DNA of 64,000 nucleotides from assembly GCA_021234155.1 (NCBI GenBank), contig JAJEKV010000008.1, positions 8,582,445 to 8,646,444 on the forward strand, given 5' to 3'. The notes below the pieces were generated by a model. The model was not told the origin of the DNA. It saw nothing but the letters and a program-made list of their open reading frames with translations, and made no database searches. The stretch is from Isoetes taiwanensis. Its lineage: Eukaryota > Streptophyta > Lycopodiopsida > Isoetales > Isoetaceae. Made by a program: the position numbers and the translations under genes. This document shows, one piece after another, positions 1 through 64,000 of this stretch (its first letter is position 1; each line of letters opens with the position of its first letter).

Positions 1-600
1 CACCGTAGCCCATCTTATCAACTACACACACATGTTTCAGGACAGGAACCTTGCTCTAATACCAATACAATACAAAATATTCTCTACTTCCTGCAAACTT
101 ACCAAACTTTATCAAAATATCCGAAGTGAATTACAAAAACCTAGATCTTCTGGCACAAGTTCACCACCCAACTGGGTTTTTGAGAACACTACAACAAACT
201 TTAATCTAAATAATAAAGTTCATATTTAGCCAATATTACCACATGAATGTCTTTTCTTTAAGATTTATATTCTCATCCATGGGAAAGACATGCCGTACTT
301 GCTTAGTATTTATCATTCAAGTCTCCTAAATTGCTTTCCTTCTAATTGGATTTTCTTGCATTTGTTTCTTGACTTTTACATGTGAATCAAAAGATATCAT
401 ATTATTTAGTATCGAAGCAAAGTTTGATCTTGCGTAATTTGTGCTATGGCCGCTAATTGCTTCAATCTATATAATAGTGATATATCTGCAAGCTACGAAT
501 AATGCTAGCTTTATAGCAACTCAAATTGCTTTTCCTCAGCAGTTAGTCAATGTGGAGAATATCGAAACGAAAATGTTTTGCTCACGTTACAAATAGTGCA
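1..600. other. AT-rich intergenic stretch, no gene seen
   Basis: No convincing coding frame, conserved motif or terminal repeat was found. The short open frames here lack any recognisable protein signature. Confidence 0.5.
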
Positions 601-624
601 AGCAAGTCTATTGAAGAACTCATA

Positions 625-830
625 AGGAAGGAAGGAAGGAAGGAAGGAAGGAAGGAAGGAAGGAAGGAAAGTATTTTCATCGTCCACGGAGACCAATCGG
701 TGTATGGGACCCAATACAAAAGCGCAGCAAGTGGATTGCTACCCGGATTAAAAAACCCCCGCCCCGAAGGGTTTTCGAGGGAAAAACCGTGGCAGCAATC
801 AGCCTGCTGACAAACTGTCAGAAGCATACT
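625..830 (-). mobile_element. LINE 3'-end fragment with (GGAA)n tail
   Basis: Read on the minus strand this matches the 3' end of the LINE at 1345-3085. It shares the hairpin-forming stretch with GGTTTTCGAGGG, the run of C/G before the AAAAAACC block, the 'GGGTCCCAT' type motif and the 'GTCCACGG' motif just before the tail. The tail is a GGAA microsatellite at 625-670, which is TTCC on the sense strand, whereas the other copies here end in a TATTC repeat. The copy is strongly 5' truncated and has no coding capacity. Confidence 0.8.
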
Positions 831-1344
831 CTACACGTATTACCATTCATGATTCTTTAACGCGCATAGCAAACTGCCAGTAATGATAGTTTGTTAATAT
901 AGGTTTCTAAGGCCCACTGATGTTTGAGCCTCGTGAGACGTATACAATGAACAAACTTTTGTCTAAAGGGGATGATGATGAAAATAAGAAATAGCAAATG
1001 GAGAAACAAAGAACTTATATTCCTGTCTGCCTCAACAAATTTCAAGCAATTTGGAGCATATATAGCCGATTTATGGCGGTCCAACGATGGAGAGACTCTC
1101 ACCATGCACTGGAGGGCAGAGTAAGAAATCTACTTTTGTCCTCGGCGCCACGAGAGTATGTGGCTTTGGTCAGGATGAAATCAAATCTAAGAAGAGTAAT
1201 TTCTAGTTCTGCACACCAGGTTAAGCTCAGATTCATCTATAATTTACCAAAATATACACCTAAACCAAAGGGAATTTCAGGGGGATTTTAATTTAAATGT
1301 GTTGAATGCAATGGTTTGTATTAATCAATGTTAATGGTAGTTAT

Positions 1345-3085
1345 GTCTTCACTCTGCGCACATTGATTGAGGATAGCAGGAATCACCGACAAAACCTGTA
1401 CTGTTGTTTCGTGGATTTCGCAAAAGCTTTTGACACAGTGCCCCAGGACAGGTTATGGGACAGAATGCGGCAGCTGGGGACTCCCCTTGACTTGTAGAAT
1501 GCAGTGTATAGGCTGTACGAGGCATGCTCAGGCCGTATCACATTGTCAGGACAGCCGGTAATCAGTAGTATTGGAGTGCGTCAAGGTTGCCCTCTCTCCC
1601 CCACACTCTTTGGCCTGTACATTGACCAGCTGGAAGATTGGCTCTCTGAGCATGGAGGTGCGGGCGTCCATCTCATGCATCACACAATCCGGCAACTTAT
1701 ATATGCGGACGATGTCAACCTCCTGGCCTATACTCCAGAGGACATGCAACATCACCTGGATGCTCTCGACACTTTTTGTCGATTCACCGGCATGCGAGTT
1801 AACTTGGTCAAAACTAGGGTGCTGCTAGTCTCATCATCCCGTCAGCCAAAACTTCCCTCATCGACTTACCAGGGACAGGATGTGGAGGTGGCTCCGACTA
1901 CAAGTACTTGGGGATCGAGTTCTCTACTACCACCCATTGGGGTGCTGCCATCAGGTTGCGGGTCACGGCAGGTTGGAAAGCACTCTATGCCATGCAGAAC
2001 AACAGCCACAAGGTAGAGTTGTATGCCTGGGGCCACCAGTCACACTTATTTCGAGCATTGGTCGAGCCGGTCCTTTTATATGGGGCAGAAGTATGGGGTC
2101 CGGTGATATCCCTCAACACCTGGAATGACCTCGAGCAGGTGCAGAAAGCCTTCTTGGCACGAGCCCTTGGGGTAAAGTCCACAGTTCCATACCAGATCCT
2201 ACTCCAGGAGATAGGTTTTCTGCCCCTTCAACGGGCTGCATTGGAACGCCATATAATTTACTTTCAGAAGGTGGTCGCTATGGGTGATACACGTTTGCCC
2301 AACCTTGCTTTGGCCATGGTGATGGGTCCCCAACGCCTGAAACCTGCTAGAAGGACAAGCAAGCTCAGTGGTTCTTATGCTGGGGTGTACATGCAAACAG
2401 ATGTGTACATGTAAGGACAAAGAAAGATCACAAGGCACTTAAGTTATACCTAGATGCTACTTTCCTTCACAAGCTCTGGGATGCAGATGCTCTGACGCAC
2501 GTTAAGCTGGCACACTATCAGCAGCAAGTCAATCCTAGGCTCATGAGAGGTCCACACCAGTACTTATACACCCAGTTGCCCATGAAGAAGCGCAAACTTA
2601 TAGCTTCCATTCGCACGGGTGCACATCGCCTCCATATTGAGACAGGACGTTGGGCTCGAGAAGCACGAGAGCAAAGGCTTTGCCAGTATTGCCACCAGGG
2701 CACCATTGAGGATGAATGTCATGCCCTCCAGGTCTGCCCAGCGTTTGACTATATCAGAGAGCGGTATGTTCGATTACTAGTGCCTGGCCAACCGTTGCAT
2801 GAGTTGTTGAATACGGCGTCAATGGGTTTGTTGGGGTCATACCTCCAGGAGGTTATGGATGCACGGACTCAGTTGTGTCTTCCGGGACGGCATTGAACTG
2901 TCCTACACAATTGTACAGCATGCCAGCAGACTTATTACTGCTAAGGTTTTTCCCTCGAAAACCCTTCGGGGCGGGGGTTTTTTAATCCTGTCAGTAATAC
3001 GTTTGCTGCTCTCTTTTTTGTTTGGGTCCCATAGGCCAGTCAGTCTCCGTGGACGCTAAAAATCTATTCTATTCTATTCTATATT
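1345..3085 (+). mobile_element. 5'-truncated LINE (non-LTR retrotransposon), decayed
   Basis: A reverse transcriptase remnant. Visible RT motifs in order are FVDFAKAFDTVP (motif A, about 1423-1461), GVRQGCPLSPTLFGLYID (motif B, about 1576-1629) and IYADDVNLLAY (motif C, about 1699-1731). The thumb/connection region follows (YGAEVWGPV...LEQVQKAFLARALGVKS). The C-terminal segment at 2543-2896 carries a Cys-Cys-His-Cys knuckle (CQYCHQGTIEDECH...C). The endonuclease domain is absent. The reading frame is broken by an in-frame TAG near 1495, a frameshift near 1892 and another near 2345. The 3' end holds a GC-rich hairpin region (2945-2985) and a short TCTAT tail (3063-3082). The clade was not determined. 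Confidence 0.88.
2945..3082 (+). repeat. LINE 3' hairpin region and (TATTC)n tail
   Basis: This block is conserved in the LINE copies at 625-830, 44745-45770 and 51325-52170: a CCCTCGAAAACCCTTCGGGG core that can fold on itself, then GGGTTTTTTAATCC, the 'GGGTCCCATAGG' motif, 'TCCGTGGACG' and a pentanucleotide tail. LINE reverse transcriptases often recognise such 3' ends for target-primed reverse transcription. That role is inferred here. Confidence 0.7.
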
Positions 3086-3567
3086 AAAAAAAAAAATTGA
3101 CCCCTTTGGGCCCTTAGGAAGGAATTTCACATGTTAGAAACAACGATACAAACTATACGAAATGTTACAAACAATGAGAGAGACTATATTAAATGAGGCA
3201 ATGTGTATATTGGAAAAAATTTTGGGCCCTTCGGGCCCTAACAAATTCAAACATGCAACACAACATGGTTTTTATGGTAGAACCTCTTAACACATTTACA
3301 ATATTGTACAAGCATCTCTTACACACATTCACATAAAATATACAAGCAGTAAACCCCCCTCGAGAATCAAATCTGGGTACTCCAAGCCTCCTCTATCCCT
3401 TCTCTTCCAACAAATCTCTCCTTCTCGCCCTTCCAGAGTGAATGCAATGCAACCAATCATGGGCACATCCGCACATATACTTTCGCAACAGCCATCCAAA
3501 TGACACATATAATGTTGGCATTGTTTTCTGTTTGTCTAACCACTCTAGGTACCTTTTGTCTGAAATA

Positions 3568-3641
3568 AAGATGGCAATAATGGTCCCAAAAATAAACATA
3601 AGCCCAAAAATAAAGATGGCAATAATGGTCCCACTGCTAAA
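3568..3641. repeat. Short tandem duplication
   Basis: The stretch containing AAATAAAGATGGCAATAATG is repeated twice with a spacing of about 44 bases. The rest of 3086-3650 is AT-rich, contains two GGGCCC-type motifs (near 3107 and 3224), and shows no gene. Confidence 0.7.
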
Positions 3642-3652
3642 TAACTTGAGCT

Positions 3653-3875
3653 CTACATTAGAATATCTCTTATTGTCCTTGTTTTTACTGGTTCAAGCTC
3701 GTCAAAATTACTTGATAGAACATATTTTTCTCGGGATAATGTTTCATATCCCTTATTGATCACTGCTAGTTTTTCTGATTGAGTGAAGAGCAAGACAGGC
3801 AAGTCTGTAGGCTTCAAGGCCATGCCAGGAATAAAGTTAATAATCTCATCCTTGATGATTTTTTCTGTTGGTCCT
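3653..3875 (-). pseudogene. Orphan exon-like coding block, product not recognised
   Basis: On the minus strand a TATGCAG acceptor is followed by an open frame of about 70 codons with normal, non-repetitive composition (it contains PTEKIIKDEIINF, LPVLLFTQSEKL and GYETLSREKYVLSSNF). It reads to a TAG, or possibly to a GTAAAA donor near 3682. I do not recognise the family. The balance of residues suggests a real exon of a gene that is either fragmentary or has unidentified partner exons. A small upstream open frame at 4103-4195 might be related. Confidence 0.4.
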
Positions 3876-4102
3876 GCATACAATAATAACTAATTTCATT
3901 ATTGTTATTAGGATAACTTCCAATGCAAACAAGAAAAGAATTTATTATCAACATATAATATAATAATCGTAACAAGAAAAGGTCCTCGACCTATGTAATG
4001 AGGCTGCGGAATGGACAAACGGCATCTCGGATCAACATTTCGCCATGAATATGAGTAGTGAATCTTAGACCATGAATAGTGTATCTTAGACCGAATGTAC
4101 AT

Positions 4103-4195
4103 CTACGACTTCTGAACCGGCTCTACAGAGTCAGAATTCTTTTGCCACGTATGCTCGGATTCTGCAACTGGCTCTACATAATCAGAATTTGCCAT
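4103..4195 (-). other. Small ORF with internal repeat, possible upstream exon
   Basis: This is a 30-codon minus-strand frame starting at ATG. It holds two similar blocks, NSDYVEPVAESE and NSDSVEPVQKS, and closes with TAG. It lies about 230 bases upstream, in transcription order, of the exon-like block at 3653-3875 and could be a first exon of the same decayed gene. Support is weak. Confidence 0.25.
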
Positions 4196-4199
4196 CTGA

Positions 4200-6480
4200 A
4201 ATATCAACAAAAGTAATGAGGGGATGAATGATAGGAGAGGATGCTGGCAGGAATTCGGTTACATTATAACATACAGAGCAAGGGATTGCTTCAAAGAAAT
4301 AATAGGACATAACTGATAACCTGTGAAGCAGCTTTAGTAGATCGCGCACAACAGGTTCTCTTCAGTATCACTCACAGCAGGGTTTCTTCAGTCGCCTAAG
4401 AACTCTAAAATTCCACGAAATTGCTTTTTGTTTCTGTTGGGCTGTAACAAAACCTAAGGCATGTGTCCAGCAAACAAATCGACCAGCAATAAACTCCTAC
4501 AACGTGATGTGGATTCCGGCTCAAAAAGATAATAGAACAGAGCTCTCAATCTCACCCAAGAACTAATGTTTGAAAGCTTCCTTGAATTAGAACTAATGCT
4601 AGAAACGGAATCTGCAACTCACATCTTGAACTGTGATCGGAAGTCGAGATCCTGCTTATTTGCTCCTTTGCAAAAAAAGGTTCCTTGCAAAACAATAACT
4701 TTGGCCGATTTGTATCAATGCAAATCGAGGAAGCCCAGATGCCTTCCGACTGACCAGGGAAATCATTTACCCTAACGTAGGCTGTAAACAAACCCTAAAG
4801 TTAAGCTATCGAGCCCTGCATATCTTTAGATATTGTTTTTTTGTTTTTAAACATACAAACCATTGGCAATTGCCATAAAAAAAAAAAAACCTTGTCCTGA
4901 GACAAGACATTTAAAACTAAAATTCCATTTGAAAAATTAGTCTCCAATTAGCAGCCTTAGATAGTATAGGTGCAATATACATCTAAATATTGACTTGGTT
5001 ATCATGATTAGAATAGAAGAAGTAGACAACAAGACATAAGTCAACAAGACATCTAAATATTGATTTGGTTATCATGGGCAGAATAAAGGAAGAAGGCAAC
5101 AAGACATATGTCAAATAAATGAGAAGTTTAAATCCTTTTTCAGCAAAGGACCATTGGAAGCAATAAAGTTCATTTATTCCAACATGCCTTTGAAATTCAG
5201 ATATACTAATGTTTCAGATCAGAATTCAAGTGAAAAGAAATTACATAATTCATTGATAAGATACAAAGTAACATGGTTTACAAAGGTAAAGTGTAAGTCC
5301 CTCCCAATATCGAAGTAGAACTCCAAGAGAGACGCTCCAATGAATTGACAAGTAAATATATCAATGCAAAGAGTAAAAGATCCTGTTACCTGCAGTAAAC
5401 CAACCAAAAATTAGCCTAATGGGTAATCATGGCAGCACTAGCAGGTGTCATGGGATCTTTTAGGTTATCCCCTTCACTCTGCTTGATAAACAGAAAGATA
5501 AATCAGAAAAATAGAAGATGAGGATTAGTCTATTAATATCCATACTTTTTTACATCATAGCAGTTTTAAAAGGTAGCTAAGATCTGTTGTGCAAGAGCCT
5601 ATGCATTTCTAGCACTAAATTTGGCTAGAATCACTGCAATATTATATTATTAATAAGAAAATACAGAGAATAATATCATGTTTTAGCAATAGGAACAGAA
5701 TATAAAACTCACAAGCTATATCCCCTCAGATTTGATATGCAGACCAGATCCTTAGCCATATGTGACAAATAGTAAGCTATGGCAATGTCATTTCTTGACC
5801 CAGATCTATCTAGAATTGAAGTCTTACATTAAGAACAAAAGGACCTAGTTAGCCAGATTCATCATAATTCATGTGGTTACTTCCACCTATCAGAGAAATT
5901 TAAAGCAATGAAATATGCAGACCTAGTTCTGTTCTAGGTGTTTATTCCATGCATAAGAACAAGAGTTTAAGATACAGGCATTTTCCTATGTCTATTTAAC
6001 GTAAAAAGATATGTTGTAATACATATTTCCAAGACCTCAAACCTGAGTATGTTGGTCTGGACCAGAGGTCTCCATTGTCTCCAGATCTGGTAAATTGCTT
6101 GAAGCTAGATGCTATCTGCTATCACCTGTGCATCAGCAGCTTTTGTGGACTTGCTAGCATTCCAGCATATTCAATGGAATTGCATGCAGGATTACTAGCA
6201 CCTACAACGGTATGAAAATAAAATATCTCCTTGCTTTTAGCATTAACGCTCTTCTCCTCTTGAAGCTTTTTCTTAGTGCAGGCATTGAATCCCCCTTTCT
6301 TCTGCCCATAGATCTAGATTGCATACATCGGTGCCTTCTTAACCCGGTGGAAGCAAATGAAATACATCGGCAGACAAAGGCAGATTTTTAAGGAGCAATT
6401 TGGGACTGTACTTGGGGACGTCCTGAGTGCAAATGCATACAACCCTTGCGACTATGCCAGCCAGATGAGAGCTGCATGTA
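4200..6480. other. AT-rich intergenic stretch, no gene seen
   Basis: Short open frames occur on both strands, but none has a recognisable motif or homologous copy in the window. A near-repeat with the core ACATCTAAATATTGA occurs at about 4979 and 5049. Confidence 0.5.
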
Positions 6481-6905
6481 ACCACCATTTGCAGAAATAG
6501 AATAGGTAAACTGAAAAGCTTACCAGTTTTGCAAAGACAGCTATGTGTAACAACTATTTGCAGATGAGAGCTGTGTGTAACAAATATTTGCAGAAATAGA
6601 ATTGATAGCGTGAGCAGCTTACCGGTTTTAGAATGTCGGCGGCCCATCTTGCTTCAACGCTTGCTTTTTGTTAGGTTTCGAAACCCTAGAAGTTCATTCC
6701 ACGATTTGGAAAAAGCCCTAAATTTGAAGTTAGAAGATTTATATGGTAACAAAAACCTTTTATTTTTCCTTTGTGTGCTTGGCTTGCAACTTTTGTCATG
6801 GCTACAACCAGCTTACAAAGTTGCAATCAGTAAATCATACATGAGCCCATAATCTCATATAGAAAATAGCTTTATTGATAAAAAAAAAAAAAAAAAAAAA
6901 AAAAA
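6480..6905 (+). other. Local duplication followed by a poly-A run
   Basis: A segment with 'GCAGAAATAGAAT', 'TAACAACTATTTGCAGATGAGAGCTGTGTGTAAC'-like text and 'GCTTACCGGTTT' is partly duplicated between 6480 and 6625. A run of about 27 A residues at 6879-6905 follows 'TAGCTTTATTGAT'. The A-run next to such a 3'-end-like sequence suggests the tail of a retroposed sequence inserted in the plus orientation, but no diagnostic body was identified. Confidence 0.35.
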
Positions 6906-7414
6906 CATGAAACTGTATGCGCACTCTAGATGTACGCATTAGTACATCCATGATTACACCACCTCTAGGTACACCCTGAGAATACATGTCCTAACTTCTT
7001 AACAATTTGAAAATAATATAATCTTAACTACTCGTATCAAACAATTTATTTATAACTGCTCCATGTTTTACATTAGTCACTGATGCTGTGACTTGATAAA
7101 CATTGCCAAGTGCATGTCCCTGGGTATGCACATAATCCTTGGAGCGTGGACTGGGCATGCATTCGAATCTTTGAAGTGATGGACTATCTCCATCTCGACG
7201 ATGTCTTGCATGGCAAGCAACATATCTGGGGTCACTCCATGATGCTGTCAAACTCGTACGATATTTCTCAGTTGAGCTTTTGAAAGGCCACTTGGAATTA
7301 GAAAGTTTGAGGAAAGAGCACCATAGGCAAGAAAACCTAAATGTCTGAAGCAAGGGTGCATGCAACCAACATTATTTTAGAGCCATGAACAAATCAGTTA
7401 AGAGTTAGATTAAA

Positions 7415-7963
7415 ACATTAGAGGAAAAATGAGATCACATTTTGTCCCATTAAGGGATGCTTAAAATGCCATGTCAGCTTTTTAAACTATCCAATAAGAG
7501 AAGAGCTCCAGTATATCTCATTCCAGTATTATGTGGCAGCCTGTAATTAATGCAACTGCAACTAACTTCTGTAGTATCATTTTTTCATTATAACTTTTGA
7601 TCCAGAACTCCGATTCAAAAACTTTTTGTAGCAATGGGTTCGTCTTCACATGATCTATAACCCATTCATATAGCTTTTACGATATAAATATATAAGAAAT
7701 AAGCAAAAAATCATATTTTTTTAAGGTTAATGCATATGAACATATTGAAATACATCATAACCATATATCATTGGAAAGATCTTTTCATTCCGCATCTAAT
7801 GCAACAAACGCCGCAACATTTTGACAAGCGGATCAAAAGTTATAGGGGGAAAACGACAGCAATGAAGTTGTTGGTGCTGCATTAATTGCAGTTAATAGAG
7901 GGTAGCCATTCCATTGGAGGATTCTTATGGGGATAAAATGAGATCTCAAATTTCCTCTAATGT
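7415..7963. mobile_element. Non-autonomous foldback/MITE-like element with long inverted termini
   Basis: The ends are exact inverted repeats of 13 bases (ACATTAGAGGAAA at 7415 and its complement ending at 7963). They continue as imperfect inverted repeats (TGAGATC, CATTTTGTCCC against GGGGATAAAATG). A second pair of arms lies inside: 7540-7606, containing CATTATAACTTTTGATCC, faces 7836-7905, containing GATCAAAAGTTATAGGGGG. There is no coding capacity. A clear target duplication was not found, so the superfamily is unassigned. Confidence 0.65.
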
Positions 7964-9053
7964 AGACTATCTTTGCAAATAAATTACGATGACTGGTTTA
8001 GAACCATACTTATTTGTTATTGTGGTTGTTTATGGGAGACTTTTTTTTTTGGGTCAAAAATAAAAGAGCAAAAAAGCATTTCAAAATGTCATGTAAATCA
8101 TAGAACAGAATGACGAAATATAAAATACTTGATATTCATTTATTAGAAACAAGAAATCATAAATCCCATAAACAACCATAACAATATGTTTTCAAATTTT
8201 ATCACTTCGAAGTTCCTCTTGAGAATTGATGAATGAAAGCTTTAAGTTTCCATCAAGAAACAGAGCAAGCAACTTTGCTTCTCTGGTCTATGAACATGGC
8301 GGTATTCTTAGAACAATACCGGATTAGGGCAGTATCAAGAACAAGTTCGTATTAATAAAAGCTCTGGAGATAAAAGTTCTCATAAGATAACACAAACCCA
8401 GATGGGACCTACCCCCACCAATGTACATGGTTGAAGTGGGTCCTTTTCCCAATCGTCCTCTGGCGTAGACAATTGTCAGATTTCAATTTGAAATCGTCGC
8501 ATAGTATATTCATTTCCTGTAGGTTTAGCTCATCCCTACAACCCACTTTGGACTTTCTCCCCTTTCCTTGAGTTCTTGAGTTTAGTCACTAAGCCTTCCT
8601 CCTTAACTGTGTCAAGTACTTTTGCTATCTAAAAAGGTCGACCTTTGTCATCCTCCTCAGTTGGAATGATCATGGCCCTTTAAAAATGCGTAGGAGTCCA
8701 CAACCAACAAATTTTTTGAGCATTTGTGCTCTAAAGATCACTTGAAGTCTCAGACAAAGGTTTAAAGTCTCTGAGAAGAAATAAAATGCTCTGTAAAACC
8801 TTTGGTGGCTAATCTCTTCTTATATTTGGCATTTTATAAATACTCTAACTGATTAACCTCTTCTTCTATTTGGCACTTTGTCCGCTTCTAATTTGCTCTT
8901 CAATACAAGACAAGCCCAAAATGCAAAAAGCTTTTTTTTCCCTTCAGCCAAAACTTTGTAAAACACATTTGCAAATCTTATGGACCCAATTTTCTGTCTG
9001 CCATAGACATGATTTGGCCAAGGACATTGATTTGGTCAAAACACCTGAATCCT
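7964..9053. other. Intergenic stretch, no gene seen
   Basis: AT-rich sequence with poly-T and poly-A runs (near 8041 and 8063). No coding region or mobile-element terminus was recognised. Confidence 0.5.
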
Positions 9054-9062
9054 TAGATTTTA

Positions 9063-9780
9063 GGGAAAAACTATAAAATGCCCCTAACTTTTCATGTATT
9101 TCATAATATGCCCCTAACTTTCTAAAAATTCACAAAATGCCCTTGAAAATGTATACATGTATTTGTACTATTTGAAATTTTATAAAATACCCTTAACTTT
9201 TACTTAAATTCATGAAATGCCCTTAACTTTTTACAAAATCACAAAAAGCCCTTCCTAAATGTATACATTCTACAACCAATTAAATTCATAGAATGCACTT
9301 TAGTTTAGCTTAACTTCATACAATGCCCTTTGTACCCTTGATATTAGGAACATTCATCTTAGAATTTTAGAAACAAGTTTTCTAGCTCAATTGAAATTCC
9401 AATCTTCAAACAAAACACATCAGAGACGATTTTTCTAGCTCATTGATAAAAAACTTATTTGTTATATTCTCATATGTCTTCTCGATATCTGAAATATTTT
9501 GATGGTACAAAAGGCATTGTGTGAAGGTAAGCAAAAGTAAAGCGTATTCTATGAATTTGATCAAAAGTTCTAGAAGGATGTACATTTAGAAAGGCCTTTC
9601 TGAATATGTGCAAAAGTTAAGGGCATTTCATGAATTTAAGTAAAAGTTAAAGGTATTTTGTAAAATTTCAATGAGTACAAATACATGTATACATTTCCAG
9701 GGGCATTTTGTGAATTTTCAGAAAGTTAAGGGCATATTATGAAATAAGTGAAAAGTTAGGGGCATTTTGTAGTTTTTCCC
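9063..9780. mobile_element. Non-autonomous Mutator-like foldback element with 9-bp TSD
   Basis: A 718-base element whose two ends are long inverted repeats. The left end starts GGGAAAAACTATAAAATG and the complement of the right end starts GGGAAAAACTACAAAATG. Similarity continues through repeated blocks 'CCCCTAACTTT', 'TTTCATAATATGCCC' and 'AATTCACAAAATGCCC', for roughly 250 bases per arm. It is flanked by a perfect 9-base direct repeat TAGATTTTA at 9054-9062 and 9781-9789. A 9-base target duplication with long TIRs is typical of Mutator-like elements. There is no ORF, so a transposase must have acted in trans. Confidence 0.88.
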
Positions 9781-9789
9781 TAGATTTTA

Positions 9790-11400
9790 ATGCTTATTGA
9801 CTCGAGATCAAGAATGGACAAATGAAAGAATGAATGCACAAGATTAAGTGTAGATGGGAATAAATGAATTAAGGGGAAAAAAAGGCCTCATTGAGCCAGT
9901 TGAAGCAAAACCTAAATTACCATGTGTCTTGAATGCCTTTGCTTTATTTTTATTTTTTTTGGAAGGATGACAGATATATTCACACTTAAATCATGAAAAT
10001 AAATACATAAGTTTGAGTTACAGGATTAAAACCCAGATAGAAAAATAGTCCCTCTGTGCAAAGCTTCCTGGGAGTCTCAGATAATCTATATACAGAAGGA
10101 GCATCTGATTCTAATTCTAAATCAGCAGTATGAACTGTTGGAGCTCGCTTTTGCCGAACTGCCTTCTTAAATGAAACATGCATCTAACCATCATTCTGAT
10201 CCTTAAGTTGTCCATTGCACTGGGCAGGCCAACTACACCGAAGATAAATGGAGCAATTGCAGAAGGAGCTATTGAAGCTTCCACCTGCGCAAAATGAGAT
10301 TTCTCCATAGTACGTGATGCCACAACCGTCATACTATGTGTTACACAGTTTGCATTCAAGATGTGGTTACCCGTGCGATCAATGGTACAATAGCACATGA
10401 TACCTCATCAGATGGCATTGACATTATAGATGCTTTAGGTAAAGAGGATCAAGAGGAGATATCAAGATCGGGGAAGAACTCACTAAAGGAGAAACAAAAG
10501 AAGATGTAATAGGAGAAGTAGTGATTGAAGTTGAAATTATAGGAGTAGTAACAGAGATTGTGCCTGAAGACGAGGGAAGAAGTGAAGGGATACTAGTGGA
10601 TGATGCAATAGAAGGAGTCTTTAGGGACTGAACAATAGAAGTTGAATGCCTTCATGTGTCTCATGTTCAAAACTTTTCTAGTGAATGAAATGAGAATGAA
10701 GCATTGGAATGTAAGCTCTATTTGCACATCATAAATCACAAACTATTATGACAATGCATCTAAAGAGAACACATTGCCCACACCATTTACTTTTTATTTG
10801 AAGCAATTGAGAAGAATGCCTGATTTTGGAGCTCCTTCCGCTGGATGTTACATTGCATATGCCGAACCACCGCAGGTTTTTCTAAAGCACTTATCGTTCA
10901 TCATATTGAATCAAGCTGAATGTGCTAATGCCTGTATGCGATCCAACAATAGGTCATCTCATGGTTTTCGCAAGAATTGGTTTCCATGTGCATGGTTTGG
11001 CCCTTATTTCCAAGGTAGAAGCTATCTTTCTGATTCCCATGCAGCGAGAGACCCGACCTCGCTGCCTACGTGGCCTAGAAATCGCCCTGGCCTTCCAGAA
11101 GGGGGGAGGTACCATCTGGCATCCCAAGCTAGGCTGCTGCCCATAATCCTCCTTCCTCAAACCTATAGCAAGCTGTCTAGGGCACTACTCCAAGCAAGAC
11201 TGCTCCCAGGCAATCCAATCGTGTAGGTGATAACTATTTCGACCAGGAAGTAACACACAAGAATGACACAGAGAAAACGCCCTGACTTTGGGACACGTGG
11301 TCGAATAAGCTACTACCGCATGGAAACATGCCCTAAATGACTTGAAATGTATTATACAATTTGACGTGAGAATTAAGGAATATTCTCAACCCCCTTGGGG
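9790..11400. other. Intergenic region with unassigned open frames
   Basis: A plus-strand frame at about 10470-10630 encodes an acidic stretch (EELTKGETKEDVIGEVV..., EDEGRSEG) without a start or known domain. Another open frame at 10774-11226 has irregular composition and no motif. Neither is supported well enough to call a gene. Confidence 0.4.
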
Positions 11401-11410
11401 CTGGTCTGAG

Positions 11411-11417
11411 TATAAAA
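11411..11417 (+). promoter_or_regulatory. TATA box of MFAP1
   Basis: TATAAAA lies 74 bases upstream of the MFAP1 start codon, which fits a transcript start near 11440 and a short 5' leader. No other TATA-like site is as well placed. Confidence 0.65.
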
Positions 11418-11484
11418 AATTTCAATCCTCTTTTCGGAATTTCCCTAAAGATTTTCTCCGGCTGGGCTCGAGAAGAGAGAAACG

Positions 11485-13296
11485 ATGTCTGTCGCGGCCG
11501 GAGTTAGCGATGCGGCCATCACGGTAAGAGAAAAGCTAAGGGGTAAAATTGGACAGACTAGGGTACAGAGATATTGGCCAGGCCGAGCACCGGAATGGGC
11601 TGCAGAGGTAGAAGAAGAGGCGGAACCCAAAGGTCCAAATGAAGCTGTCAGGGCTGCATTCCCTCTTCGTGAAGATGGGTTTTTAGTTTCTGCTGGTGAT
11701 GATGCTAGATTGCGTAGATTAGCCGAAAGCCGTAGAGATCGTGAAGATGCAATTGCTAGGCATAGAGAGATTAGACAAGCAGAAATTCTTTCTATTCGTG
11801 AAGAGGAAAAAAAGGCCCAAGAAGCCGCTGCATTTGAAGAAGAAGAGGATGAAGTTGCTATTGAAGCTCGCCGGTGCAGAATTAGGGAAAAGATGCTTGA
11901 AAAACAGAGGGATGAAGAAATTGCTATGGAGGAGGAAGAGGATGAAGAAGATGTTGATGAAGACGAGGAAGAGGAATATGAAACAGATTCTGAAGATGAG
12001 GCTGGTGCAATGCCAATGGTGAAGCCAGTGTTTGTGAAGAAAAGTGAAAGGGACACAATAGCTGAGAGAGAAAAGCTGGAGGCTGAAGAAAATGCTATGC
12101 AAGAAGCTCTCAAGAAGAGGTTGGAGGAGAGAAAACTCGAAAGCAGACAGTTGCTGATTGAAGAAATTACAAAAGAAAAAGAATATGAGAAGATGAAAGA
12201 TAGTGAAGCAAATGCAGGGGATGTTGACACTGATGATGAGCTCAATGAGGCTGAAGAGTATGAGGCTTGGAAGGCAAGGGAAATTGCTCGAATTAAAAGG
12301 GATAGAGATGAGCGGGAAGCAATGACAAGAGAAAAGGAGGAAATTGAGAAGCTTCGCAATATGACAGAAGAGGAGCGAAAGGAATGGGAAAGGAAAAACC
12401 CTAAGCCTCAAGTTGCTGCAAAGAAAAAATGGAAGTTTATGCAGAAGTATTACCACCCTGGTGCTTTCTTCCAAACGACGCCTGATGATCATGCTGGAAC
12501 TGAAGGAGGATATGACATCTTCAGAAGGGATACATCTGCACCAACTGGGGAAGATAAGATGGATAAGACTATTCTTCCAAAAGTCATGCAAGTCAAACAT
12601 TTTGGCCGGAGTGGCAGGACAAAATGGACTCACCTTGTTGCTGAAGATACAACTCAATGGGACAATCCGTATGTACTTTCCTTTTAATTGCTTAGTTTTT
12701 TGTGGTTAGCTCTTCATATGATTTAGTTCTAAAGATTATTGGAGCAGTTCTTGCTATTGGCTTGTTTAATTGAAAAACTAAAACAGGATGGTAAACGTTA
12801 CTATGGCAACATTATACACCATTATTGTTATTTTGAATGTAGATCGAATTGTCTTGCAATCTGTTTATGCTTGTAGCGTGATACCCTTCTGAATTATTAG
12901 TTTCGAATGATCAGTAGAAAACTGTTTTGCTGCAACCAAGTTCATATACTATCCCTGTGTTTCCCATGACATTTTCTATATGGGGCCAAGTTTGTTTTTT
13001 GAAATTGTGCTATTTTTTTCTAAAATCTATCTTGGAAAGAGACATTTTTGTTAGTTGTGTTGATGCTTGTTGTCTACATCTTTTAACTATGATTGATATT
13101 AGGGTCATCTGACTGAGGATGTCTATTTGTAGTTAATTCGTCATGGTAGCTGCTTATGTGTTTGAAATATGCTCTTTTCAGATGGACATATAATGATCAA
13201 ATGCGAGCCAAATACAACCAAAAAATGGCTGGCATGAACAGGCCCATTGCAAAACCTCAAGGGAGTAAGAAACTTAAGGACTGGGAGAAGGTATAG
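11485..13296 (+). CDS. MFAP1: Microfibrillar-associated protein 1 homologue (MFAP1), spliceosomal B-complex protein
   Basis: Two exons, 11485-12668 and 13182-13296, joined by a GTATGT...TTTTCAG intron that splits a proline codon and restores the family's conserved C-terminal motif (QWDNPW-TYNDQ, then KYNQKMAGMNRPIAKPQGSKKLKDWE). The protein is 432 residues. It has an N-terminal VREKLRGKIGQTRVQRYWPGRAPEW-type motif, a long acidic, charged helical middle (Glu/Asp runs at residues about 115-175) and the highly conserved terminal domain KKWKFMQKYYHPGAFFQ...DKTILPKVMQVKHFGRSGRTKWTHL. MFAP1 proteins are nuclear and join the spliceosome at the B complex with PRP38, SMU1 and RED. The ATG directly follows a short leader with a TATA box 74 bases upstream. 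It looks intact and is probably an expressed housekeeping gene. Confidence 0.96.
12669..13181 (+). other. MFAP1 intron
   Basis: A 513-base intron with a GTATGT donor and a pyrimidine-rich TTTTCAG acceptor. No internal element was recognised. Confidence 0.9.
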
Positions 13297-13968
13297 AATA
13301 GAGGGTGAACAAACGTATGCCACCTTCAAACATAGCAAGGACAACTCATCTTTTTATGTCGCAGTAAAAATTTTCCTATCTATACCTTGTTGAATATGAT
13401 CTGAGATCATTTGACTAAATGATAATGGCGAATATGGATAAACAATCGAAGACCTTTGCTTGGGGCATGTCACAGGTTGGAGTAGCAGAAATTGTAAGGT
13501 CATCTATAATAGGAAATGTTTTTATCGGCATCCTTGTTAAAAGGTAAAGCTCTCTGTGGACAATGTAAATGGCTTGGTAACCTTTCTTCAAACATCTCTT
13601 TTCATTACATCTATATGCAGTCAATGCAACGCTCAAATAAAATTCATATCTAGTAGATAAGCAGGAGAGGTTTATTTATTGTGTGTTCCTTGTAGCTATG
13701 GAACATGTTTTGGTATTTTTGCATGTGGCAGATGTTTTTTGGTGTTCATATGCTGTCGTTTCAGTGTTGGATAACTGTTCTTTGGCTTGCCTACTGGATA
13801 TTGGAGCTATGTTCAAAACCTCAAGGTCGGCCTTGCTGTTTTACTTTCTAATTTCGAGTTCAAAATGCTTAATAGTATTTGAAGTGGCCAGTGATGTGGG
13901 ATTTGCTATTGATCCCCGTGCCTGGACTGGTGGAAACACGTTAAAGACTATATCTTACTGAGGTTGAT

Positions 13969-14250
13969 GTGCTTGCTGATTTCTGTGGCTTTATGGAGAT
14001 GACGGTAAATCTTTCAAAGACAAAATCGACGATAGTGGGCTCGAAGCAGAATCATGATTTTTTTAATGAGGGAAAAAGAATAGATTCCACTGATACATAC
14101 AAGTATTTGGGTCTGGGTTTGGATAGGAATTTCAGATGGAACAAGTGTATTGAACAGAGAACAACTGCTGGTTTAAGGGCACTATATGCTATGCAAAGAA
14201 GTTATCGACAGGCATACATATTGAACATGAACATGAAAAGAATGCTATAG
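13969..14250 (+). mobile_element. LINE reverse-transcriptase fragment
   Basis: About 90 codons matching the post-YADD region of the local LINEs: ADFCGFMEMTVNLSKTKSTIVGS, then DTYKYLGLGLDRNFRWNKCIEQRTTAGLRALYAMQRS. Compare MRVNLAKTKVVFISSS and TYKYLGVEF...RVTAGWKALYAMQNNS at 62900-63125. It is more diverged than the other copies, so it belongs to an older or different subfamily. The catalytic YADD is not in the piece. Sequence to about 14580 may be further decayed LINE. Confidence 0.7.
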
Positions 14251-14579
14251 ACATCCTTAGTTCAGTCTGTAGCCTTGTATTGATGTGCACAATCTGCTTG
14301 GGATTCTCATGCAACAGGAATGTATGTGAATGAGTGGGCTCAGACAGCAGAAACAAGTCAAGCTGACTCGGAAGCCCAAAAGAGTTTGAATTGCGGAATA
14401 ATAACTAAGAATGGCTGGAATAACTGTGGCATTGCAACTGCACAGAAGGGCGTGAATATGCAGTTGTATACGGATGCCATTTGAGGCGTCTCCTCTTGCA
14501 AACAGCATTGGAATGACCTTCAACATCATGGAAGTGGCTGCTTAAGATTTTGCCTCTGACTCATGGCCTGAATCAAATT

Positions 14580-15208
14580 TGGAGCTACAATGCAGCTCAA
14601 AAATTGGTCTCTGCATATTTATAACGAATTTAGCCACTTTCTTTGTTGTTTAGAATAAAGTTTGTGGGCCTCCATTTCAAAGATCTGGATACCAAAATGA
14701 GCAGCAAATGGCGTTTAATATGGTGGGGAATGTCTTTAACTTTGGACCTGAATATCAGCTAAGAACATTATTAGCTAGTGCAACGTGAAAAAGTCTTGAG
14801 ATGTTTTACTATAAGCATGTAATTCGATGGGCATGCACCACCTGTGATCCTATCAGGCATCTTATAAGGATGTTCAGATTGGTTAAAGAAGTCACAAAGT
14901 TAGATTTCAGACATCGTCAACTGTACCACAAGGTGCCAAGAGGCATGCCTTTTTTAAACAGGCTGTCACAAAATCAAGTAAAGATTGTGTAATAAGATGA
15001 AATTTTAACCAACTTGAAATTATAGGGTAAATCATCTTGATTTTATAACCTGAAATTTCAAGGTGATTTTGAGTTCAACAGACTTACATAATCAAAACTC
15101 CAAATAATAATGACAACCTAGAACATTCAATTTTATCACAAATCATCTTCATTCCAAATCAGTATTTTCATTACAAATAACAATTGCTGTGCAGAGTAAT
15201 GACAGAGT
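14580..15208. other. AT-rich stretch, no gene seen
   Basis: No reliable frame or terminus was found. The left limit of the compound accessory region should lie somewhere between here and 15440, but I could not identify it. Confidence 0.4.
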
Positions 15209-15307
15209 AACAAATCTGCAAACTCTGATACAAAATTGAAAAAGGTAGAAATTTGCAACTTTGATACAAAAAAAAAGTACAAATCTGCATCTCTTATACA
15301 AAATCGG
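15209..15307. repeat. Three diverged ~33-base tandem repeats
   Basis: Three units share the pattern GTA-ACAAATCTGCA-ACTCT-GATACAAAA. They begin at about 15209, 15247 and 15278, just beyond the 3' end of the DUF7869-like gene. They could be subterminal repeats of a transposon or a 3'-UTR repeat. Confidence 0.6.
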
Positions 15308-15444
15308 TAGTTCCAGACTAAATTTTGACACAAATGAGCCTTTTCATAGCCATCATCCATAAGCACAATTTCATTATTTTTGTACAAAACCTGAATTTAT
15401 GGACCATTTTTTGGATTTATACTTCAATAACAATTTTTCCCACA

Positions 15445-18400
15445 CTAACAAGAATCACCAGCGAGGGCTGCATATGCTTCAGCAACGGGCACTGGAATCT
15501 TGATAGTATTGGGGAGCTTCTTCCTGTTCGATGGAGACCAAGTAAAGTCGATTGTCTCCAACTCAATGTGATCACTAGCAGTGGTTGGCCTCCATCTTTT
15601 CTTCCAACAGTTTACATAATTGGCTGAGTACACTTGGTTCCTTACGGGGACAGGCTCCCACCAAGTGACCTGTACTGTCTCAAAATTCTCCTTCTTATCA
15701 TCCATCTGGGGCTCCTCCGTGGCGTCCCTACCAACCCATGTGGGACACAACACGTCATCAGGACGTGCCATAATGAACATACCTTTCTTCACATCCTTGA
15801 ATGGATTGAATTCTGGTATGGGTTTATCCTTCAATGGTCCCACGTATGGAGGAGCGATGCTTGCAATTGGCTCCGGTACTGCAACCATTTCTGGAAGCTG
15901 AGCTCCTTCTTGCATGGTGCATGGCCAAAAGTCCTCGTAAGTGCCTTCCGGGCACAAAATCTTCCCTAGCTCCTGTAAAAGACCCATCCAATACTCAATG
16001 GTAGCCGTGAATTGTGCGGAATAGTTGGCTGTTTCCGGGGTGCCCTTCTTGCTTGTGGAGATTGCAACCCAATGAAGGATGTGGTTGTGGATGATGTTTC
16101 GCAACTGGCCAAGGTCTTTTACTGTTCCCTTTGGTTTAAGCAGCTTGGGTGTTCCAATAGGCATCATGGGCTTCCCGTCTTCCCCTTCCTTCCACATTTT
16201 TATACTGCCTGTAGGCAGCCAATCCAAGAAGCACGGACGGGTTTTGTAATACATGACAGGCCACTCTCCATTCATTGCAAATTTGAATGTCAGAGGGGTG
16301 GTGTGGCCAGTCAATCTATCATCGCCGTCGGGTATGTACCCTTCTATAAACCCCTTCCAATCTGGCACTTTATCAACAATGTATGGTACAGGTGCATTCA
16401 GATTGCATGTGTGGAACTCATATAATAATTCGGGCATGGTCAGCACTTCGGCCTTCTTCAGAGTGGAGGAGAAGTTGCCAAACAAAGCATCAATGTCTTC
16501 GTGTGTATGTCCAGGCATCATGAAACCCAACTCTATCTCCTCGAACACACCAAGATATACGAGGTATGAAAGATACGAGAATACATACCTGTTTTTGTTT
16601 TGACCTGAAGCATTGTCCAGTTGCAGCAACAGTGTTCGGGGGAGGGGCTTGAAAGAAGGTCCTTCTTGTCTAGGCAAGCTTGCAGGGATGTTGCTATTGG
16701 TGAGTGCCAATTTCGATTTGAGTGCTGCATTGTTACGCAAGGAAGTCACCCAAGCCGGAGCTGATGTTTCTGGCATTGTAAGATGGCCTCCTGGATACTC
16801 ATGAACCATCTCGAGCCTTCTCAAGATGCTATTCAAAGAACCCACATGGAAGTTCGAGTCATCTGGCCATAGATCCAAAGCAAAGTTTCCATAGCTTCTC
16901 CTCCCATGACCATGAGTGAGAGCACCCATCAATGATGTTTTGAGTTTATCCAGTCTCCAAAGTGACTTCACCGATTGCTGCAATTTTGGAATCATTGTCT
17001 TTCACTGGTCCATCTTATCATGAATTATACAAACATAGTCTTTGGGATGCCTATGGGACAATAATCTCCACGACCAATACTGGGTACGACAGGAGGCTTG
17101 CTCCAATCTGTGTGCTCTTCTCTGGGCACGCAATATCCGCCTTTCTGCCTCATCCTTTGTCTTCAATAGCTTCGTACGAATGACCTCGCATGTATCACAT
17201 TTAGAGAACGAATTTTTTTTTGCGATACTGACATCCCTAAAGCTCCTTTTCCAAGTTCTATGAAACCCCGCTGGCGAGACTTTCTTGCCTGTCAGTGCCA
17301 TAACTTCTACATTCACCTCTTCTAGGATGCTTATTTTCGTAAACATTGCAGGCAACTTCCTAATGTTTTCCCGGATGCCATCTTCATTCCTCCGACTACG
17401 GTGAGGCAAGGATTCGCAATTCTCCCTTACGAACATGGAGAAAACAACCTCGGATGCTAAGGTGGATGCACGAGGCTTCAAACTACCACAGTTCCCGTGC
17501 TCTGCTTTGCGAGCACCCTCGGTGTATTGTGCTTTCCATTTCAGATACCCTGACTTTGAGATTCCCAGCCCAAGGTACCAGGCTCTCTCACAGACTAGCC
17601 TGCTATGCAACACCAGACGTTCCACTCGACGGCCTTTCATGTTGTTCCCAAGCATCTCATACACAAATGTCACCCTGTCGCTAGACTTCATTGCATAGAA
17701 CTCCTTGCGCATGTCGATGACCTGATTATGTGAGAACTTTGCACAACACCTGTGTTTGCAACACAACGCGATATTTCAAAAATAGCCTCCCTAGAGCTAA
17801 GGTGTTCAATCTTAGGCTGTCTCAAGAACCGCCTACGCTGACGGGAGTGGAAAGTGTACTTGCGCCTCTCGAAATTTGGATGCTTCTCAATAACAGAGCT
17901 GCCTTGACTTGACGGAGTATCTGCTTGCTCAGTTGGCTTTGCAGTCAAGATCTCAGACACCTTTACACCATCCACTGTAACATATTCGTTACTCCATCTT
18001 ACAAGCATACCTGCTTTTGGAACCTGTAAACAAGCCTGACAGCGGAAATTCACTTCAGCAAGAACCGGGTAACCCTCAACAATAGTCACTCCAATGCATT
18101 TCAACCCTAAGAACTGGTCACATACTGCATCATCTGGGCCTGTAAAGGATATGAACACCTTTCCAGCAGGAATGGAGTCGCAAGAGTGCCATATTTCATA
18201 GTCCTTCTCCAGTAAAGTGTATCTGGTGTGGGGGATAGGTTCCATAGTAGATTCCACTCTCTGTTTTTTGGAGGTGGACCCGACATCCTCTATATTGATT
18301 CACAGACGTCTTCCTCTCTCCAAAGAATGAAGGATTCTTTGGCTTCTCCTATAGTTTCTGCATCCGGAGTGGGCCATGGGAGGGCGTGAGACTCCTCAAA

Positions 18401-18517
18401 AACCTCTTGAACATCAACACTGACAGCTCCAGCGGGGATGGTTCTGAAATGGCACTGGTTAGAGTCTCCAGCGAATCCTTTGGCAACGGGACGACCATCC
18501 TTGAAGATGTACACTTC
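15445..18517 (-). pseudogene. DUF7869-like (transposase-related) protein gene, broken
   Basis: Minus-strand coding sequence in three blocks. An exon starting at 18517 after a CTCTGTTCTGCAG acceptor encodes VYIFKDGRPVAKGF...TIGEAKESFILW, weakly reminiscent of N-terminal domains of plant En/Spm-type proteins. A frameshift near 18290 leads to 18257-17760, and a second near 17760 leads to the Cys-rich KHRCCAKFSH...RKEFY block. An in-frame TGA at 17002-17004 separates IIHDKMDQ from KTMIPKL. The C-terminal half (16995-15445) has the family hallmarks LDNASGQNKN (residues 126-135 of that block) and GHTHEDIDALFGN (162-174), after an upstream FSKCDTC knuckle. Such proteins are often annotated DUF7869; an RNase-H-like fold or transposase origin is plausible but not shown. 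Upstream minus-strand sequence to 19128 (starting MSTLGESSSDN) may be a first exon, which would put the palindromes at 18601-19048 inside an intron. Confidence 0.75.
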
Positions 18518-18600
18518 CTGCAGAACAGAGGAGTCAGAACATGGGGCCAGGTTATTGAGAGCAGAACATACTGTAACAGAATCAGCCCCTGATTCGGGAC

Positions 18601-19048
18601 TTCAAATCGGGCGGATGCCCGATTTGAACCCATGGTGCACTCGCCACGAGAAGCCATATTGGACGGACATCCAATTACAGGCCCGGGCCAGTTTGACATA
18701 TCCAATCGGCTCTGAAATCGGGCGGTCGCCCAAATTGGTTTTGAAACATCACCTATGAGGCCACTGGGAAAATGATATTGGGCAGCCGCCCATCCTAATT
18801 CCCCGCAAGCTCAACACAGCAGGCAATCCAATGCCCAATTTGTTTTGCACGTGGCACACTGGCCAAAGTAAATTGGGCGCCCGCCCAATTTGTCTTCCAT
18901 TTCCTGCAAGTGGGCAGTCGTCGGTCGCCCGAAATGGATGCTGTGCACGTGGCACTGGCCAAAGTAAACTGGGCGCCCGCCCAGTTTGCATTCCATTTCA
19001 TGCAGGTAGGAACACATGATCACCTTCATTGGGCGGCCGCCCACATTT
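18601..19048. repeat. Palindrome cluster 1 (about 7 copies)
   Basis: Copies of the region-specific palindrome at 18601-18628 (perfect 12-base arms TTCAAATCGGGC / GCCCGATTTGAA around GGAT), 18658-18675, 18715-18736, about 18775-18795, 18870-18891 (perfect consensus), 18966-18987 (perfect, with both arms changed: AAACTGGGCG / CGCCCAGTTT) and 19027-19048. The copies at 18870 and 18966 sit in two tandem units of about 96 bases sharing GGCCAAAGTAAA before and TTCCATTTC after the palindrome. The cluster lies in a probable intron or the 5' region of the DUF7869-like gene. Confidence 0.92.
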
Positions 19049-19128
19049 AGGTCAGGTGTTTCTGGAGGGCTCCTCAAAATTGGCTGGTTTTGAAGATTGT
19101 CAGAACTTGACTCCCCCAGAGTGGACAT

Positions 19129-20067
19129 CCATTTGTATCAGCACTTGCACTGAGTCCCGAAGCTGCAATCTTAAAAGCATTGAATTGGCAGGCCATGCAG
19201 AGGCAGATTCTTTAAGGCTACACCATTAAGGAGGAGGGAGCTCAATCACGTCACCAAGATAAAGTATACATAGCAGACTCTTCTGTCTATTAGCTAGTAA
19301 GGATAGAAGGACAAAAATTGGAATCCAGGTGCTGACATCAGTAAAAAACATCTTCCAAAAAATGTTTTATTAGTTGAGCTAACATGAATTCGAACTCAAG
19401 AAACAATGCCAAAATCACAGATCTACCTTATTTAAGAAAAATTACCTTGGGAGTGACTGGCGCCATGTAAGTTCTTCGATGAAGTATATTAAAGTAGGCC
19501 CTCAAGGATGAAGGATTCAAAAGCAGAAAGCAATAAACATAAATGGGGAGGAATTCGAGATCCGAATTTGAATTACTCAGCAAATTCAAATTCAAAATTC
19601 AAATTCTCCCCCCATTTGTATGCATTTAATAGAGGGCAAATTTTATTAATGTTATTTGGGACACGTGCACGATACGTGTGTATATTCAAATTTTTTTGAA
19701 TTTCAAATTTGAATTGTGGACCCTCGGTCCATCAGCCCCCCTTCATTACTTTCAAGTACGGCTTGCCATGTGGCACCCACATATTCGTGGACGCGGGATT
19801 GCCAGGTGGCATCCAGGATTCTGTTCATTATTTACGGCGCCTGCCCATTATTTATGGACTACAACGGTCCATTATAACCGCAATTCGACACTTGTCCTCA
19901 GCCGGTGCAACCTCGGTGCATGCCTTCCTTATAAGTATAGTTTTTTCTGGATAGCCGCATTTTTAACAGTCCAAAGCTCCGCTTCCGAAACAGGTGCTTC
20001 GTTGTCACCAGATCTTAGGATAAGATGCCCATCCACATCAGGCGACACGCCTGCTCTGTATTGCTGA
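19129..20067. promoter_or_regulatory. Divergent intergenic region with TATA box for the plus-strand gene
   Basis: This separates the minus-strand DUF7869-like gene from the plus-strand methyltransferase-like gene. TATAAGTATA at 19930-19939 follows GC-richer sequence and precedes a candidate leader ending in ATG at 20068, consistent with a plus-strand promoter. Repeated AATTCAAATT motifs occur at about 19565-19610 and 19685-19715. No palindrome of the family lies in 19050-20430, which contrasts with both flanks. Confidence 0.5.
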
Positions 20068-20097
20068 TGGAAAGTCGCCCCACGAAAGGAGGCAAAG
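20068..20097 (+). other. Possible first exon or upstream ORF of the methyltransferase-like gene
   Basis: ATG GAA AGT CGC ... AAA G followed by GTAATG gives a short start exon (MESRPTKGGK). The next acceptor (GATGCAATGCAG near 20953) does not keep this frame open (stop after about seven codons), so it may be a leader exon with an upstream ORF. The 0.85-kb intron between them would contain palindrome cluster 2. Confidence 0.3.
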
Positions 20098-20339
20098 GTA
20101 ATGCTTGCATCACTGCCGGGTTGCTGTCACTGTTTATAAATTTTTTAATCCCAAAACAACATGGCATCTATTCTATCTTCCATCTATTCCCCCATTAGCT
20201 TTAAAAGAAGCTTGCACCTCTTCATTCTTAGTTTGTCCTGAAGTTACTGCAATAATCAACTGTTTTTCCTTCTAATACCTCTCTATTCTATCCTCTAACT
20301 ATCCCCCAGTTCCTCTAAAAGAAGATTGTACCTAATTCT

Positions 20340-20546
20340 TGTGCTGGCTTGCACCTATTTCTCTGTTAATCACAGCTCTGAGCAGGTCATGTGCTTGATA
20401 GTCGAACCACCTAACCTTGCTTCCCTCAGTAAAATGGGCGCCCGCCCTATTTTTCTGTTAATCACAGCTCTGAGCAGGTCATGTGCTTGAAAGTCGAACC
20501 ACCTCACCTTCCTTCCCGCTCAGTAAATTGGGCGCCCGCCCAATTT
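20340..20546. repeat. Tandem duplication that carries the palindrome
   Basis: Two units of about 95 bases contain TTCTGTTAATCACAGCTCTG, GAGCAGGTCATGTGCTTGA and AGTCGAACCACCT, and each ends in a copy of the palindrome (20431 and 20525). The copy number of the palindrome therefore rises partly through local tandem duplication. A looser duplication (AAAAGAAG-TTG-ACCT blocks) lies just upstream at 20163-20335. Confidence 0.85.
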
Positions 20547-20875
20547 CAATGAGCAAGTGTCTCTGCGTCAATTGCAAGCACTTAGTAAATTGGGCGCCCG
20601 CCCATTATACCTAAGAAGTGTGTATGCCTCAAGATCATCCACCGTTAGACTGGTCAGGTTGGTGGCCAGTCCTGGACCTGGCAAATTGGGCGGACGCCCA
20701 ATTTCAGAAGGACATGCCTCTCCCTTGGCGCCTGCCCTGAACCATTCCACCTTAGTTCATGATAAGTAAATTGGGCGGGCGCCCAATTTACCTCTGAATT
20801 GCATGCCCACTTTGGGGAATCCACGATTTCTTGGACATCTTGCGCCCCTTTGCAAATTGGGCGCCCGCCCAATTT
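20431..20875. repeat. Palindrome cluster 2 (6 copies)
   Basis: Copies at 20431-20453 (AAAATGGGCG arm), 20525-20546 (perfect), 20587-20607 (right arm decayed), 20683-20704 (perfect, centre GA), 20768-20789 (perfect, centre GG) and 20854-20875 (perfect, centre CC). The arms are the same while the two central bases vary. The cluster lies between the promoter region and the coding start at 20986. Confidence 0.95.
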
Positions 20876-22409
20876 ACTTTAATACTTTCGGTCAACTTGT
20901 ACTTCATGGTACTTTCGGTAAGCAGTACTTAATTCTTGTTTGATGCAATGCAGGACATACGGCAAGGACAAAGTAGACCGCCCGCATGCCTGGCTATGGA
21001 CCTGGGATACCGCAGGCTGTTGCTGCTGCGAAAGAGACAGAACAGGATGTGACATTTCAAGGGATTGAAGTAGTTCCAGAAGAAATCACATCTGTTGCTG
21101 ACACGTACACGTGATGCATTGAAATTGGAAACGTAAATCCTAAGTCGAGCACAAACCATCTCAAGGATTTATGTTTATATTTTGCCGTGCCAGGGACAAA
21201 AAATACAAGCAATGCTGGGATAGCAATTGATATGGGGGTAAACACAGAGGTACCCGGCGAGATAGAGGTTTTTGTAGAAGACGTATTGGACAAGTGCTTC
21301 CGTGCATACAGGCTACCCCTTGCCACTTATGACCCCCAACTCATGTCAGCAAGCATTACCAAAAATCAAAACTCCTGCGCCGCAAAGGGTTGGCAGCTGA
21401 ACTCATACGAGAGCTTGGAAAGATCTGGAATTAGAAAGCATGGAGACGTTATAGACGGCTTCAACATAGTCAGACAGTGGATTCTTGATCACAAGCAGAC
21501 TAGGTCGAAGGGCTTGTATACAGAATATCATGGGAAGGCCCAGCCAAAAGTGTACGATTCGGCCTGGTTGAGGTCTCGATATGGAGTTCCCAAAAAGGGA
21601 GAAGCAGAAAAAAGTGCAGAGAAGTCTAAGAACGTAGTAGTTGACAAAGGCACTGCTACAAAGAAGAAGAGATCATCTTTGAAAACGAACCCCAGCATTG
21701 AGACGCCAGTTGTTATACTTGGAGGTATGGAAAAGAGAGCAAGATTCTCTGATCCGAGCAATAGTGCCGGAGAATCTTCTGAACATTCTGCTGACCTTCG
21801 GTTAATAAAGAAACTAAGAACAAAAGAGCAAGCAGGCACCTCCTCTAAGAAACGAAGACGTCCCACTCCGCCTCAGACTTCATCTGAGACAAGCGAGGAC
21901 AGTGAAACACCTAGCGATAGTGGAGAAGGGGGACCATTGTCAATTGTACAGTGTACAGCCTCTACTGGGGAGTTAACACAGGAGAGTAGGCGTGAATTAT
22001 CTCAGAGCGCCATGTTGAACATCAAGCATAGGGAGAGGATTTATCCACTTGGTGTTGGGTGGTGTCGAAATTGATGTCGACATACTTAAGATGCATCAAG
22101 CCCCTGCCAACATGACCTGCAGGGTCATCAGTGCAGAACATGTGGATACCCTTTATGAATCTTTCATAACTATGCAAATGCATCCCACTGGCTGGAAACC
22201 TAACTCCAACGGAATATGTTAAGGTCAGCCAGGAAACAAATGATATCATACTCAAGACAATTCACGCAGATGTCTTCTTCGAGCAGGTCCAGCAACTTCG
22301 CAATCAGTGGGAACTGTATGGCAAGCCCAAGAAAGGGAAGCGTGGTCAATCAACGGAAGGCGCTTACTCTGCAAGTTATCTTCCCATTAACCCCTGTCCC
22401 ATGCAATCC

Positions 22410-22495
22410 AAATTGGGCATCCGCCCAATTTAATCTCTGCACCTCCAATCGAGTGCCCATGCATGTTCACTCCAAATAGGGCGGCCGTCCAATTT
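22410..22495. repeat. Palindrome pair 3, inside an intron
   Basis: Copies at 22410-22431 (AAATTGGGCA / CGCCCAATTT, one arm with G to A at the CpG) and 22474-22495 (decayed). They lie in the intron that ends at the TTGTATGCAG acceptor near 22580 of the methyltransferase-like gene. The donor is not certain because the reading frame around 22380 is disturbed. Confidence 0.85.
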
Positions 22496-23646
22496 CAAAC
22501 CCTTAATGCCTATCCATATTGTAGTTTCATCCAATTCTTGTGTCGTCTCAAGTTGTCTTACAGTATCTTTTGTATGCAGGAATGGGTAGCTATAGCAAAA
22601 CAGACCCTGAAGAATAAGAGCATGCGGGACTATGATTACTTCATCTATCTTGAGGAACAAACTTGGAATATGTGCACGCGTGTTGCTCAACTTTTTTACG
22701 AGGACGAGCTGAAGGATGAGAATGGCGATACAATTGAAGTCAAAGATCGTCTAAGGATGTTCACAAACAATTCTTGTCGGCCACTGAAGTCTATACACCA
22801 CATGGACTTGCAGAGATTAATGAGGGAGATCATGGCAGGCACCACGTTCATCAAGGCCACAAAGGCTTATAAAGGAAGGCGTGTCATGAAGACAAGAGCG
22901 CAGGAATTAAGGAAAATTGGCATTGTTGAGCGTGCATTACGAAATATCTAAGAGAGGTGAAGAAGTTAAAAGTTGAAAATATGGATGAAGTCAGACAATC
23001 TCATCCCATCTTCACAGAGAACCTCATGCTAATGTTTGCAAACAGTGTCAGTGATTGGACAGAGAGTCGAAAAGAAGCTGAGAAGGAAAATCTTCCAGAG
23101 ACTCTAATTACAAAAGTTAACGAATACCTCCGTGGACCAGTTGAAGAGGGTTCGAAGGCTTTCAAATGTCTGACTGTCAGTCCACTGGGGATGTGTGTTA
23201 ATGTCGTAAATACGTCAGCACGTTTGGTTGGATGTGACTTTAGGAACCTTAAGAAATGGTCGGTAGAGGAGTATCAGAAATTCATGGATCAGATTAGTAT
23301 CCTAACGGACCAGCAATTATATTGGATAACGATATTCATCAGCCCAGAGCATTTGAATGAGTGCTTGGTTGCAATGAAAACAATAGATGGTGGTAGTCGG
23401 GTGTGGATTGGAGCCTACCAGGATCCAAAAGCAAAGTCAGGGTCAACCTCTAGAGTTCGTGAGCTTCAGAGTTTTGTCTTGGTCATGTACGTGGCCCGAG
23501 ACCAAGCGGCAACACCTGCACTGGAGATGACTTGAATGTATGCTTTATAGACAGTGACCATCCATAACAGCATTCGAAATTTCCCCAGCATCTTAAAGAG
23601 GCAGAGGACATCGAGAAGAACTTACCAGACGTGGAGTGTTCGGCAG

Positions 23647-23716
23647 GTAATATTCTTTGAAATAGGGCGGTCGCCCAATTTATATGTTGCTTTTGCTGAA
23701 ATAGTTTCTCTTTCAG
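23647..23716 (+). other. 70-base intron containing one palindrome
   Basis: GTAATATTC donor and TTTCTCTTTCAG acceptor. Splicing joins ...VECSA to AYWLYRPW, which is continuous in the related copy. The palindrome at 23660-23681 (AAATAGGGCG / CGCCCAATTT) fills about a third of the intron. The copy at 56617-59001 has an intron at the same place that also holds the palindrome (57211-57236), but its acceptor is changed from CAG to CAA. Confidence 0.8.
23660..23681. repeat. Palindrome 4, intronic
   Basis: One family copy with a single arm mismatch (AAATAGGGCG, centre GT, CGCCCAATTT). It starts 13 bases after the intron's first base. Confidence 0.9.
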
Positions 23717-24602
23717 CGTATTGGTTGTATCGTCCCTGGCGTGATAAGAGTGCAGCAGGTGGGTCTGGACCTCTCGTTCCGAATCAACTACAAGCCAAGA
23801 CCTGCACGTATTTGGTGCGCAAACTAATGATGGAGGGTTGCAGCGTTCTTGATTTCTTTTCTGGAGGTTCATTCAGTCGTGCAGCACTATGCGAAGGATA
23901 CAAAGCAACTTCCTTCGAGATAGACGAGAACCTGCAGCTCAAGCTAGTGCAGATCTTCGATCAACTCGAAATAATGTTGGACGAAAAGAAATCATTGGCC
24001 CGCCGGAGGCAGAAAATTTCAGAGGGCAAGAAGAAGAAATCTGGTTCCAAGCCTGTACAGTTACAAACGCTGCTCAGACAGTTCAGGAACTGCAGTCCAC
24101 ACTCCGCCTGAGTAAGGAATCCCTTGCAGAGAAAATAAAGAAGGCTGCAGGAATAGGAAGTAAGGATCTATCCATCTTCTGAAAGAAAAAAGACAAAATT
24201 AATATGTTGGCAGGAACGCAAGTGGTGAACACTCAGGATGTCATTGACGGTAGCTCAAAATTCAATGAGATAGTGGACAATGATCGTGAGGAATCCTTCG
24301 TCAAGGACACACCTCAAAGTCAACAGGAAGAAGAGCTAGATAAAGCGCGAGAGCATGAGGAAGAACAAAGGCAGGTAGACAATACAGACAGAATATCCAA
24401 TGTGGAGAAGGAGACAGGTGAGGTAGAGACAGGTGAGGGAGGGACAGGTGAAGAAGGTGGCTCACTGAGCAATGAAGAATTCATTAACAAGATGGAAGCT
24501 ATAAAGCAAGATGTCCAGCAACAACAAGATCAACAAAATGACGTCGACAACACTGAAGAGAACCCCCCAGACCCGTGAACAAAGGTTGGAGCTTCGGAGA
24601 GT

Positions 24603-24634
24603 TGCTGAAATTGGGCGCCCGCCCAATTTCAGCA
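24603..24634. repeat. Palindrome 5, longest perfect copy (15-base arms)
   Basis: The arms are extended to TGCTGAAATTGGGCG and CGCCCAATTTCAGCA around a CC centre. It starts 25 bases after the TGA that ends the methyltransferase-like gene, so it would lie in the 3' UTR as a strong hairpin. Confidence 0.95.
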
Positions 24635-24780
24635 GTCACATCTACGGAATCAAGATTATATCATGTAATTTTGTATCTAGTACTTGTATCTATGACAATT
24701 TGAAATCATGAAATACAAATTTTTTTTGTGATGCTGTTTATTCTATTGGATTTAATTGGTTGTATTCTAATAGAACGTCT

Positions 24781-24881
24781 GACATAATTGGGCGAATGCC
24801 CAATTTGTCCAACCCGGGAGGCCATTCGTGGGCTGGGTTGAGAATCTACATGGAAAAGCAAATTGGGCGAGTGCCCAATTT
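24781..24881. repeat. Palindrome pair 6
   Basis: Copies at 24781-24809 (GACA-t-AATTGGGC / GCCCAATTTGTC, extended flanks) and 24860-24881 (AAATTGGGCG, centre AG, TGCCCAATTT, with outer GGAAAA / TTTTCC). Both have lost a CpG in the right arm (CGCCC to TGCCC). Confidence 0.9.
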
Positions 24882-25101
24882 TCCTGCGCTAGAAGAGCCA
24901 CTGGTAGTTATCAGTGCCAGCAGTTGAACGTGAGGTGAAGTGGAAGTGCAGAAAAAGTGGAGGTCAAGAAGCACAACTTTACAAATTACTCAGGTTCGAT
25001 CGCGATACATGAAATAATATTCACCATGCTTATACATCCTTACATATTTCAGAAGTGCTTATATCATTATATCCTTAACAGGTACACAAGTCATCACTAT
25101 T

Positions 25102-25350
25102 TCACTCATCATTAACACCTGCTGAGGTGATGGCATTCAGCTCATAGATCTCCTGATCGGGAAGCCAAATAAGGTGGATCACAACACGAGTGAGCTCGAG
25201 GCAACGAATCTCAGGACCACGAGCTTTGGATTCCATCCAGGGATCAAGCTTGACATCCTTTCTCTTTCTCAAGCATTCATCAAGATCATGGTAGCTCATG
25301 GAGCACTTGATGGTTTGGATGTGCTCCGGACGAGGAGGCAAGGAAGCCAT
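25102..25350 (-). CDS. Small protein of region-specific family, member A
   Basis: An 82-residue minus-strand ORF from ATG to TGA. The family pattern is visible: PPRPEHIQTIKCSMSYHDLDEC at the N-terminal third, LDPW in the middle, and VVIHLIWLPDQEIYELNAIT near the C-terminus. It shares this pattern with members B (25768-26016) and C (26218-26484). No known domain, signal peptide or membrane segment is recognised. All three lie between palindromes, in the same block as the methyltransferase-like gene. The frame is intact. The function is unknown; a DNA- or protein-binding accessory role is only a guess. Confidence 0.6.
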   Translation of the reverse strand: MASLPPRPEHIQTIKCSMSYHDLDECLRKRKDVKLDPWMESKARGPEIRCLELTRVVIHLIWLPDQEIYELNAITSAGVNDE

Positions 25351-25491
25351 GGGAGATGAATGACCTCTACCACCGAATGGAGCTGCTTTTATAGTGAAGT
25401 AAAATTATTGATGTGAATTATTGGTGTAGATTGTACCGCCATTATTGAGCGTGTATAAGTATCATATACAAGTATCATGTACACGTACGAG

Positions 25492-25615
25492 AAATTGGGC
25501 GGCCACCCATTTTGAAGCGGAGCCATTCACTTCGAATTTTTGAAGACAAGTTGGAATAAAGCGTATATTCGACAGAACTATGCATTTCAACGCAAATTGG
25601 GCGGGCGCCCAATTT
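25492..25615. repeat. Palindrome pair 7
   Basis: Copies at 25492-25513 (right arm decayed to CACCCATTTT) and 25594-25615 (perfect, centre GG). They lie between small genes A and B. Confidence 0.92.
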
Positions 25616-25767
25616 CAGCGCCAGGAATGGATATCAATATTATTTCACAGGAGTCATATACAAGACAAGTTGGACTAAGTTTATCTCAGAACTGTGTATT
25701 ACAAAAGCATGTGTGATTGCGTTGGATAGTAACACAATCTGATTACAACAAGATGACAAGTATTGAT

Positions 25768-26016
25768 TTAGGGGGACTCTTCTAAGTCATTGTCACCAGC
25801 CACCCCAGTGATCTTTTCTATCATGTACATTTGATGCTCTCTATTCCATATCAGATGGATGATAACATCGAAGGGATCAGGATAATGGCGAGGATTGAGA
25901 GCGACAGTGATCATCTAGTTTTCCATGGGTATTTCTCACTCGCGGCACTGCTTGAAGTTTTCGTGATTCATCTTGCAGGTAATGGAATCATGTTCAGGAC
26001 CAGAATGAGACCACAT
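25768..26016 (-). pseudogene. Small protein of region-specific family, member B (broken)
   Basis: On the minus strand ATG at 26016 reads SGPEHDSITCKMNHENFKQCRE and meets TGA at 25936-25938. In another frame the C-terminal family block continues as DPFDVIIHLIWNREHQMYMIEKITG and ends with TAA at 25768-25770. One further stop (TAG) lies between the two blocks. Alignment with members A and C shows that this is the same family broken by a frameshift and stops. Confidence 0.6.
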
Positions 26017-26217
26017 GGCTAGATGGAGGCCAAATTTGATGGACAAAATTGGTTTGATATATATTTATACCCACCAAAATTATTGATGGTATTGTACACA
26101 AAAATTATTGGATATACATACTACTCGTATATACACCCAATAATGTTGCTACAGTGGTCATCAATAATTCCATGGCTAAGTATAGACGCATTCGAGTGCA
26201 TAGCACATTCCTTTGCT

Positions 26218-26484
26218 ATGTCTCGCCGTTTTGCTAGAGTTCTTCAGAGGTCGCAATTGCCTCCTCCTCTAGAGCATCTCGACACCCTCACTTGCCTTAT
26301 GACTTTCGACGATCTTCATGCATGCATCTTCAAAGGGATCACCCTTGATCCCTTGCTGCATGGTATAGCTATTGGTCGACCGAAAGACTCCCCCGGCGAG
26401 TACCATATTACTATCCATATTGTTTGGGTTCCGGAGCACGATGCTTATGAGATTGATAAAATCACCAAGAATTACAATCTATGA
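26218..26484 (+). CDS. Small protein of region-specific family, member C
   Basis: An 88-residue plus-strand ORF: a basic N-terminus (SRRFARVLQRSQ), then PPPLEHLDTLTCLMTFDDLHAC, ITLDPLL, and ITIHIVWVPEHDAYEIDKIT near the end. The match to member A is collinear over nearly the whole length, while this copy lies on the opposite strand. The ATG at 26218 is preferred over the longer open frame starting at 26023 because homology begins just after it. The function is unknown. Confidence 0.6.
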   Translation: MSRRFARVLQRSQLPPPLEHLDTLTCLMTFDDLHACIFKGITLDPLLHGIAIGRPKDSPGEYHITIHIVWVPEHDAYEIDKITKNYNL

Positions 26485-26638
26485 GTCATGTATTTCATAA
26501 GTTCATAAGAATTTATATCTGATATGATTGTATTATGTAGCATTCACACGTGATCTTATAGTGTTCAATTACTTTTATTTGTGTTGGATTAATTATATTT
26601 GTCACAGTCTGTATTTCCATTTTCTTGCAACTCCAACG

Positions 26639-26729
26639 AAATTGGGCGGGCGCCCAATTTCCTTTGGAGGCATCTAGGAAACTTTGTTCAGACGACTACC
26701 AGGGCAAATTGGACGGGCGCCCAATTTGC
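26639..26729. repeat. Palindrome pair 8, right-most copies
   Basis: Copies at 26639-26660 (perfect, centre GG) and 26704-26729 (GCAAATTGGACG / CGCCCAATTTGC, 12-base arms with one mismatch). No family copy is seen between here and 57211. Confidence 0.93.
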
Positions 26730-26921
26730 ACATAACAAATTGGTGTCTTGAAATTGTGGGTTATGCTCCTTCATAAAAATAGATAGAACCAGTTACATTC
26801 ATATAGAAATGCAGTACATAGATGGAGTACACATATTATAAAACCAATGAAACATCATGCCTCGACATAGATAGTTCGACACAAACAGAATAGAGAGTAG
26901 AAAATATCAGGGAGCCAGGTT

Positions 26922-27419
26922 TTAGTCAATGCCTAGTTCTACCTGAATAAGATCACCCAGATCGAACTTATCAATGTAATTTCTGCTATACATATCCAGC
27001 CAGTCATCCAATTCAAGGATCGAGTGAGGAGTGTTGACAATGAGCTTGGTTACCAAAGCTTCACGCTGCCTTTTTTCCTTCTTATAAAGCTTCTTAAATA
27101 ATGGTCTGAACGTGTTGTGCAGCCAAACATCCTCTAGTTTGAGCAGCCTCTTCAGGGCCTCTCCCCTGTAAACATGTCATTTCAATGATATGAGGCAAGC
27201 TTCCAGCTCCACCCTACTGAGTTGATCATTGCTTTCCTTTAACAACCCTTCCCCACGGAGGAGCTTCATGACCTGCCCACTGATTTCTTTTCTTCCATTC
27301 TGGTTTATCTCATTTTGCACCTCAACCTGCAACTGATTCGCGTGGGCTAAGATTGGTTCACTAATATGGGACTGCATTTCAGTCATTGTGAGTCCATACC
27401 GGCGCCTCGTTTCAACCAT
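26922..27419 (-). CDS. Two-exon minus-strand gene, product not recognised
   Basis: Exon 2 (27165-26922) follows a TGTTTACAG acceptor. It encodes GEALKRLLKLEDVWLHNTFRPLFKKLYKKEKRQREALVTKL, ILELDDWLDMYSRNYIDKFDLGDLIQVELGID, and ends at TAA. Exon 1 begins at ATG 27419 (VETRRRYGLTMTEMQSHISEPILAHANQLQ...) and probably ends near a GAAGG-GTTGTT donor around 27255, which would keep the frame. The product is about 130 residues, charged and largely helical. It lies 190 bases beyond the last palindrome and may belong to the same compound element. No known domain is seen. Confidence 0.45.
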
Positions 27420-27602
27420 TCTGACTGCTTCGTTATGAATCTATGCTACACAGATTTGCAAAACAAAGCTTGACTAGCAACACCTCTTATACAGAAGGCG
27501 CTTTTCCGCGATACCGAGTTTGCTGTGTCTTCCTTGGCTTAGTAGAAACAACACCTGCCATCTCATCTACCTGCACGTTTCCCGAAAACTTGCATCATTC
27601 TA

Positions 27603-28775
27603 TTAAAAAAAACCATAATATTCCAAAACTTTGCGACAATTTCGGAGGCGTATGGACTCAGGGAAAGTCCATATATAATGAAACAGTGCTTCCATGCGGA
27701 GACCTTGCACCACATTGTCGGCAACTGCGACCTGAAAAAGCTGCGGGAGAGCTTCTGCCACTATAATGAACAGAAAGGGGGCCAACGGACATCCCTGCCT
27801 AATGCCTCGGCCCACAGAGAAGATTGAAGAGGTCTCACCCTGACACCACACTGTCGCCCTAGCAGACACGTGCAGCTTCATAACCGTTTTCCTGAAACTA
27901 GGTCCACACCCAAAGGCCTGCATCATATCCGCCAAGAACTGCCAGCTGACACTGTCATAAGCCTTGGCAAAATCCACAAGGGGCTGCCTCATCCTACGAG
28001 CCCAATGCACTCCCTCAAAAGCAGCAGCCACGTTATGAAGAATATTCTACTGAGGGAGAAAACCAGACTGCTCTGCGCTAATGGCGTGAACTAGTACTGG
28101 CTTAAGCCTCTCAGCCAAAGCCTTAGCAATGATATTATACACTACAGACAATAGAGTAATAGGCCTCCAGTCATTGATGGTTTTAGGATGCTTACATTTG
28201 GGTATAAGTGAAATACAACCTGTATTCAGTAGAGGATGCATCGAGTTATTCCCCAAAAGATCCATATACACCTGCACCACCGAGTCCCCCACCCACTCCC
28301 AGTACTGCTGAAAAAACTCCACTGGTATTCTGTCCAACCCAGGACACTTATTCCGAGCCAACAAGCGACATGCGTCCCCCAACTCCTGCCCTGTCAACGG
28401 CTCCTCTAAGCTCTGTCTTTGAAGGGCTGAGATTCTTGGCGATACCTTGGCCAGCACCAGCTCCTGAAAAACACTCTGTGAGGGAAGCAGGCTCTCCTTG
28501 AAAAACCTTTCATAGTGCGCTGCTACAAAGGCCTTGATAGCATCTGGTTGCTGCAACAACACTCCCTAGGGTGTAACTATGTCAGCCATGGCTGTTGCAT
28601 ACTTCTTCTGGCGGGCTGCTCGGAAAAAGACTTTAGAGCAAGTGTCAGACTGCTTCAGCCACGTCAAACCACCCGCTTTGACCCTGGCCTGCGAAGTCCC
28701 CATAGCCACAAAAAGTAGGAAGCATCGAGATCTGCTACCACCAAGATCTGCAACCACCAAAACGTCAAACAACAA
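27603..28775 (-). mobile_element. L1-type LINE reverse-transcriptase remnant
   Basis: On the minus strand: linker (ARVKAGGLTWLKQSDTCSKVFFRAARQKKYATAM), in-frame TAG, palm start (LARNKCPGLDRIPVEFFQQYW, LNTGCISLIPKCKHPKTINDWRPITLLSVVYNIIAKALAERL, AEQSGFLPQ), a second in-frame TAG, then VDFAKAYDSVSWQFL (motif A) and GIRQGCPLAPFLFIIVAEAL (motif B). The expected F/YADD block is missing; the text jumps to LRNCRKVLEYYGFF, so a short internal deletion removed the catalytic core. There is no endonuclease and no poly-A end. It is typical of plant L1 elements and is dead. Confidence 0.9.
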
Positions 28776-29655
28776 AACAACAACAAAATATAAAAAAAAA
28801 AAACAAGGAATAAAGAATGCTTTACCTCAAATACCTTGCATGCAACTGCAGCACCAAGAACTCGGAAGAAATTGATCAAACTAGTAGAAAACTCACAAAA
28901 AACCTTTAAAAACTCAAAAGGAAGCTCCACAGACTCTACAAAAAGCTCCAAATCTTCTCAAACACCAAGAAACTCCAAAAAATAGTAAGAAAGCTCCAAA
29001 AACCTTAGCGCTCAACAAGCGCCAGCAAAAGCACACTCTAAGCTTTTAGAAAATAGAAGCAAATCGTTGCCAAAAGTTTTGGTAGCATGCTGGATCATGG
29101 ACGCCATAGCCAAAAGGAAGAGAAATTGTCTCGAAAACTTTTTTATAAGGCGGCCACGTCAAGCAAAATTTCAAGTTGGTTAAAATTTCGTCGGCGAATT
29201 TCGGTGAGTACCTTTTTGCTCATGCATTTTTTGAGCAAGCAGTCCCATACTCCGTCTTGAACTTATGTCTTCCTTGCAAGCAAAACACTTCGTAAATAAA
29301 AACCATGTAAGATCGAGGGACCAGAGGATGATTTTTCGAGGGGATTTCTAATTTCCTTAGCCAGAGGATCAAAAGTAAGAAATCTAACGTCTAGGTTTTA
29401 GCCACATCCATTTTGGGATGAGCTGTTGGACACGTGGATAAGCTAGAATTTTAGAGACATGTGCCATGCTGGAAATGAAAGCCATGTCATCACTTAAAAA
29501 CAATCTCGGCCTTATTTCTTTTTTCTTTTTTTTTCCACCATTAATTGGAAATATTTGAGGCCACAAACACAATTGCCTTTCCTTTAGTGATCGATCTCGC
29601 CCTTAGGTGAATGCTTTTGGCCAGTAACTAAGTAACTAAGTTGGAGGTTTTGGAA
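28776..29655. other. Intergenic and promoter region of the hydrolase gene
   Basis: A-rich and 'CTCCAAAAA'-rich sequence, then moderately AT-rich sequence up to the hydrolase start. No clear TATA element or coding frame was identified. Confidence 0.4.
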
Positions 29656-32571
29656 ATGGCAAGCTGTTTGTCGCCATGGCTTTCTCAGACTACCTCCAGG
29701 TTAGCTTTGATTCATCTAGTATATATGCATACTCTGATTTTAGTTGATCGGTCTATTACTTCTTAACCAGCACGCTTCAAATGGGAACACATTTAGTAGC
29801 CTCACCTGCTTCAAAGCAATTTGCATGGAATCATCACGAAATTCCTTTCGTTCGGAGTTTCCGTCAATCTAAAAGGGCAGATTTGGTAGCCAGTTCCACA
29901 GATCTGGCAGTAAGCTCCACATCCTTTCCATCTTTCCTCCCCCCTGAAGTGGAGAATTTACGAGAACCAGCTGCACGTGAAATGGCTATGAGAATTCAAA
30001 GGCTTCCTGTCCATGTAAGCTCTCTTCTAAAAAAATGTGTCATACTATATCTGGACTCATCTGGGTTGGAAACATAGACAAGATTTTGTTCCAAGCCAAT
30101 TATGACAAGCTGTGTGATACCTCAAATGGAACGCAAGGACGTGCCACCGTTACTTCTATTACATGGCTTTGATAGGTATTATGGAAGTCTTTTCTGTCTA
30201 CCAATTTTTGCCTACAAACGTGTCAAGTTTTTCATTGACAGCTCTTGTTTGGAATGGCGACGTATATATCCATTACTTGAAGGTGCGGGCATGGAAGTCT
30301 GGGCAGTTGATATTCTTGGATGGGGTTTTTCAGCTTCAGGTTTGGACTTCTCTGGTTATGCACATACAGGACATGTATAATTAAATGCTTTTATACTATG
30401 CATCTAGGTATTTGCCGTTAGAATAAGTAAATGATATTGACCGCTGGCTAATTCAGTAGTGTGCGTAGGAGATCTGCAGAAGAAAAGGTTCTTTCTTTCG
30501 GTGTAACTGCAAAACGAGAACACTTATATGAGGTGAGATTCCTGATGATACTTAGTAGGGCAAACCCATAGGATCTTACATAACACAATTCTAAGGTTCT
30601 CCTTACCGCTAACAAAATTGCTAGGTTTCCACCAACAACAAAGCTAGGTTAGCATCTCCCAGCTATTGTTTGGAGTGCATAAACATGATAATTGGAGTAT
30701 CAGATCAATGGATTAGGATTTAAGCTCTAACTTATAACCTTTAACAGAGGTCAGGTTGATGAAGAAAGAAAGAAAGAGTTTGTTAATGTCTACAGGAGAC
30801 CCATAGGGTCTACGAGACCATCCATCAAGGCAATAAGTAGAGTTCCAAAATAGCTATTATTCTGTAGACCTTTATTTATGTGATGCCTCTTAATATTACT
30901 CTCTTAATTTCACATCATTATTACCCTTCAGTGTCTCTTCTGGTTTCCCAGTGTCATCTGCAGGTTCAATTTGATCAGCCGCTCCCTTTTCAACATTCAA
31001 GGATGCATTCTCAATGAAAGCTGCTATGTTTAATTCAAATGTTTGTGGTGTTCACAATCATCCTGATAGCCTCCTCCTCCTCCTCCTCCTCCTGCTTCTG
31101 AGCTTTAAAAAGCTGGTAATAACTATCTGCCTACAGGAAGTTGATTATTAGCAACTGATTATATTTTTACAGCTACTTACATATGGGTTTTGCTTGTTCT
31201 ATGGTCTCATGGCAAAATGTGCATTAGCATATGAAATAGGGTCTTTTGTAGACCTTCTTTTTCTCTCCTCACCCCTTCTTTTGCCAAGCAGTTTTTCTGG
31301 TAAAACATTTCTGCACAGATGATAACCAGGTGCGCAATGTTGGGTATGCAGTTTTGGAAAAGACATGTAAAGAAGCCAATTGTTCTTGTTGGGGCAAGTC
31401 TCGGTGGAGCAGTTGCTATCGATTTTGCTGTTGCCTATCCAGATGTGGTAGGCCTTATCCTATGTACTATTAACAGAAGCATCTAACTTCGTCTTTTATA
31501 GAAAATATTTTAAAGATCAGTATAGTAGAAGATTGAAATGCACGAGTGAAATGATGTTAGGTCCATGTATTGGATGCTCCAGTCAGACACTGTTTATATC
31601 CTTATTGTTCATTTGATTATTTAATTGTGAGCATTCCTGTTTCGGTTGCCCCTGGCCTAATATATATATATTTAATACTAGGTTTCCAAGTTGGTGTTAA
31701 TTGATTCTCAGGGCTATTCAGAGGGCGTTGGTAACCTGGCTAGCTTACCAAAATCAGTTGCTTATGCTGGGGTACTAGTCCATTATATGCTTTAGTCGAC
31801 TAACTCTGCATGCTACTAATGTTAACTCATTGAACAGGTAACATTTTTGAAGAGTGTGCCTTTACGTTTATATGCAAACTATCTAATATTTGTCAGATAC
31901 TCCTTCAGGGAACTTGTTGATTCGATGCATGTAAGTCATAACTGAAAAGCCCATAATGCTCTCTGATTAAGATGGGCCACTGAAACATTACCTCTCAGGT
32001 TGGTAGATTACACTGCCTCATGCCTGGATGGGAAGATGCCATGGTCGATTTTATGCTCAGTGGAGGGTACAATGTAGGGAACCAAATATCCCAGGTATAA
32101 AATTGAAATTGGTAGGCACATTCCAATTGATTATTTCCATTCCTAATAACATAGACTTGATGCGTCCAAATTTTTTGTGCCTTCCTGAATCTTTAATACA
32201 TTTTTCCCTTTTCATTTAGTATGTGATATCAAAATTGTGTAAAAAACATCACATACGAAAGAATGGTAAAGAGAGTGAATATCATTGTGCTTCCCACAGG
32301 TAGGACAGGAGACTCTCTTGATATGGGGAGATGAAGATAAAATTCTTCCAAAGGATTTTACTAAGGTATCATACTTAAACTGCTGGGTTCTGTTCGGTTT
32401 TTGACGTTTTCTCCTTTTTTTGTCTAGAAATTCATGGAAGATCTTTGCATCGCGACATTGAAGGTTTTAGAAAATTGTGGCCACATACCACATGTTGAGA
32501 AGCCAGCAGAAGTTGCAGCTGTACTTCTAGAATTTGTGGAAAATGCTTCAAACAAAGTATGCAAAACGTAG
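29656..32571 (+). CDS. Alpha/beta-hydrolase superfamily protein, probably plastid-targeted
   Basis: Eleven exons fit GT-AG junctions with the frame kept: 29656-29699, 29771-30014, 30096-30175, 30242-30339, 30480-30532, 31352-31447, 31682-31771, 31838-31930, 31999-32094, 32300-32365 and 32428-32571, giving 367 residues. The start MASCLSPWLSQTTSS and a Ser/Thr/Ala-rich first 70 residues resemble a chloroplast transit peptide. The fold core shows LLLLHGFDSSCLEW (oxyanion region), VWAVDILGWGFS, the nucleophile elbow VGASLGG (Ser189), WGDED (Asp311) and GHIPHVE (His339), a complete triad. It belongs to the group of plant chloroplast hydrolases whose substrate is mostly unknown; esterase or lipase activity is likely. 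The least certain junctions are exon 3's acceptor and the exon 4/5 pair. It appears intact. Confidence 0.9.
31072..31097. repeat. (CTC)n microsatellite in hydrolase intron
   Basis: About nine CTC units in the 0.8-kb intron between 30533 and 31351. Confidence 0.85.
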
Positions 32572-33260
32572 TTGTTATTCTGTACATCTGTGCATAATTG
32601 TTTTTAAGTAGGTGAAATTACTTTCGTCATTCATTGTGAAGATCCATGATAGTTATTAACCTAAAAGCCCAAAGATAAAATCCCAAAGATAATAATTTGC
32701 AATTGAATACTTTAAGTGACGAAAATACCTCCAGCTGATTATGCCTAGTTTAGATGAGGAGCTTATGGCTAGCTGCATCTAAAACCTTGTCTTCAGTGGC
32801 TGTTAAGCAGTTTGGTGGCTTCCTATTTGAATGACAATTATCTGAATCATCAAAACATTTCATTGTTTTGGCAAACATTGCTTTGAGCAATTGGGACACA
32901 CTGATTTGAAGTATTGAGAATCTCGGACAATGGAAAGCACCAAGCCACCACGTGCTACGCCAGAATGTACGTATATAGCAATTTGGGCACATAATAAAGT
33001 TGGTAAAATGCCATTGGTTCCCCAATTCCAATTCCAATGTCGAGATAATTTTTGTGGGGAGGCATTTTACGCACTACAAATTGTTGAGGCGGTGCTGGTA
33101 GACGAGCATCATGAGTGGTGAAGCCATGAATGATGCCAAGTCTGGCAGCCGCTTCAGGCAATTCCACCTCGTAACAATGGTAAGAAAATGGACGGAATTT
33201 GAGCCAAATATGCATTACATTAGAATACTTCCAATTATTACATCCAAAACATTCTCTACC
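32572..33260. other. 3' flank of hydrolase, no second gene
   Basis: An open minus-strand frame (32955-33311) and its partners have no recognisable motif. Nothing else was supported. Confidence 0.4.
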
Positions 33261-33630
33261 CCCTTTCCCAATACACAAGAGGTGTGCACAGAGCAATACA
33301 ATATCACCCAATGAACTGAAATAACAGAGTAAAGATATAATCTATCTACTTCAAACATACATGGTAATAACAGAGTAAAGATCTAATCTATCTACTTCAA
33401 ATATACATGGTTAGGTTCATTCATTAGTGGCTAAGGTTCTTGGGCTCTAAAGGTCATTTACAGCTAAGAATAGATGCAAATCCGGGCTAATGCCCATCAG
33501 GAAGCATGCATTGCCTATCAGACAGTCCACTAACCCGATCCTTGGCTCGCTCCTAGTCCTCGGAATGCGTCCATGCTGCCGAAATGGACTGAGATGTTGG
33601 ACTCTTGACGATCCGCTTCAGAACGCGAGC
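33261..33630 (-). pseudogene. 3'-end fragment of the methyltransferase-like gene (copy 3)
   Basis: Closely similar to 56617-56920 on the same strand: shared text CAATACACAAGAGGTGTGCA, AACAGAGTAAAGATCTAATC, GGAAGCATGCATTGCCTATC and CGATCCTTGGCTCGCTCCTA, the last just beyond the stop that ends ...VWTHSED. Homology stops upstream of VLKRIVK, so only the last codons and the 3' UTR remain. It contains a local duplication of the 'AACAGAGTAAAGAT-TAATCTATCTACTTCAAA' block (about 33324 and 33370). Confidence 0.85.
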
Positions 33631-33909
33631 TTCACTGCTGCTTGAGCAATGCACACTCCCGAGGCTGGAATAAAAAAAAGGGCACTTTTAGGATTATGCC
33701 CACATTTTAGGGTTAGGGTCTAATGGGCCATATGCCTCATATAGGGTATTGCCATGTGGCAATATTGAATATATTCACGTGTTGCATGACATGTGCAATA
33801 TAATGGGTTCTAATGGTTGTGCCGCATGGTACAACCCTTTACGGTTGCCGTGTACATGTCATAATAGTCGACATGTACTAGTGATGTGGCAGTATAATAT
33901 ATATGTATT

Positions 33910-36320
33910 CAGGGTTTCCCTTAAGAAAAATTCTTAAGTGGTTTACTTTAGAACACCTGGCGAATTTCAATTTTAAAGGTTAGCTAAACGTGGCGATTTT
34001 TTTCGTTTTGGGAAGTTTTGACATAGCATTGGAGGCGAATTTTTGAGTGAGAACATTATAGATACTATATGTATACTCTAAATTGAACACATTGTATGAA
34101 AAAACAAACACATTGCATGCAAAAAAAAATGTCTTACAGAATATTTTGAAACAAGATTTTAAATTTTAGAACTCTCTTTAATCAATTAGACTATCCCAAT
34201 TTGTGCCAATTTTGTGTCATTCCGTGGTTTTTGCTAGAAGAGGAAGAGTTCTTCAGCATGTTTTACAGTGATCACACGCATATGTTACAACATTTTAATT
34301 CATCGTGCAATCTGCATTTATTTGCATTTGGCATGATAAGAGAAAGAGTACAAACTCAAGTGCTTGTCCGATAGAGAAAAATCCACTTTGCACATATATC
34401 TACCATGCAGCTCATTGTATACAGATTTTTAAAGACGCTAGCAGAAGGATCGGTTAGGGCTATCTGCAAAAGAAGGGAATATAACAAATTGTGAAGAGAA
34501 AATGTGTTTCATGCAGGTGTATAATTACCCGAGTGTCTTTTGTCGCCAATGTCCTTCATGCATCAGTTAAAGCAAGGATTCCAGTTGTGTCTATTGTTGT
34601 CATCGCTGCATCAAATGTATGTGAGCATAAATTATATCAGGCCATATAACTTGTAGACTTCTCTGACTTACTACATACCCAGAACTACAAATTCTGACCG
34701 AATTCCTCTTCTTCCACCCACCTCGTAAGCCTAGTTCAGAAAAAAAAATGCAGCTTTTAATCTTTTATCTTCAATTCAATTTATCTTGATCAAAAAGGGT
34801 TTATGTACTAAATATACAATCATACTTAAATTTTTACCTTTCTCTTATATGATTATGCATTGCAGAAGATATAGCTGCCTCAATGCATATTATGAAAATG
34901 TCTTTTATCCTATCCACATCCGGATATTGTGTGGCGCTCCTACAAAGTAGTGTTCCTGGTAACACTCACAACAATTTCCGGTCCAATAGGTGTGGAGATG
35001 AAGAGGACTCATAAGAATGCTCCAAGAAATGGCAGCAACAAATCAACTTTATCTACTCCCTATATGTTCAAAGCTTCAATTGGTTCAACTAAGACGGCGA
35101 CTGCGCAGAAACTGATTGTGGAAAGGATGGCATTTGGGGTGAAACATAAGAGAGGCATAAGCTCTAAGAGAGTCATCAGGATCATCATTGCTAGTAGAAT
35201 ATCAGCGAATGCTGTCATGCAATTTGCACTAAAGTTTACTGCTGTTTTCAGCACAGCGCTTGGGAATAAATCAAGCACATCAATTTTAGCTCATAAGTTA
35301 TGTAACTCAGACATTTTCTTACCTATAATGGCATAGTGACATTCATGATGCCAACAGCAAGCATCTCTTTGTTGGTATCATCGTACTGCAATCTCTTCCC
35401 GCATTTGCCTACTAGTCATGATAAAAAGACTTAAACATGGGCATGAGTTTGTACACAGCAGACATGTAGGGATTACCATAAGAGATACCATTGCAGACAC
35501 CAAACCAATCTTGATGCTTTTCAAAAAGTATTTACCAAGGAAGAATATTTTATGCAAGGATATGGGATTAATCCCTTTTTGCAAATGCCCTATCTACAGT
35601 GTAACTTTCTTAACAAAATACAAAAAGGAAGACCATACAAGGTTTGTTCCACTTACGCTTCCAAGACCATGCTTGTTATCCTGTGTTAACCAGACAAAGG
35701 AAGAGGAGTAAAAGGTCTCATCATGCTCCTCAGGTGGAACTTTGTGTGATAATACGTTTGTGACCTAACTGGAACTGGAAAAAAACATGAAAAGCTTTAG
35801 AAAAGAGAGCTTATCTAAGGCTAACACAATGCTATTACTTTCAGAACAATACAACATATCATAACAGATGAAAATGAAAAGCTCTTGAAGCGGTAATATA
35901 GTTCAGATAATATGCTCTAACATGCAACTTTTTGGTCTGGCATTTTTGGTGAGTAATCGGCCGCTAAGAAGAGGGGAATGTTAAAAACAGGAGACAAAAC
36001 AGAAAGAAAAAATAGAAAGAAGCATACTTATAGCAACAACGGTTTGTGTCCTTGGAACTCTAAGGCAGCAGGAGTTACTGGAGGTAAGAGGCGAATCCGG
36101 CTTGAATATGGAGATCTCTTATCGAGATCTAGGCGAATTGTCGAAATCCCACCATCGTCTTCAAGGCGACCTCAACATGGGCGGGAACCTAAGCCGTCGA
36201 AAGAAGGGCGAAAATAAAAAATTAAATTCAACAATGGAGCCTAGTCTAGATTCGTATCCATTTTTCTTAAACCCTTAAATATAGCATATTAGCGAATATT
36301 CGCCCCTTAAGGAAACCCTG
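33910..36320. mobile_element. hAT-type DNA transposon (non-autonomous) with 8-bp TSD
   Basis: The ends are inverted repeats starting CAGGGTTTCCCTTAAG at the left and CAGGGTTTCCTTAAGG (complement) at the right. They are flanked by a perfect 8-base direct repeat TATGTATT at 33902-33909 and 36321-36328. An 8-base duplication with short CAGGG termini is diagnostic of the hAT superfamily. Subterminal GGCGAA/TTCGCC motifs recur near both ends (about 33958, 34031, 36090, 36130 and 36293). No hAT transposase or BED finger was seen. The interior is largely derived from a sulfate transporter gene, so this is a gene-capturing (Pack-type) element. Confidence 0.9.
34335..35670 (-). pseudogene. Captured sulfate transporter (SULTR/SLC26-type) gene fragment
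   Basis: Minus-strand pieces in order. GINPISLHKIFFLGKYFLKSIKIGLVSAMVSLM (extracellular/TM region) and DDTNKEMLAVGIMN (35340-35584). AVLKTAVNFSANCMTAFADILLAMMILMTLLELMPLLCFTPNAILSTISFCAVAVL (35080-35278), matching the family's SRSAVN...TPLF..TPNAIL helices. VDKVDLLLPFLGAFL...ISTPIG (about 34975-35050). TQYPDVDRIKDIFIICIEAAI (about 34850-34940). STAS-domain remnants TTIDTTGILALTDA (about 34570) and WIFLYRTST (about 34365). Frameshifts and stops interrupt every block and the N-terminal half is absent. The whole fragment lies inside the hAT element at 33910-36320, which explains its isolation. Confidence 0.82.
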
Positions 36321-36329
36321 TATGTATTT

Positions 36330-37533
36330 ATATTGTATATTATGCTGGAATGCCACATTCTCCCCACCTTGCATTGATGTTGTCCGCAACATCACGCATC
36401 TTCTCACCTTGAAATCCTGCATTAACTTTACAATATATTTAATTACATATATTACTAGCCTACATAAGATTTAAGCAATTAGTCCGATAATAAAATTATA
36501 TTTACTCTAGGCTTTAACAATATTTACAACATTTACATACATCTTAGCGCGATTATATAAACATTAATTATAATTTAAACAGTAACGTTACATAGGTAAG
36601 GTTTTAATAATCCCCCATTTTTTTTATGCATGCGACATGTTGGAGTTTCTATATGTTGACTTTTCCTACATGTTTGCTACATGATGCCTTAGTAGCGCCT
36701 ACTCATATTTACAAGAGTGTAATTGAATTGCACCTCTGAGGGAGTAAACCTTTGAACGTATTTAACTCCTTGAGGCACTTCACCTTACATAAGCAATGGG
36801 TTTCTAAATCTGACCTCAGGTTGAAGTTAATTTGCTTGGATAATATTATAGTTCAGAAGTTCCTAGAATGGGACTTACTTTCTCACATATTTATGACTAT
36901 AGTCCATACAGACATGCTGAATTGGCTAAGGGCATGGCTTAAAGGGTCTTTACTCTTTGAGAAACCATTGATTATTTGAGATGTATAAATGGCTACTCTA
37001 AATATGCTAGGGAGCATAATGTGGCAGTTGTAAAAGATATTTTAACCTTGTGAAATTCCATAGGGATGATACATATTCAAAATGGCTATGTCGGGGTTAT
37101 TATTAACCGTAATATATCTAGATAATTTAGTTTCCTAAAACTTATAGCATACCCTTTTTGAAATGGTTCGTATCATTTATGAATAGAGGCCGGTTGAAGA
37201 CTAGAGCATCTTAATTTAGATATTCTTGGCTAGGCCCAAGAATATCGTGCATGCAGTATTCCAAAGTGATTTACCTTGAACCTTTTTCCTTGGCAATAGA
37301 CCATGTATTATTGTTATGGTCTATGTCTGGCTGCATATCCCCACATTGGACATAGTATTCCTTTGGAATATAATGCTTGGTTGGGATTTGATACTATTAG
37401 TTTATTTGTTGTTTACTATGTTCCCTGGATATATGGTACCATCCTGGACTGAAAGGTCCTCGTATGGCCAGATAAGACAGCGGAGGGATTGACCGAAGCT
37501 GATGTTTGTGCTAGGTATAACTAGTTCAAGCCG
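36330..37533. other. AT-rich repeat-derived stretch, no gene seen
   Basis: No intact frame or terminus was found. Text such as 'GCATGCGACATGTTGGAG' and 'AAGCAATGGGTTTCTAAA' resembles decayed retrotransposon sequence, and a similar 'AAAGCAATGGGTTAAC' occurs near 47297, but no family was assigned. Confidence 0.35.
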
Positions 37534-38277
37534 GTTTTTCTTTTTTTCTTTTTTTTTTGAAGGACTTGAGCCTTTATTATCAGAGAAAGTTACAAAGTAC
37601 AATGGGGATTAAAAACTCAGTGGAGAGAATGTCCACCAGAGCAAATCCACCCTACTCAAATACAACATCTAAACAGTATGAAGAGCAAGCAAAATCTCAT
37701 GAGTAAGTGTGAATCTGAAGATAGTGCTCCCAAATACGGCTCTTTACCTCATTAGCAATTGCTGAGCACCTGAATGCTTTGACACTTCGTTGTTGGGCAT
37801 CAAGAAGGACCTGTGCATCTGAACATGCAAGACCTTTGAATATGAGAAGATTCCTTCTTTTCCAAATGGACCAGATGATCCATGCAGAGCCAAATGAAAT
37901 GCCCTCTTTGCCAAAGTTTCCCAACCATTTGGATAGACTGCTAATAACACCTGCTGGCTATTCAAATTGCAATGAAAGAGGCCTTGAAGCCACAACTAAG
38001 CATGCTTGACATGTACACATGAAGAAGCAATGCTCAATTGTCTCGTCCCTCTGTGAACATAAGGGACAAAGTGCAGATACCTTTGGACGAAATCTGTGCA
38101 CCAGAATATTAATGGGCAGATAACGATGAATGACTTGCCATCATAAAACAGATACTTTGGGATAGAGTAGTTTATCCCATACCCATTTCCATACTGCTTT
38201 CTGTCAGTCTCTAGGAATGAACCAAATGCCACTTGGATGAAGGAGGCAAGACGTCCGCAGCAAGCAAGACCTTGTAC
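37534..38277 (-). mobile_element. L1-type LINE, 3' portion (interrupted copy, segment 3)
   Basis: On the minus strand the text reads VWKWVWDKLLYPKVSVLWWQVIHRYLPIN and ALCPLCSQRDETIEHCFFMC (a zf-RVT C-x2-C...H-x4-C finger), then SAWIIWSIWKRRNLLIFKG, an end typical of plant L1 ORF2. It closes with a 3' UTR (GATAATAAAGGCTC) and an A-rich tail (37535-37559 on this strand as T/C runs). Frameshifts are present. The upstream part of the same element continues on the other side of the CACTA insertion at 44619-44744 and then beyond the LINE at 45771-46027. Confidence 0.85.
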
Positions 38278-38459
38278 CACTACAAGAGGATGGGGGTATA
38301 ATGTCAACCCTTATGACAAGCCATAGGTCTAGTGTCAATTTTGTGTCGACTGCTACTATCTTGACACAAAGTGCTTGTGTTGTGTGAAGTTTATGTCTAG
38401 TGCATAGTGTCAAACATCCCGTCCAACGCAATGACATCCTTTTGTCAACTTTTTTGTCG

Positions 38460-38720
38460 CAATTTAAGTTGATTATTGCAACAACTTTTGAACAATATTA
38501 TAACTAAGATGTAACAACCTTTTCTTAAGGCTTGTAACAAAATGGTATCCAAATTTTTAACTATTATTTCAACTGAATTGTGAGAAGCATTTGTTCAATT
38601 TAAGTGGGTTGTTGCAACAACTTCTAAACAATATTATAACTATGTCGCTACAATATTTTCTTTAAGACTTATAACAGAATGCCATCCAACTTTCTATCTA
38701 GTATTTCAACAAAATTGTGT
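38460..38720. repeat. Left subterminal repeats of the CACTA element
   Basis: Two similar blocks with AAGTTGATTATTGCAACAAC / AAGTGGGTTGTTGCAACAAC followed by AACAATATTATAACTA, spaced about 130 bases apart. They resemble the subterminal repeats bound by CACTA transposase accessory proteins. Confidence 0.65.
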
Positions 38721-39214
38721 TGTGTATTCATACATAAGATATAGTACAGCATCAAGGGATATTACTTGGTACGATTCAAGAATGATTTGGATATCTAAGA
38801 ACTAGTTAGATGAAGGGGAATAGTAAATGGTGAACAATGTGAACAAAGGAGCAAACCTATTAAGAAGGCAAGATCCATCAAATATGAGATACTTAAATGT
38901 ACATAACATATATCGAAACTCCAGGAGCTACTCTTTATATGACGAATAAATGAATTCATAGAATTGCAAGAAGGTGCAAACAAATGCCAGTCCAATTTAG
39001 ATTGCTCTTGTAGGCTGCATCTCAACGGATGGACGCTTCCCCTTGAACGATGATCCTGGAGGATGAGTAGCAAGAAGAGGAACCTCTAGTTTCTCAAGAT
39101 TTACAAGGAATTAGCGATAGTTCCATAATTTAGAGACGACAAATTTGGAAAGACAACACTCAATATCAAATGATCTAAACTGTAGTAGTAATTGCAATAA
39201 GATTATAATGTTGA

Positions 39215-40093
39215 TTATTCATATGTGAACACATCAATTTGTTCACCTAGATCATGCTCAATGTCATCTATCTCATCATCATCTAGATGTAAACGAAGAG
39301 CCAAACCTCTAATTGCTTCAGAACGATCATGTGCATGTCCAATAATTTCTTCGTCTTCAGTGTAATCCTCATCATGAACATGAACATGGATTGGCGAATT
39401 AAATGGAGATCGGAGCACATAATTCGCTTCTTTATCAACCTCCTCTCTTCGTGAAAGTGCTAATGGCGATTCGAAAGAAACATGTTCATCCATATGATCC
39501 TCATATGCACCCTCCTCTTCAATGTCCTCTCCTTCTCCTTCTCCTTCTCCTTCGTCATGCAATAATATGTCATCATCATTATTAGTGATGTCTAGAACAG
39601 CCTCGTGGTGGCCACCACCACCACCACCACCATCAATATCATCATCATCAGCATCATCAGCAGATAAAGCAATTATACGTCGAGCTCTTGGTTGACAATG
39701 TACGACAATCCACCAGTTTGTGTCATTAGGATTCTCATGGATAAATATCTGCTCAACCTGACTTAGAAACACGAAAGGTTCTTTCATTTCAGCCAATACC
39801 TTTGAAGAATCCACTTCTATAAATCCAGATGGATGAGTCCTAACTGTCTTGCCACGACCTCTATATACAACTTTGAACCATCGTGCCTTCAAGACATTGA
39901 CATGAAATCTGCGATAATCCAACTCAATAATGTCTGTCAGGATTCCCACATAATCCAGGTTACTCTCCAGAAGGTTGTGATCCCTGTTACTAGATTGACT
40001 TTTTTGTTCAAATTCTGCGCTGATCCCTGAATCAAATGTAACCCTACACTTATCAACGTTGTTGATGCGAAGATGCTGTCCATATGCCCACAT
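39215..40093 (-). CDS. DUF4216-domain protein of CACTA element (C-terminal part of a TNP2-type ORF)
   Basis: A 292-residue ORF. Residues about 45-140 show the DUF4216 pattern: DYVGILTDIIELDYRRFHVNVLKARWFKV, GFIEVDSSKVLAEMKEPFVFLSQVEQIFIHE, then WWIVVHCQPRARR. A long acidic low-complexity tail follows, with Asp, Gly (eight in a row), Glu-Gly repeats and EDYTEDEEII. In autonomous CACTA elements this domain follows the transposase core on the same protein. Here the frame begins at MWAYGQHLRINN and the core is missing. The frame itself is intact, so a truncated protein could still be made. Confidence 0.85.
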   Translation of the reverse strand: MWAYGQHLRINNVDKCRVTFDSGISAEFEQKSQSSNRDHNLLESNLDYVGILTDIIELDYRRFHVNVLKARWFKVVYRGRGKTVRTHPSGFIEVDSSKVLAEMKEPFVFLSQVEQIFIHENPNDTNWWIVVHCQPRARRIIALSADDADDDDIDGGGGGGGHHEAVLDITNNDDDILLHDEGEGEGEGEDIEEEGAYEDHMDEHVSFESPLALSRREEVDKEANYVLRSPFNSPIHVHVHDEDYTEDEEIIGHAHDRSEAIRGLALRLHLDDDEIDDIEHDLGEQIDVFTYE

Positions 40094-40099
40094 CTTCTT

Positions 40100-40290
40100 A
40101 TCTTATATTATAATGTTTTAATGTAAGTGTGGTGCATCGAGCCCTAAATTGGACGGCCCAGATTTGATCTAAAAGTTGCACGGTCCAAATAACCCAAGAT
40201 AGCCCACGATTTTGTGTTTTGTTTGTGTCCTTCAAGCCCTAACCCCATCTTTCTCTTACCTTCCGATGTTTTGATCCGCCGGAGCTGATA
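40100..40290. promoter_or_regulatory. Divergent promoter region of the CACTA genes
   Basis: The short gap between the minus-strand DUF4216 ORF and the plus-strand Transposase_24-type gene must hold both promoters. No unambiguous TATA element was seen. Confidence 0.35.
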
Positions 40291-40444
40291 AAGCACGCAC
40301 AGCAGCAGTGCTTGCAGAAGAAGAGGGCATCGTTATCAAGGATTACATGCTAACTCTTGAGGCTGTGCAAGGTCTGTGGCATAATCTGATGTTATTTCAC
40401 GACTTCATGTCTCTATTTGCACTGAGGATTTATAAATCAGGTGA

Positions 40445-43400
40445 TGATGAGGTGGAGTATTGAAACAAGCTTCGGGAGGGACAGAATAAGAGGCGAGCTA
40501 CTGGGGACACAAGGTATATTCTATGAGGCTAAAACAGTTATACATTCACATGGGTGTCTTGAACGCCTATTTATGATATTTACAGGGGCCGTGGAAGAGG
40601 CAGAGGAAGGCACGGGGATAGATCCTTTAGTTCGAAGAAGCACTCAAGATCTCAGGATGATTCTTATGTTGAACCAGAGAGCAAACTCACGAAAACAGAC
40701 TAGCTATAGAACGGTTATTGTCTTGGTTGAGATATTTTTCCTGTTTTTTCGTGATTCCAAGTCGTAAAAGATATCTTGATAATCAAAGTAATCATTGTCA
40801 GTTAGTTGTGCATATAAATAAATACTTGCCTCCAAGTTTACGTGGCCCAGTCTGGTGTTTTTCGTGACTGTATTCAGTGGATTAGTGGCTGAGAAGTGCA
40901 AAATGCAGTTTTATGTGAGTCAATCATAGTGAAGACTATCTTCCCCAAGTTAATATATATCACTGGCTTTCCTGATGTATACACAGGATTGTCTTAACAC
41001 AGGATTGTCTTAAATATTTGAATTTTTCCTATTGAGCCAAGGCCGCTTGACTTTGATTGAGAGAGACTAATTATGGTTGTACATGTTGTACATGAGCTTT
41101 TATGACGAACACTTGCTGGTGATGAATCTGAAAGGAGATGCATCTTGACATGCCGACGGTCAGAAATGTTTTTAAAAAAATCACAGAAAAGCTAAAGCAA
41201 TTTGTTGGCTATAGTGCACGTTCCATAACCAGCATATTCCGTTTTTGTCTTTAGGATTTCTTTATGACAAAACGGGCAAGAGAAGGGTCGACAGTGACAT
41301 AGCTGCTATCCTTCTGTGTCCAAGCAGAACATAGATTTTATTATGAATTGGTAGCTTTTAATCTAAAACAGTTCAGTAATAGACGTTTTCTATTGTGCAG
41401 GCTTTGCTTTGTTATTTCAGAAATTCTTGTTAATTGTCCTGGCTTGTAAATCAGTGAACTAATCATAACACTTTTCTAACTCTGTATACATTGCCTTACG
41501 GCTCTGTGTTGGATGTGTTCAACTCGCAATTTGCTGGTTACAGATGCCCATGCTAGAATATCACTGCCTAACTTTTCATTATTTCATGTTTGCACTCCGA
41601 TATCTTGAGTTTTATTTCATTAGCCAGGCTGAAGCTATGCATCATTTCCATTCTGAACTGCATCATTGTGAATGGTTGATCTGGAACATGGTAATATGAA
41701 TATAGGAAGTAAATGTTTTGATGAAACTAGATTTCTCTTGTACTGCAGCATAAGCATATGTGCAGCATATGTTCTCAATTCATGTTTGAATGCAGGTATG
41801 CTTTCATAAAGGGGAATTGTTGAGGGATGATGCGGGACGCGAATTTGAGCAAAAAGCATCGGATGCCTTGAAAACGTATTGTAGGGAGGTTGATAAACTT
41901 ATTAAAGAAATAAAGCCACGTCATCTGCAGAGGGCCTTGAAGTACATCTACGAGCAGTTTGGCGATGGACTATCCGAGATGGATGTCATGAAATTCTTGA
42001 AAAAGCGGTGGAAACACTGGAGGTCAGAAATTATATCACTTCTTATGCTTTAATGAACTCGTAAAAGTTCTTTTTTTTTTTGTTTAAAACTATAGGGAAA
42101 ATCTTCGAAGGAATGTGCGAAACAATAATGCACCGAAACCAATGCATGTCGACGATGAAAGTTGGAAGAGGTTTGTCGAGCTTTGTGGTAGGAATTATCA
42201 ACGGCAAAAAGATGCTGCTGCCAAACGCAAGAGGCAGCAACGGACTGGCTCTGGAGGCATTATGTCCATTAAAACTAAGTTTGTAAGTGCTTAATCACTT
42301 TGCACAATTTTTTTCAAATGCTTTTCTTTAACTTTTTGTGAATTCAAATACAATGCAGTTTCAGGATTGGGGGTCCATGCCCACGGAGGATTTGTTATAG
42401 GAAATTATAGCGAAAGGCGGGTATGAAGCATGGAGGAAGAAGATGATTGCAAAAGGTTGTGCCGAAAAAGTGTGTACTTTCGATTTTTTCTTTCGAAATC
42501 AGTGTCTTGCATGCATTGCATTTATTATTTTCACTTGTGATAGTTGTGTGGCATGATCATTGCTCAACTTTGCCTTTATATAAAGTGAACTTTCCTCTTT
42601 CCTCTTCCTCAACAACAGCTCCAAGCAGCAAATGCTGATGCAAATGTAGCTTTTGATGCAAATGCTGCTGCCACTGCAGCAGCAACATAACTTTCTTATA
42701 AGCCTTATTTCTTTGTTATTACATAAACGTAGCAGATCCATATGTGTAGTACACAGCCAGAAATTGCCGTTATGTTACTTCTTGCTCAAAATCTTATTAA
42801 TGTGCATGCCGACAGTTAAACCAGATACTATATTATGCATTTAAAGTATGTTGGATCTTTCAAACCATAAGGTGTATACAGCATGAAAACCCATTCCAAA
42901 ATTCCTTTTCCATTTATAAACTCCACATGGACTATCAGTCACATTAAGCCAACGAGCATTCCAAACCAGATTCTAGAACAGTAAATATTTTCATGATAGT
43001 AAAGGCTTTCAACAGGTTTGATAAATGCTTATAACTTAAACATCTTCCATACGCTTTGAAAGTAATTTCTTCTTCATTACCTCAGCATGTATTTTGAAAC
43101 CGTATTTGAAGTATTTAAATTTAGGGATAAGATAGAACCTGAAAAGCTTATAGAAAAGCTCATGTTCATCACACTTAGGAACTCTTTTTACAGTAGGAAT
43201 ATCCCTGAACCAAATTTTTGCTAATAATGCAAAGAGTTTCTTTATCTTGTGGATCCTTATTGCAAAGAGTAAGTGCTATAGAAGAGCTCGTAGGTATTTT
43301 ACTTTGGTGGCTGTAAATATTCATGTTTGAGCAAGAATTATTTTAGTTCTAAGTGAGTTGTTTTTCTATGGCAGCATAAAGCCTTGGACTATCTTAACGG

Positions 43401-43711
43401 GACAAGCCCAGGTGTCATCTTTAAGATAAAACCCAAGAAGGAGAAAGAAGTTACAAACAGGGTAAGTGTATTTCATTCAATAATCGTGGTTTTTGTGAAT
43501 TTAAATTAATCTTATGTTTATATATTATACATGCAGAATATTTGCTATATTGATAGTGACTCTGATAAAGAACCTGATAAAGAACAGGTATGAAGGGCTA
43601 TCAAAACGATTCGTATTACATGAAATTCTTTTAATTCAAGCTAATTTCTCCTTTGAACTAATTAGGAGGAAGACAATGATGAAGGCAAAAGAAATGAAGA
43701 TGGACTCTAGA
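40445..43711 (+). pseudogene. Transposase_24 (Ptta/En/Spm)-type gene of the CACTA element
   Basis: Exon-like blocks with GT-AG borders. An Arg/Gly-rich N-terminal block lies near 40585-40700 (RGRGRGRHGDRSFSSKKHSRS). 41795-42023 gives LLRDDAGREFEQKASDALKTYCREVDKLIKEIKPRHL...MDVMKFLKKRWKHW. 42097-42283 gives ENLRRNVRNNNAPKPMHVDDESWKRFVELCGRNYQRQKDAAAKRKRQQ, the family's W-x3-V..L core followed by a basic stretch. Further blocks are at 42618-42690, 43376-43461 (HKALDYLNGTSPGVIFKIKPKK), 43537-43588 and 43667-43711 (acidic, ends at TAG). An in-frame TAG near 42400 (EDLL-stop-EIIAKGG) indicates decay. The presumed product is the second CACTA protein. Confidence 0.7.
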
Positions 43712-44101
43712 ATCAAGAGGGTTGAATCTGAATTTTATTACTTTTAAGTAGTTAAAGGCCCTTCTTTTATTGAGACGTTCGGAAAATTCAATGCTCAATG
43801 TTGAATTTTTTTTTTTCGAAGCATGAACTCAATGCACATTTTTATTGTTTATGATCCTTATATATCTATAATGCAATTGATTATTTTGTTTTCTTAGAAC
43901 CATCAAACTTGTCTTTTTCTTATTACTGAAATTTGCCTATTGCATTCGAGTAACAATGTAGACAAGTGCAATCCACATTTGAAATGAATTATTTGTGTTG
44001 GTATTGTTATTTTTCACTATTTCGAGAAGGGTGCGTTCTTTTTTTCACAAATTTTTGTTGATAAGTTGACACTATTTCACAAATGGTGTCTCTTCAAGTT
44101 T

Positions 44102-44330
44102 GCTATTACGTTGTTGTAATTTTGTCACAAGTTATAACCTAAAGCTTGCTATTACCTTCTTGTAATTTTGTCATAAGTTGTAACCCAAAGCTCATCACTA
44201 CCTTATTGTAATTTTGTCACAAGTTATAACCCAAAGATAGTCACTACCTTGGTGTAATTTGGATATAAGTCATTACTCAAAGCTCGTCACTATGTATTTG
44301 TAGTTTTGTCACAAATCATTACTTAACATT
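44102..44330. repeat. Right subterminal tandem repeats of the CACTA element
   Basis: About five 46-base units sharing TTGTAATTTTGTCACAAG and AACCCAAAGCT, with increasing divergence toward the right. They are likely binding sites for the element's own protein, by analogy with En/Spm. Confidence 0.85.
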
Positions 44331-44618
44331 GCTATATGCTAGTCACGAACCATGGTACAACTCAACATAATGCTTCTTGATATTCGTGACACTAAACTGC
44401 TATCATAGGTGATGCTAATTTGTCACAATACGAGTTGCAACCTTGTCGGAAACTCTATTAGTGTCGAATTTTTTTGGTCACAATCTTGACAATGGTGGTC
44501 ACCCCAGTGACCAATGATGATGTCTAATATAGTGTCAAGATTTTGACCATTTTGGGAACATGGTAGGTTCAAACATTGCCACTATGCTTGACACTATACC
44601 CCCCATTCTCTTGTAGTG

Positions 44619-44744
44619 CATGGAATTCACCAACTTATCTGCTTTGATATGCTCATGAACTACCCAAGGCTGGGGGTCATCCACTTGTGCTATTGGAGGA
44701 AGAATTGAAGACACCTTATGCCATTAAGCCCAATCCCATCTTAA
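44619..44744 (-). mobile_element. L1-type LINE, interrupted copy, segment 2
   Basis: A short minus-strand L1 piece (WHKVSSILPPIAQVDDPQPWVVHEHIKADKL) trapped between the CACTA element and the LINE tail at 44745. It joins segment 1 (45771-46027) and segment 3 (37534-38277) of the same L1 ORF2 in order and orientation. Confidence 0.75.
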
Positions 44745-45770
44745 AAGAATAGAATAGAATAGAATAGGTTTTTAGCGTCCACGGAAACTAATTGGCCTAT
44801 GGGACCCAAATAAAAAGAGAGCAGCAAGCATATTACTGACAGGATTAAAAAACCCCTGCCCCGAAGGGTTTTCGAGGGAAAAACCTTAGCAGTAATAAGC
44901 ATGCTGGCACACTGTACAATTGCATAGGACAGTTCAAGACCGTCACGTAGGACACAAACGCGTCCGTGCATCCATAACCTCCTGGAGGTATGACTCCAAC
45001 AAACCCACTGACGCCGTAGTCAATAACTGATGCAACGGCTGGCCAGGCACTAGTAGTCGAACATACCTCTCTCGGATATGGGCAAATGCCGGGCAGATCT
45101 GGAGGGTATGACATTCATCCTCAATCGCTACCGGTGGGCAACACCGCAAAGCCTTTGCTCGCGTGCTTCCCAGCCCAACGCCTGCTTTCAATGCGGAGGC
45201 GATGTGCACCCGTCTTGAATGGAAGCTATAAGTCCGCGCTTCTTCATGGGCAGCGGGGTGTACAAGTAATCGTGCGGGCCTCTTGTGAGCCTAGGATTGA
45301 CTTGTCCGGCGATAGTGTGCCCGCCTTAACGCGTCGCGTCGAGCCTCGCATCCCGAGCTTATGAAGGAAAGTAGCATCTAGATGCGGTTTAAGTGCCTCG
45401 CGATCTTTCTTTGTCCCGACTGGACGCGATCTGTTTGCTCGCACACCCCAAAATATGGAGAACCACCGAGCTTGCTTGTCTTTCCAGCAGGATTTCAGGC
45501 GTTGGGGACCCATCGCCGTGGTCAAAGCAAGATGGGGCAAGCGTGTATCAGCCATAGCGACCACCTTTTGGAAGTAAACGATATGGCGTTCCAATGCAGC
45601 CCGTTGAAGGGGTAGAAAGCCTGTCTCCTGGAGTAGGATCTGGTACGGAACTGTGGACTTCACCCCCAGGGCCCGTGCCAAGAAGGCCTTCTGCACCTGC
45701 TCGAGGTCATTCCATGTGTTGAGGGAGATGACCGGACCCCACACTTCTGCCCCATACAACAGGACCGGCT
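44745..45770 (-). mobile_element. 5'-truncated LINE with (TATTC)n tail
   Basis: On the minus strand the text begins at PVL-YGAEVWGPVISLNTWNDLEQVQKAFLARALGVKSTVPYQILLQETGFLPLQRAALERHIVYFQKVVAM and continues to the Cys-His region (CCPPVAIEDECHTLQICPAFAHIRERYVRLLVPGQPLHQLL). It ends with the conserved hairpin 3' region (44845-44885) and tail GAATA repeats (44748-44769). The first half is open, then frameshifts occur. It is CpG-rich compared with the copy at 1345-3085. It is inserted in an L1 (flanks 44619-44744 and 45771-46027). Confidence 0.88.
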
Positions 45771-46027
45771 AGGAGGAACTTAGCTTTAAACTCTTCCCAT
45801 GTTAGCAATTGCCTTTGATTATTATACCAATCAGATATCATATACACACCTGCTGATCTCCATCGACGCTGCATCAATGGGTGGACTGAAGATACCAGAG
45901 GACCACCGTCCAATGGAATCCACCAACAACTTGCAGTAGTGCTAGTGTGCGCAAGACTGTGAAAATGAAACAGAGATTGTACAGTCTCCCACGCAACTAG
46001 TAATTCTTCTAAGAAATGGAGAAGCAT
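45771..46027 (-). mobile_element. L1-type LINE, interrupted copy, segment 1
   Basis: A minus-strand frame LVAWETVQSLFHFHSLAHTSTTASCWW-IPLDGGPLVSSVHPLMQRRWRSAGVYMISDW and LLTWEEFKAKF. This is the conserved L1 ORF2 region that precedes the zf-RVT finger (P-L..P.L...RW...G......D......L.TWEEF..KF). The upstream L1 sequence is lost. Confidence 0.8.
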
Positions 46028-46029
46028 TA

Positions 46030-49000
46030 GGCTATGCAGTCAGTGGATAAAATAGAGCCCAGGGGAAAAGTGGCCTAGGGAAAGGTTTTAATATCATTCA
46101 CAAGGATTAGACATAAGGAGTTAGTAGTTACATTCTTATTAGAGTGTAGTTAACATCTTAAATAAGCATTACCTTGGAACCCTACATGATCCTTGTTGGA
46201 CTCCTTTATTGCATGTAATTAATTACCTTAAGGTAAGATTCCCACATTAGCATTATAGTAATATTGGATATATTGGTTCCAATAGTATTATATTTAACTG
46301 ACAGTTCAGAACTTTAAGGCCTTTAAGATATACCTTCTCACAATTATGTCGAGGCAATACTTCTAATTTAGAAAATATTTTAATTATTTATCATATAGCT
46401 AGAGTTCTTTATCATCAGATCCAAGTGTTAAACGTGTGTCTTTCGTTTGCCACTTGGTGATGCCTCAACCTTACAGGTATATATTTTACAGTTACTATAC
46501 TTAAAATAAGGCAATTTCTGATTATATTTACAAGGATTTTGAAGGTTATTTATATGCCTTTGGAAGGAATTACATCCTTTAGCTAACATATTATGTAGAC
46601 AGCATTTTACTTATCTCAATACTAAGATATGTACACAAGACAAAGCTTTGTGTAATGGTTACATTAATATTTAACTTATCTCAACGAGACATATTAGAGC
46701 TTGCAACACATTTTCTCACGTGGACTGCCCCTAAATGCATGCCACACTGATGTACTTTTATTTTATATAATTTATGTGGTTCTAAGGGGTTCCATCCCTG
46801 ATTTATTTAACTAAGAGCTAGCCCTTCTAGAGTACCTACACTTGTTACCAAGACGGCATGAGGAATGGCAAAATTCCTATCATGGCCACTGGTGCAGGTG
46901 TTTTTCCTATCATGCGCCCCATAACAATTTACTAGATGATTTCTCTCTCCCCACCTTGGCTCACTGGCCTTCTACGGCTAACCTGAAGGTGACCTGGCCG
47001 TTGCATTGCTTCTATGAATTCCGAAGGTGGAACTTGCCTATGATATCGACGTCGATTAACTTAACATTGATTGTCCCTAAGAAGCAGGTATGCATAATAT
47101 TGAGCCCCCATATTTTTTTTGAAAACGAAGTGGTCCAACGCACCCTATCCCCTCAACTGATATTGTGCCCAACATCATAACTATTCTCTCCCCTTAAGAG
47201 ATTAGACGCTTTTTACTTAAAACGTTTAATTTTAGCTAAACATACTTACCCGTCTCACACGATGGATGGAGCCATCATGTTTAACATATCTATCCCTAAA
47301 GCAATGGGTTAACAAATTATCTAGAGAGGTTTTGTTATCACCACACCCCCTTTTTCAAGAGACTATGTGATTAATATACTTCTTATTTTAGATGTAGCTT
47401 ATATGTATTATTCAATTTCACATCCTAGAGATTCCCCCTTTCTTAGTTATTTACTCTCTTGGATTATTCCTACCAATTGAATTGATGCCATTATAATAAG
47501 TTGGACGGACTTGTTAGATTACTTATTTTCTTTCAGTTGGATTATTCCTTGGAGGTACTAGCTTTATACATGGTCAACAATTGTCCTAGTAAAGATTCCT
47601 TCTTAGTGAGGTGATCAATCTCACTAAGTGGTTTCAATATGTTGGATGTCCATTAACAACCATGTATAATTTTAGTTACTCGTATGCATTTCCTTCCCAA
47701 TATTTCACGCTTTGCTCAATCTTGAGGCAATTCTTTCAACGAGAATATCTAGAAATGTCCTCTAATTCCATTATGGATGTTATCATCAGGGAAAAAATTA
47801 AGCATACTATATATTTTTCCATAAAAAATGGTTTGGCTATTTTTCAAAATTTTACAGTATTTTATGATATACATTTGGCTAAAGTTATTATTATTATTAC
47901 ATTTATATATATCTACTTGGCGAAGCATTTGAATTATGTACTATAAGCTTTCACTTGGCTATTTTTTTCTAACTGGAAAAAGCAAAAAATGTAAATTAAA
48001 TTCTGCAGCTCTAGATATATTGTACTACAATTACAAATAATAATCAATAATCAATAAACATACAATAATATTAAAAAATTTGTAACATAAGCTCACAACA
48101 TAGCTTATAACATCCATAGTTTGAACTACATTCAATGCAATGACACCATCTAGATATGGTGATCAAATTGCACTTATCTCTTACCCAGATGTTATGCAAC
48201 CAACTCGGGCATCTAGAAGGATATCGGCCCTCTATTACATTTCCTTTTTAAAGATGCATATATGGTATATGTATTAGAAATTCATAGTTTGAAAAACTAT
48301 ATCACCAATGATGGTAGGTGGAAATGCATAAAAGTCTATAATAAGAATTCATTTTTGTTTGGCTATTAATGATTTAATATATAATTGTAATATAAAGATA
48401 AGATATAAAGCAAGGCTAATCCCTTTTTCTTTAAGGAAAAGGGAGAAAATAGTTTGGTGAATCCTAAAAATATAGTGTAGTATTTGTTTTAACTATGGCT
48501 ATTTTTTATTTTTTTAGATGAAATCCCCCTTCATAAAATTCGCCGCAAAAATTGTCTAGACCCCCTAAAAAATCGCCATTTGGCTATTAATAGCCACTAA
48601 TTTTCTCCATGGTTATCATCCATATATCTATCCTACTAGACCCTATGACCTTAGATCCCCGAGCTTGTTAGAAGCTCATCCACTCTTTGCTTGCCTGAAG
48701 CAGCAAGGTAACGTTCCGGGCTCCTCCTCGATGTAGAGGTCAACTTTCTTCATTAGAGGCCTCCCATTGCTAGTGGTTTTGATGGCGTAGGTGACCATTT
48801 GAAATCTTCTATGTCACTTCCCAAAAGCATGAAGGTGGTGCAGTTGAAAAAAATCTTCCGCATTGGATTCTTCATCTTGGGGCTAAAGGACGACTCTGGA
48901 TCTGATATTGTTGTGTCGACTTCATCAACTTCTCTCAGGTCGAGTTCTTCTCAGTCGTTTTCATGTTGCCTGAAGAGTGTTGAGGATGTTGATTTCTTCA

Positions 49001-50230
49001 CCCCTTCGAATTGCCCGGGCATCTTCTCCTTTTGATCTGTTACACTATGGGAGGGAGGGGATAACAAGGGTAATATACATGCAAGGCATATAGCTTGCAC
49101 AATTATAAACACTACTAAAGCTATTAGGTCCCCCAGCGCCTCCCCTTGAGGTGCACACGTATTCCATGGCAGTGCTATCAATGTTCCTCCTGTTTGTACG
49201 TCAGCTCGTACTCTGGGTAGGTCTATTGATCCGATATCTGTTGACTAGGGCGCAATACACTTTTGCTTCACACTCTAACTAAAGATGCGAAGGCCATTGA
49301 TGCTTCAACGTTCTGGTCTATTTTCTGATCTTGTTCTTGGGCAAAAGTTGTCCCCCGTTCACAATGTCTGAAGCTATTTGGAGAGGTTGTGCGCAATTCC
49401 TTTGGATAGACTCCTAAGGAGTTGTTCTTCGAATTGGGTTCGCCAAGTTGCATGCGAGTTGTCGTATCTTGATGAGGTTTTTAGTTGAATCGCCGATTCT
49501 TTGGCTCTATTGCTAGCATTTCTCCATCTTCTCATCTCTTGTCTTTATCCCTCTCTACATGCGTGTCTCTGTGGCGAGTAAGGCATCATGGCTCTCTTTC
49601 CTGATGGCCATGCTATCGAGATGGTGGATCCTTATGTCGGTATAGCTTGACCCTTGAGTTGAAGAAGTTTCTGTCCTAGTTTTACTTTTTGTTCTTGAAT
49701 AGCCTGGCTATTGTCTTGACTCTCTTTTTTGCTGGAGGTGCTTCGATTGCCATCCTTGTTATTAAGGTGTCGAATGCTTCTATCTTGGGCGTTGAGGCCC
49801 TACACATCGGAGATACACTCGATTTCTTCTCTTTTAATTCCTGGTAGTACCTGACGAATGAGCATAGGCATAACCCATCGCTGCTGCAATATCTTTTGTA
49901 AGTGTATCTCCATCTAATACGCATCTCACATGCATCACCATACATCACCATAAGGTGGGATTATGGTCGTCAAGATGTTGCCTTCTCAGTTGGCTCGTTT
50001 GATGTCAGGTCGTCCCGAAGAATTTCTCGACATTTGTCAGCTTGAGGTCATGGCCGTGGTTTCTGAAGATGTCTGGTTGTTCCTCCTTCTATTGTTGAGG
50101 ACACTCGTGTCATAAGGTCGTCAAGTGTTGTCACTGCCACAAGAGGTTGAGTTGCGTCTCGAAGATGTCTTGGTGCAAAACCTAGATGGTACAACGCTAA
50201 TGATCTTGGCATGACTGGTGTGATGTGACA
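46030..50230. other. AT-rich, repeat-derived stretch, no assignable gene
   Basis: Several short frames exist (for example 46842-47180, 47611-47946, 49682-49951 minus) without recognisable domains. The phrase TTGGCTATT recurs at about 47835, 47957, 48359 and 48585, suggesting a decayed repeat. I cannot assign a family. Confidence 0.4.
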
Positions 50231-50232
50231 AA

Positions 50233-50838
50233 TTGATTAACAAAGGGCTATCATTAGTTGCAGCGCCATCGTATTATGGTATAAGATCTTATAGAGGAGG
50301 AACACGTGAGCAATTTTTTTGGTTTTGTCCTGACAACTATAGGTGCACATGGTACCCAAATGCTGCTATGGTTTCCACACCCAATCGTCCCTTTTTGTGG
50401 CCTATACATAAAGGTGTCAAACTTAAACCTCATGAGCTCGAGACTTTGGAAAAGTGTGGCTATAATCTGGAAGGATTGAGTAAAACCACATATACCCATC
50501 AAAATGAAGATGTTCAGTATGTTAACAATCCTGGAAGTCAATACTCTATCATGAGACATGATGGTAAGCATGTAAACAGAAGGACTAGACTTAGTAGAGT
50601 TGCAGAACTGAATTTGGAGCAAAGCAAAGACATGGATGTCTCAGTTCTAAGTAATGTGATTGTTCATAAGAGACATGTGGACTTCAGTTTGAACAGAAAT
50701 GGCAATGCATTTAGCATCAAGAAAGAGCCTTCATGCACATGTCCCGATTATCAGAAGAGGGTTGCAAAGGAAAGCTTCATTCCATGCAAGCATATGTTCT
50801 ACATTCCAGTCAGAGCTTCGCAGAGGTCCCTCCATTGA
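50233..50838 (+). pseudogene. SWIM zinc-finger fragment (MULE/FAR1-like transposase or plant nuclear protein)
   Basis: A 201-residue open frame without a clear domain in its first 130 residues. The C-terminal segment FSIKKEPSCTCPDYQKRVAKESFIPCKHMFYI fits the SWIM pattern C-x-C-x(n)-C-x-H. SWIM fingers end Mutator-like transposases and the related FAR1/FHY3 proteins, and also occur in free-standing proteins. No DDE transposase core is present around it, so this is a fragment or a solitary SWIM protein. The rest to about 50900 has no frame. Confidence 0.6.
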
Positions 50839-50899
50839 CATGTCGCTTCTCCAGCCAGTGTTTAGTGATGATCTTTTGAATAGGTTATTGCATGTCTTC

Positions 50900-51324
50900 T
50901 GACTGCAATATTTTGTCTTTGGATAGCTTAATGCATGTGTTTACTTACACTCTTAGCATAATACAATAATCACATTGTAGTACTTTTTGATAACTTTCTA
51001 AATTGAGGGATAAAGACCATAAGACCATTATAAAAAAGACTGCAAAAAAATTGCACTCCGCATTAGCATAATAGTTAACATCATGAGCATAATAGTTAAC
51101 ATCATGTTGCTATTCAATGGGAGACTACATAATAGTATATGGTTGCAGGGCCAATAAATGGAGTCTATCCTCCCAGTGAAAGAAAGAATAAATCAACTCT
51201 AACTTGCATCATCAAATGTAAATAGTATAGATCATCCTAGCTTCTGCAAGTTTTGAATATGTTAAAATATGGATGGCTCTTATTCTATCGGATAAAACAA
51301 TCCACTATATCTCCACTATATCTG
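50900..51324. other. AT-rich gap, nothing recognised
   Basis: It contains a duplicated 'CATAATAGTTAACATCATG' (about 51067 and 51090) and no gene. Confidence 0.5.
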
Positions 51325-52170
51325 CAAGGTGCACCACATGGATGATGTTAGGTATCCTGTTCTTGCACTTGCCATGGCTGAATCTCCTCAGCGTTTAAAA
51401 CGATGTTGGAAAGAGCATTGCAGTACATGGTTTGTCGTTGGGCTGTGCACCCAGAGCACTGCCTGATGCTTGCCAGTTCTGATCCTGAGCTTTTGCAACA
51501 ATATCTCAATGGTCGTTTTTCTCAAAAGATATGGGACGCAGTTACTTTGGCCCAAGTGAAAACTGGTCATTATCATCCACACCTAAATCCCACCTTGGCA
51601 CCAGGGCCCCAAGCTTATTTGCTTGCTTCATTGTCCAGGAACAAGCTTGTAGCTATTGCATCAATTCGCACGGGGTCCCATAGGCTACGGATTGAGACAG
51701 GTAGATGGGAACGGCCGCAATTGCCGCGAGAAGCGAGACTATGTGCCTGTTGCCAGTTACATGTTATTGAAGATGAAAGCCATACTCTTCTGATTTGCCC
51801 TGCTTTTGAGATAGTCCGGAATCATTTTTTGACCTTAGCATTCCATTCCACGCTTCCATAACTTCTCAGAGCACCATCTGTGCATGACTTGGCATTATAC
51901 ATACTTGAGGTTCTAGATAAACGTCTGCAATTACTGAGCCCTCAGTAGTCATTATCTCCGCTTGTCTAGTATCATCATTACTGCAAAGGGTTTTCCCTTG
52001 AAAACCTTTCGAGGCAGGGGTTTTTTAATCCTAGTAGTAATGATTGTACTAGCCCATTGTATGGGTCCCATGACCTATTGGTCTTCGTGGACGTTAAAAA
52101 ACTATTCTATTCTATTCTATTCTATTCTATTCTATTCTATTCTATTCTATTCTATTCTATTCTATTCTAT
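51325..52170 (+). mobile_element. 5'-truncated LINE with long (TATTC)n tail
   Basis: Starts within the region after the RT (PVLALAMAESPQRLKRCWKEH, then a frameshift). It continues as SSDPELLQQYLNGRFSQKIWDAVTLAQVKTGHYHPHLNP, ASIRTGSHRLRIETGRW and the Cys knuckle LCACCQLHVIEDESHTLLICPAFE. The 3' region has the same hairpin and 'GGGTCCCATGACC' motif as the other copies. The tail at 52103-52170 is about 13 TATTC units, the longest in the window. Confidence 0.88.
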
Positions 52171-53190
52171 ATGTGTGTAAGAATATCATAAATAATATAG
52201 ATGCTTCACCAAACTAATAGAAAAATGTTCATTAGTGGAAATCTATAAAGTGGAAAAGAATCATAAACCATGGTCACTGTTCCTTCGAACTATAGAACTA
52301 TTTGTTTGTCCTATAGTACAACAGTGATGTACCTTTTTGTTATCCTACAATGTAATGCTAAGGCGGAGCCTTATGAGACAACTATGAAGGAAATCACAAA
52401 GAGGAACCACACCTATAATTATCATGTTTTTTGTCAAGTCTTTGCTTGGCTTGCATTGTCCGATGCTTCTACACTTGTGGCACCTGAATCTGTGCACGCA
52501 CCATCTCCATGCTTAAAAGTCTGTTCCAGTTTCTCTGGCCCTTCTTAGATGTTATGCTCCAGCACAGACTGTGCAAAGAAATTAGAAAGGGCTTAATATT
52601 AGCCTGCTCTGTACATAAGGAACTCAAGCAGATGTATCTTTAGAGAATCCTCAGCCACTCCATCACAGGTCATTCACACGCCCATCATGCGAGCAGCCTC
52701 ACCAACTAATTCTGCATGGCTTCCAGATAAACAAATCTTCTAGATGAATGGCTGATAAAATTTAAACACCAATCTGTGGTCCATGGGATAAAGATTATGC
52801 AATAGCACAATATACATGTTTCATAATTGTAATCCTCAGATTAAGGCTTTGCAACTGTCTTTATCATCTGAAATAGTAAATGCAAGCTGCATAGAAAGAG
52901 TGAGAGTGTATTAGAAACAATCAAATTGCAATGCTAATCGATCCACTCCGTAGGATCGAGATTCTCATGAGGAGGAGCATGCATGCAGTTTTGGATCTCT
53001 GGTTTAGTTTTTTTATAACAGAAGTCTTCTTCAGCTTCTCAAATCAACATTTCTTCTTCGTCTCAACAATTTTCGTTCTCTTCCTCTTGAACCATGCAGG
53101 GGAGGGGCTTCTTCCTGTATGGATAGACAATTCTTGACGTTTTTCATTCTCCTCTTTCCATCCTGGTCTGGTTGTCTGGATGCATAATGC

Positions 53191-53241
53191 GAGGTTTTCC
53201 TCGGAAACCCAAAAGGGCAAGGTTTTTTTAATCCCAGTGAT
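53191..53241 (+). mobile_element. Remnant of LINE 3' hairpin region
   Basis: GAGGTTTTCCTCGGAAACCC...AAGGTTTTTTTAATCCC resembles the conserved 3' hairpin block of the local LINEs but lacks the microsatellite tail and any coding sequence. Confidence 0.5.
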
Positions 53242-53249
53242 AAGCCTTC

Positions 53250-54690
53250 AGCAGGTACATCATCCAACATCTCATCATACTTTGTCATGTGAACAACTTC
53301 ATCAAGGAGTTGTTTTTAGCTGCATAATTGTAATAATTTATAGTTAGTTTTTGGGTAGTTTGTGATGTGTGGCTATCCACTCTCAATCAATGTAAAGCAC
53401 CTGCTAAGATGAATGAATTAAAAAGCCTACCTAGGGATCAAAAGGCTTACCATGAGAATTTAAAATTGCACACTCCACCAAAACAACAAAAGAATGAGGG
53501 AAAAAATGTGTACCAAGTTCTTGCCTGAACGTTGCCTGTAATCAATCAATGGGAGAAAAATAAGAAGGCTTCGAATTGACAATCATGAGAATATAAAATT
53601 GAAACTCCAAAGTATATTCTACGTCGCAATCCAAGCTCCTGCTAAGAATCCTTCCAGAAAGCACCATAACAAATGCTCTGAAAAAGGCTGTAAGGAGATT
53701 ATTTAACTCATATGCCTAATCCTATACAAAATCAAGGTACACGGACTCTTACAACAAATACAAAAATGAGTCTAACTAAAACACAGAGATTGTAGCATAC
53801 CTCCATGCTTGTGAGAAAATCTAATATAAGTACGACCATCTGGTGGCAAATTGAGACCCAAATAGTAATTGCACCTTTAGAAAGTTCTAGAAAGTTTAAA
53901 TCGACAAAATATAGTAGATGCCTGCCATTCTCGAGAAATCAATAAGCATCAAGTGAAGACCTTCGGCAAGATAGGCGGTGCATTTGTGTGTGCTATCCGG
54001 ATTCGTGTATGCATAGTATATATAGATTCGTGGGATTCGTGGAATGAAAGAGAAAATGTAGAAAATAAATTAGAGCCAAAATTCTTTCTCGATTTTTGGA
54101 GAATCAGGATTTCTTTCTGGCTGCCAAAACCTCTAAAATCTTAGGGAAATAATTTAAAATAAATTCCAAAAATATTTTTTTCCAGATCTAAAAATCCCGT
54201 GAGCAGAGGTGGTGTACGAATACTTGAGCTTGGGTTGCTATGTTGAGGTCCTAATGGGGTACGCTTTATAAACAAGCCCTAGTTTTGACAAGGGGGATTC
54301 ACTCATGTATAAGGGGGATATGCCATCTACGTGCATGGGGCGGCAAAAAACCCCCCTGTATACGGATCTTTAAAAGCAAATTTTGACCCCTTTCGAATAA
54401 AAATTACCTAGGATAGTGCAAAAAATACCAGAAAAAGGACCCCCTGCCGACCGTATATGTACGAAAATGGGTCCAAAAAACCCCCTTCCCGTGCATGCAG
54501 ATGGGTTATACGCCCAAAACTGTGAACCCCCCTTGAGTTTTGAAACTTTTAGGGTTTGAGACATTTTGGTCATCTTGAGGTAGGGTATAACGTTTCTAAA
54601 TTTGAGGTCACAAATTAGTTCTAAATTATCTAACGGGCCTATTGCAACAAAATTTAGGTGATGTGGAGCAGTCGAGCTCAAGTTATGAAG
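53250..54690. other. Intergenic stretch, no gene seen
   Basis: No supported coding region. The CCCC/GGGG-containing text at 54290-54530 (several AAAACCCCC and GGGGG runs) stands out in base composition but has no recognised identity. Confidence 0.45.
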
Positions 54691-54694
54691 GTTC

Positions 54695-55540
54695 AAAGGT
54701 TTGACTGCTTACAGCGTGCGCCACAGGCCCGAGTAAGTTTCTCAATACTGGCAGCCTGTTTGAGTCCTAGATGTTGCCAAACTGATAAAATAAGGGCATT
54801 TTCTTGCTCTCGCGATGAGTAGAGCCTGGAAACACTCTTGTTTGCTCAATTTGGGGTAGTTTTAGGGTAGGCCAGGGGTCGATTACTCACAGCATGCGCC
54901 ACAGGTCAGTCATCTCCTAGCGCGTGGCGTGAGTACTGGAGGTTTGTTTGATCATATTGAAGGTTCAAATCCTTCTCGAGTCCTAAAAGAGAATTATAAT
55001 TTGCTTAATAGATTAACGCGCATGAAAAATTATATGATTATCAAACTATGTCAAATGATAAGTACAATTTGCTGGGAGCCAAGATGTCAAGTGTCAAGGG
55101 TTCAATTCTCTGTTCAATTCTCTTTTTTGCCTTAAAATTGTCACAGACTCTACATAAAGAATAAAAGTCAAATTACTCTTGGTATCTTGGTAAGGTCATA
55201 AATTTGTTAATAAGAGGTTAGGGGTTCAAATCCCTCAATTATACCAAAAACATTTGACCTAACAATGTAAACGGGAGGCTGACTGAGATTTTTAGTCCGG
55301 TGTTGGGCGCACGGCATGGGTAATGGCCCTTAATTTATTGTTTCCTATTATTCTATTATTTTCTTAGTGTTCTGATAGGTCTTCCTAGCTCATTTCAGAT
55401 TGTAAGCTTATTTAACCTATTGTATTACCGTTTAGACCTATCATTCCTGGTCAACTATGGTCCACTACTCACGGTGTGTGTTAGAAGCATTTTGGAATTT
55501 CCAAATGTGTGTTGGGCGCACTGGGTGAGTAGTTGCATCT
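54695..55540. repeat. Imperfect repeats and tRNA-promoter-like motifs
   Basis: A motif like 'ACTCACAGCATGCGCCACAGG' recurs at about 54700 and 54880, and in altered form (CTACTCACGGTGTGTG, GGCGCACTGGGTGAGTAG) at about 55462 and 55515. B-box-like GGTTCAAATCC occurs at about 54963 and 55226. The latter lies between a 7-base inverted pair TTGGTAT (about 55180) and ATACCAA (about 55242). It could be SINE or tRNA-derived sequence; it does not fold as a standard tRNA. Confidence 0.35.
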
Positions 55541-55750
55541 CTGATGGCAAAAAAAATTTTAGGTTCTATTGGAATTCAAGCTCATAATTACTACATATTC
55601 CTAGCTAAATGCTTATATTATGATGGGGAAAAACAAATCTCCCATTGTTCGAGGTTCTTGCTTGGAATTTTAGCTCCAAGACTAAATATCTAGACTATTA
55701 GTACTATTAAAAAATGGCCAATGATCGATCTTGATCAACCAAGATCATTG

Positions 55751-56600
55751 CTCTGATACTATTGTGACGTCCCCTGCACGTATAAGATGTCCCGCACATA
55801 TAGAACTAGAGTTTATCCCTCCTATCAACACAAGCCCGCGAACAAGAGGCTGTCTACCTATCATCGGGCTCTTAATGGTGAGCAAGAACCTGACCAAGAA
55901 GCACATAAACGTAAGCATAAGCCATCACATCACACAAATACATAACCACATCGAAGGGTGGGATCACCATAACATAACATCTGAAACAACAATATCGGTA
56001 GCATCAACAAAGAGGGGAAATCCTACCCAAGGCTCAGACTCATAAGGATCGTGCTGACGGCTTAGAGTCTCTAGAAGTCAATGTAGACAGAATTCATAGC
56101 AAATGGATTTGTCTGACATAAGAACATGGCCATTGGGTAGTCCACTCCATCCGCCCCTCCTGTGCATACTTTGTAGATAGGATGATAAGTATTGAAGATG
56201 TGACCATAGCCTGTCGAGTGCATAGTCAGAGGGACTACTCCTAGATTGCATCTCCCCAGTCTCGATGCGGCAGGCAGGGATCACTCCCTTCTAGAAGGTC
56301 CATGCCAACTACAGACGAGCTAGAGAGCCACTGCTCATCTACGACTTGAACCTCACTGAGGCGACACATCACCTAGGAGGTGTCGAGCCCATACCTTGCC
56401 CTCACTAAGTGGCAAGCTATTAAGCCTAGTACACAATGCTCCCGGCCCGTCGCTACGTACCAGAGGGATAAACTGTAGCTGGACAAGCCTTCCTTGTCAG
56501 CCGGTCTAACCTTGCCACCCACATCCAGGCAGGCTCCTATGCACATGCCGCATTTATTGGGTATAATGAGGCTATCTAGGAACATCATCTACGAAGGCTT
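55751..56600 (-). mobile_element. LTR remnant with adjacent initiator-Met primer-binding-like site
   Basis: On the minus strand the sequence ends ...GGGGACGTCACA followed by ATAGTATCAGAGC (55750-55762). This resembles an LTR 3' end followed by the tRNA-iMet primer-binding site (TGGTATCAGAGC) used by plant Ty1/Ty3-type retrotransposons. The LTR would start (plus-strand view) at TGTGACG, 55763, and run toward about 56600. Its other end, its partner LTR and internal genes were not identified. Confidence 0.45.
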
Positions 56601-56616
56601 TGGGTCCCTATCCCCC

Positions 56617-59001
56617 TTTCCAATACACAAGAGGTGTGCACAGAGCAATACAATCTCAAATAACAGAGTAAAGATCTAATCTATCTATTTTAAACAAATA
56701 TGGTTAGGTCCATTTGTTAGTGGCTAAGGTTCTTAGGCTCTAGAGGTCATTTACAACTAAGAATAGATGCAAATTTGGGCTAATGCCATCAGGAAGCATG
56801 CATTGCCTATCAGACATTCCACTAACCCGATCCTTGGCTCGCTCCTAGTCCTCGGAATGCGTCCATACTGTCGGAATGGGCTGAGATGCTGAAATCTTGA
56901 CGATCCGCTTTAGAACATCAAGTTGCTCGAATATCTGAACAAGCTTCATTTGCAACTTCTCGTCTGTCTCAAATGACAATGCTTTATAGCCCTCGCACAA
57001 TGCAACCCGGCTAAATGCACCACCAGAAAAGAAATCTACGACGGTGCAACCTTCCATCATCAATTTTTTTAGATAGGTGCACGTCCTCAATTCTAACTGA
57101 TTCTGCACGAGGACTCCTCCCCCACCTGCTGCACCCTTATCGCACCATGGGCGATATAGCCAATAAGTTGCAGGCAACACAAATGTTATAAACTAACATA
57201 ATATATATCATGAAATCCGGCAGGCGCCCAATTTCAGATCTACATAACTGCCGCGAATTCAATGTCGGGTAAATTCTTCTCAATATCCTTTTTTTCTCGC
57301 AAATGCTGGGGAAATTTAGCATATTGCCTAGGATGGTCCGAACTGATGAAGCAAATATTTAAATCATCCAGTGTTGGCGGAGCCGCTAGGTCTCTTGCAA
57401 CATACTTGACCAACAAGACTTTGCAGCTCCCGCACTCGAGAAGTAGAAGCACTTTTGGCGGAGGGGTCCTGGTAGACACCAACCCAAACACGGCTACCAC
57501 CGTCTATTGTCTTCATGGCAGATAGGCACTCATTAAGACGGTTCGATGTGATGAATATGGCGATCCTGTGCTAGTCTGTCAATGAATCTGGTCAAGGAAT
57601 TTCGGATAGTCTTCCATTGTCCATTTCTTTGTGTATTTGAAGTCACAACTGATGAAGCGGGCTGCCGTGTTGACTACGTCCAGGCACAAACCTAATGAAC
57701 TCACGTGGAAACACTTGAAAGACTTACCTCCCTCCTCAACAGGGCCAAGAAGATACTCGTCTACTTTTGCAAAAGAGGGACTCCGGAAAACTCTCCTTCT
57801 CCATCTCCTTGCTGCCAGGTGCTTTCTTTCAGGCGGCCATGCCAAAGCTTGAGTAACAAGTAGTTGAGCCACTGTTGTGGTATGGTTGCTATTTATAATC
57901 CAGAACTCTGCATCTTCCAAATATGTGGCCTTCTTCCACTCTATGGCCCGTCCGGTCGCTGGGTCAAAGGGCGCGACATCAGCACAGGGAAGGTGCATCA
58001 TGGCTGATTCATATAGAGTGTCCAAGTGCCTGATGGCCCTACATGTCATATTTGCCGGGGCTTTGTGCATCTTGAACACATCGATCTCAATCTCAAAGAC
58101 GACCCCCAGAGTGTAAATTCACTCTCTGTGCTTAATATTCACAATGGCACTCTGAGACAATTCATGCCGGCGTGACCTTAACAATCTGCATTGCTGGTTC
58201 TTCAGATTCGGAGGCAGATCCGGTCCCCCTCTCTGAACCATGCGAGCTCGCAGGTGGTCTGGCCCGTTTGTGCCTCTTGGAGGACGAACCAATTATGGGT
58301 TGTCCTTTATGCTTACCGGCTTCCTCTCCAGACGACCCTCCCTCTTCTGCACTGGGTTCAGGCGACCTTGGTGTCCTCGACATTCTACCCAAGAGAAGCT
58401 TAGGGGTAGATTGAATCATATTAACCTTAACAGGTGTCCTCAACTTTTTTGACACCATTGGCGTTTCCACGGCAACTTTTTATGACTCAACCTTCTTCGA
58501 AACCCCACATCTGGATCCTAGCCACTTAGTATCATAAAACTTTAGGTTGGGTTTTAACATGATACTTCGTGTACAAGGTCTTGGACCTGTTCTGTTTGTG
58601 CTCAAATATCTATTGACGTACTGTGTAGAAGCTATCCAAGATATCCGAATGCCTCTTAATATCAGACTGCTCCAAACTCTCATATGAGTCAAGCACCCAT
58701 TCTTTCTGTACGCAAGAATGTGGGTTTTCAGTGATAGTAGCCTACATCAGCTGGGGCTCGTAAATATTGAGAAGAAGCTTATAATGAACGAAAGCCCTGT
58801 CCACAATGTCTTCGACATCCAACTAGAAGTCGTCCGGATTATCTGGCGACACCTCCATGTCAATGAGGCTGTATGGATCCTCCGTGTCCCTGGCTCGCCA
58901 AAGTAAAGACACCTTTAGATGGTTCGTGCTAGAGCCAAGGTGGATATTCCCTATCTCGATGCACCAGGTATAGTTGTCAGCTACATTCATAACTTCATCT
59001 G
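56617..59001 (-). pseudogene. Methyltransferase-like gene, truncated copy 2
   Basis: Collinear with the plus-strand gene at 20986-24578. In order on the minus strand: PDEVMNVADNYTWCIEIGN (about 58940-58999), YEPQLM-ATITENPHS, LGSRCGVSKKVES, the Ser/Lys-rich stretch (58162-58470), FKMHKAPANMTCRAI...TLYESA, a segment absent from copy 1 (EFWIINSNHTTTVAQLL), YLLGPVEEGGKSFKCF...CDFKYTKKWTMEDYPKFLDQ, TIDGGSRVWVGVYQDP, DLNICFISSDHPRQYAKFPQHL, an intron with a palindrome, then YWLYRPWCDKGAAGG and TVVDFFSGGAFSRVALCEGYK. It ends VWTHSED-stop at 56845. Stops and frameshifts break it (ORF pieces at 58480, 58162, 57579, 57240 and 56845). The homology of the N-terminal half and of the motif block to copy 1 is clear at the protein level. 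Confidence 0.8.
57211..57236. repeat. Palindrome copy in intron of copy 2
   Basis: TGAAATCCGG-CAGG-CGCCCAATTTCA-type copy with two mismatches, at the intron position equivalent to 23660-23681. It is the only family copy seen outside 18.6-26.8 kb. Confidence 0.85.
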
Positions 59002-59127
59002 GGTTCCTAGGCAGAATTCATAACCCTAGTCAGGATGGTTCTAAGGCTGGACGGGTGAAGAGAAAGAACTATTTGCCAGATGAAGTCATGAATGTCAGCG
59101 TTTACCATGCAATTCTGCCTAGGAACC
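58984..59127. repeat. Rearranged inverted pair at LINE/gene junction
   Basis: GGTTCCTAGGCAGAATT at 59002-59018 has a perfect inverted copy at 59111-59127. CATTCATAACTTCATCTGG at about 58984-59002 has an inverted copy with one mismatch at about 59078-59096. The order of the two inverted copies is not that of a simple hairpin. Confidence 0.85.
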
Positions 59128-59660
59128 AATTTACTCTCCAAAAGCGAGCCTAGGATTTTTGAGAATATGATTTCTATCAAAATTGTTCTATAGTTGCTTG
59201 CAATTCTCTTATCCCTTGATTTGTGAATAGGATGTACTCTGTTTACTTTCCAGTTATATGGAAAACCATCCCTGCCACATTGGTTAAGCAGGCGTGTACG
59301 GACCATCAACGTTTTTGGGCTTCCCCATTTGGACAGTTCTACACAAAGACCTTCAGTGTCTTGTGCCTTGTGATTAGCCATGTCTGCCATTATTTCCTTC
59401 ACTTTGCCTTTGAGAAAAGTTCTGCTTGTGTGGCCATGATGGACATATTTTCGATTCTGTCTTTTTCATAAATATCTTTGACCAATTTGGCTAGAGACTC
59501 CAAACTTAGTGTGTGCTTATCTGGTTGGTCACACATCACTGTCCAAAAAGTCTTTGAAGCGGTTTTGAATTTGTCACACAAATCAACCTGTCTTTGCTTG
59601 AGATAGACTTGTTTTTTTCGCTCTTAACAGATTTTTATACCAACATGGCTTAATCATGCA
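59002..59660 (-). mobile_element. LINE fragment: region between endonuclease and RT
   Basis: On the minus strand: ERKKQVYLKQRQVDLCDKFKTASKTFWTVMCDQ, LAKLVKDIYEKDRIENMSIMATQAELFSKAK, AQDTEGLCVELSKWG, IHKSRDKRIASNYRTILIEIIFSKILGSLLESKL (the start of an RT palm, N-Y-R.I). It ends abruptly at 59002, where copy 2 of the methyltransferase-like gene begins. The catalytic RT motifs are absent. It belongs to a LINE different from the TATTC-tailed copies or to their missing 5' half. Confidence 0.7.
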
Positions 59661-59670
59661 ATAACTTCCC

Positions 59671-60693
59671 TTAGCTATAAGCCCAGGCGAATTGCTTGGC
59701 TTGTTGCAGGCGTTTGGATTCGTCCGAAGAAAAATTCAAACTAGGGGACTCGCTAAATTGCAAAGCGACGTCGTATCCGTGTTGGTCAGCAATAAGGACA
59801 AATTTCATCTCTTGGTCCGCCAAACGCGTACCTTCTTCCACCATCTGCCACACATCGTCCGGAATGGCGACGCCCAACATAGCGAGATGTCCATGAATCC
59901 ACCGAAACCGGGTGTCCATAGCAGAAGCAAACTCGTAATAATGCCGCATGGAGTCGCGCTCAAAAGAAGGGGTAGGTCGAGCGGCTCGTTCCCGAATATC
60001 CCGTTGAAGGTGCTCAAGTTGGGTCTGAACTGACAATTGTTGGGTCATCGATGTCTGAAGTGCTTGGAGCATGGCCTGTTGCTGTTGAAGCTCGTGCAAT
60101 AATTGAGTATAATCATGTGATACTGGAGCAGAAGGAATGGGCATGGCAGGGGCGGGAGATGTGTGCGGGAGAGAAGAGAAAAGAGGAGCCATCTGAGTGG
60201 GAAAAGAAGGGGCAGCGGCACCCGCGAGAGAAGAGTAAGGAGCAGCAAAAGCTGAGGGGGACCAAAAAGAAAAAATAGACGATGCGGAAGCGGGGGAGGT
60301 GGTGGGAGAAAGTGAAGTGGGGTCCACGGAGTCGGGCTCCGGTAAAAGGGAAGCTTCGTGTCAACGACGAGAACCGGTGACGCGAGTGAGCCGTGGGGGA
60401 GAAAGTGAACTCGAGGTAGGAGAGTTGGAGACGCTTGCGATGGAAGGTATCAACTCAAGTACATTAGAGAACAAAAACAATGGCAAGAAGGGTGTGCCAG
60501 CCACGAAACGGAAAAAGAGGTCGCCCCGAGAAAGTAAGTCAAGCCCCCCGGATGACGAGCCCAAGAATGTATACAGAGGCGCCCAAACGAGAACCACAAC
60601 AATACGAAAATGCAAAGCAATAGATGACATGAAAAAACAACAATATAAGCGGGAGAAATTAACAATAATAAGGAAAATGCCAAGAAAAACCAT
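59671..60693 (-). pseudogene. Ser/Pro- and Gln-rich ORF, product not recognised
   Basis: The minus-strand frame is open from 60358 to 59671 and extends upstream through one in-frame TGA at 60361-60363 (possibly CGA to TGA) to about 60693 in the same frame. It begins Ser/Pro-rich (SPTSSSLSPP, DPTSLSPTTSPASASS). A Gln-rich coiled-coil follows (LLHELQQQQAMLQALQTSMTQQLSVQTQLEHLQRDI), then a compact segment (MRHYYEFASAMDTRFRWIHGHLAMLGV...DDVWQMVEEGTRLADQEMKFVLIADQHGYD) before TAG. No ATG start is obvious. It could be a gag-like or accessory ORF of the adjacent LINE, or a host gene fragment. Confidence 0.4.
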
Positions 60694-60865
60694 GAATGAG
60701 GGAAGCCAATCCAGAAGAATGACGGCGAGAGAAAAAATGATGAGCGGAAGCGGCAGCGGCTAGGGCGGTGGCGGAGGTGAGGCTACCGCCGCTTCACCTT
60801 GCTACCGGATTAGCAGCGAGGCATGAAGCAAAAATCTGGAGTTGGATGCCAGGCCATGATGCTTT

Positions 60866-61171
60866 CTAACCGCAAGATTGATTATCACAGGTTTTCTCCA
60901 GATTTTTCCAGGGATGTAGTCTGTAGGCGATCTTCAACTTTGGGTCAGTTTTGGTTGCATTTCCCACTCTTTCCTTGCAGTTCTTGAAGGATTCCTTTGA
61001 GGCTGGGTCGACCTGGGATGGATGGGATTTATGCAGGCTAATTGGATCAAACTGAAGCAGGCTCATGTTCCGGTTTAGTACGGGGTAAGCTTCATCTGAA
61101 GAGGTAAAGTCTTGCAGTTCTGTGAAGTGTCTTGGATTTACTCTTACCCTTTCTTGCTGGCGGAAAGACAA
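60866..61171 (-). other. 101-codon ORF, product not recognised
   Basis: ATG-initiated minus-strand frame MSFRQQERVRVNPRHFTELQDFTSS...LQFDPISLHKSHPS...NLEKTCDNQSCG with ordinary, non-repetitive composition. No domain or second copy is seen. It may be a gene fragment. Confidence 0.3.
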
Positions 61172-61261
61172 AATGTGTATTAAGAACAGATCAGGTACTC
61201 AGGCACTTTTGGGGCTTTCTAGTTTTATGCAAATAAATTGCTGGATTTGTTTTGAATAGAA

Positions 61262-62113
61262 TAGCCGAGCTAGGGATATGATGTAGGCAGGAAGATTACA
61301 CATCTTGCACCGGGCTTTTTGAGGGAGGAGTCTCAGCGGCATATATTTTTTTGTCTAGCCGGCTTCAATTGGATTGCCTACCCCGACAATGCAGCATTTT
61401 ATTTGATGCAATTCACAGGTGATTTATTTGAGTAAAGCTGAGAGACCAGAATCCATGAAGCGGTGGCAGCTTCTATGAGCAGAGTGGCAGGCTGCTCTTC
61501 TTACACTGATTTGTTTCTTTATTTCACTTCTTTGTACCTTGGTAAGAGTAAAATGTGCAGTGACAGCTGGTGGTATAGCCGGTCTTCTATGCTACTTCAA
61601 AAGTAGTATACAGGTAGATTTGGTGGTAGTTGCCGTGATTAACAAGATGGATGTGCTTATTTATCAAGGATGTATGGGCTCCTTGATGGGACAATGGAAG
61701 TGGAAGACTCCCTTACAGGGTGACCCTTTCAGTGGAGATTGCCGAGCTAGGGGGGCTATACAGAGCTTCTATATCCCGCACCCCGGGCTTTTTAGGGAGG
61801 AGTCTCATTTGGGCTTGTACTAAGCCTAGCTAGCTTTAGGCTATCTGTGACCCCGACAATGCAGCGCTCTACTATGCACCTCAGACACAACATTTTGAGA
61901 ATCAGGTTTCTTTAACCATTGTTAGCTATCTTATACTTCTTTTGTTTTGATGTTACTCATTTGAATAAGTTTCAGTTCATAGAGGATGAAGAGGTTGAGG
62001 TTACTCCTGTAGTAATCCTCTGTGAAGTTTGAAACATTGTACTCTGTACTTTTTATTATATAAAATATAAAAACTTCCTTTTCTCCAAAAAAAAAAAAAA
62101 AAAAAAAAAAAAA
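61262..62113 (+). repeat. Diverged duplication ending in a poly-A run
   Basis: Two related blocks at about 61262-61440 and 61738-61905 share GCCGAGCTAGGG, GGGCTTTTTGAGGGAGGAGTCTCA (second with one base changed) and ACCCCGACAATGCAGC. Downstream, 'ACTCTGTACTTTTTATTATATAAAATATAAA' and about 27 A (62087-62113) resemble the 3' end of a plant LINE or a retroposed transcript. Confidence 0.5.
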
Positions 62114-62114
62114 G

Positions 62115-62812
62115 AATGACGAGGCAAGATGGGCACCTAAAATGAGAAACCCCAAGTTGTCAACAATGATGCAAAATTGCAAAAGTACTAAAGGGAAAGA
62201 GACATGCTCGAGGCCCAAAAAACCGTGAGATAACAACATGTGACAACACTACCGATAGGTACCCCATAAAACGACAAACAACATCACATAGGTAAGAGCC
62301 TATAGGAAAATCAAACATTATGTGTGGACAAGAAAGATAAAGGGAAAAGCAACATAGATAACGACCATACAAAAAATCATGCGATGTTACCTAGGATGTA
62401 TGAAACAAATCAAGCTATGCGATTTCATAGTACAAAAAAACACGCTATGTTAGGTCATAGAATGTATGCTATGCGATTTCATAGTATGCATAAACATGAA
62501 AAGCAAAAATCACACCATGGGATTGCATATTAAGCATGAGATAGGGCCAACATAGATAGTACCCCAAGTTGTCAATGAGGATGCAAGAATACGAAAAGTA
62601 ATAAAGGGAAAAAAAATATGCCTGAGTGCCAAAAAAACCGTGGGAGAATAACATGTCACAACACACCCATAGGCACCTCATATAACGATAACAACAGCAT
62701 ATAGGTAGGAACAAAAATCAAGCCATCTTATGGGAAGAGAACGAGAAAGTGAAACCAACACATAGGCAACAACCGCAAAAAACAAAGCTATTGTATTGCA
62801 TATGAGTAATAA
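62115..62812. repeat. Two-unit tandem duplication (~430 bases)
   Basis: Unit 1 (from about 62148) and unit 2 (from about 62561) share CCCCAAGTTGTCAA, AAAGGGAAA, GCCCAAAAAACCGTG / GCCAAAAAAACCGTG, ATAACAACATGTGACAACAC / ATAACATGTCACAACACACC, and the ends ACAACATCACATAGGTA / ACAACAGCATATAGGTA. Unit 1 also has two copies of CTATGCGATTTCATAGTA. No coding sequence is present. Confidence 0.7.
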
Positions 62813-64000
62813 ATGAGTTAATATATGCTGATGATGTGGACCTCCTAGCTTACACACCAGCAGACATGCAACGACATCTCGATGCCCTGGACACATTCTG
62901 CCAAGCGACTGATATGCGTGTCAACCTGGCCAAGACTAAGGTGGTTTTCATATCATCTTCACGTCAGCCGAGGGTCCCCTCCTTCAGTTACCGAGGCCAA
63001 AATGTGGAAGTTGCATCCACATACAAATATTTGGGAGTGGAGTTTCCTTCTACTATGCACTGGGACACATCCATACGGCTACGAGTGACGGCAGGCTGGA
63101 AGGCACTATATGCAATGCAAAACAATAGTCATAGAGCGGAGTTGTATGATTGGGCCCATCGATCCACGCTGTTCAAGGTCTTAGTGGAGCTGTCCTTTTA
63201 TACGGGGTGGAAGTATGGGGCCCAGTAGTATCACTTGCTACTTGGAATGACTTGGAGCAGTCCGGAAAGCCTTCTTAGTACGAGCACTAGGGGGTGAAGT
63301 CCACAGTCCCATATCAAATTCTCTTGCGGGAGATGGATTCTTGCCTCTTCCCCGGGCGTGCCCTTGATCGCCACATTGTCTATTTTCGGAAGAAGGTGGT
63401 CAATATGGGCGATGCTCGTCTCCCTAAACTAGCTTATATCATGGCAATGGAGCATGGCCTCAAGGCTTCTTTGGAGGGAAAAGAGAGCTCAATGGTTGGC
63501 TAGATGGAATGTGCGGGGAGCACAGTGCATACATGTGCAAGCAGAGGTCGTCATAGCTTGAGGCAATATCTTGACGATTGCTTCCTCGAAGCTTTGGGAT
63601 GCCAATGCCCTTGAACAGGTCAAGGCGGCCACACTACCGGCGCCACATAAATCCCACATTGGAACGAGGCCCGCAATGCTACTGCGTACCCACTTGCCCA
63701 TGAAAAGGCGCTGCTCATTGCCTCCATTCGCACGGGGGCACATCATCTTCGGGTGAGAGAGGCGAGATGGATTGGTGAGCCACGCCAGGGTGCTCTGTCA
63801 ATCTTTGCCAAATGGGAGTCATTGAGGATGAATCTCATACCCTTCAAAGTTGCCCAGCATATGATCAAATTCGGACACGATATGCTGAATTGGTCAGGCC
63901 TGGCCAGCCGTTACATATGACATTGAGCACAGCATCCGTACGGGTGCTGGGATCATATCTTCAGGAGGTTATGGACATGCGAGATCAGCTATGTCCTCGG
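62813..64000 (+). mobile_element. 5'-truncated LINE, running off the window end
   Basis: Begins exactly at the RT motif C (LIYADDVDLLAYTPADMQRHLDALDTFCQATDMRVNLAKTKVVFISSS). It continues TYKYLGVEFPSTMHWDTSIRLRVTAGWKALYAMQNNSHRAELYDW. After a frameshift near 63195 the later blocks are ALGGEVHSPI-like, then RHIVYFRKKVVNMGDARLPKLA (63294-63503). Partial Cys-region remnants follow to the end (EDESHTLQSCPAYDQIRTRYAEL in another frame near 63820). It is about 80% similar to the copy at 1345-3085. The 3' end lies outside the window. Confidence 0.88.

Follow-up and report, generated by a model that had tools for sequence, protein, structure and literature searches.

Several described transposon systems share features with the element reported here. 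The CACTA (En/Spm) transposons have ends reading CACTA/CACTG and a 3-bp duplication, and in their subterminal repeats a short protein-binding motif is repeated many times within one element. In VANDAL21/Hiun of Arabidopsis, the VANC motifs are described as forming tandem repeats and as occurring both upstream of genes and in introns, with YAGTATTAY as the VANC21 motif (PMC5735166). Sola elements have been described from Physcomitrella (Sola1; PMC9033089) and with 4-bp target duplications (Sola2; PMC3627910), and fungal DNA transposons are described as carrying TET/JBP genes (PMC12730594).

The locus analyzed lies in a 64-kb stretch of the Isoetes taiwanensis genome (the window) and contains many copies of a 22-letter, two-fold symmetric site, TTGGGCG-N2-CGCCCAA with A/T shoulders, the half-sites of which are about one helical turn apart. 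A motif scan found 21 sites in the window at ≤3 mismatches (20 in one region, plus 57213), while dinucleotide shuffling gave a mean of 0.00 sites (100 shuffles). A scan with a cut-off of 7 mismatches gave, at ≤5 mismatches, 23 sites at 18604-26727, again with 57213 as the single outlier. The first-pass annotation had counted about 24 copies and proposed the shuffled comparison, and its count is upheld; the sites it read are real, but several of its positions were off by 1-5 bases. It had also reported at least eight perfect palindromes and one with 15-base arms: eight window sites match the consensus exactly, nine have 10/10 arm pairing, and the long-armed site is that at 24608. The outlier, as it had noted, sits in a relative of the same gene (Table 1). 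Five further matches had 7 mismatches, one of them in the region (19830), and were treated as noise. The orientation of CC/GG centers (Fisher p 0.088) was not relied on.

The palindromes avoid coding sequence, as had been claimed of the exons. None of the 23 window sites overlaps a coding stretch, and among six multi-gene copies 0/93 palindromes overlap coding matches. When sites were placed at random against the provisional exons (50% of the span), overlaps averaged 11.9 and never fell below 2 in 20,000 trials; when only the stretches homologous to the 57-kb copy (23% of the span) were counted, the mean was 5.6, and zero overlaps occurred in 33/20,000 trials.

The palindrome-bearing unit is a DDE DNA transposon, with inverted repeats, fixed 4-bp duplications and an RNase H-like transposase core. 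Homology between the window and several other copies ends at 15358-15361 and 27683-27691, and the termini are inverted repeats of about 25 bp that start AAGCAC (terminal sequence AAGCACARTTTCATTAWWTWTGGAC). Target duplications are exact in seven of the eight two-ended copies, with one mismatch in the eighth. These features, together with conserved gene order and deletion derivatives, strongly support the earlier suggestion that the palindromes are an intrinsic part of a mobile system. A 23-bp perfect inverted repeat (14999-15021 / 29167-29189), longer than the longest in 40/40 Markov controls (maximum 19), was also considered as the element ends. It was rejected on two grounds: the sequence shared with other copies extends only to 15361 and 27691, and the repeat is absent from the ten stretches compared, in which its closest counterparts differ at 4 and 6 positions.

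Table 1. Features of the transposon copy, its palindromes and the related relic in the 64-kb window.
Feature	Position	Strand	Basis or remarks
Whole transposon copy, 12,331 bp, defective	15361..27691		homology limits and termini AAGCAC
Left target-site duplication CCAT	15357..15360		4 bp
Left terminal inverted repeat	15361..15385	+	AAGCACAATTTCATTATTTTTG..., common to other copies
DUF7869 transposase gene, in pieces	15445..18601	-	PF25273 E=3.4e-41; stop after HDKMDQ, frame break
Palindrome cluster, 7 sites	18604..19047		upstream of transposase gene; motif scan
Palindrome cluster, 6 sites	20431..20875		upstream of accessory gene; motif scan
Accessory gene	20959..24578	+	weak resemblance to N6/N4 methylases; interrupted by stops and frame breaks
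MARTKQTAR-start relic	20959..20985	+	window copy reads TARTK*TAR
Two palindromes	22410..22495		intron of accessory gene
Palindrome	23660..23681		later accessory-gene intron; equivalent position occupied in 6/7 copies
Palindrome, 15-base arms	24608..24629		presumed 3' UTR
Two palindromes	24785..24881		accessory gene / small gene 1 spacer
Small gene 1	25105..25404	-	no assigned family; related copies in C138, C20, C8
Two palindromes	25492..25615		upstream of small gene 1
Small gene 2	25771..26020	-	related by eye to small genes 1 and 3
Small gene 3	26194..26481	+	C138 copy 86% identical
Two palindromes	26639..26727		small gene 3 / 'hel' gene spacer
'hel', two-piece gene	26925..27440	-	no assigned family; conserved in C138, C20, C63, C73
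Right terminal inverted repeat	27667..27691	-	AAGCACTGTTTCATTATATATGGAC on minus strand
Right target-site duplication CCAT	27692..27695		4 bp
Accessory-gene relic	56918..59002	-	homology to accessory gene
Palindrome	57213..57234		homologous intron of accessory-gene relic

The DUF7869 protein is, by fold, the transposase of the element: the core of a relative has an RNase H-like DDE/integrase fold. Relatives of DUF7869 are present in Physcomitrium, and no mention of the domain was found in the literature searched. Pfam scans of the gene pieces, which are broken and diverged, detected DUF7869 but neither a MuDR nor a VANC-type family. The accessory gene, also carried by copies C138, C20, C8, C73 and C63, has a protein that matched PF01555 at E=0.0039 (17.6 bits, under the 26.7 cut-off); one of six members matched that family, at E=0.0074, and no N6/N4 DNA methyltransferase profile scored above its cut-off. 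The catalytic motif of N6/N4 methyltransferases is (D/N/S)PP(Y/F/W), and the likely catalytic position here, the placement of which is uncertain, reads SPLG, SPRG or SSLG, and HPSG in the decayed C73.

The element is Sola-like in its inverted repeats of about 25 bp and its 4-bp target duplication, and, going by the description of Sola, shares with it a DDE-type transposase. It differs in its multi-gene cargo and palindrome arrays, such features being unmentioned in the accessible text on Sola. CACTA elements likewise hold many copies of a short motif, but the sites here are internal and dyadic, and the AAGCAC ends and 4-bp duplication place the element outside that group. VANDAL21/Hiun, as described, is likewise a multi-gene DNA transposon with element-specific short motifs that are dense in upstream regions and introns and have expanded in tandem; it differs in its motif, which contrasts with the 22-bp dyad, and in its transposase, and an anti-silencing role would extend to the present element by analogy.

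In the whole genome there were 7,248 palindrome sites at ≤2 mismatches (reversed control, 0), and restriction to one region of about 8 kb, as first described, is true of the window but not of the genome. The genome search and gene co-localization check that the first-pass annotation had proposed bore out a link with the element: among the matches listed, 50 exact palindromes (of the 7,248) occupy 15 stretches, all 15 of which hold element genes or ends, and the sites examined were not uniformly scattered. Eight stretches, one of them the window, have a two-ended copy; in these, 79,261 bp of element hold 92 sites and the 143,739 bp outside it hold five, of which one belongs to the 57-kb relic gene and four to a second C63 copy with unrecognized ends. 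The copies examined, bar the 57-kb relic, were found via the palindrome, so copies without it would be missed. No relatives were found in viral contigs. Prokaryote genomes contained two lone exact palindromes.

Comparison of copies revealed palindromes recurring in the same places while the surrounding DNA diverged. One accessory-gene intron carries a palindrome in 6/7 copies. The two accessory-gene copies of the window have a protein dN of 0.18 over 223 codons and only 19/56 identical four-fold sites, near saturation, while their intron palindrome is identical at 16/22 positions (Fisher p 0.0025 vs four-fold sites); the intron around it is itself identical at 35/54 positions in a gap-optimized alignment, so the palindrome exceeds its own intron only modestly in identity. 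After masking of the palindromes, no alignment was obtained between the divergent spacers of the window and of C20 or C8, or between those of C73 and of C138, C20 or C8, and these non-aligning spacers carry 6-11 palindromes each. The spacers of C138, C20 and C8 do align, and these closely related copies thus represent one lineage, not three. The sites are scattered, with arrays that are short and local only; array period varies by copy (67, 73, or 43/80), and some palindromes arose through local tandem duplication. At CpG positions of the window-copy sites, 7/7 changes were CpG-to-TpG/CpA, which suggests that this copy is methylated and decaying.

The explanation we favor, with moderate confidence, is that the palindromes serve as conserved cis-elements inside a multi-gene DDE transposon, most likely bound by an element-encoded dimer in a VANC-like form of self-marking and anti-silencing. 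A dimer of the transposase, the accessory protein or one of the small proteins, all candidate binders, would recognize each two-fold symmetric site. The sites crowd the divergent promoter region between the transposase and accessory genes, the introns and the small-gene spacers, and may mark the regulatory DNA of the element as its own. The bound protein would then activate element genes and counteract silencing, in the way of VANC at the short motifs of VANDAL. A point against this reading is that pair 6, invariant among the 23 window sites, is broken in 24/151 sites overall.

Short derivatives of 3.6-4.4 kb, namely C68 (no gene match), C130 and C63 25090-28692 (transposase fragments only), keep 4-6 palindromes, a retention that could reflect a function in transposing the element and not in controlling its genes. 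The sites would then be bound by transposase for synapsis and excision, like the En/Spm subterminal repeats, and a helix-turn-helix-like sequence, seen by eye only, in the upstream part of the transposase would suit this. We consider it unlikely, since the sites are internal, the nearest to an end being 210-3231 bp away (at least 872 bp in 6/8 copies), and many lie in the divergent spacer and introns. Clusters upstream of both divergent genes would also be expected of operators, for which perfect-dyad sites of such size are typical, and through which an element repressor or a host transcription factor might control promoters without anti-silencing. This reading is rather improbable: introns and 3' regions carry palindromes too, and a host factor would need sites at host genes, whereas the 50 exact sites listed (of 7,248) are all in element-bearing stretches.

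Of the three options first offered, sites for a dimeric protein fit best, and the other two fared poorly. Hairpins acting in the transcript would agree with the long arms, with the several sites in introns or UTRs, and with the tandem pair 18870/18966, which shows a paired T-to-C / A-to-G change. They are nevertheless very improbable, because 151 sites (85 distinct) show 195 broken pairs and 6 paired changes, a count in which paired changes are somewhat disfavored by the mismatch cut-off, because a loop of 2 bases is too short for the innermost pair to close, and because sites lie between divergent genes. Self-mobile mini-elements or passive, functionless tandem repeats would account for the palindromes carried by local tandem duplications, but are highly doubtful given the lack of a consistent flanking duplication around individual sites (judged without a formal null) and the homologous positions kept across lineages whose spacers hardly align.

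The accessory protein in three copies starts with MARTKQTAR, the tail of histone H3, which fits a chromatin role. In the genome, 1,888 places match a pattern coding for such a start; 10/10 sampled starts continue, by eye, into non-histone sequence, and the H3 body is absent downstream of the tail in these ten and in the accessory gene. The start, like the element ends and the DDE fold, was not in the first-pass annotation. The fungal TET/JBP transposons, as described, are similar in pairing a DNA transposon with an epigenetic accessory gene, but the accessory protein here had no dioxygenase match in Pfam scans and starts with the H3 tail. A possible, though tentative, extension of the favored reading is histone mimicry against silencing: the accessory protein, with A-R-T-K-Q-T-A-R as its mature start, would reach the palindromes marking regulatory DNA on its own or through a partner, and there its decoy H3K4 tail might attract activating readers or block the DNA-methylation machinery, and retrotransposon gag-like proteins of the same plant would have adopted the same tail. 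Such mimicry borne by transposable elements was not seen in the literature searched, nor in the passages on histones in a review (PMC12085086).

These results identify the role of DUF7869, an unnamed domain, as that of a DDE transposase, and delimit a multi-gene plant transposon family from end to end. They also place element-specific motif arrays outside Arabidopsis, persisting while the surrounding DNA turns over, and make transposon self-recognition and self-protection testable in another plant. If the mimicry works, transposon proteins that begin with a histone tail (the pattern has up to about 1,900 matches in the genome) would to our knowledge represent a new tactic, and the tail would be a general anti-silencing device common to unrelated mobile elements.

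The palindrome described in the first-pass annotation as about 24 copies in one region was recovered by pattern search. With AAATTGGGCG-N2-CGCCCAATTT, the 64-kb window gave 21 sites at up to three mismatches, against 0.00 expected, and at up to five mismatches there were 23 at 18604-26727 and, as had been noted, a lone copy elsewhere, at 57213. The reported minimum of eight perfect copies, one with 15-base arms, was likewise matched by eight sites with the exact consensus and by 15-base arms at 24608. Among the 23 clustered sites, pairs 6 and 7 (G-C) were invariant, while the A/T shoulders held 24 of 35 mismatches. The genome-wide search proposed earlier (1,658,258,908 bases, 1,110 contigs) found at least 7,248 sites at up to two mismatches, and none with the reversed control.

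For the sites examined, the palindromes belong to the DUF7869 transposon and recur with it; a test of co-localization with DUF7869-like and methyltransferase-like genes had been suggested. The first 50 exact sites listed, a non-random sample, fell in 15 stretches, all of which carried element genes or ends (C68 has two ends and no gene match, C32 a single end only), and palindromes were also retained in short element derivatives. Alignment to several other copies breaks off at window positions 15358-15361 and 27683-27691, revealing the element ends, AAGCACARTTTCATTAWWTWTGGAC in inverted orientation. Copies were located via the palindrome, except the decayed accessory-gene relic at 57 kb, and seven of the eight two-ended copies have an exact 4-bp target duplication. 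Such a duplication is a Sola feature (PMC3627910) and Sola1 is present in Physcomitrella (PMC9033089); these two points make the element a candidate relative of Sola. A 23-bp perfect inverted repeat (14999-15021/29167-29189) lies a little outside the element and exceeds all 40 Markov controls. Elsewhere in the window, a weak DUF4216 match at 39215-40102, just under the cut-off, suggests a CACTA element.

Two-ended element copies, and other window features recognized by eye
Feature	Location	Target duplication
Two-ended copy	window 15361-27691	CCAT
Two-ended copy	C138 27572-40135	ATAT
Two-ended copy	C20 178717-190956	CATA
Two-ended copy	C63 25090-28692	AAAT
Two-ended copy	C68 247106-251234	GATG
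Two-ended copy	C112 624112-639080	AGTA
Two-ended copy	C130 82560-86990	GGAT
Two-ended copy	C73 201480-216473	AACC/AATC, one mismatch
Reverse-transcriptase-like LINE fragments (by eye)	window 1498-2896, 27603-28565, 45244-45768, 62806-63228	
MFAP1-resembling host gene (by eye)	window 11449-12687	

The absence of palindromes from exons was borne out, since 0 of 93 in six multi-gene copies overlapped coding matches, exon limits being those of translated matches, not transcripts. Between the accessory and DUF7869 genes lay 11 palindromes in the window, 10 in C138, 6 in C20, and 8 each in C8 and C73, and one accessory-gene intron carried a palindrome in six of seven copies (window 23660, the relic at 57213, C138, C20, C8 and C63), C73 being the exception. 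The window's two accessory-gene copies have diverged to a protein dN of 0.18, with only 19/56 four-fold sites identical, while the intron palindrome is identical at 16/22 positions (Fisher p 0.0025 against four-fold sites); as the rest of the intron alignment matches at 35/54, the excess is modest over the flanks and clearer over four-fold sites. Once the palindromes were masked, the window's divergent spacer did not align to C20 or C8 and gave no more than a 41-bp match to C138 and a 26-bp match to C73, and that of C73 did not align to C138, C20 or C8, whereas the spacers of these last three, which form one lineage distinct from that of the window, aligned well mutually. The motif thus persists across lineages as its surroundings turn over. 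Local arrays also vary by copy, with periods of 67 (C138), 73 (C73) and 43/80 (C8).

Both dimer binding sites and RNA hairpins had been suggested. Across 151 sites (85 distinct) from the window and other stretches, 6 pairs were changed on both sides against 195 broken, pair 6 being broken in 24 sites; this tally, the two-base centre and the location between divergent genes favor a DNA dyad over a hairpin. Symmetry, placement and single-arm decay suggest that an element-encoded dimer binds the palindromes. The tandem duplicates at 18870 and 18966 have palindromes differing by a paired T-to-C/A-to-G change, with the dyad still perfect. At CpG positions, mismatches in the window's sites were all transitions (7/7), and over the 151 sites 236 of 302 were retained, 46 were TG or CA and 20 were other, changes that fit methylated DNA.

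The accessory gene starts with the histone H3 tail sequence MARTKQTAR in C8, C20 and C138. The window start reads TARTK*TAR, with two lesions and synonymous changes in other codons, and C73 and C105 have MAVTKQTASR and MARTKHID. Residues directly after the tail vary between lineages, so it is the tail that is conserved. Across 244 kb of retrieved sequence, M plus at least five of eight tail residues occurred nine times, versus none in the reversed control; the C130 occurrence was rejected as a chance reading through a palindrome. Variant tails (MARTKQIRRE, MARTKCTARR, MARNKCTARK) also begin other ORFs, at C68:244813 and C39:141795 and 142612 (reversed control 0). By analogy with VANC, the anti-silencing protein of VANDAL transposons (PMC5735166), and given the histone tail, an anti-silencing role may be envisaged.

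Genome-wide, the MARTKQTAR-coding pattern had 1,888 exact matches (904 + 984; control 0), of which fewer are mimics, because it also allows Ser at both Arg positions and counts true H3 genes. One start, at C8 75316, sits within inserted DNA that also encodes a chromodomain integrase tail (Chromo, E=3.7e-10), and the two probably constitute one Ty3-like element. Ten places (L037-L046), hand-picked for variety from about 100 matches listed, all run on into non-histone sequence that is by eye highly charged and gag-like, so that a histone H3 tail seems to be carried by retrotransposons in this plant.
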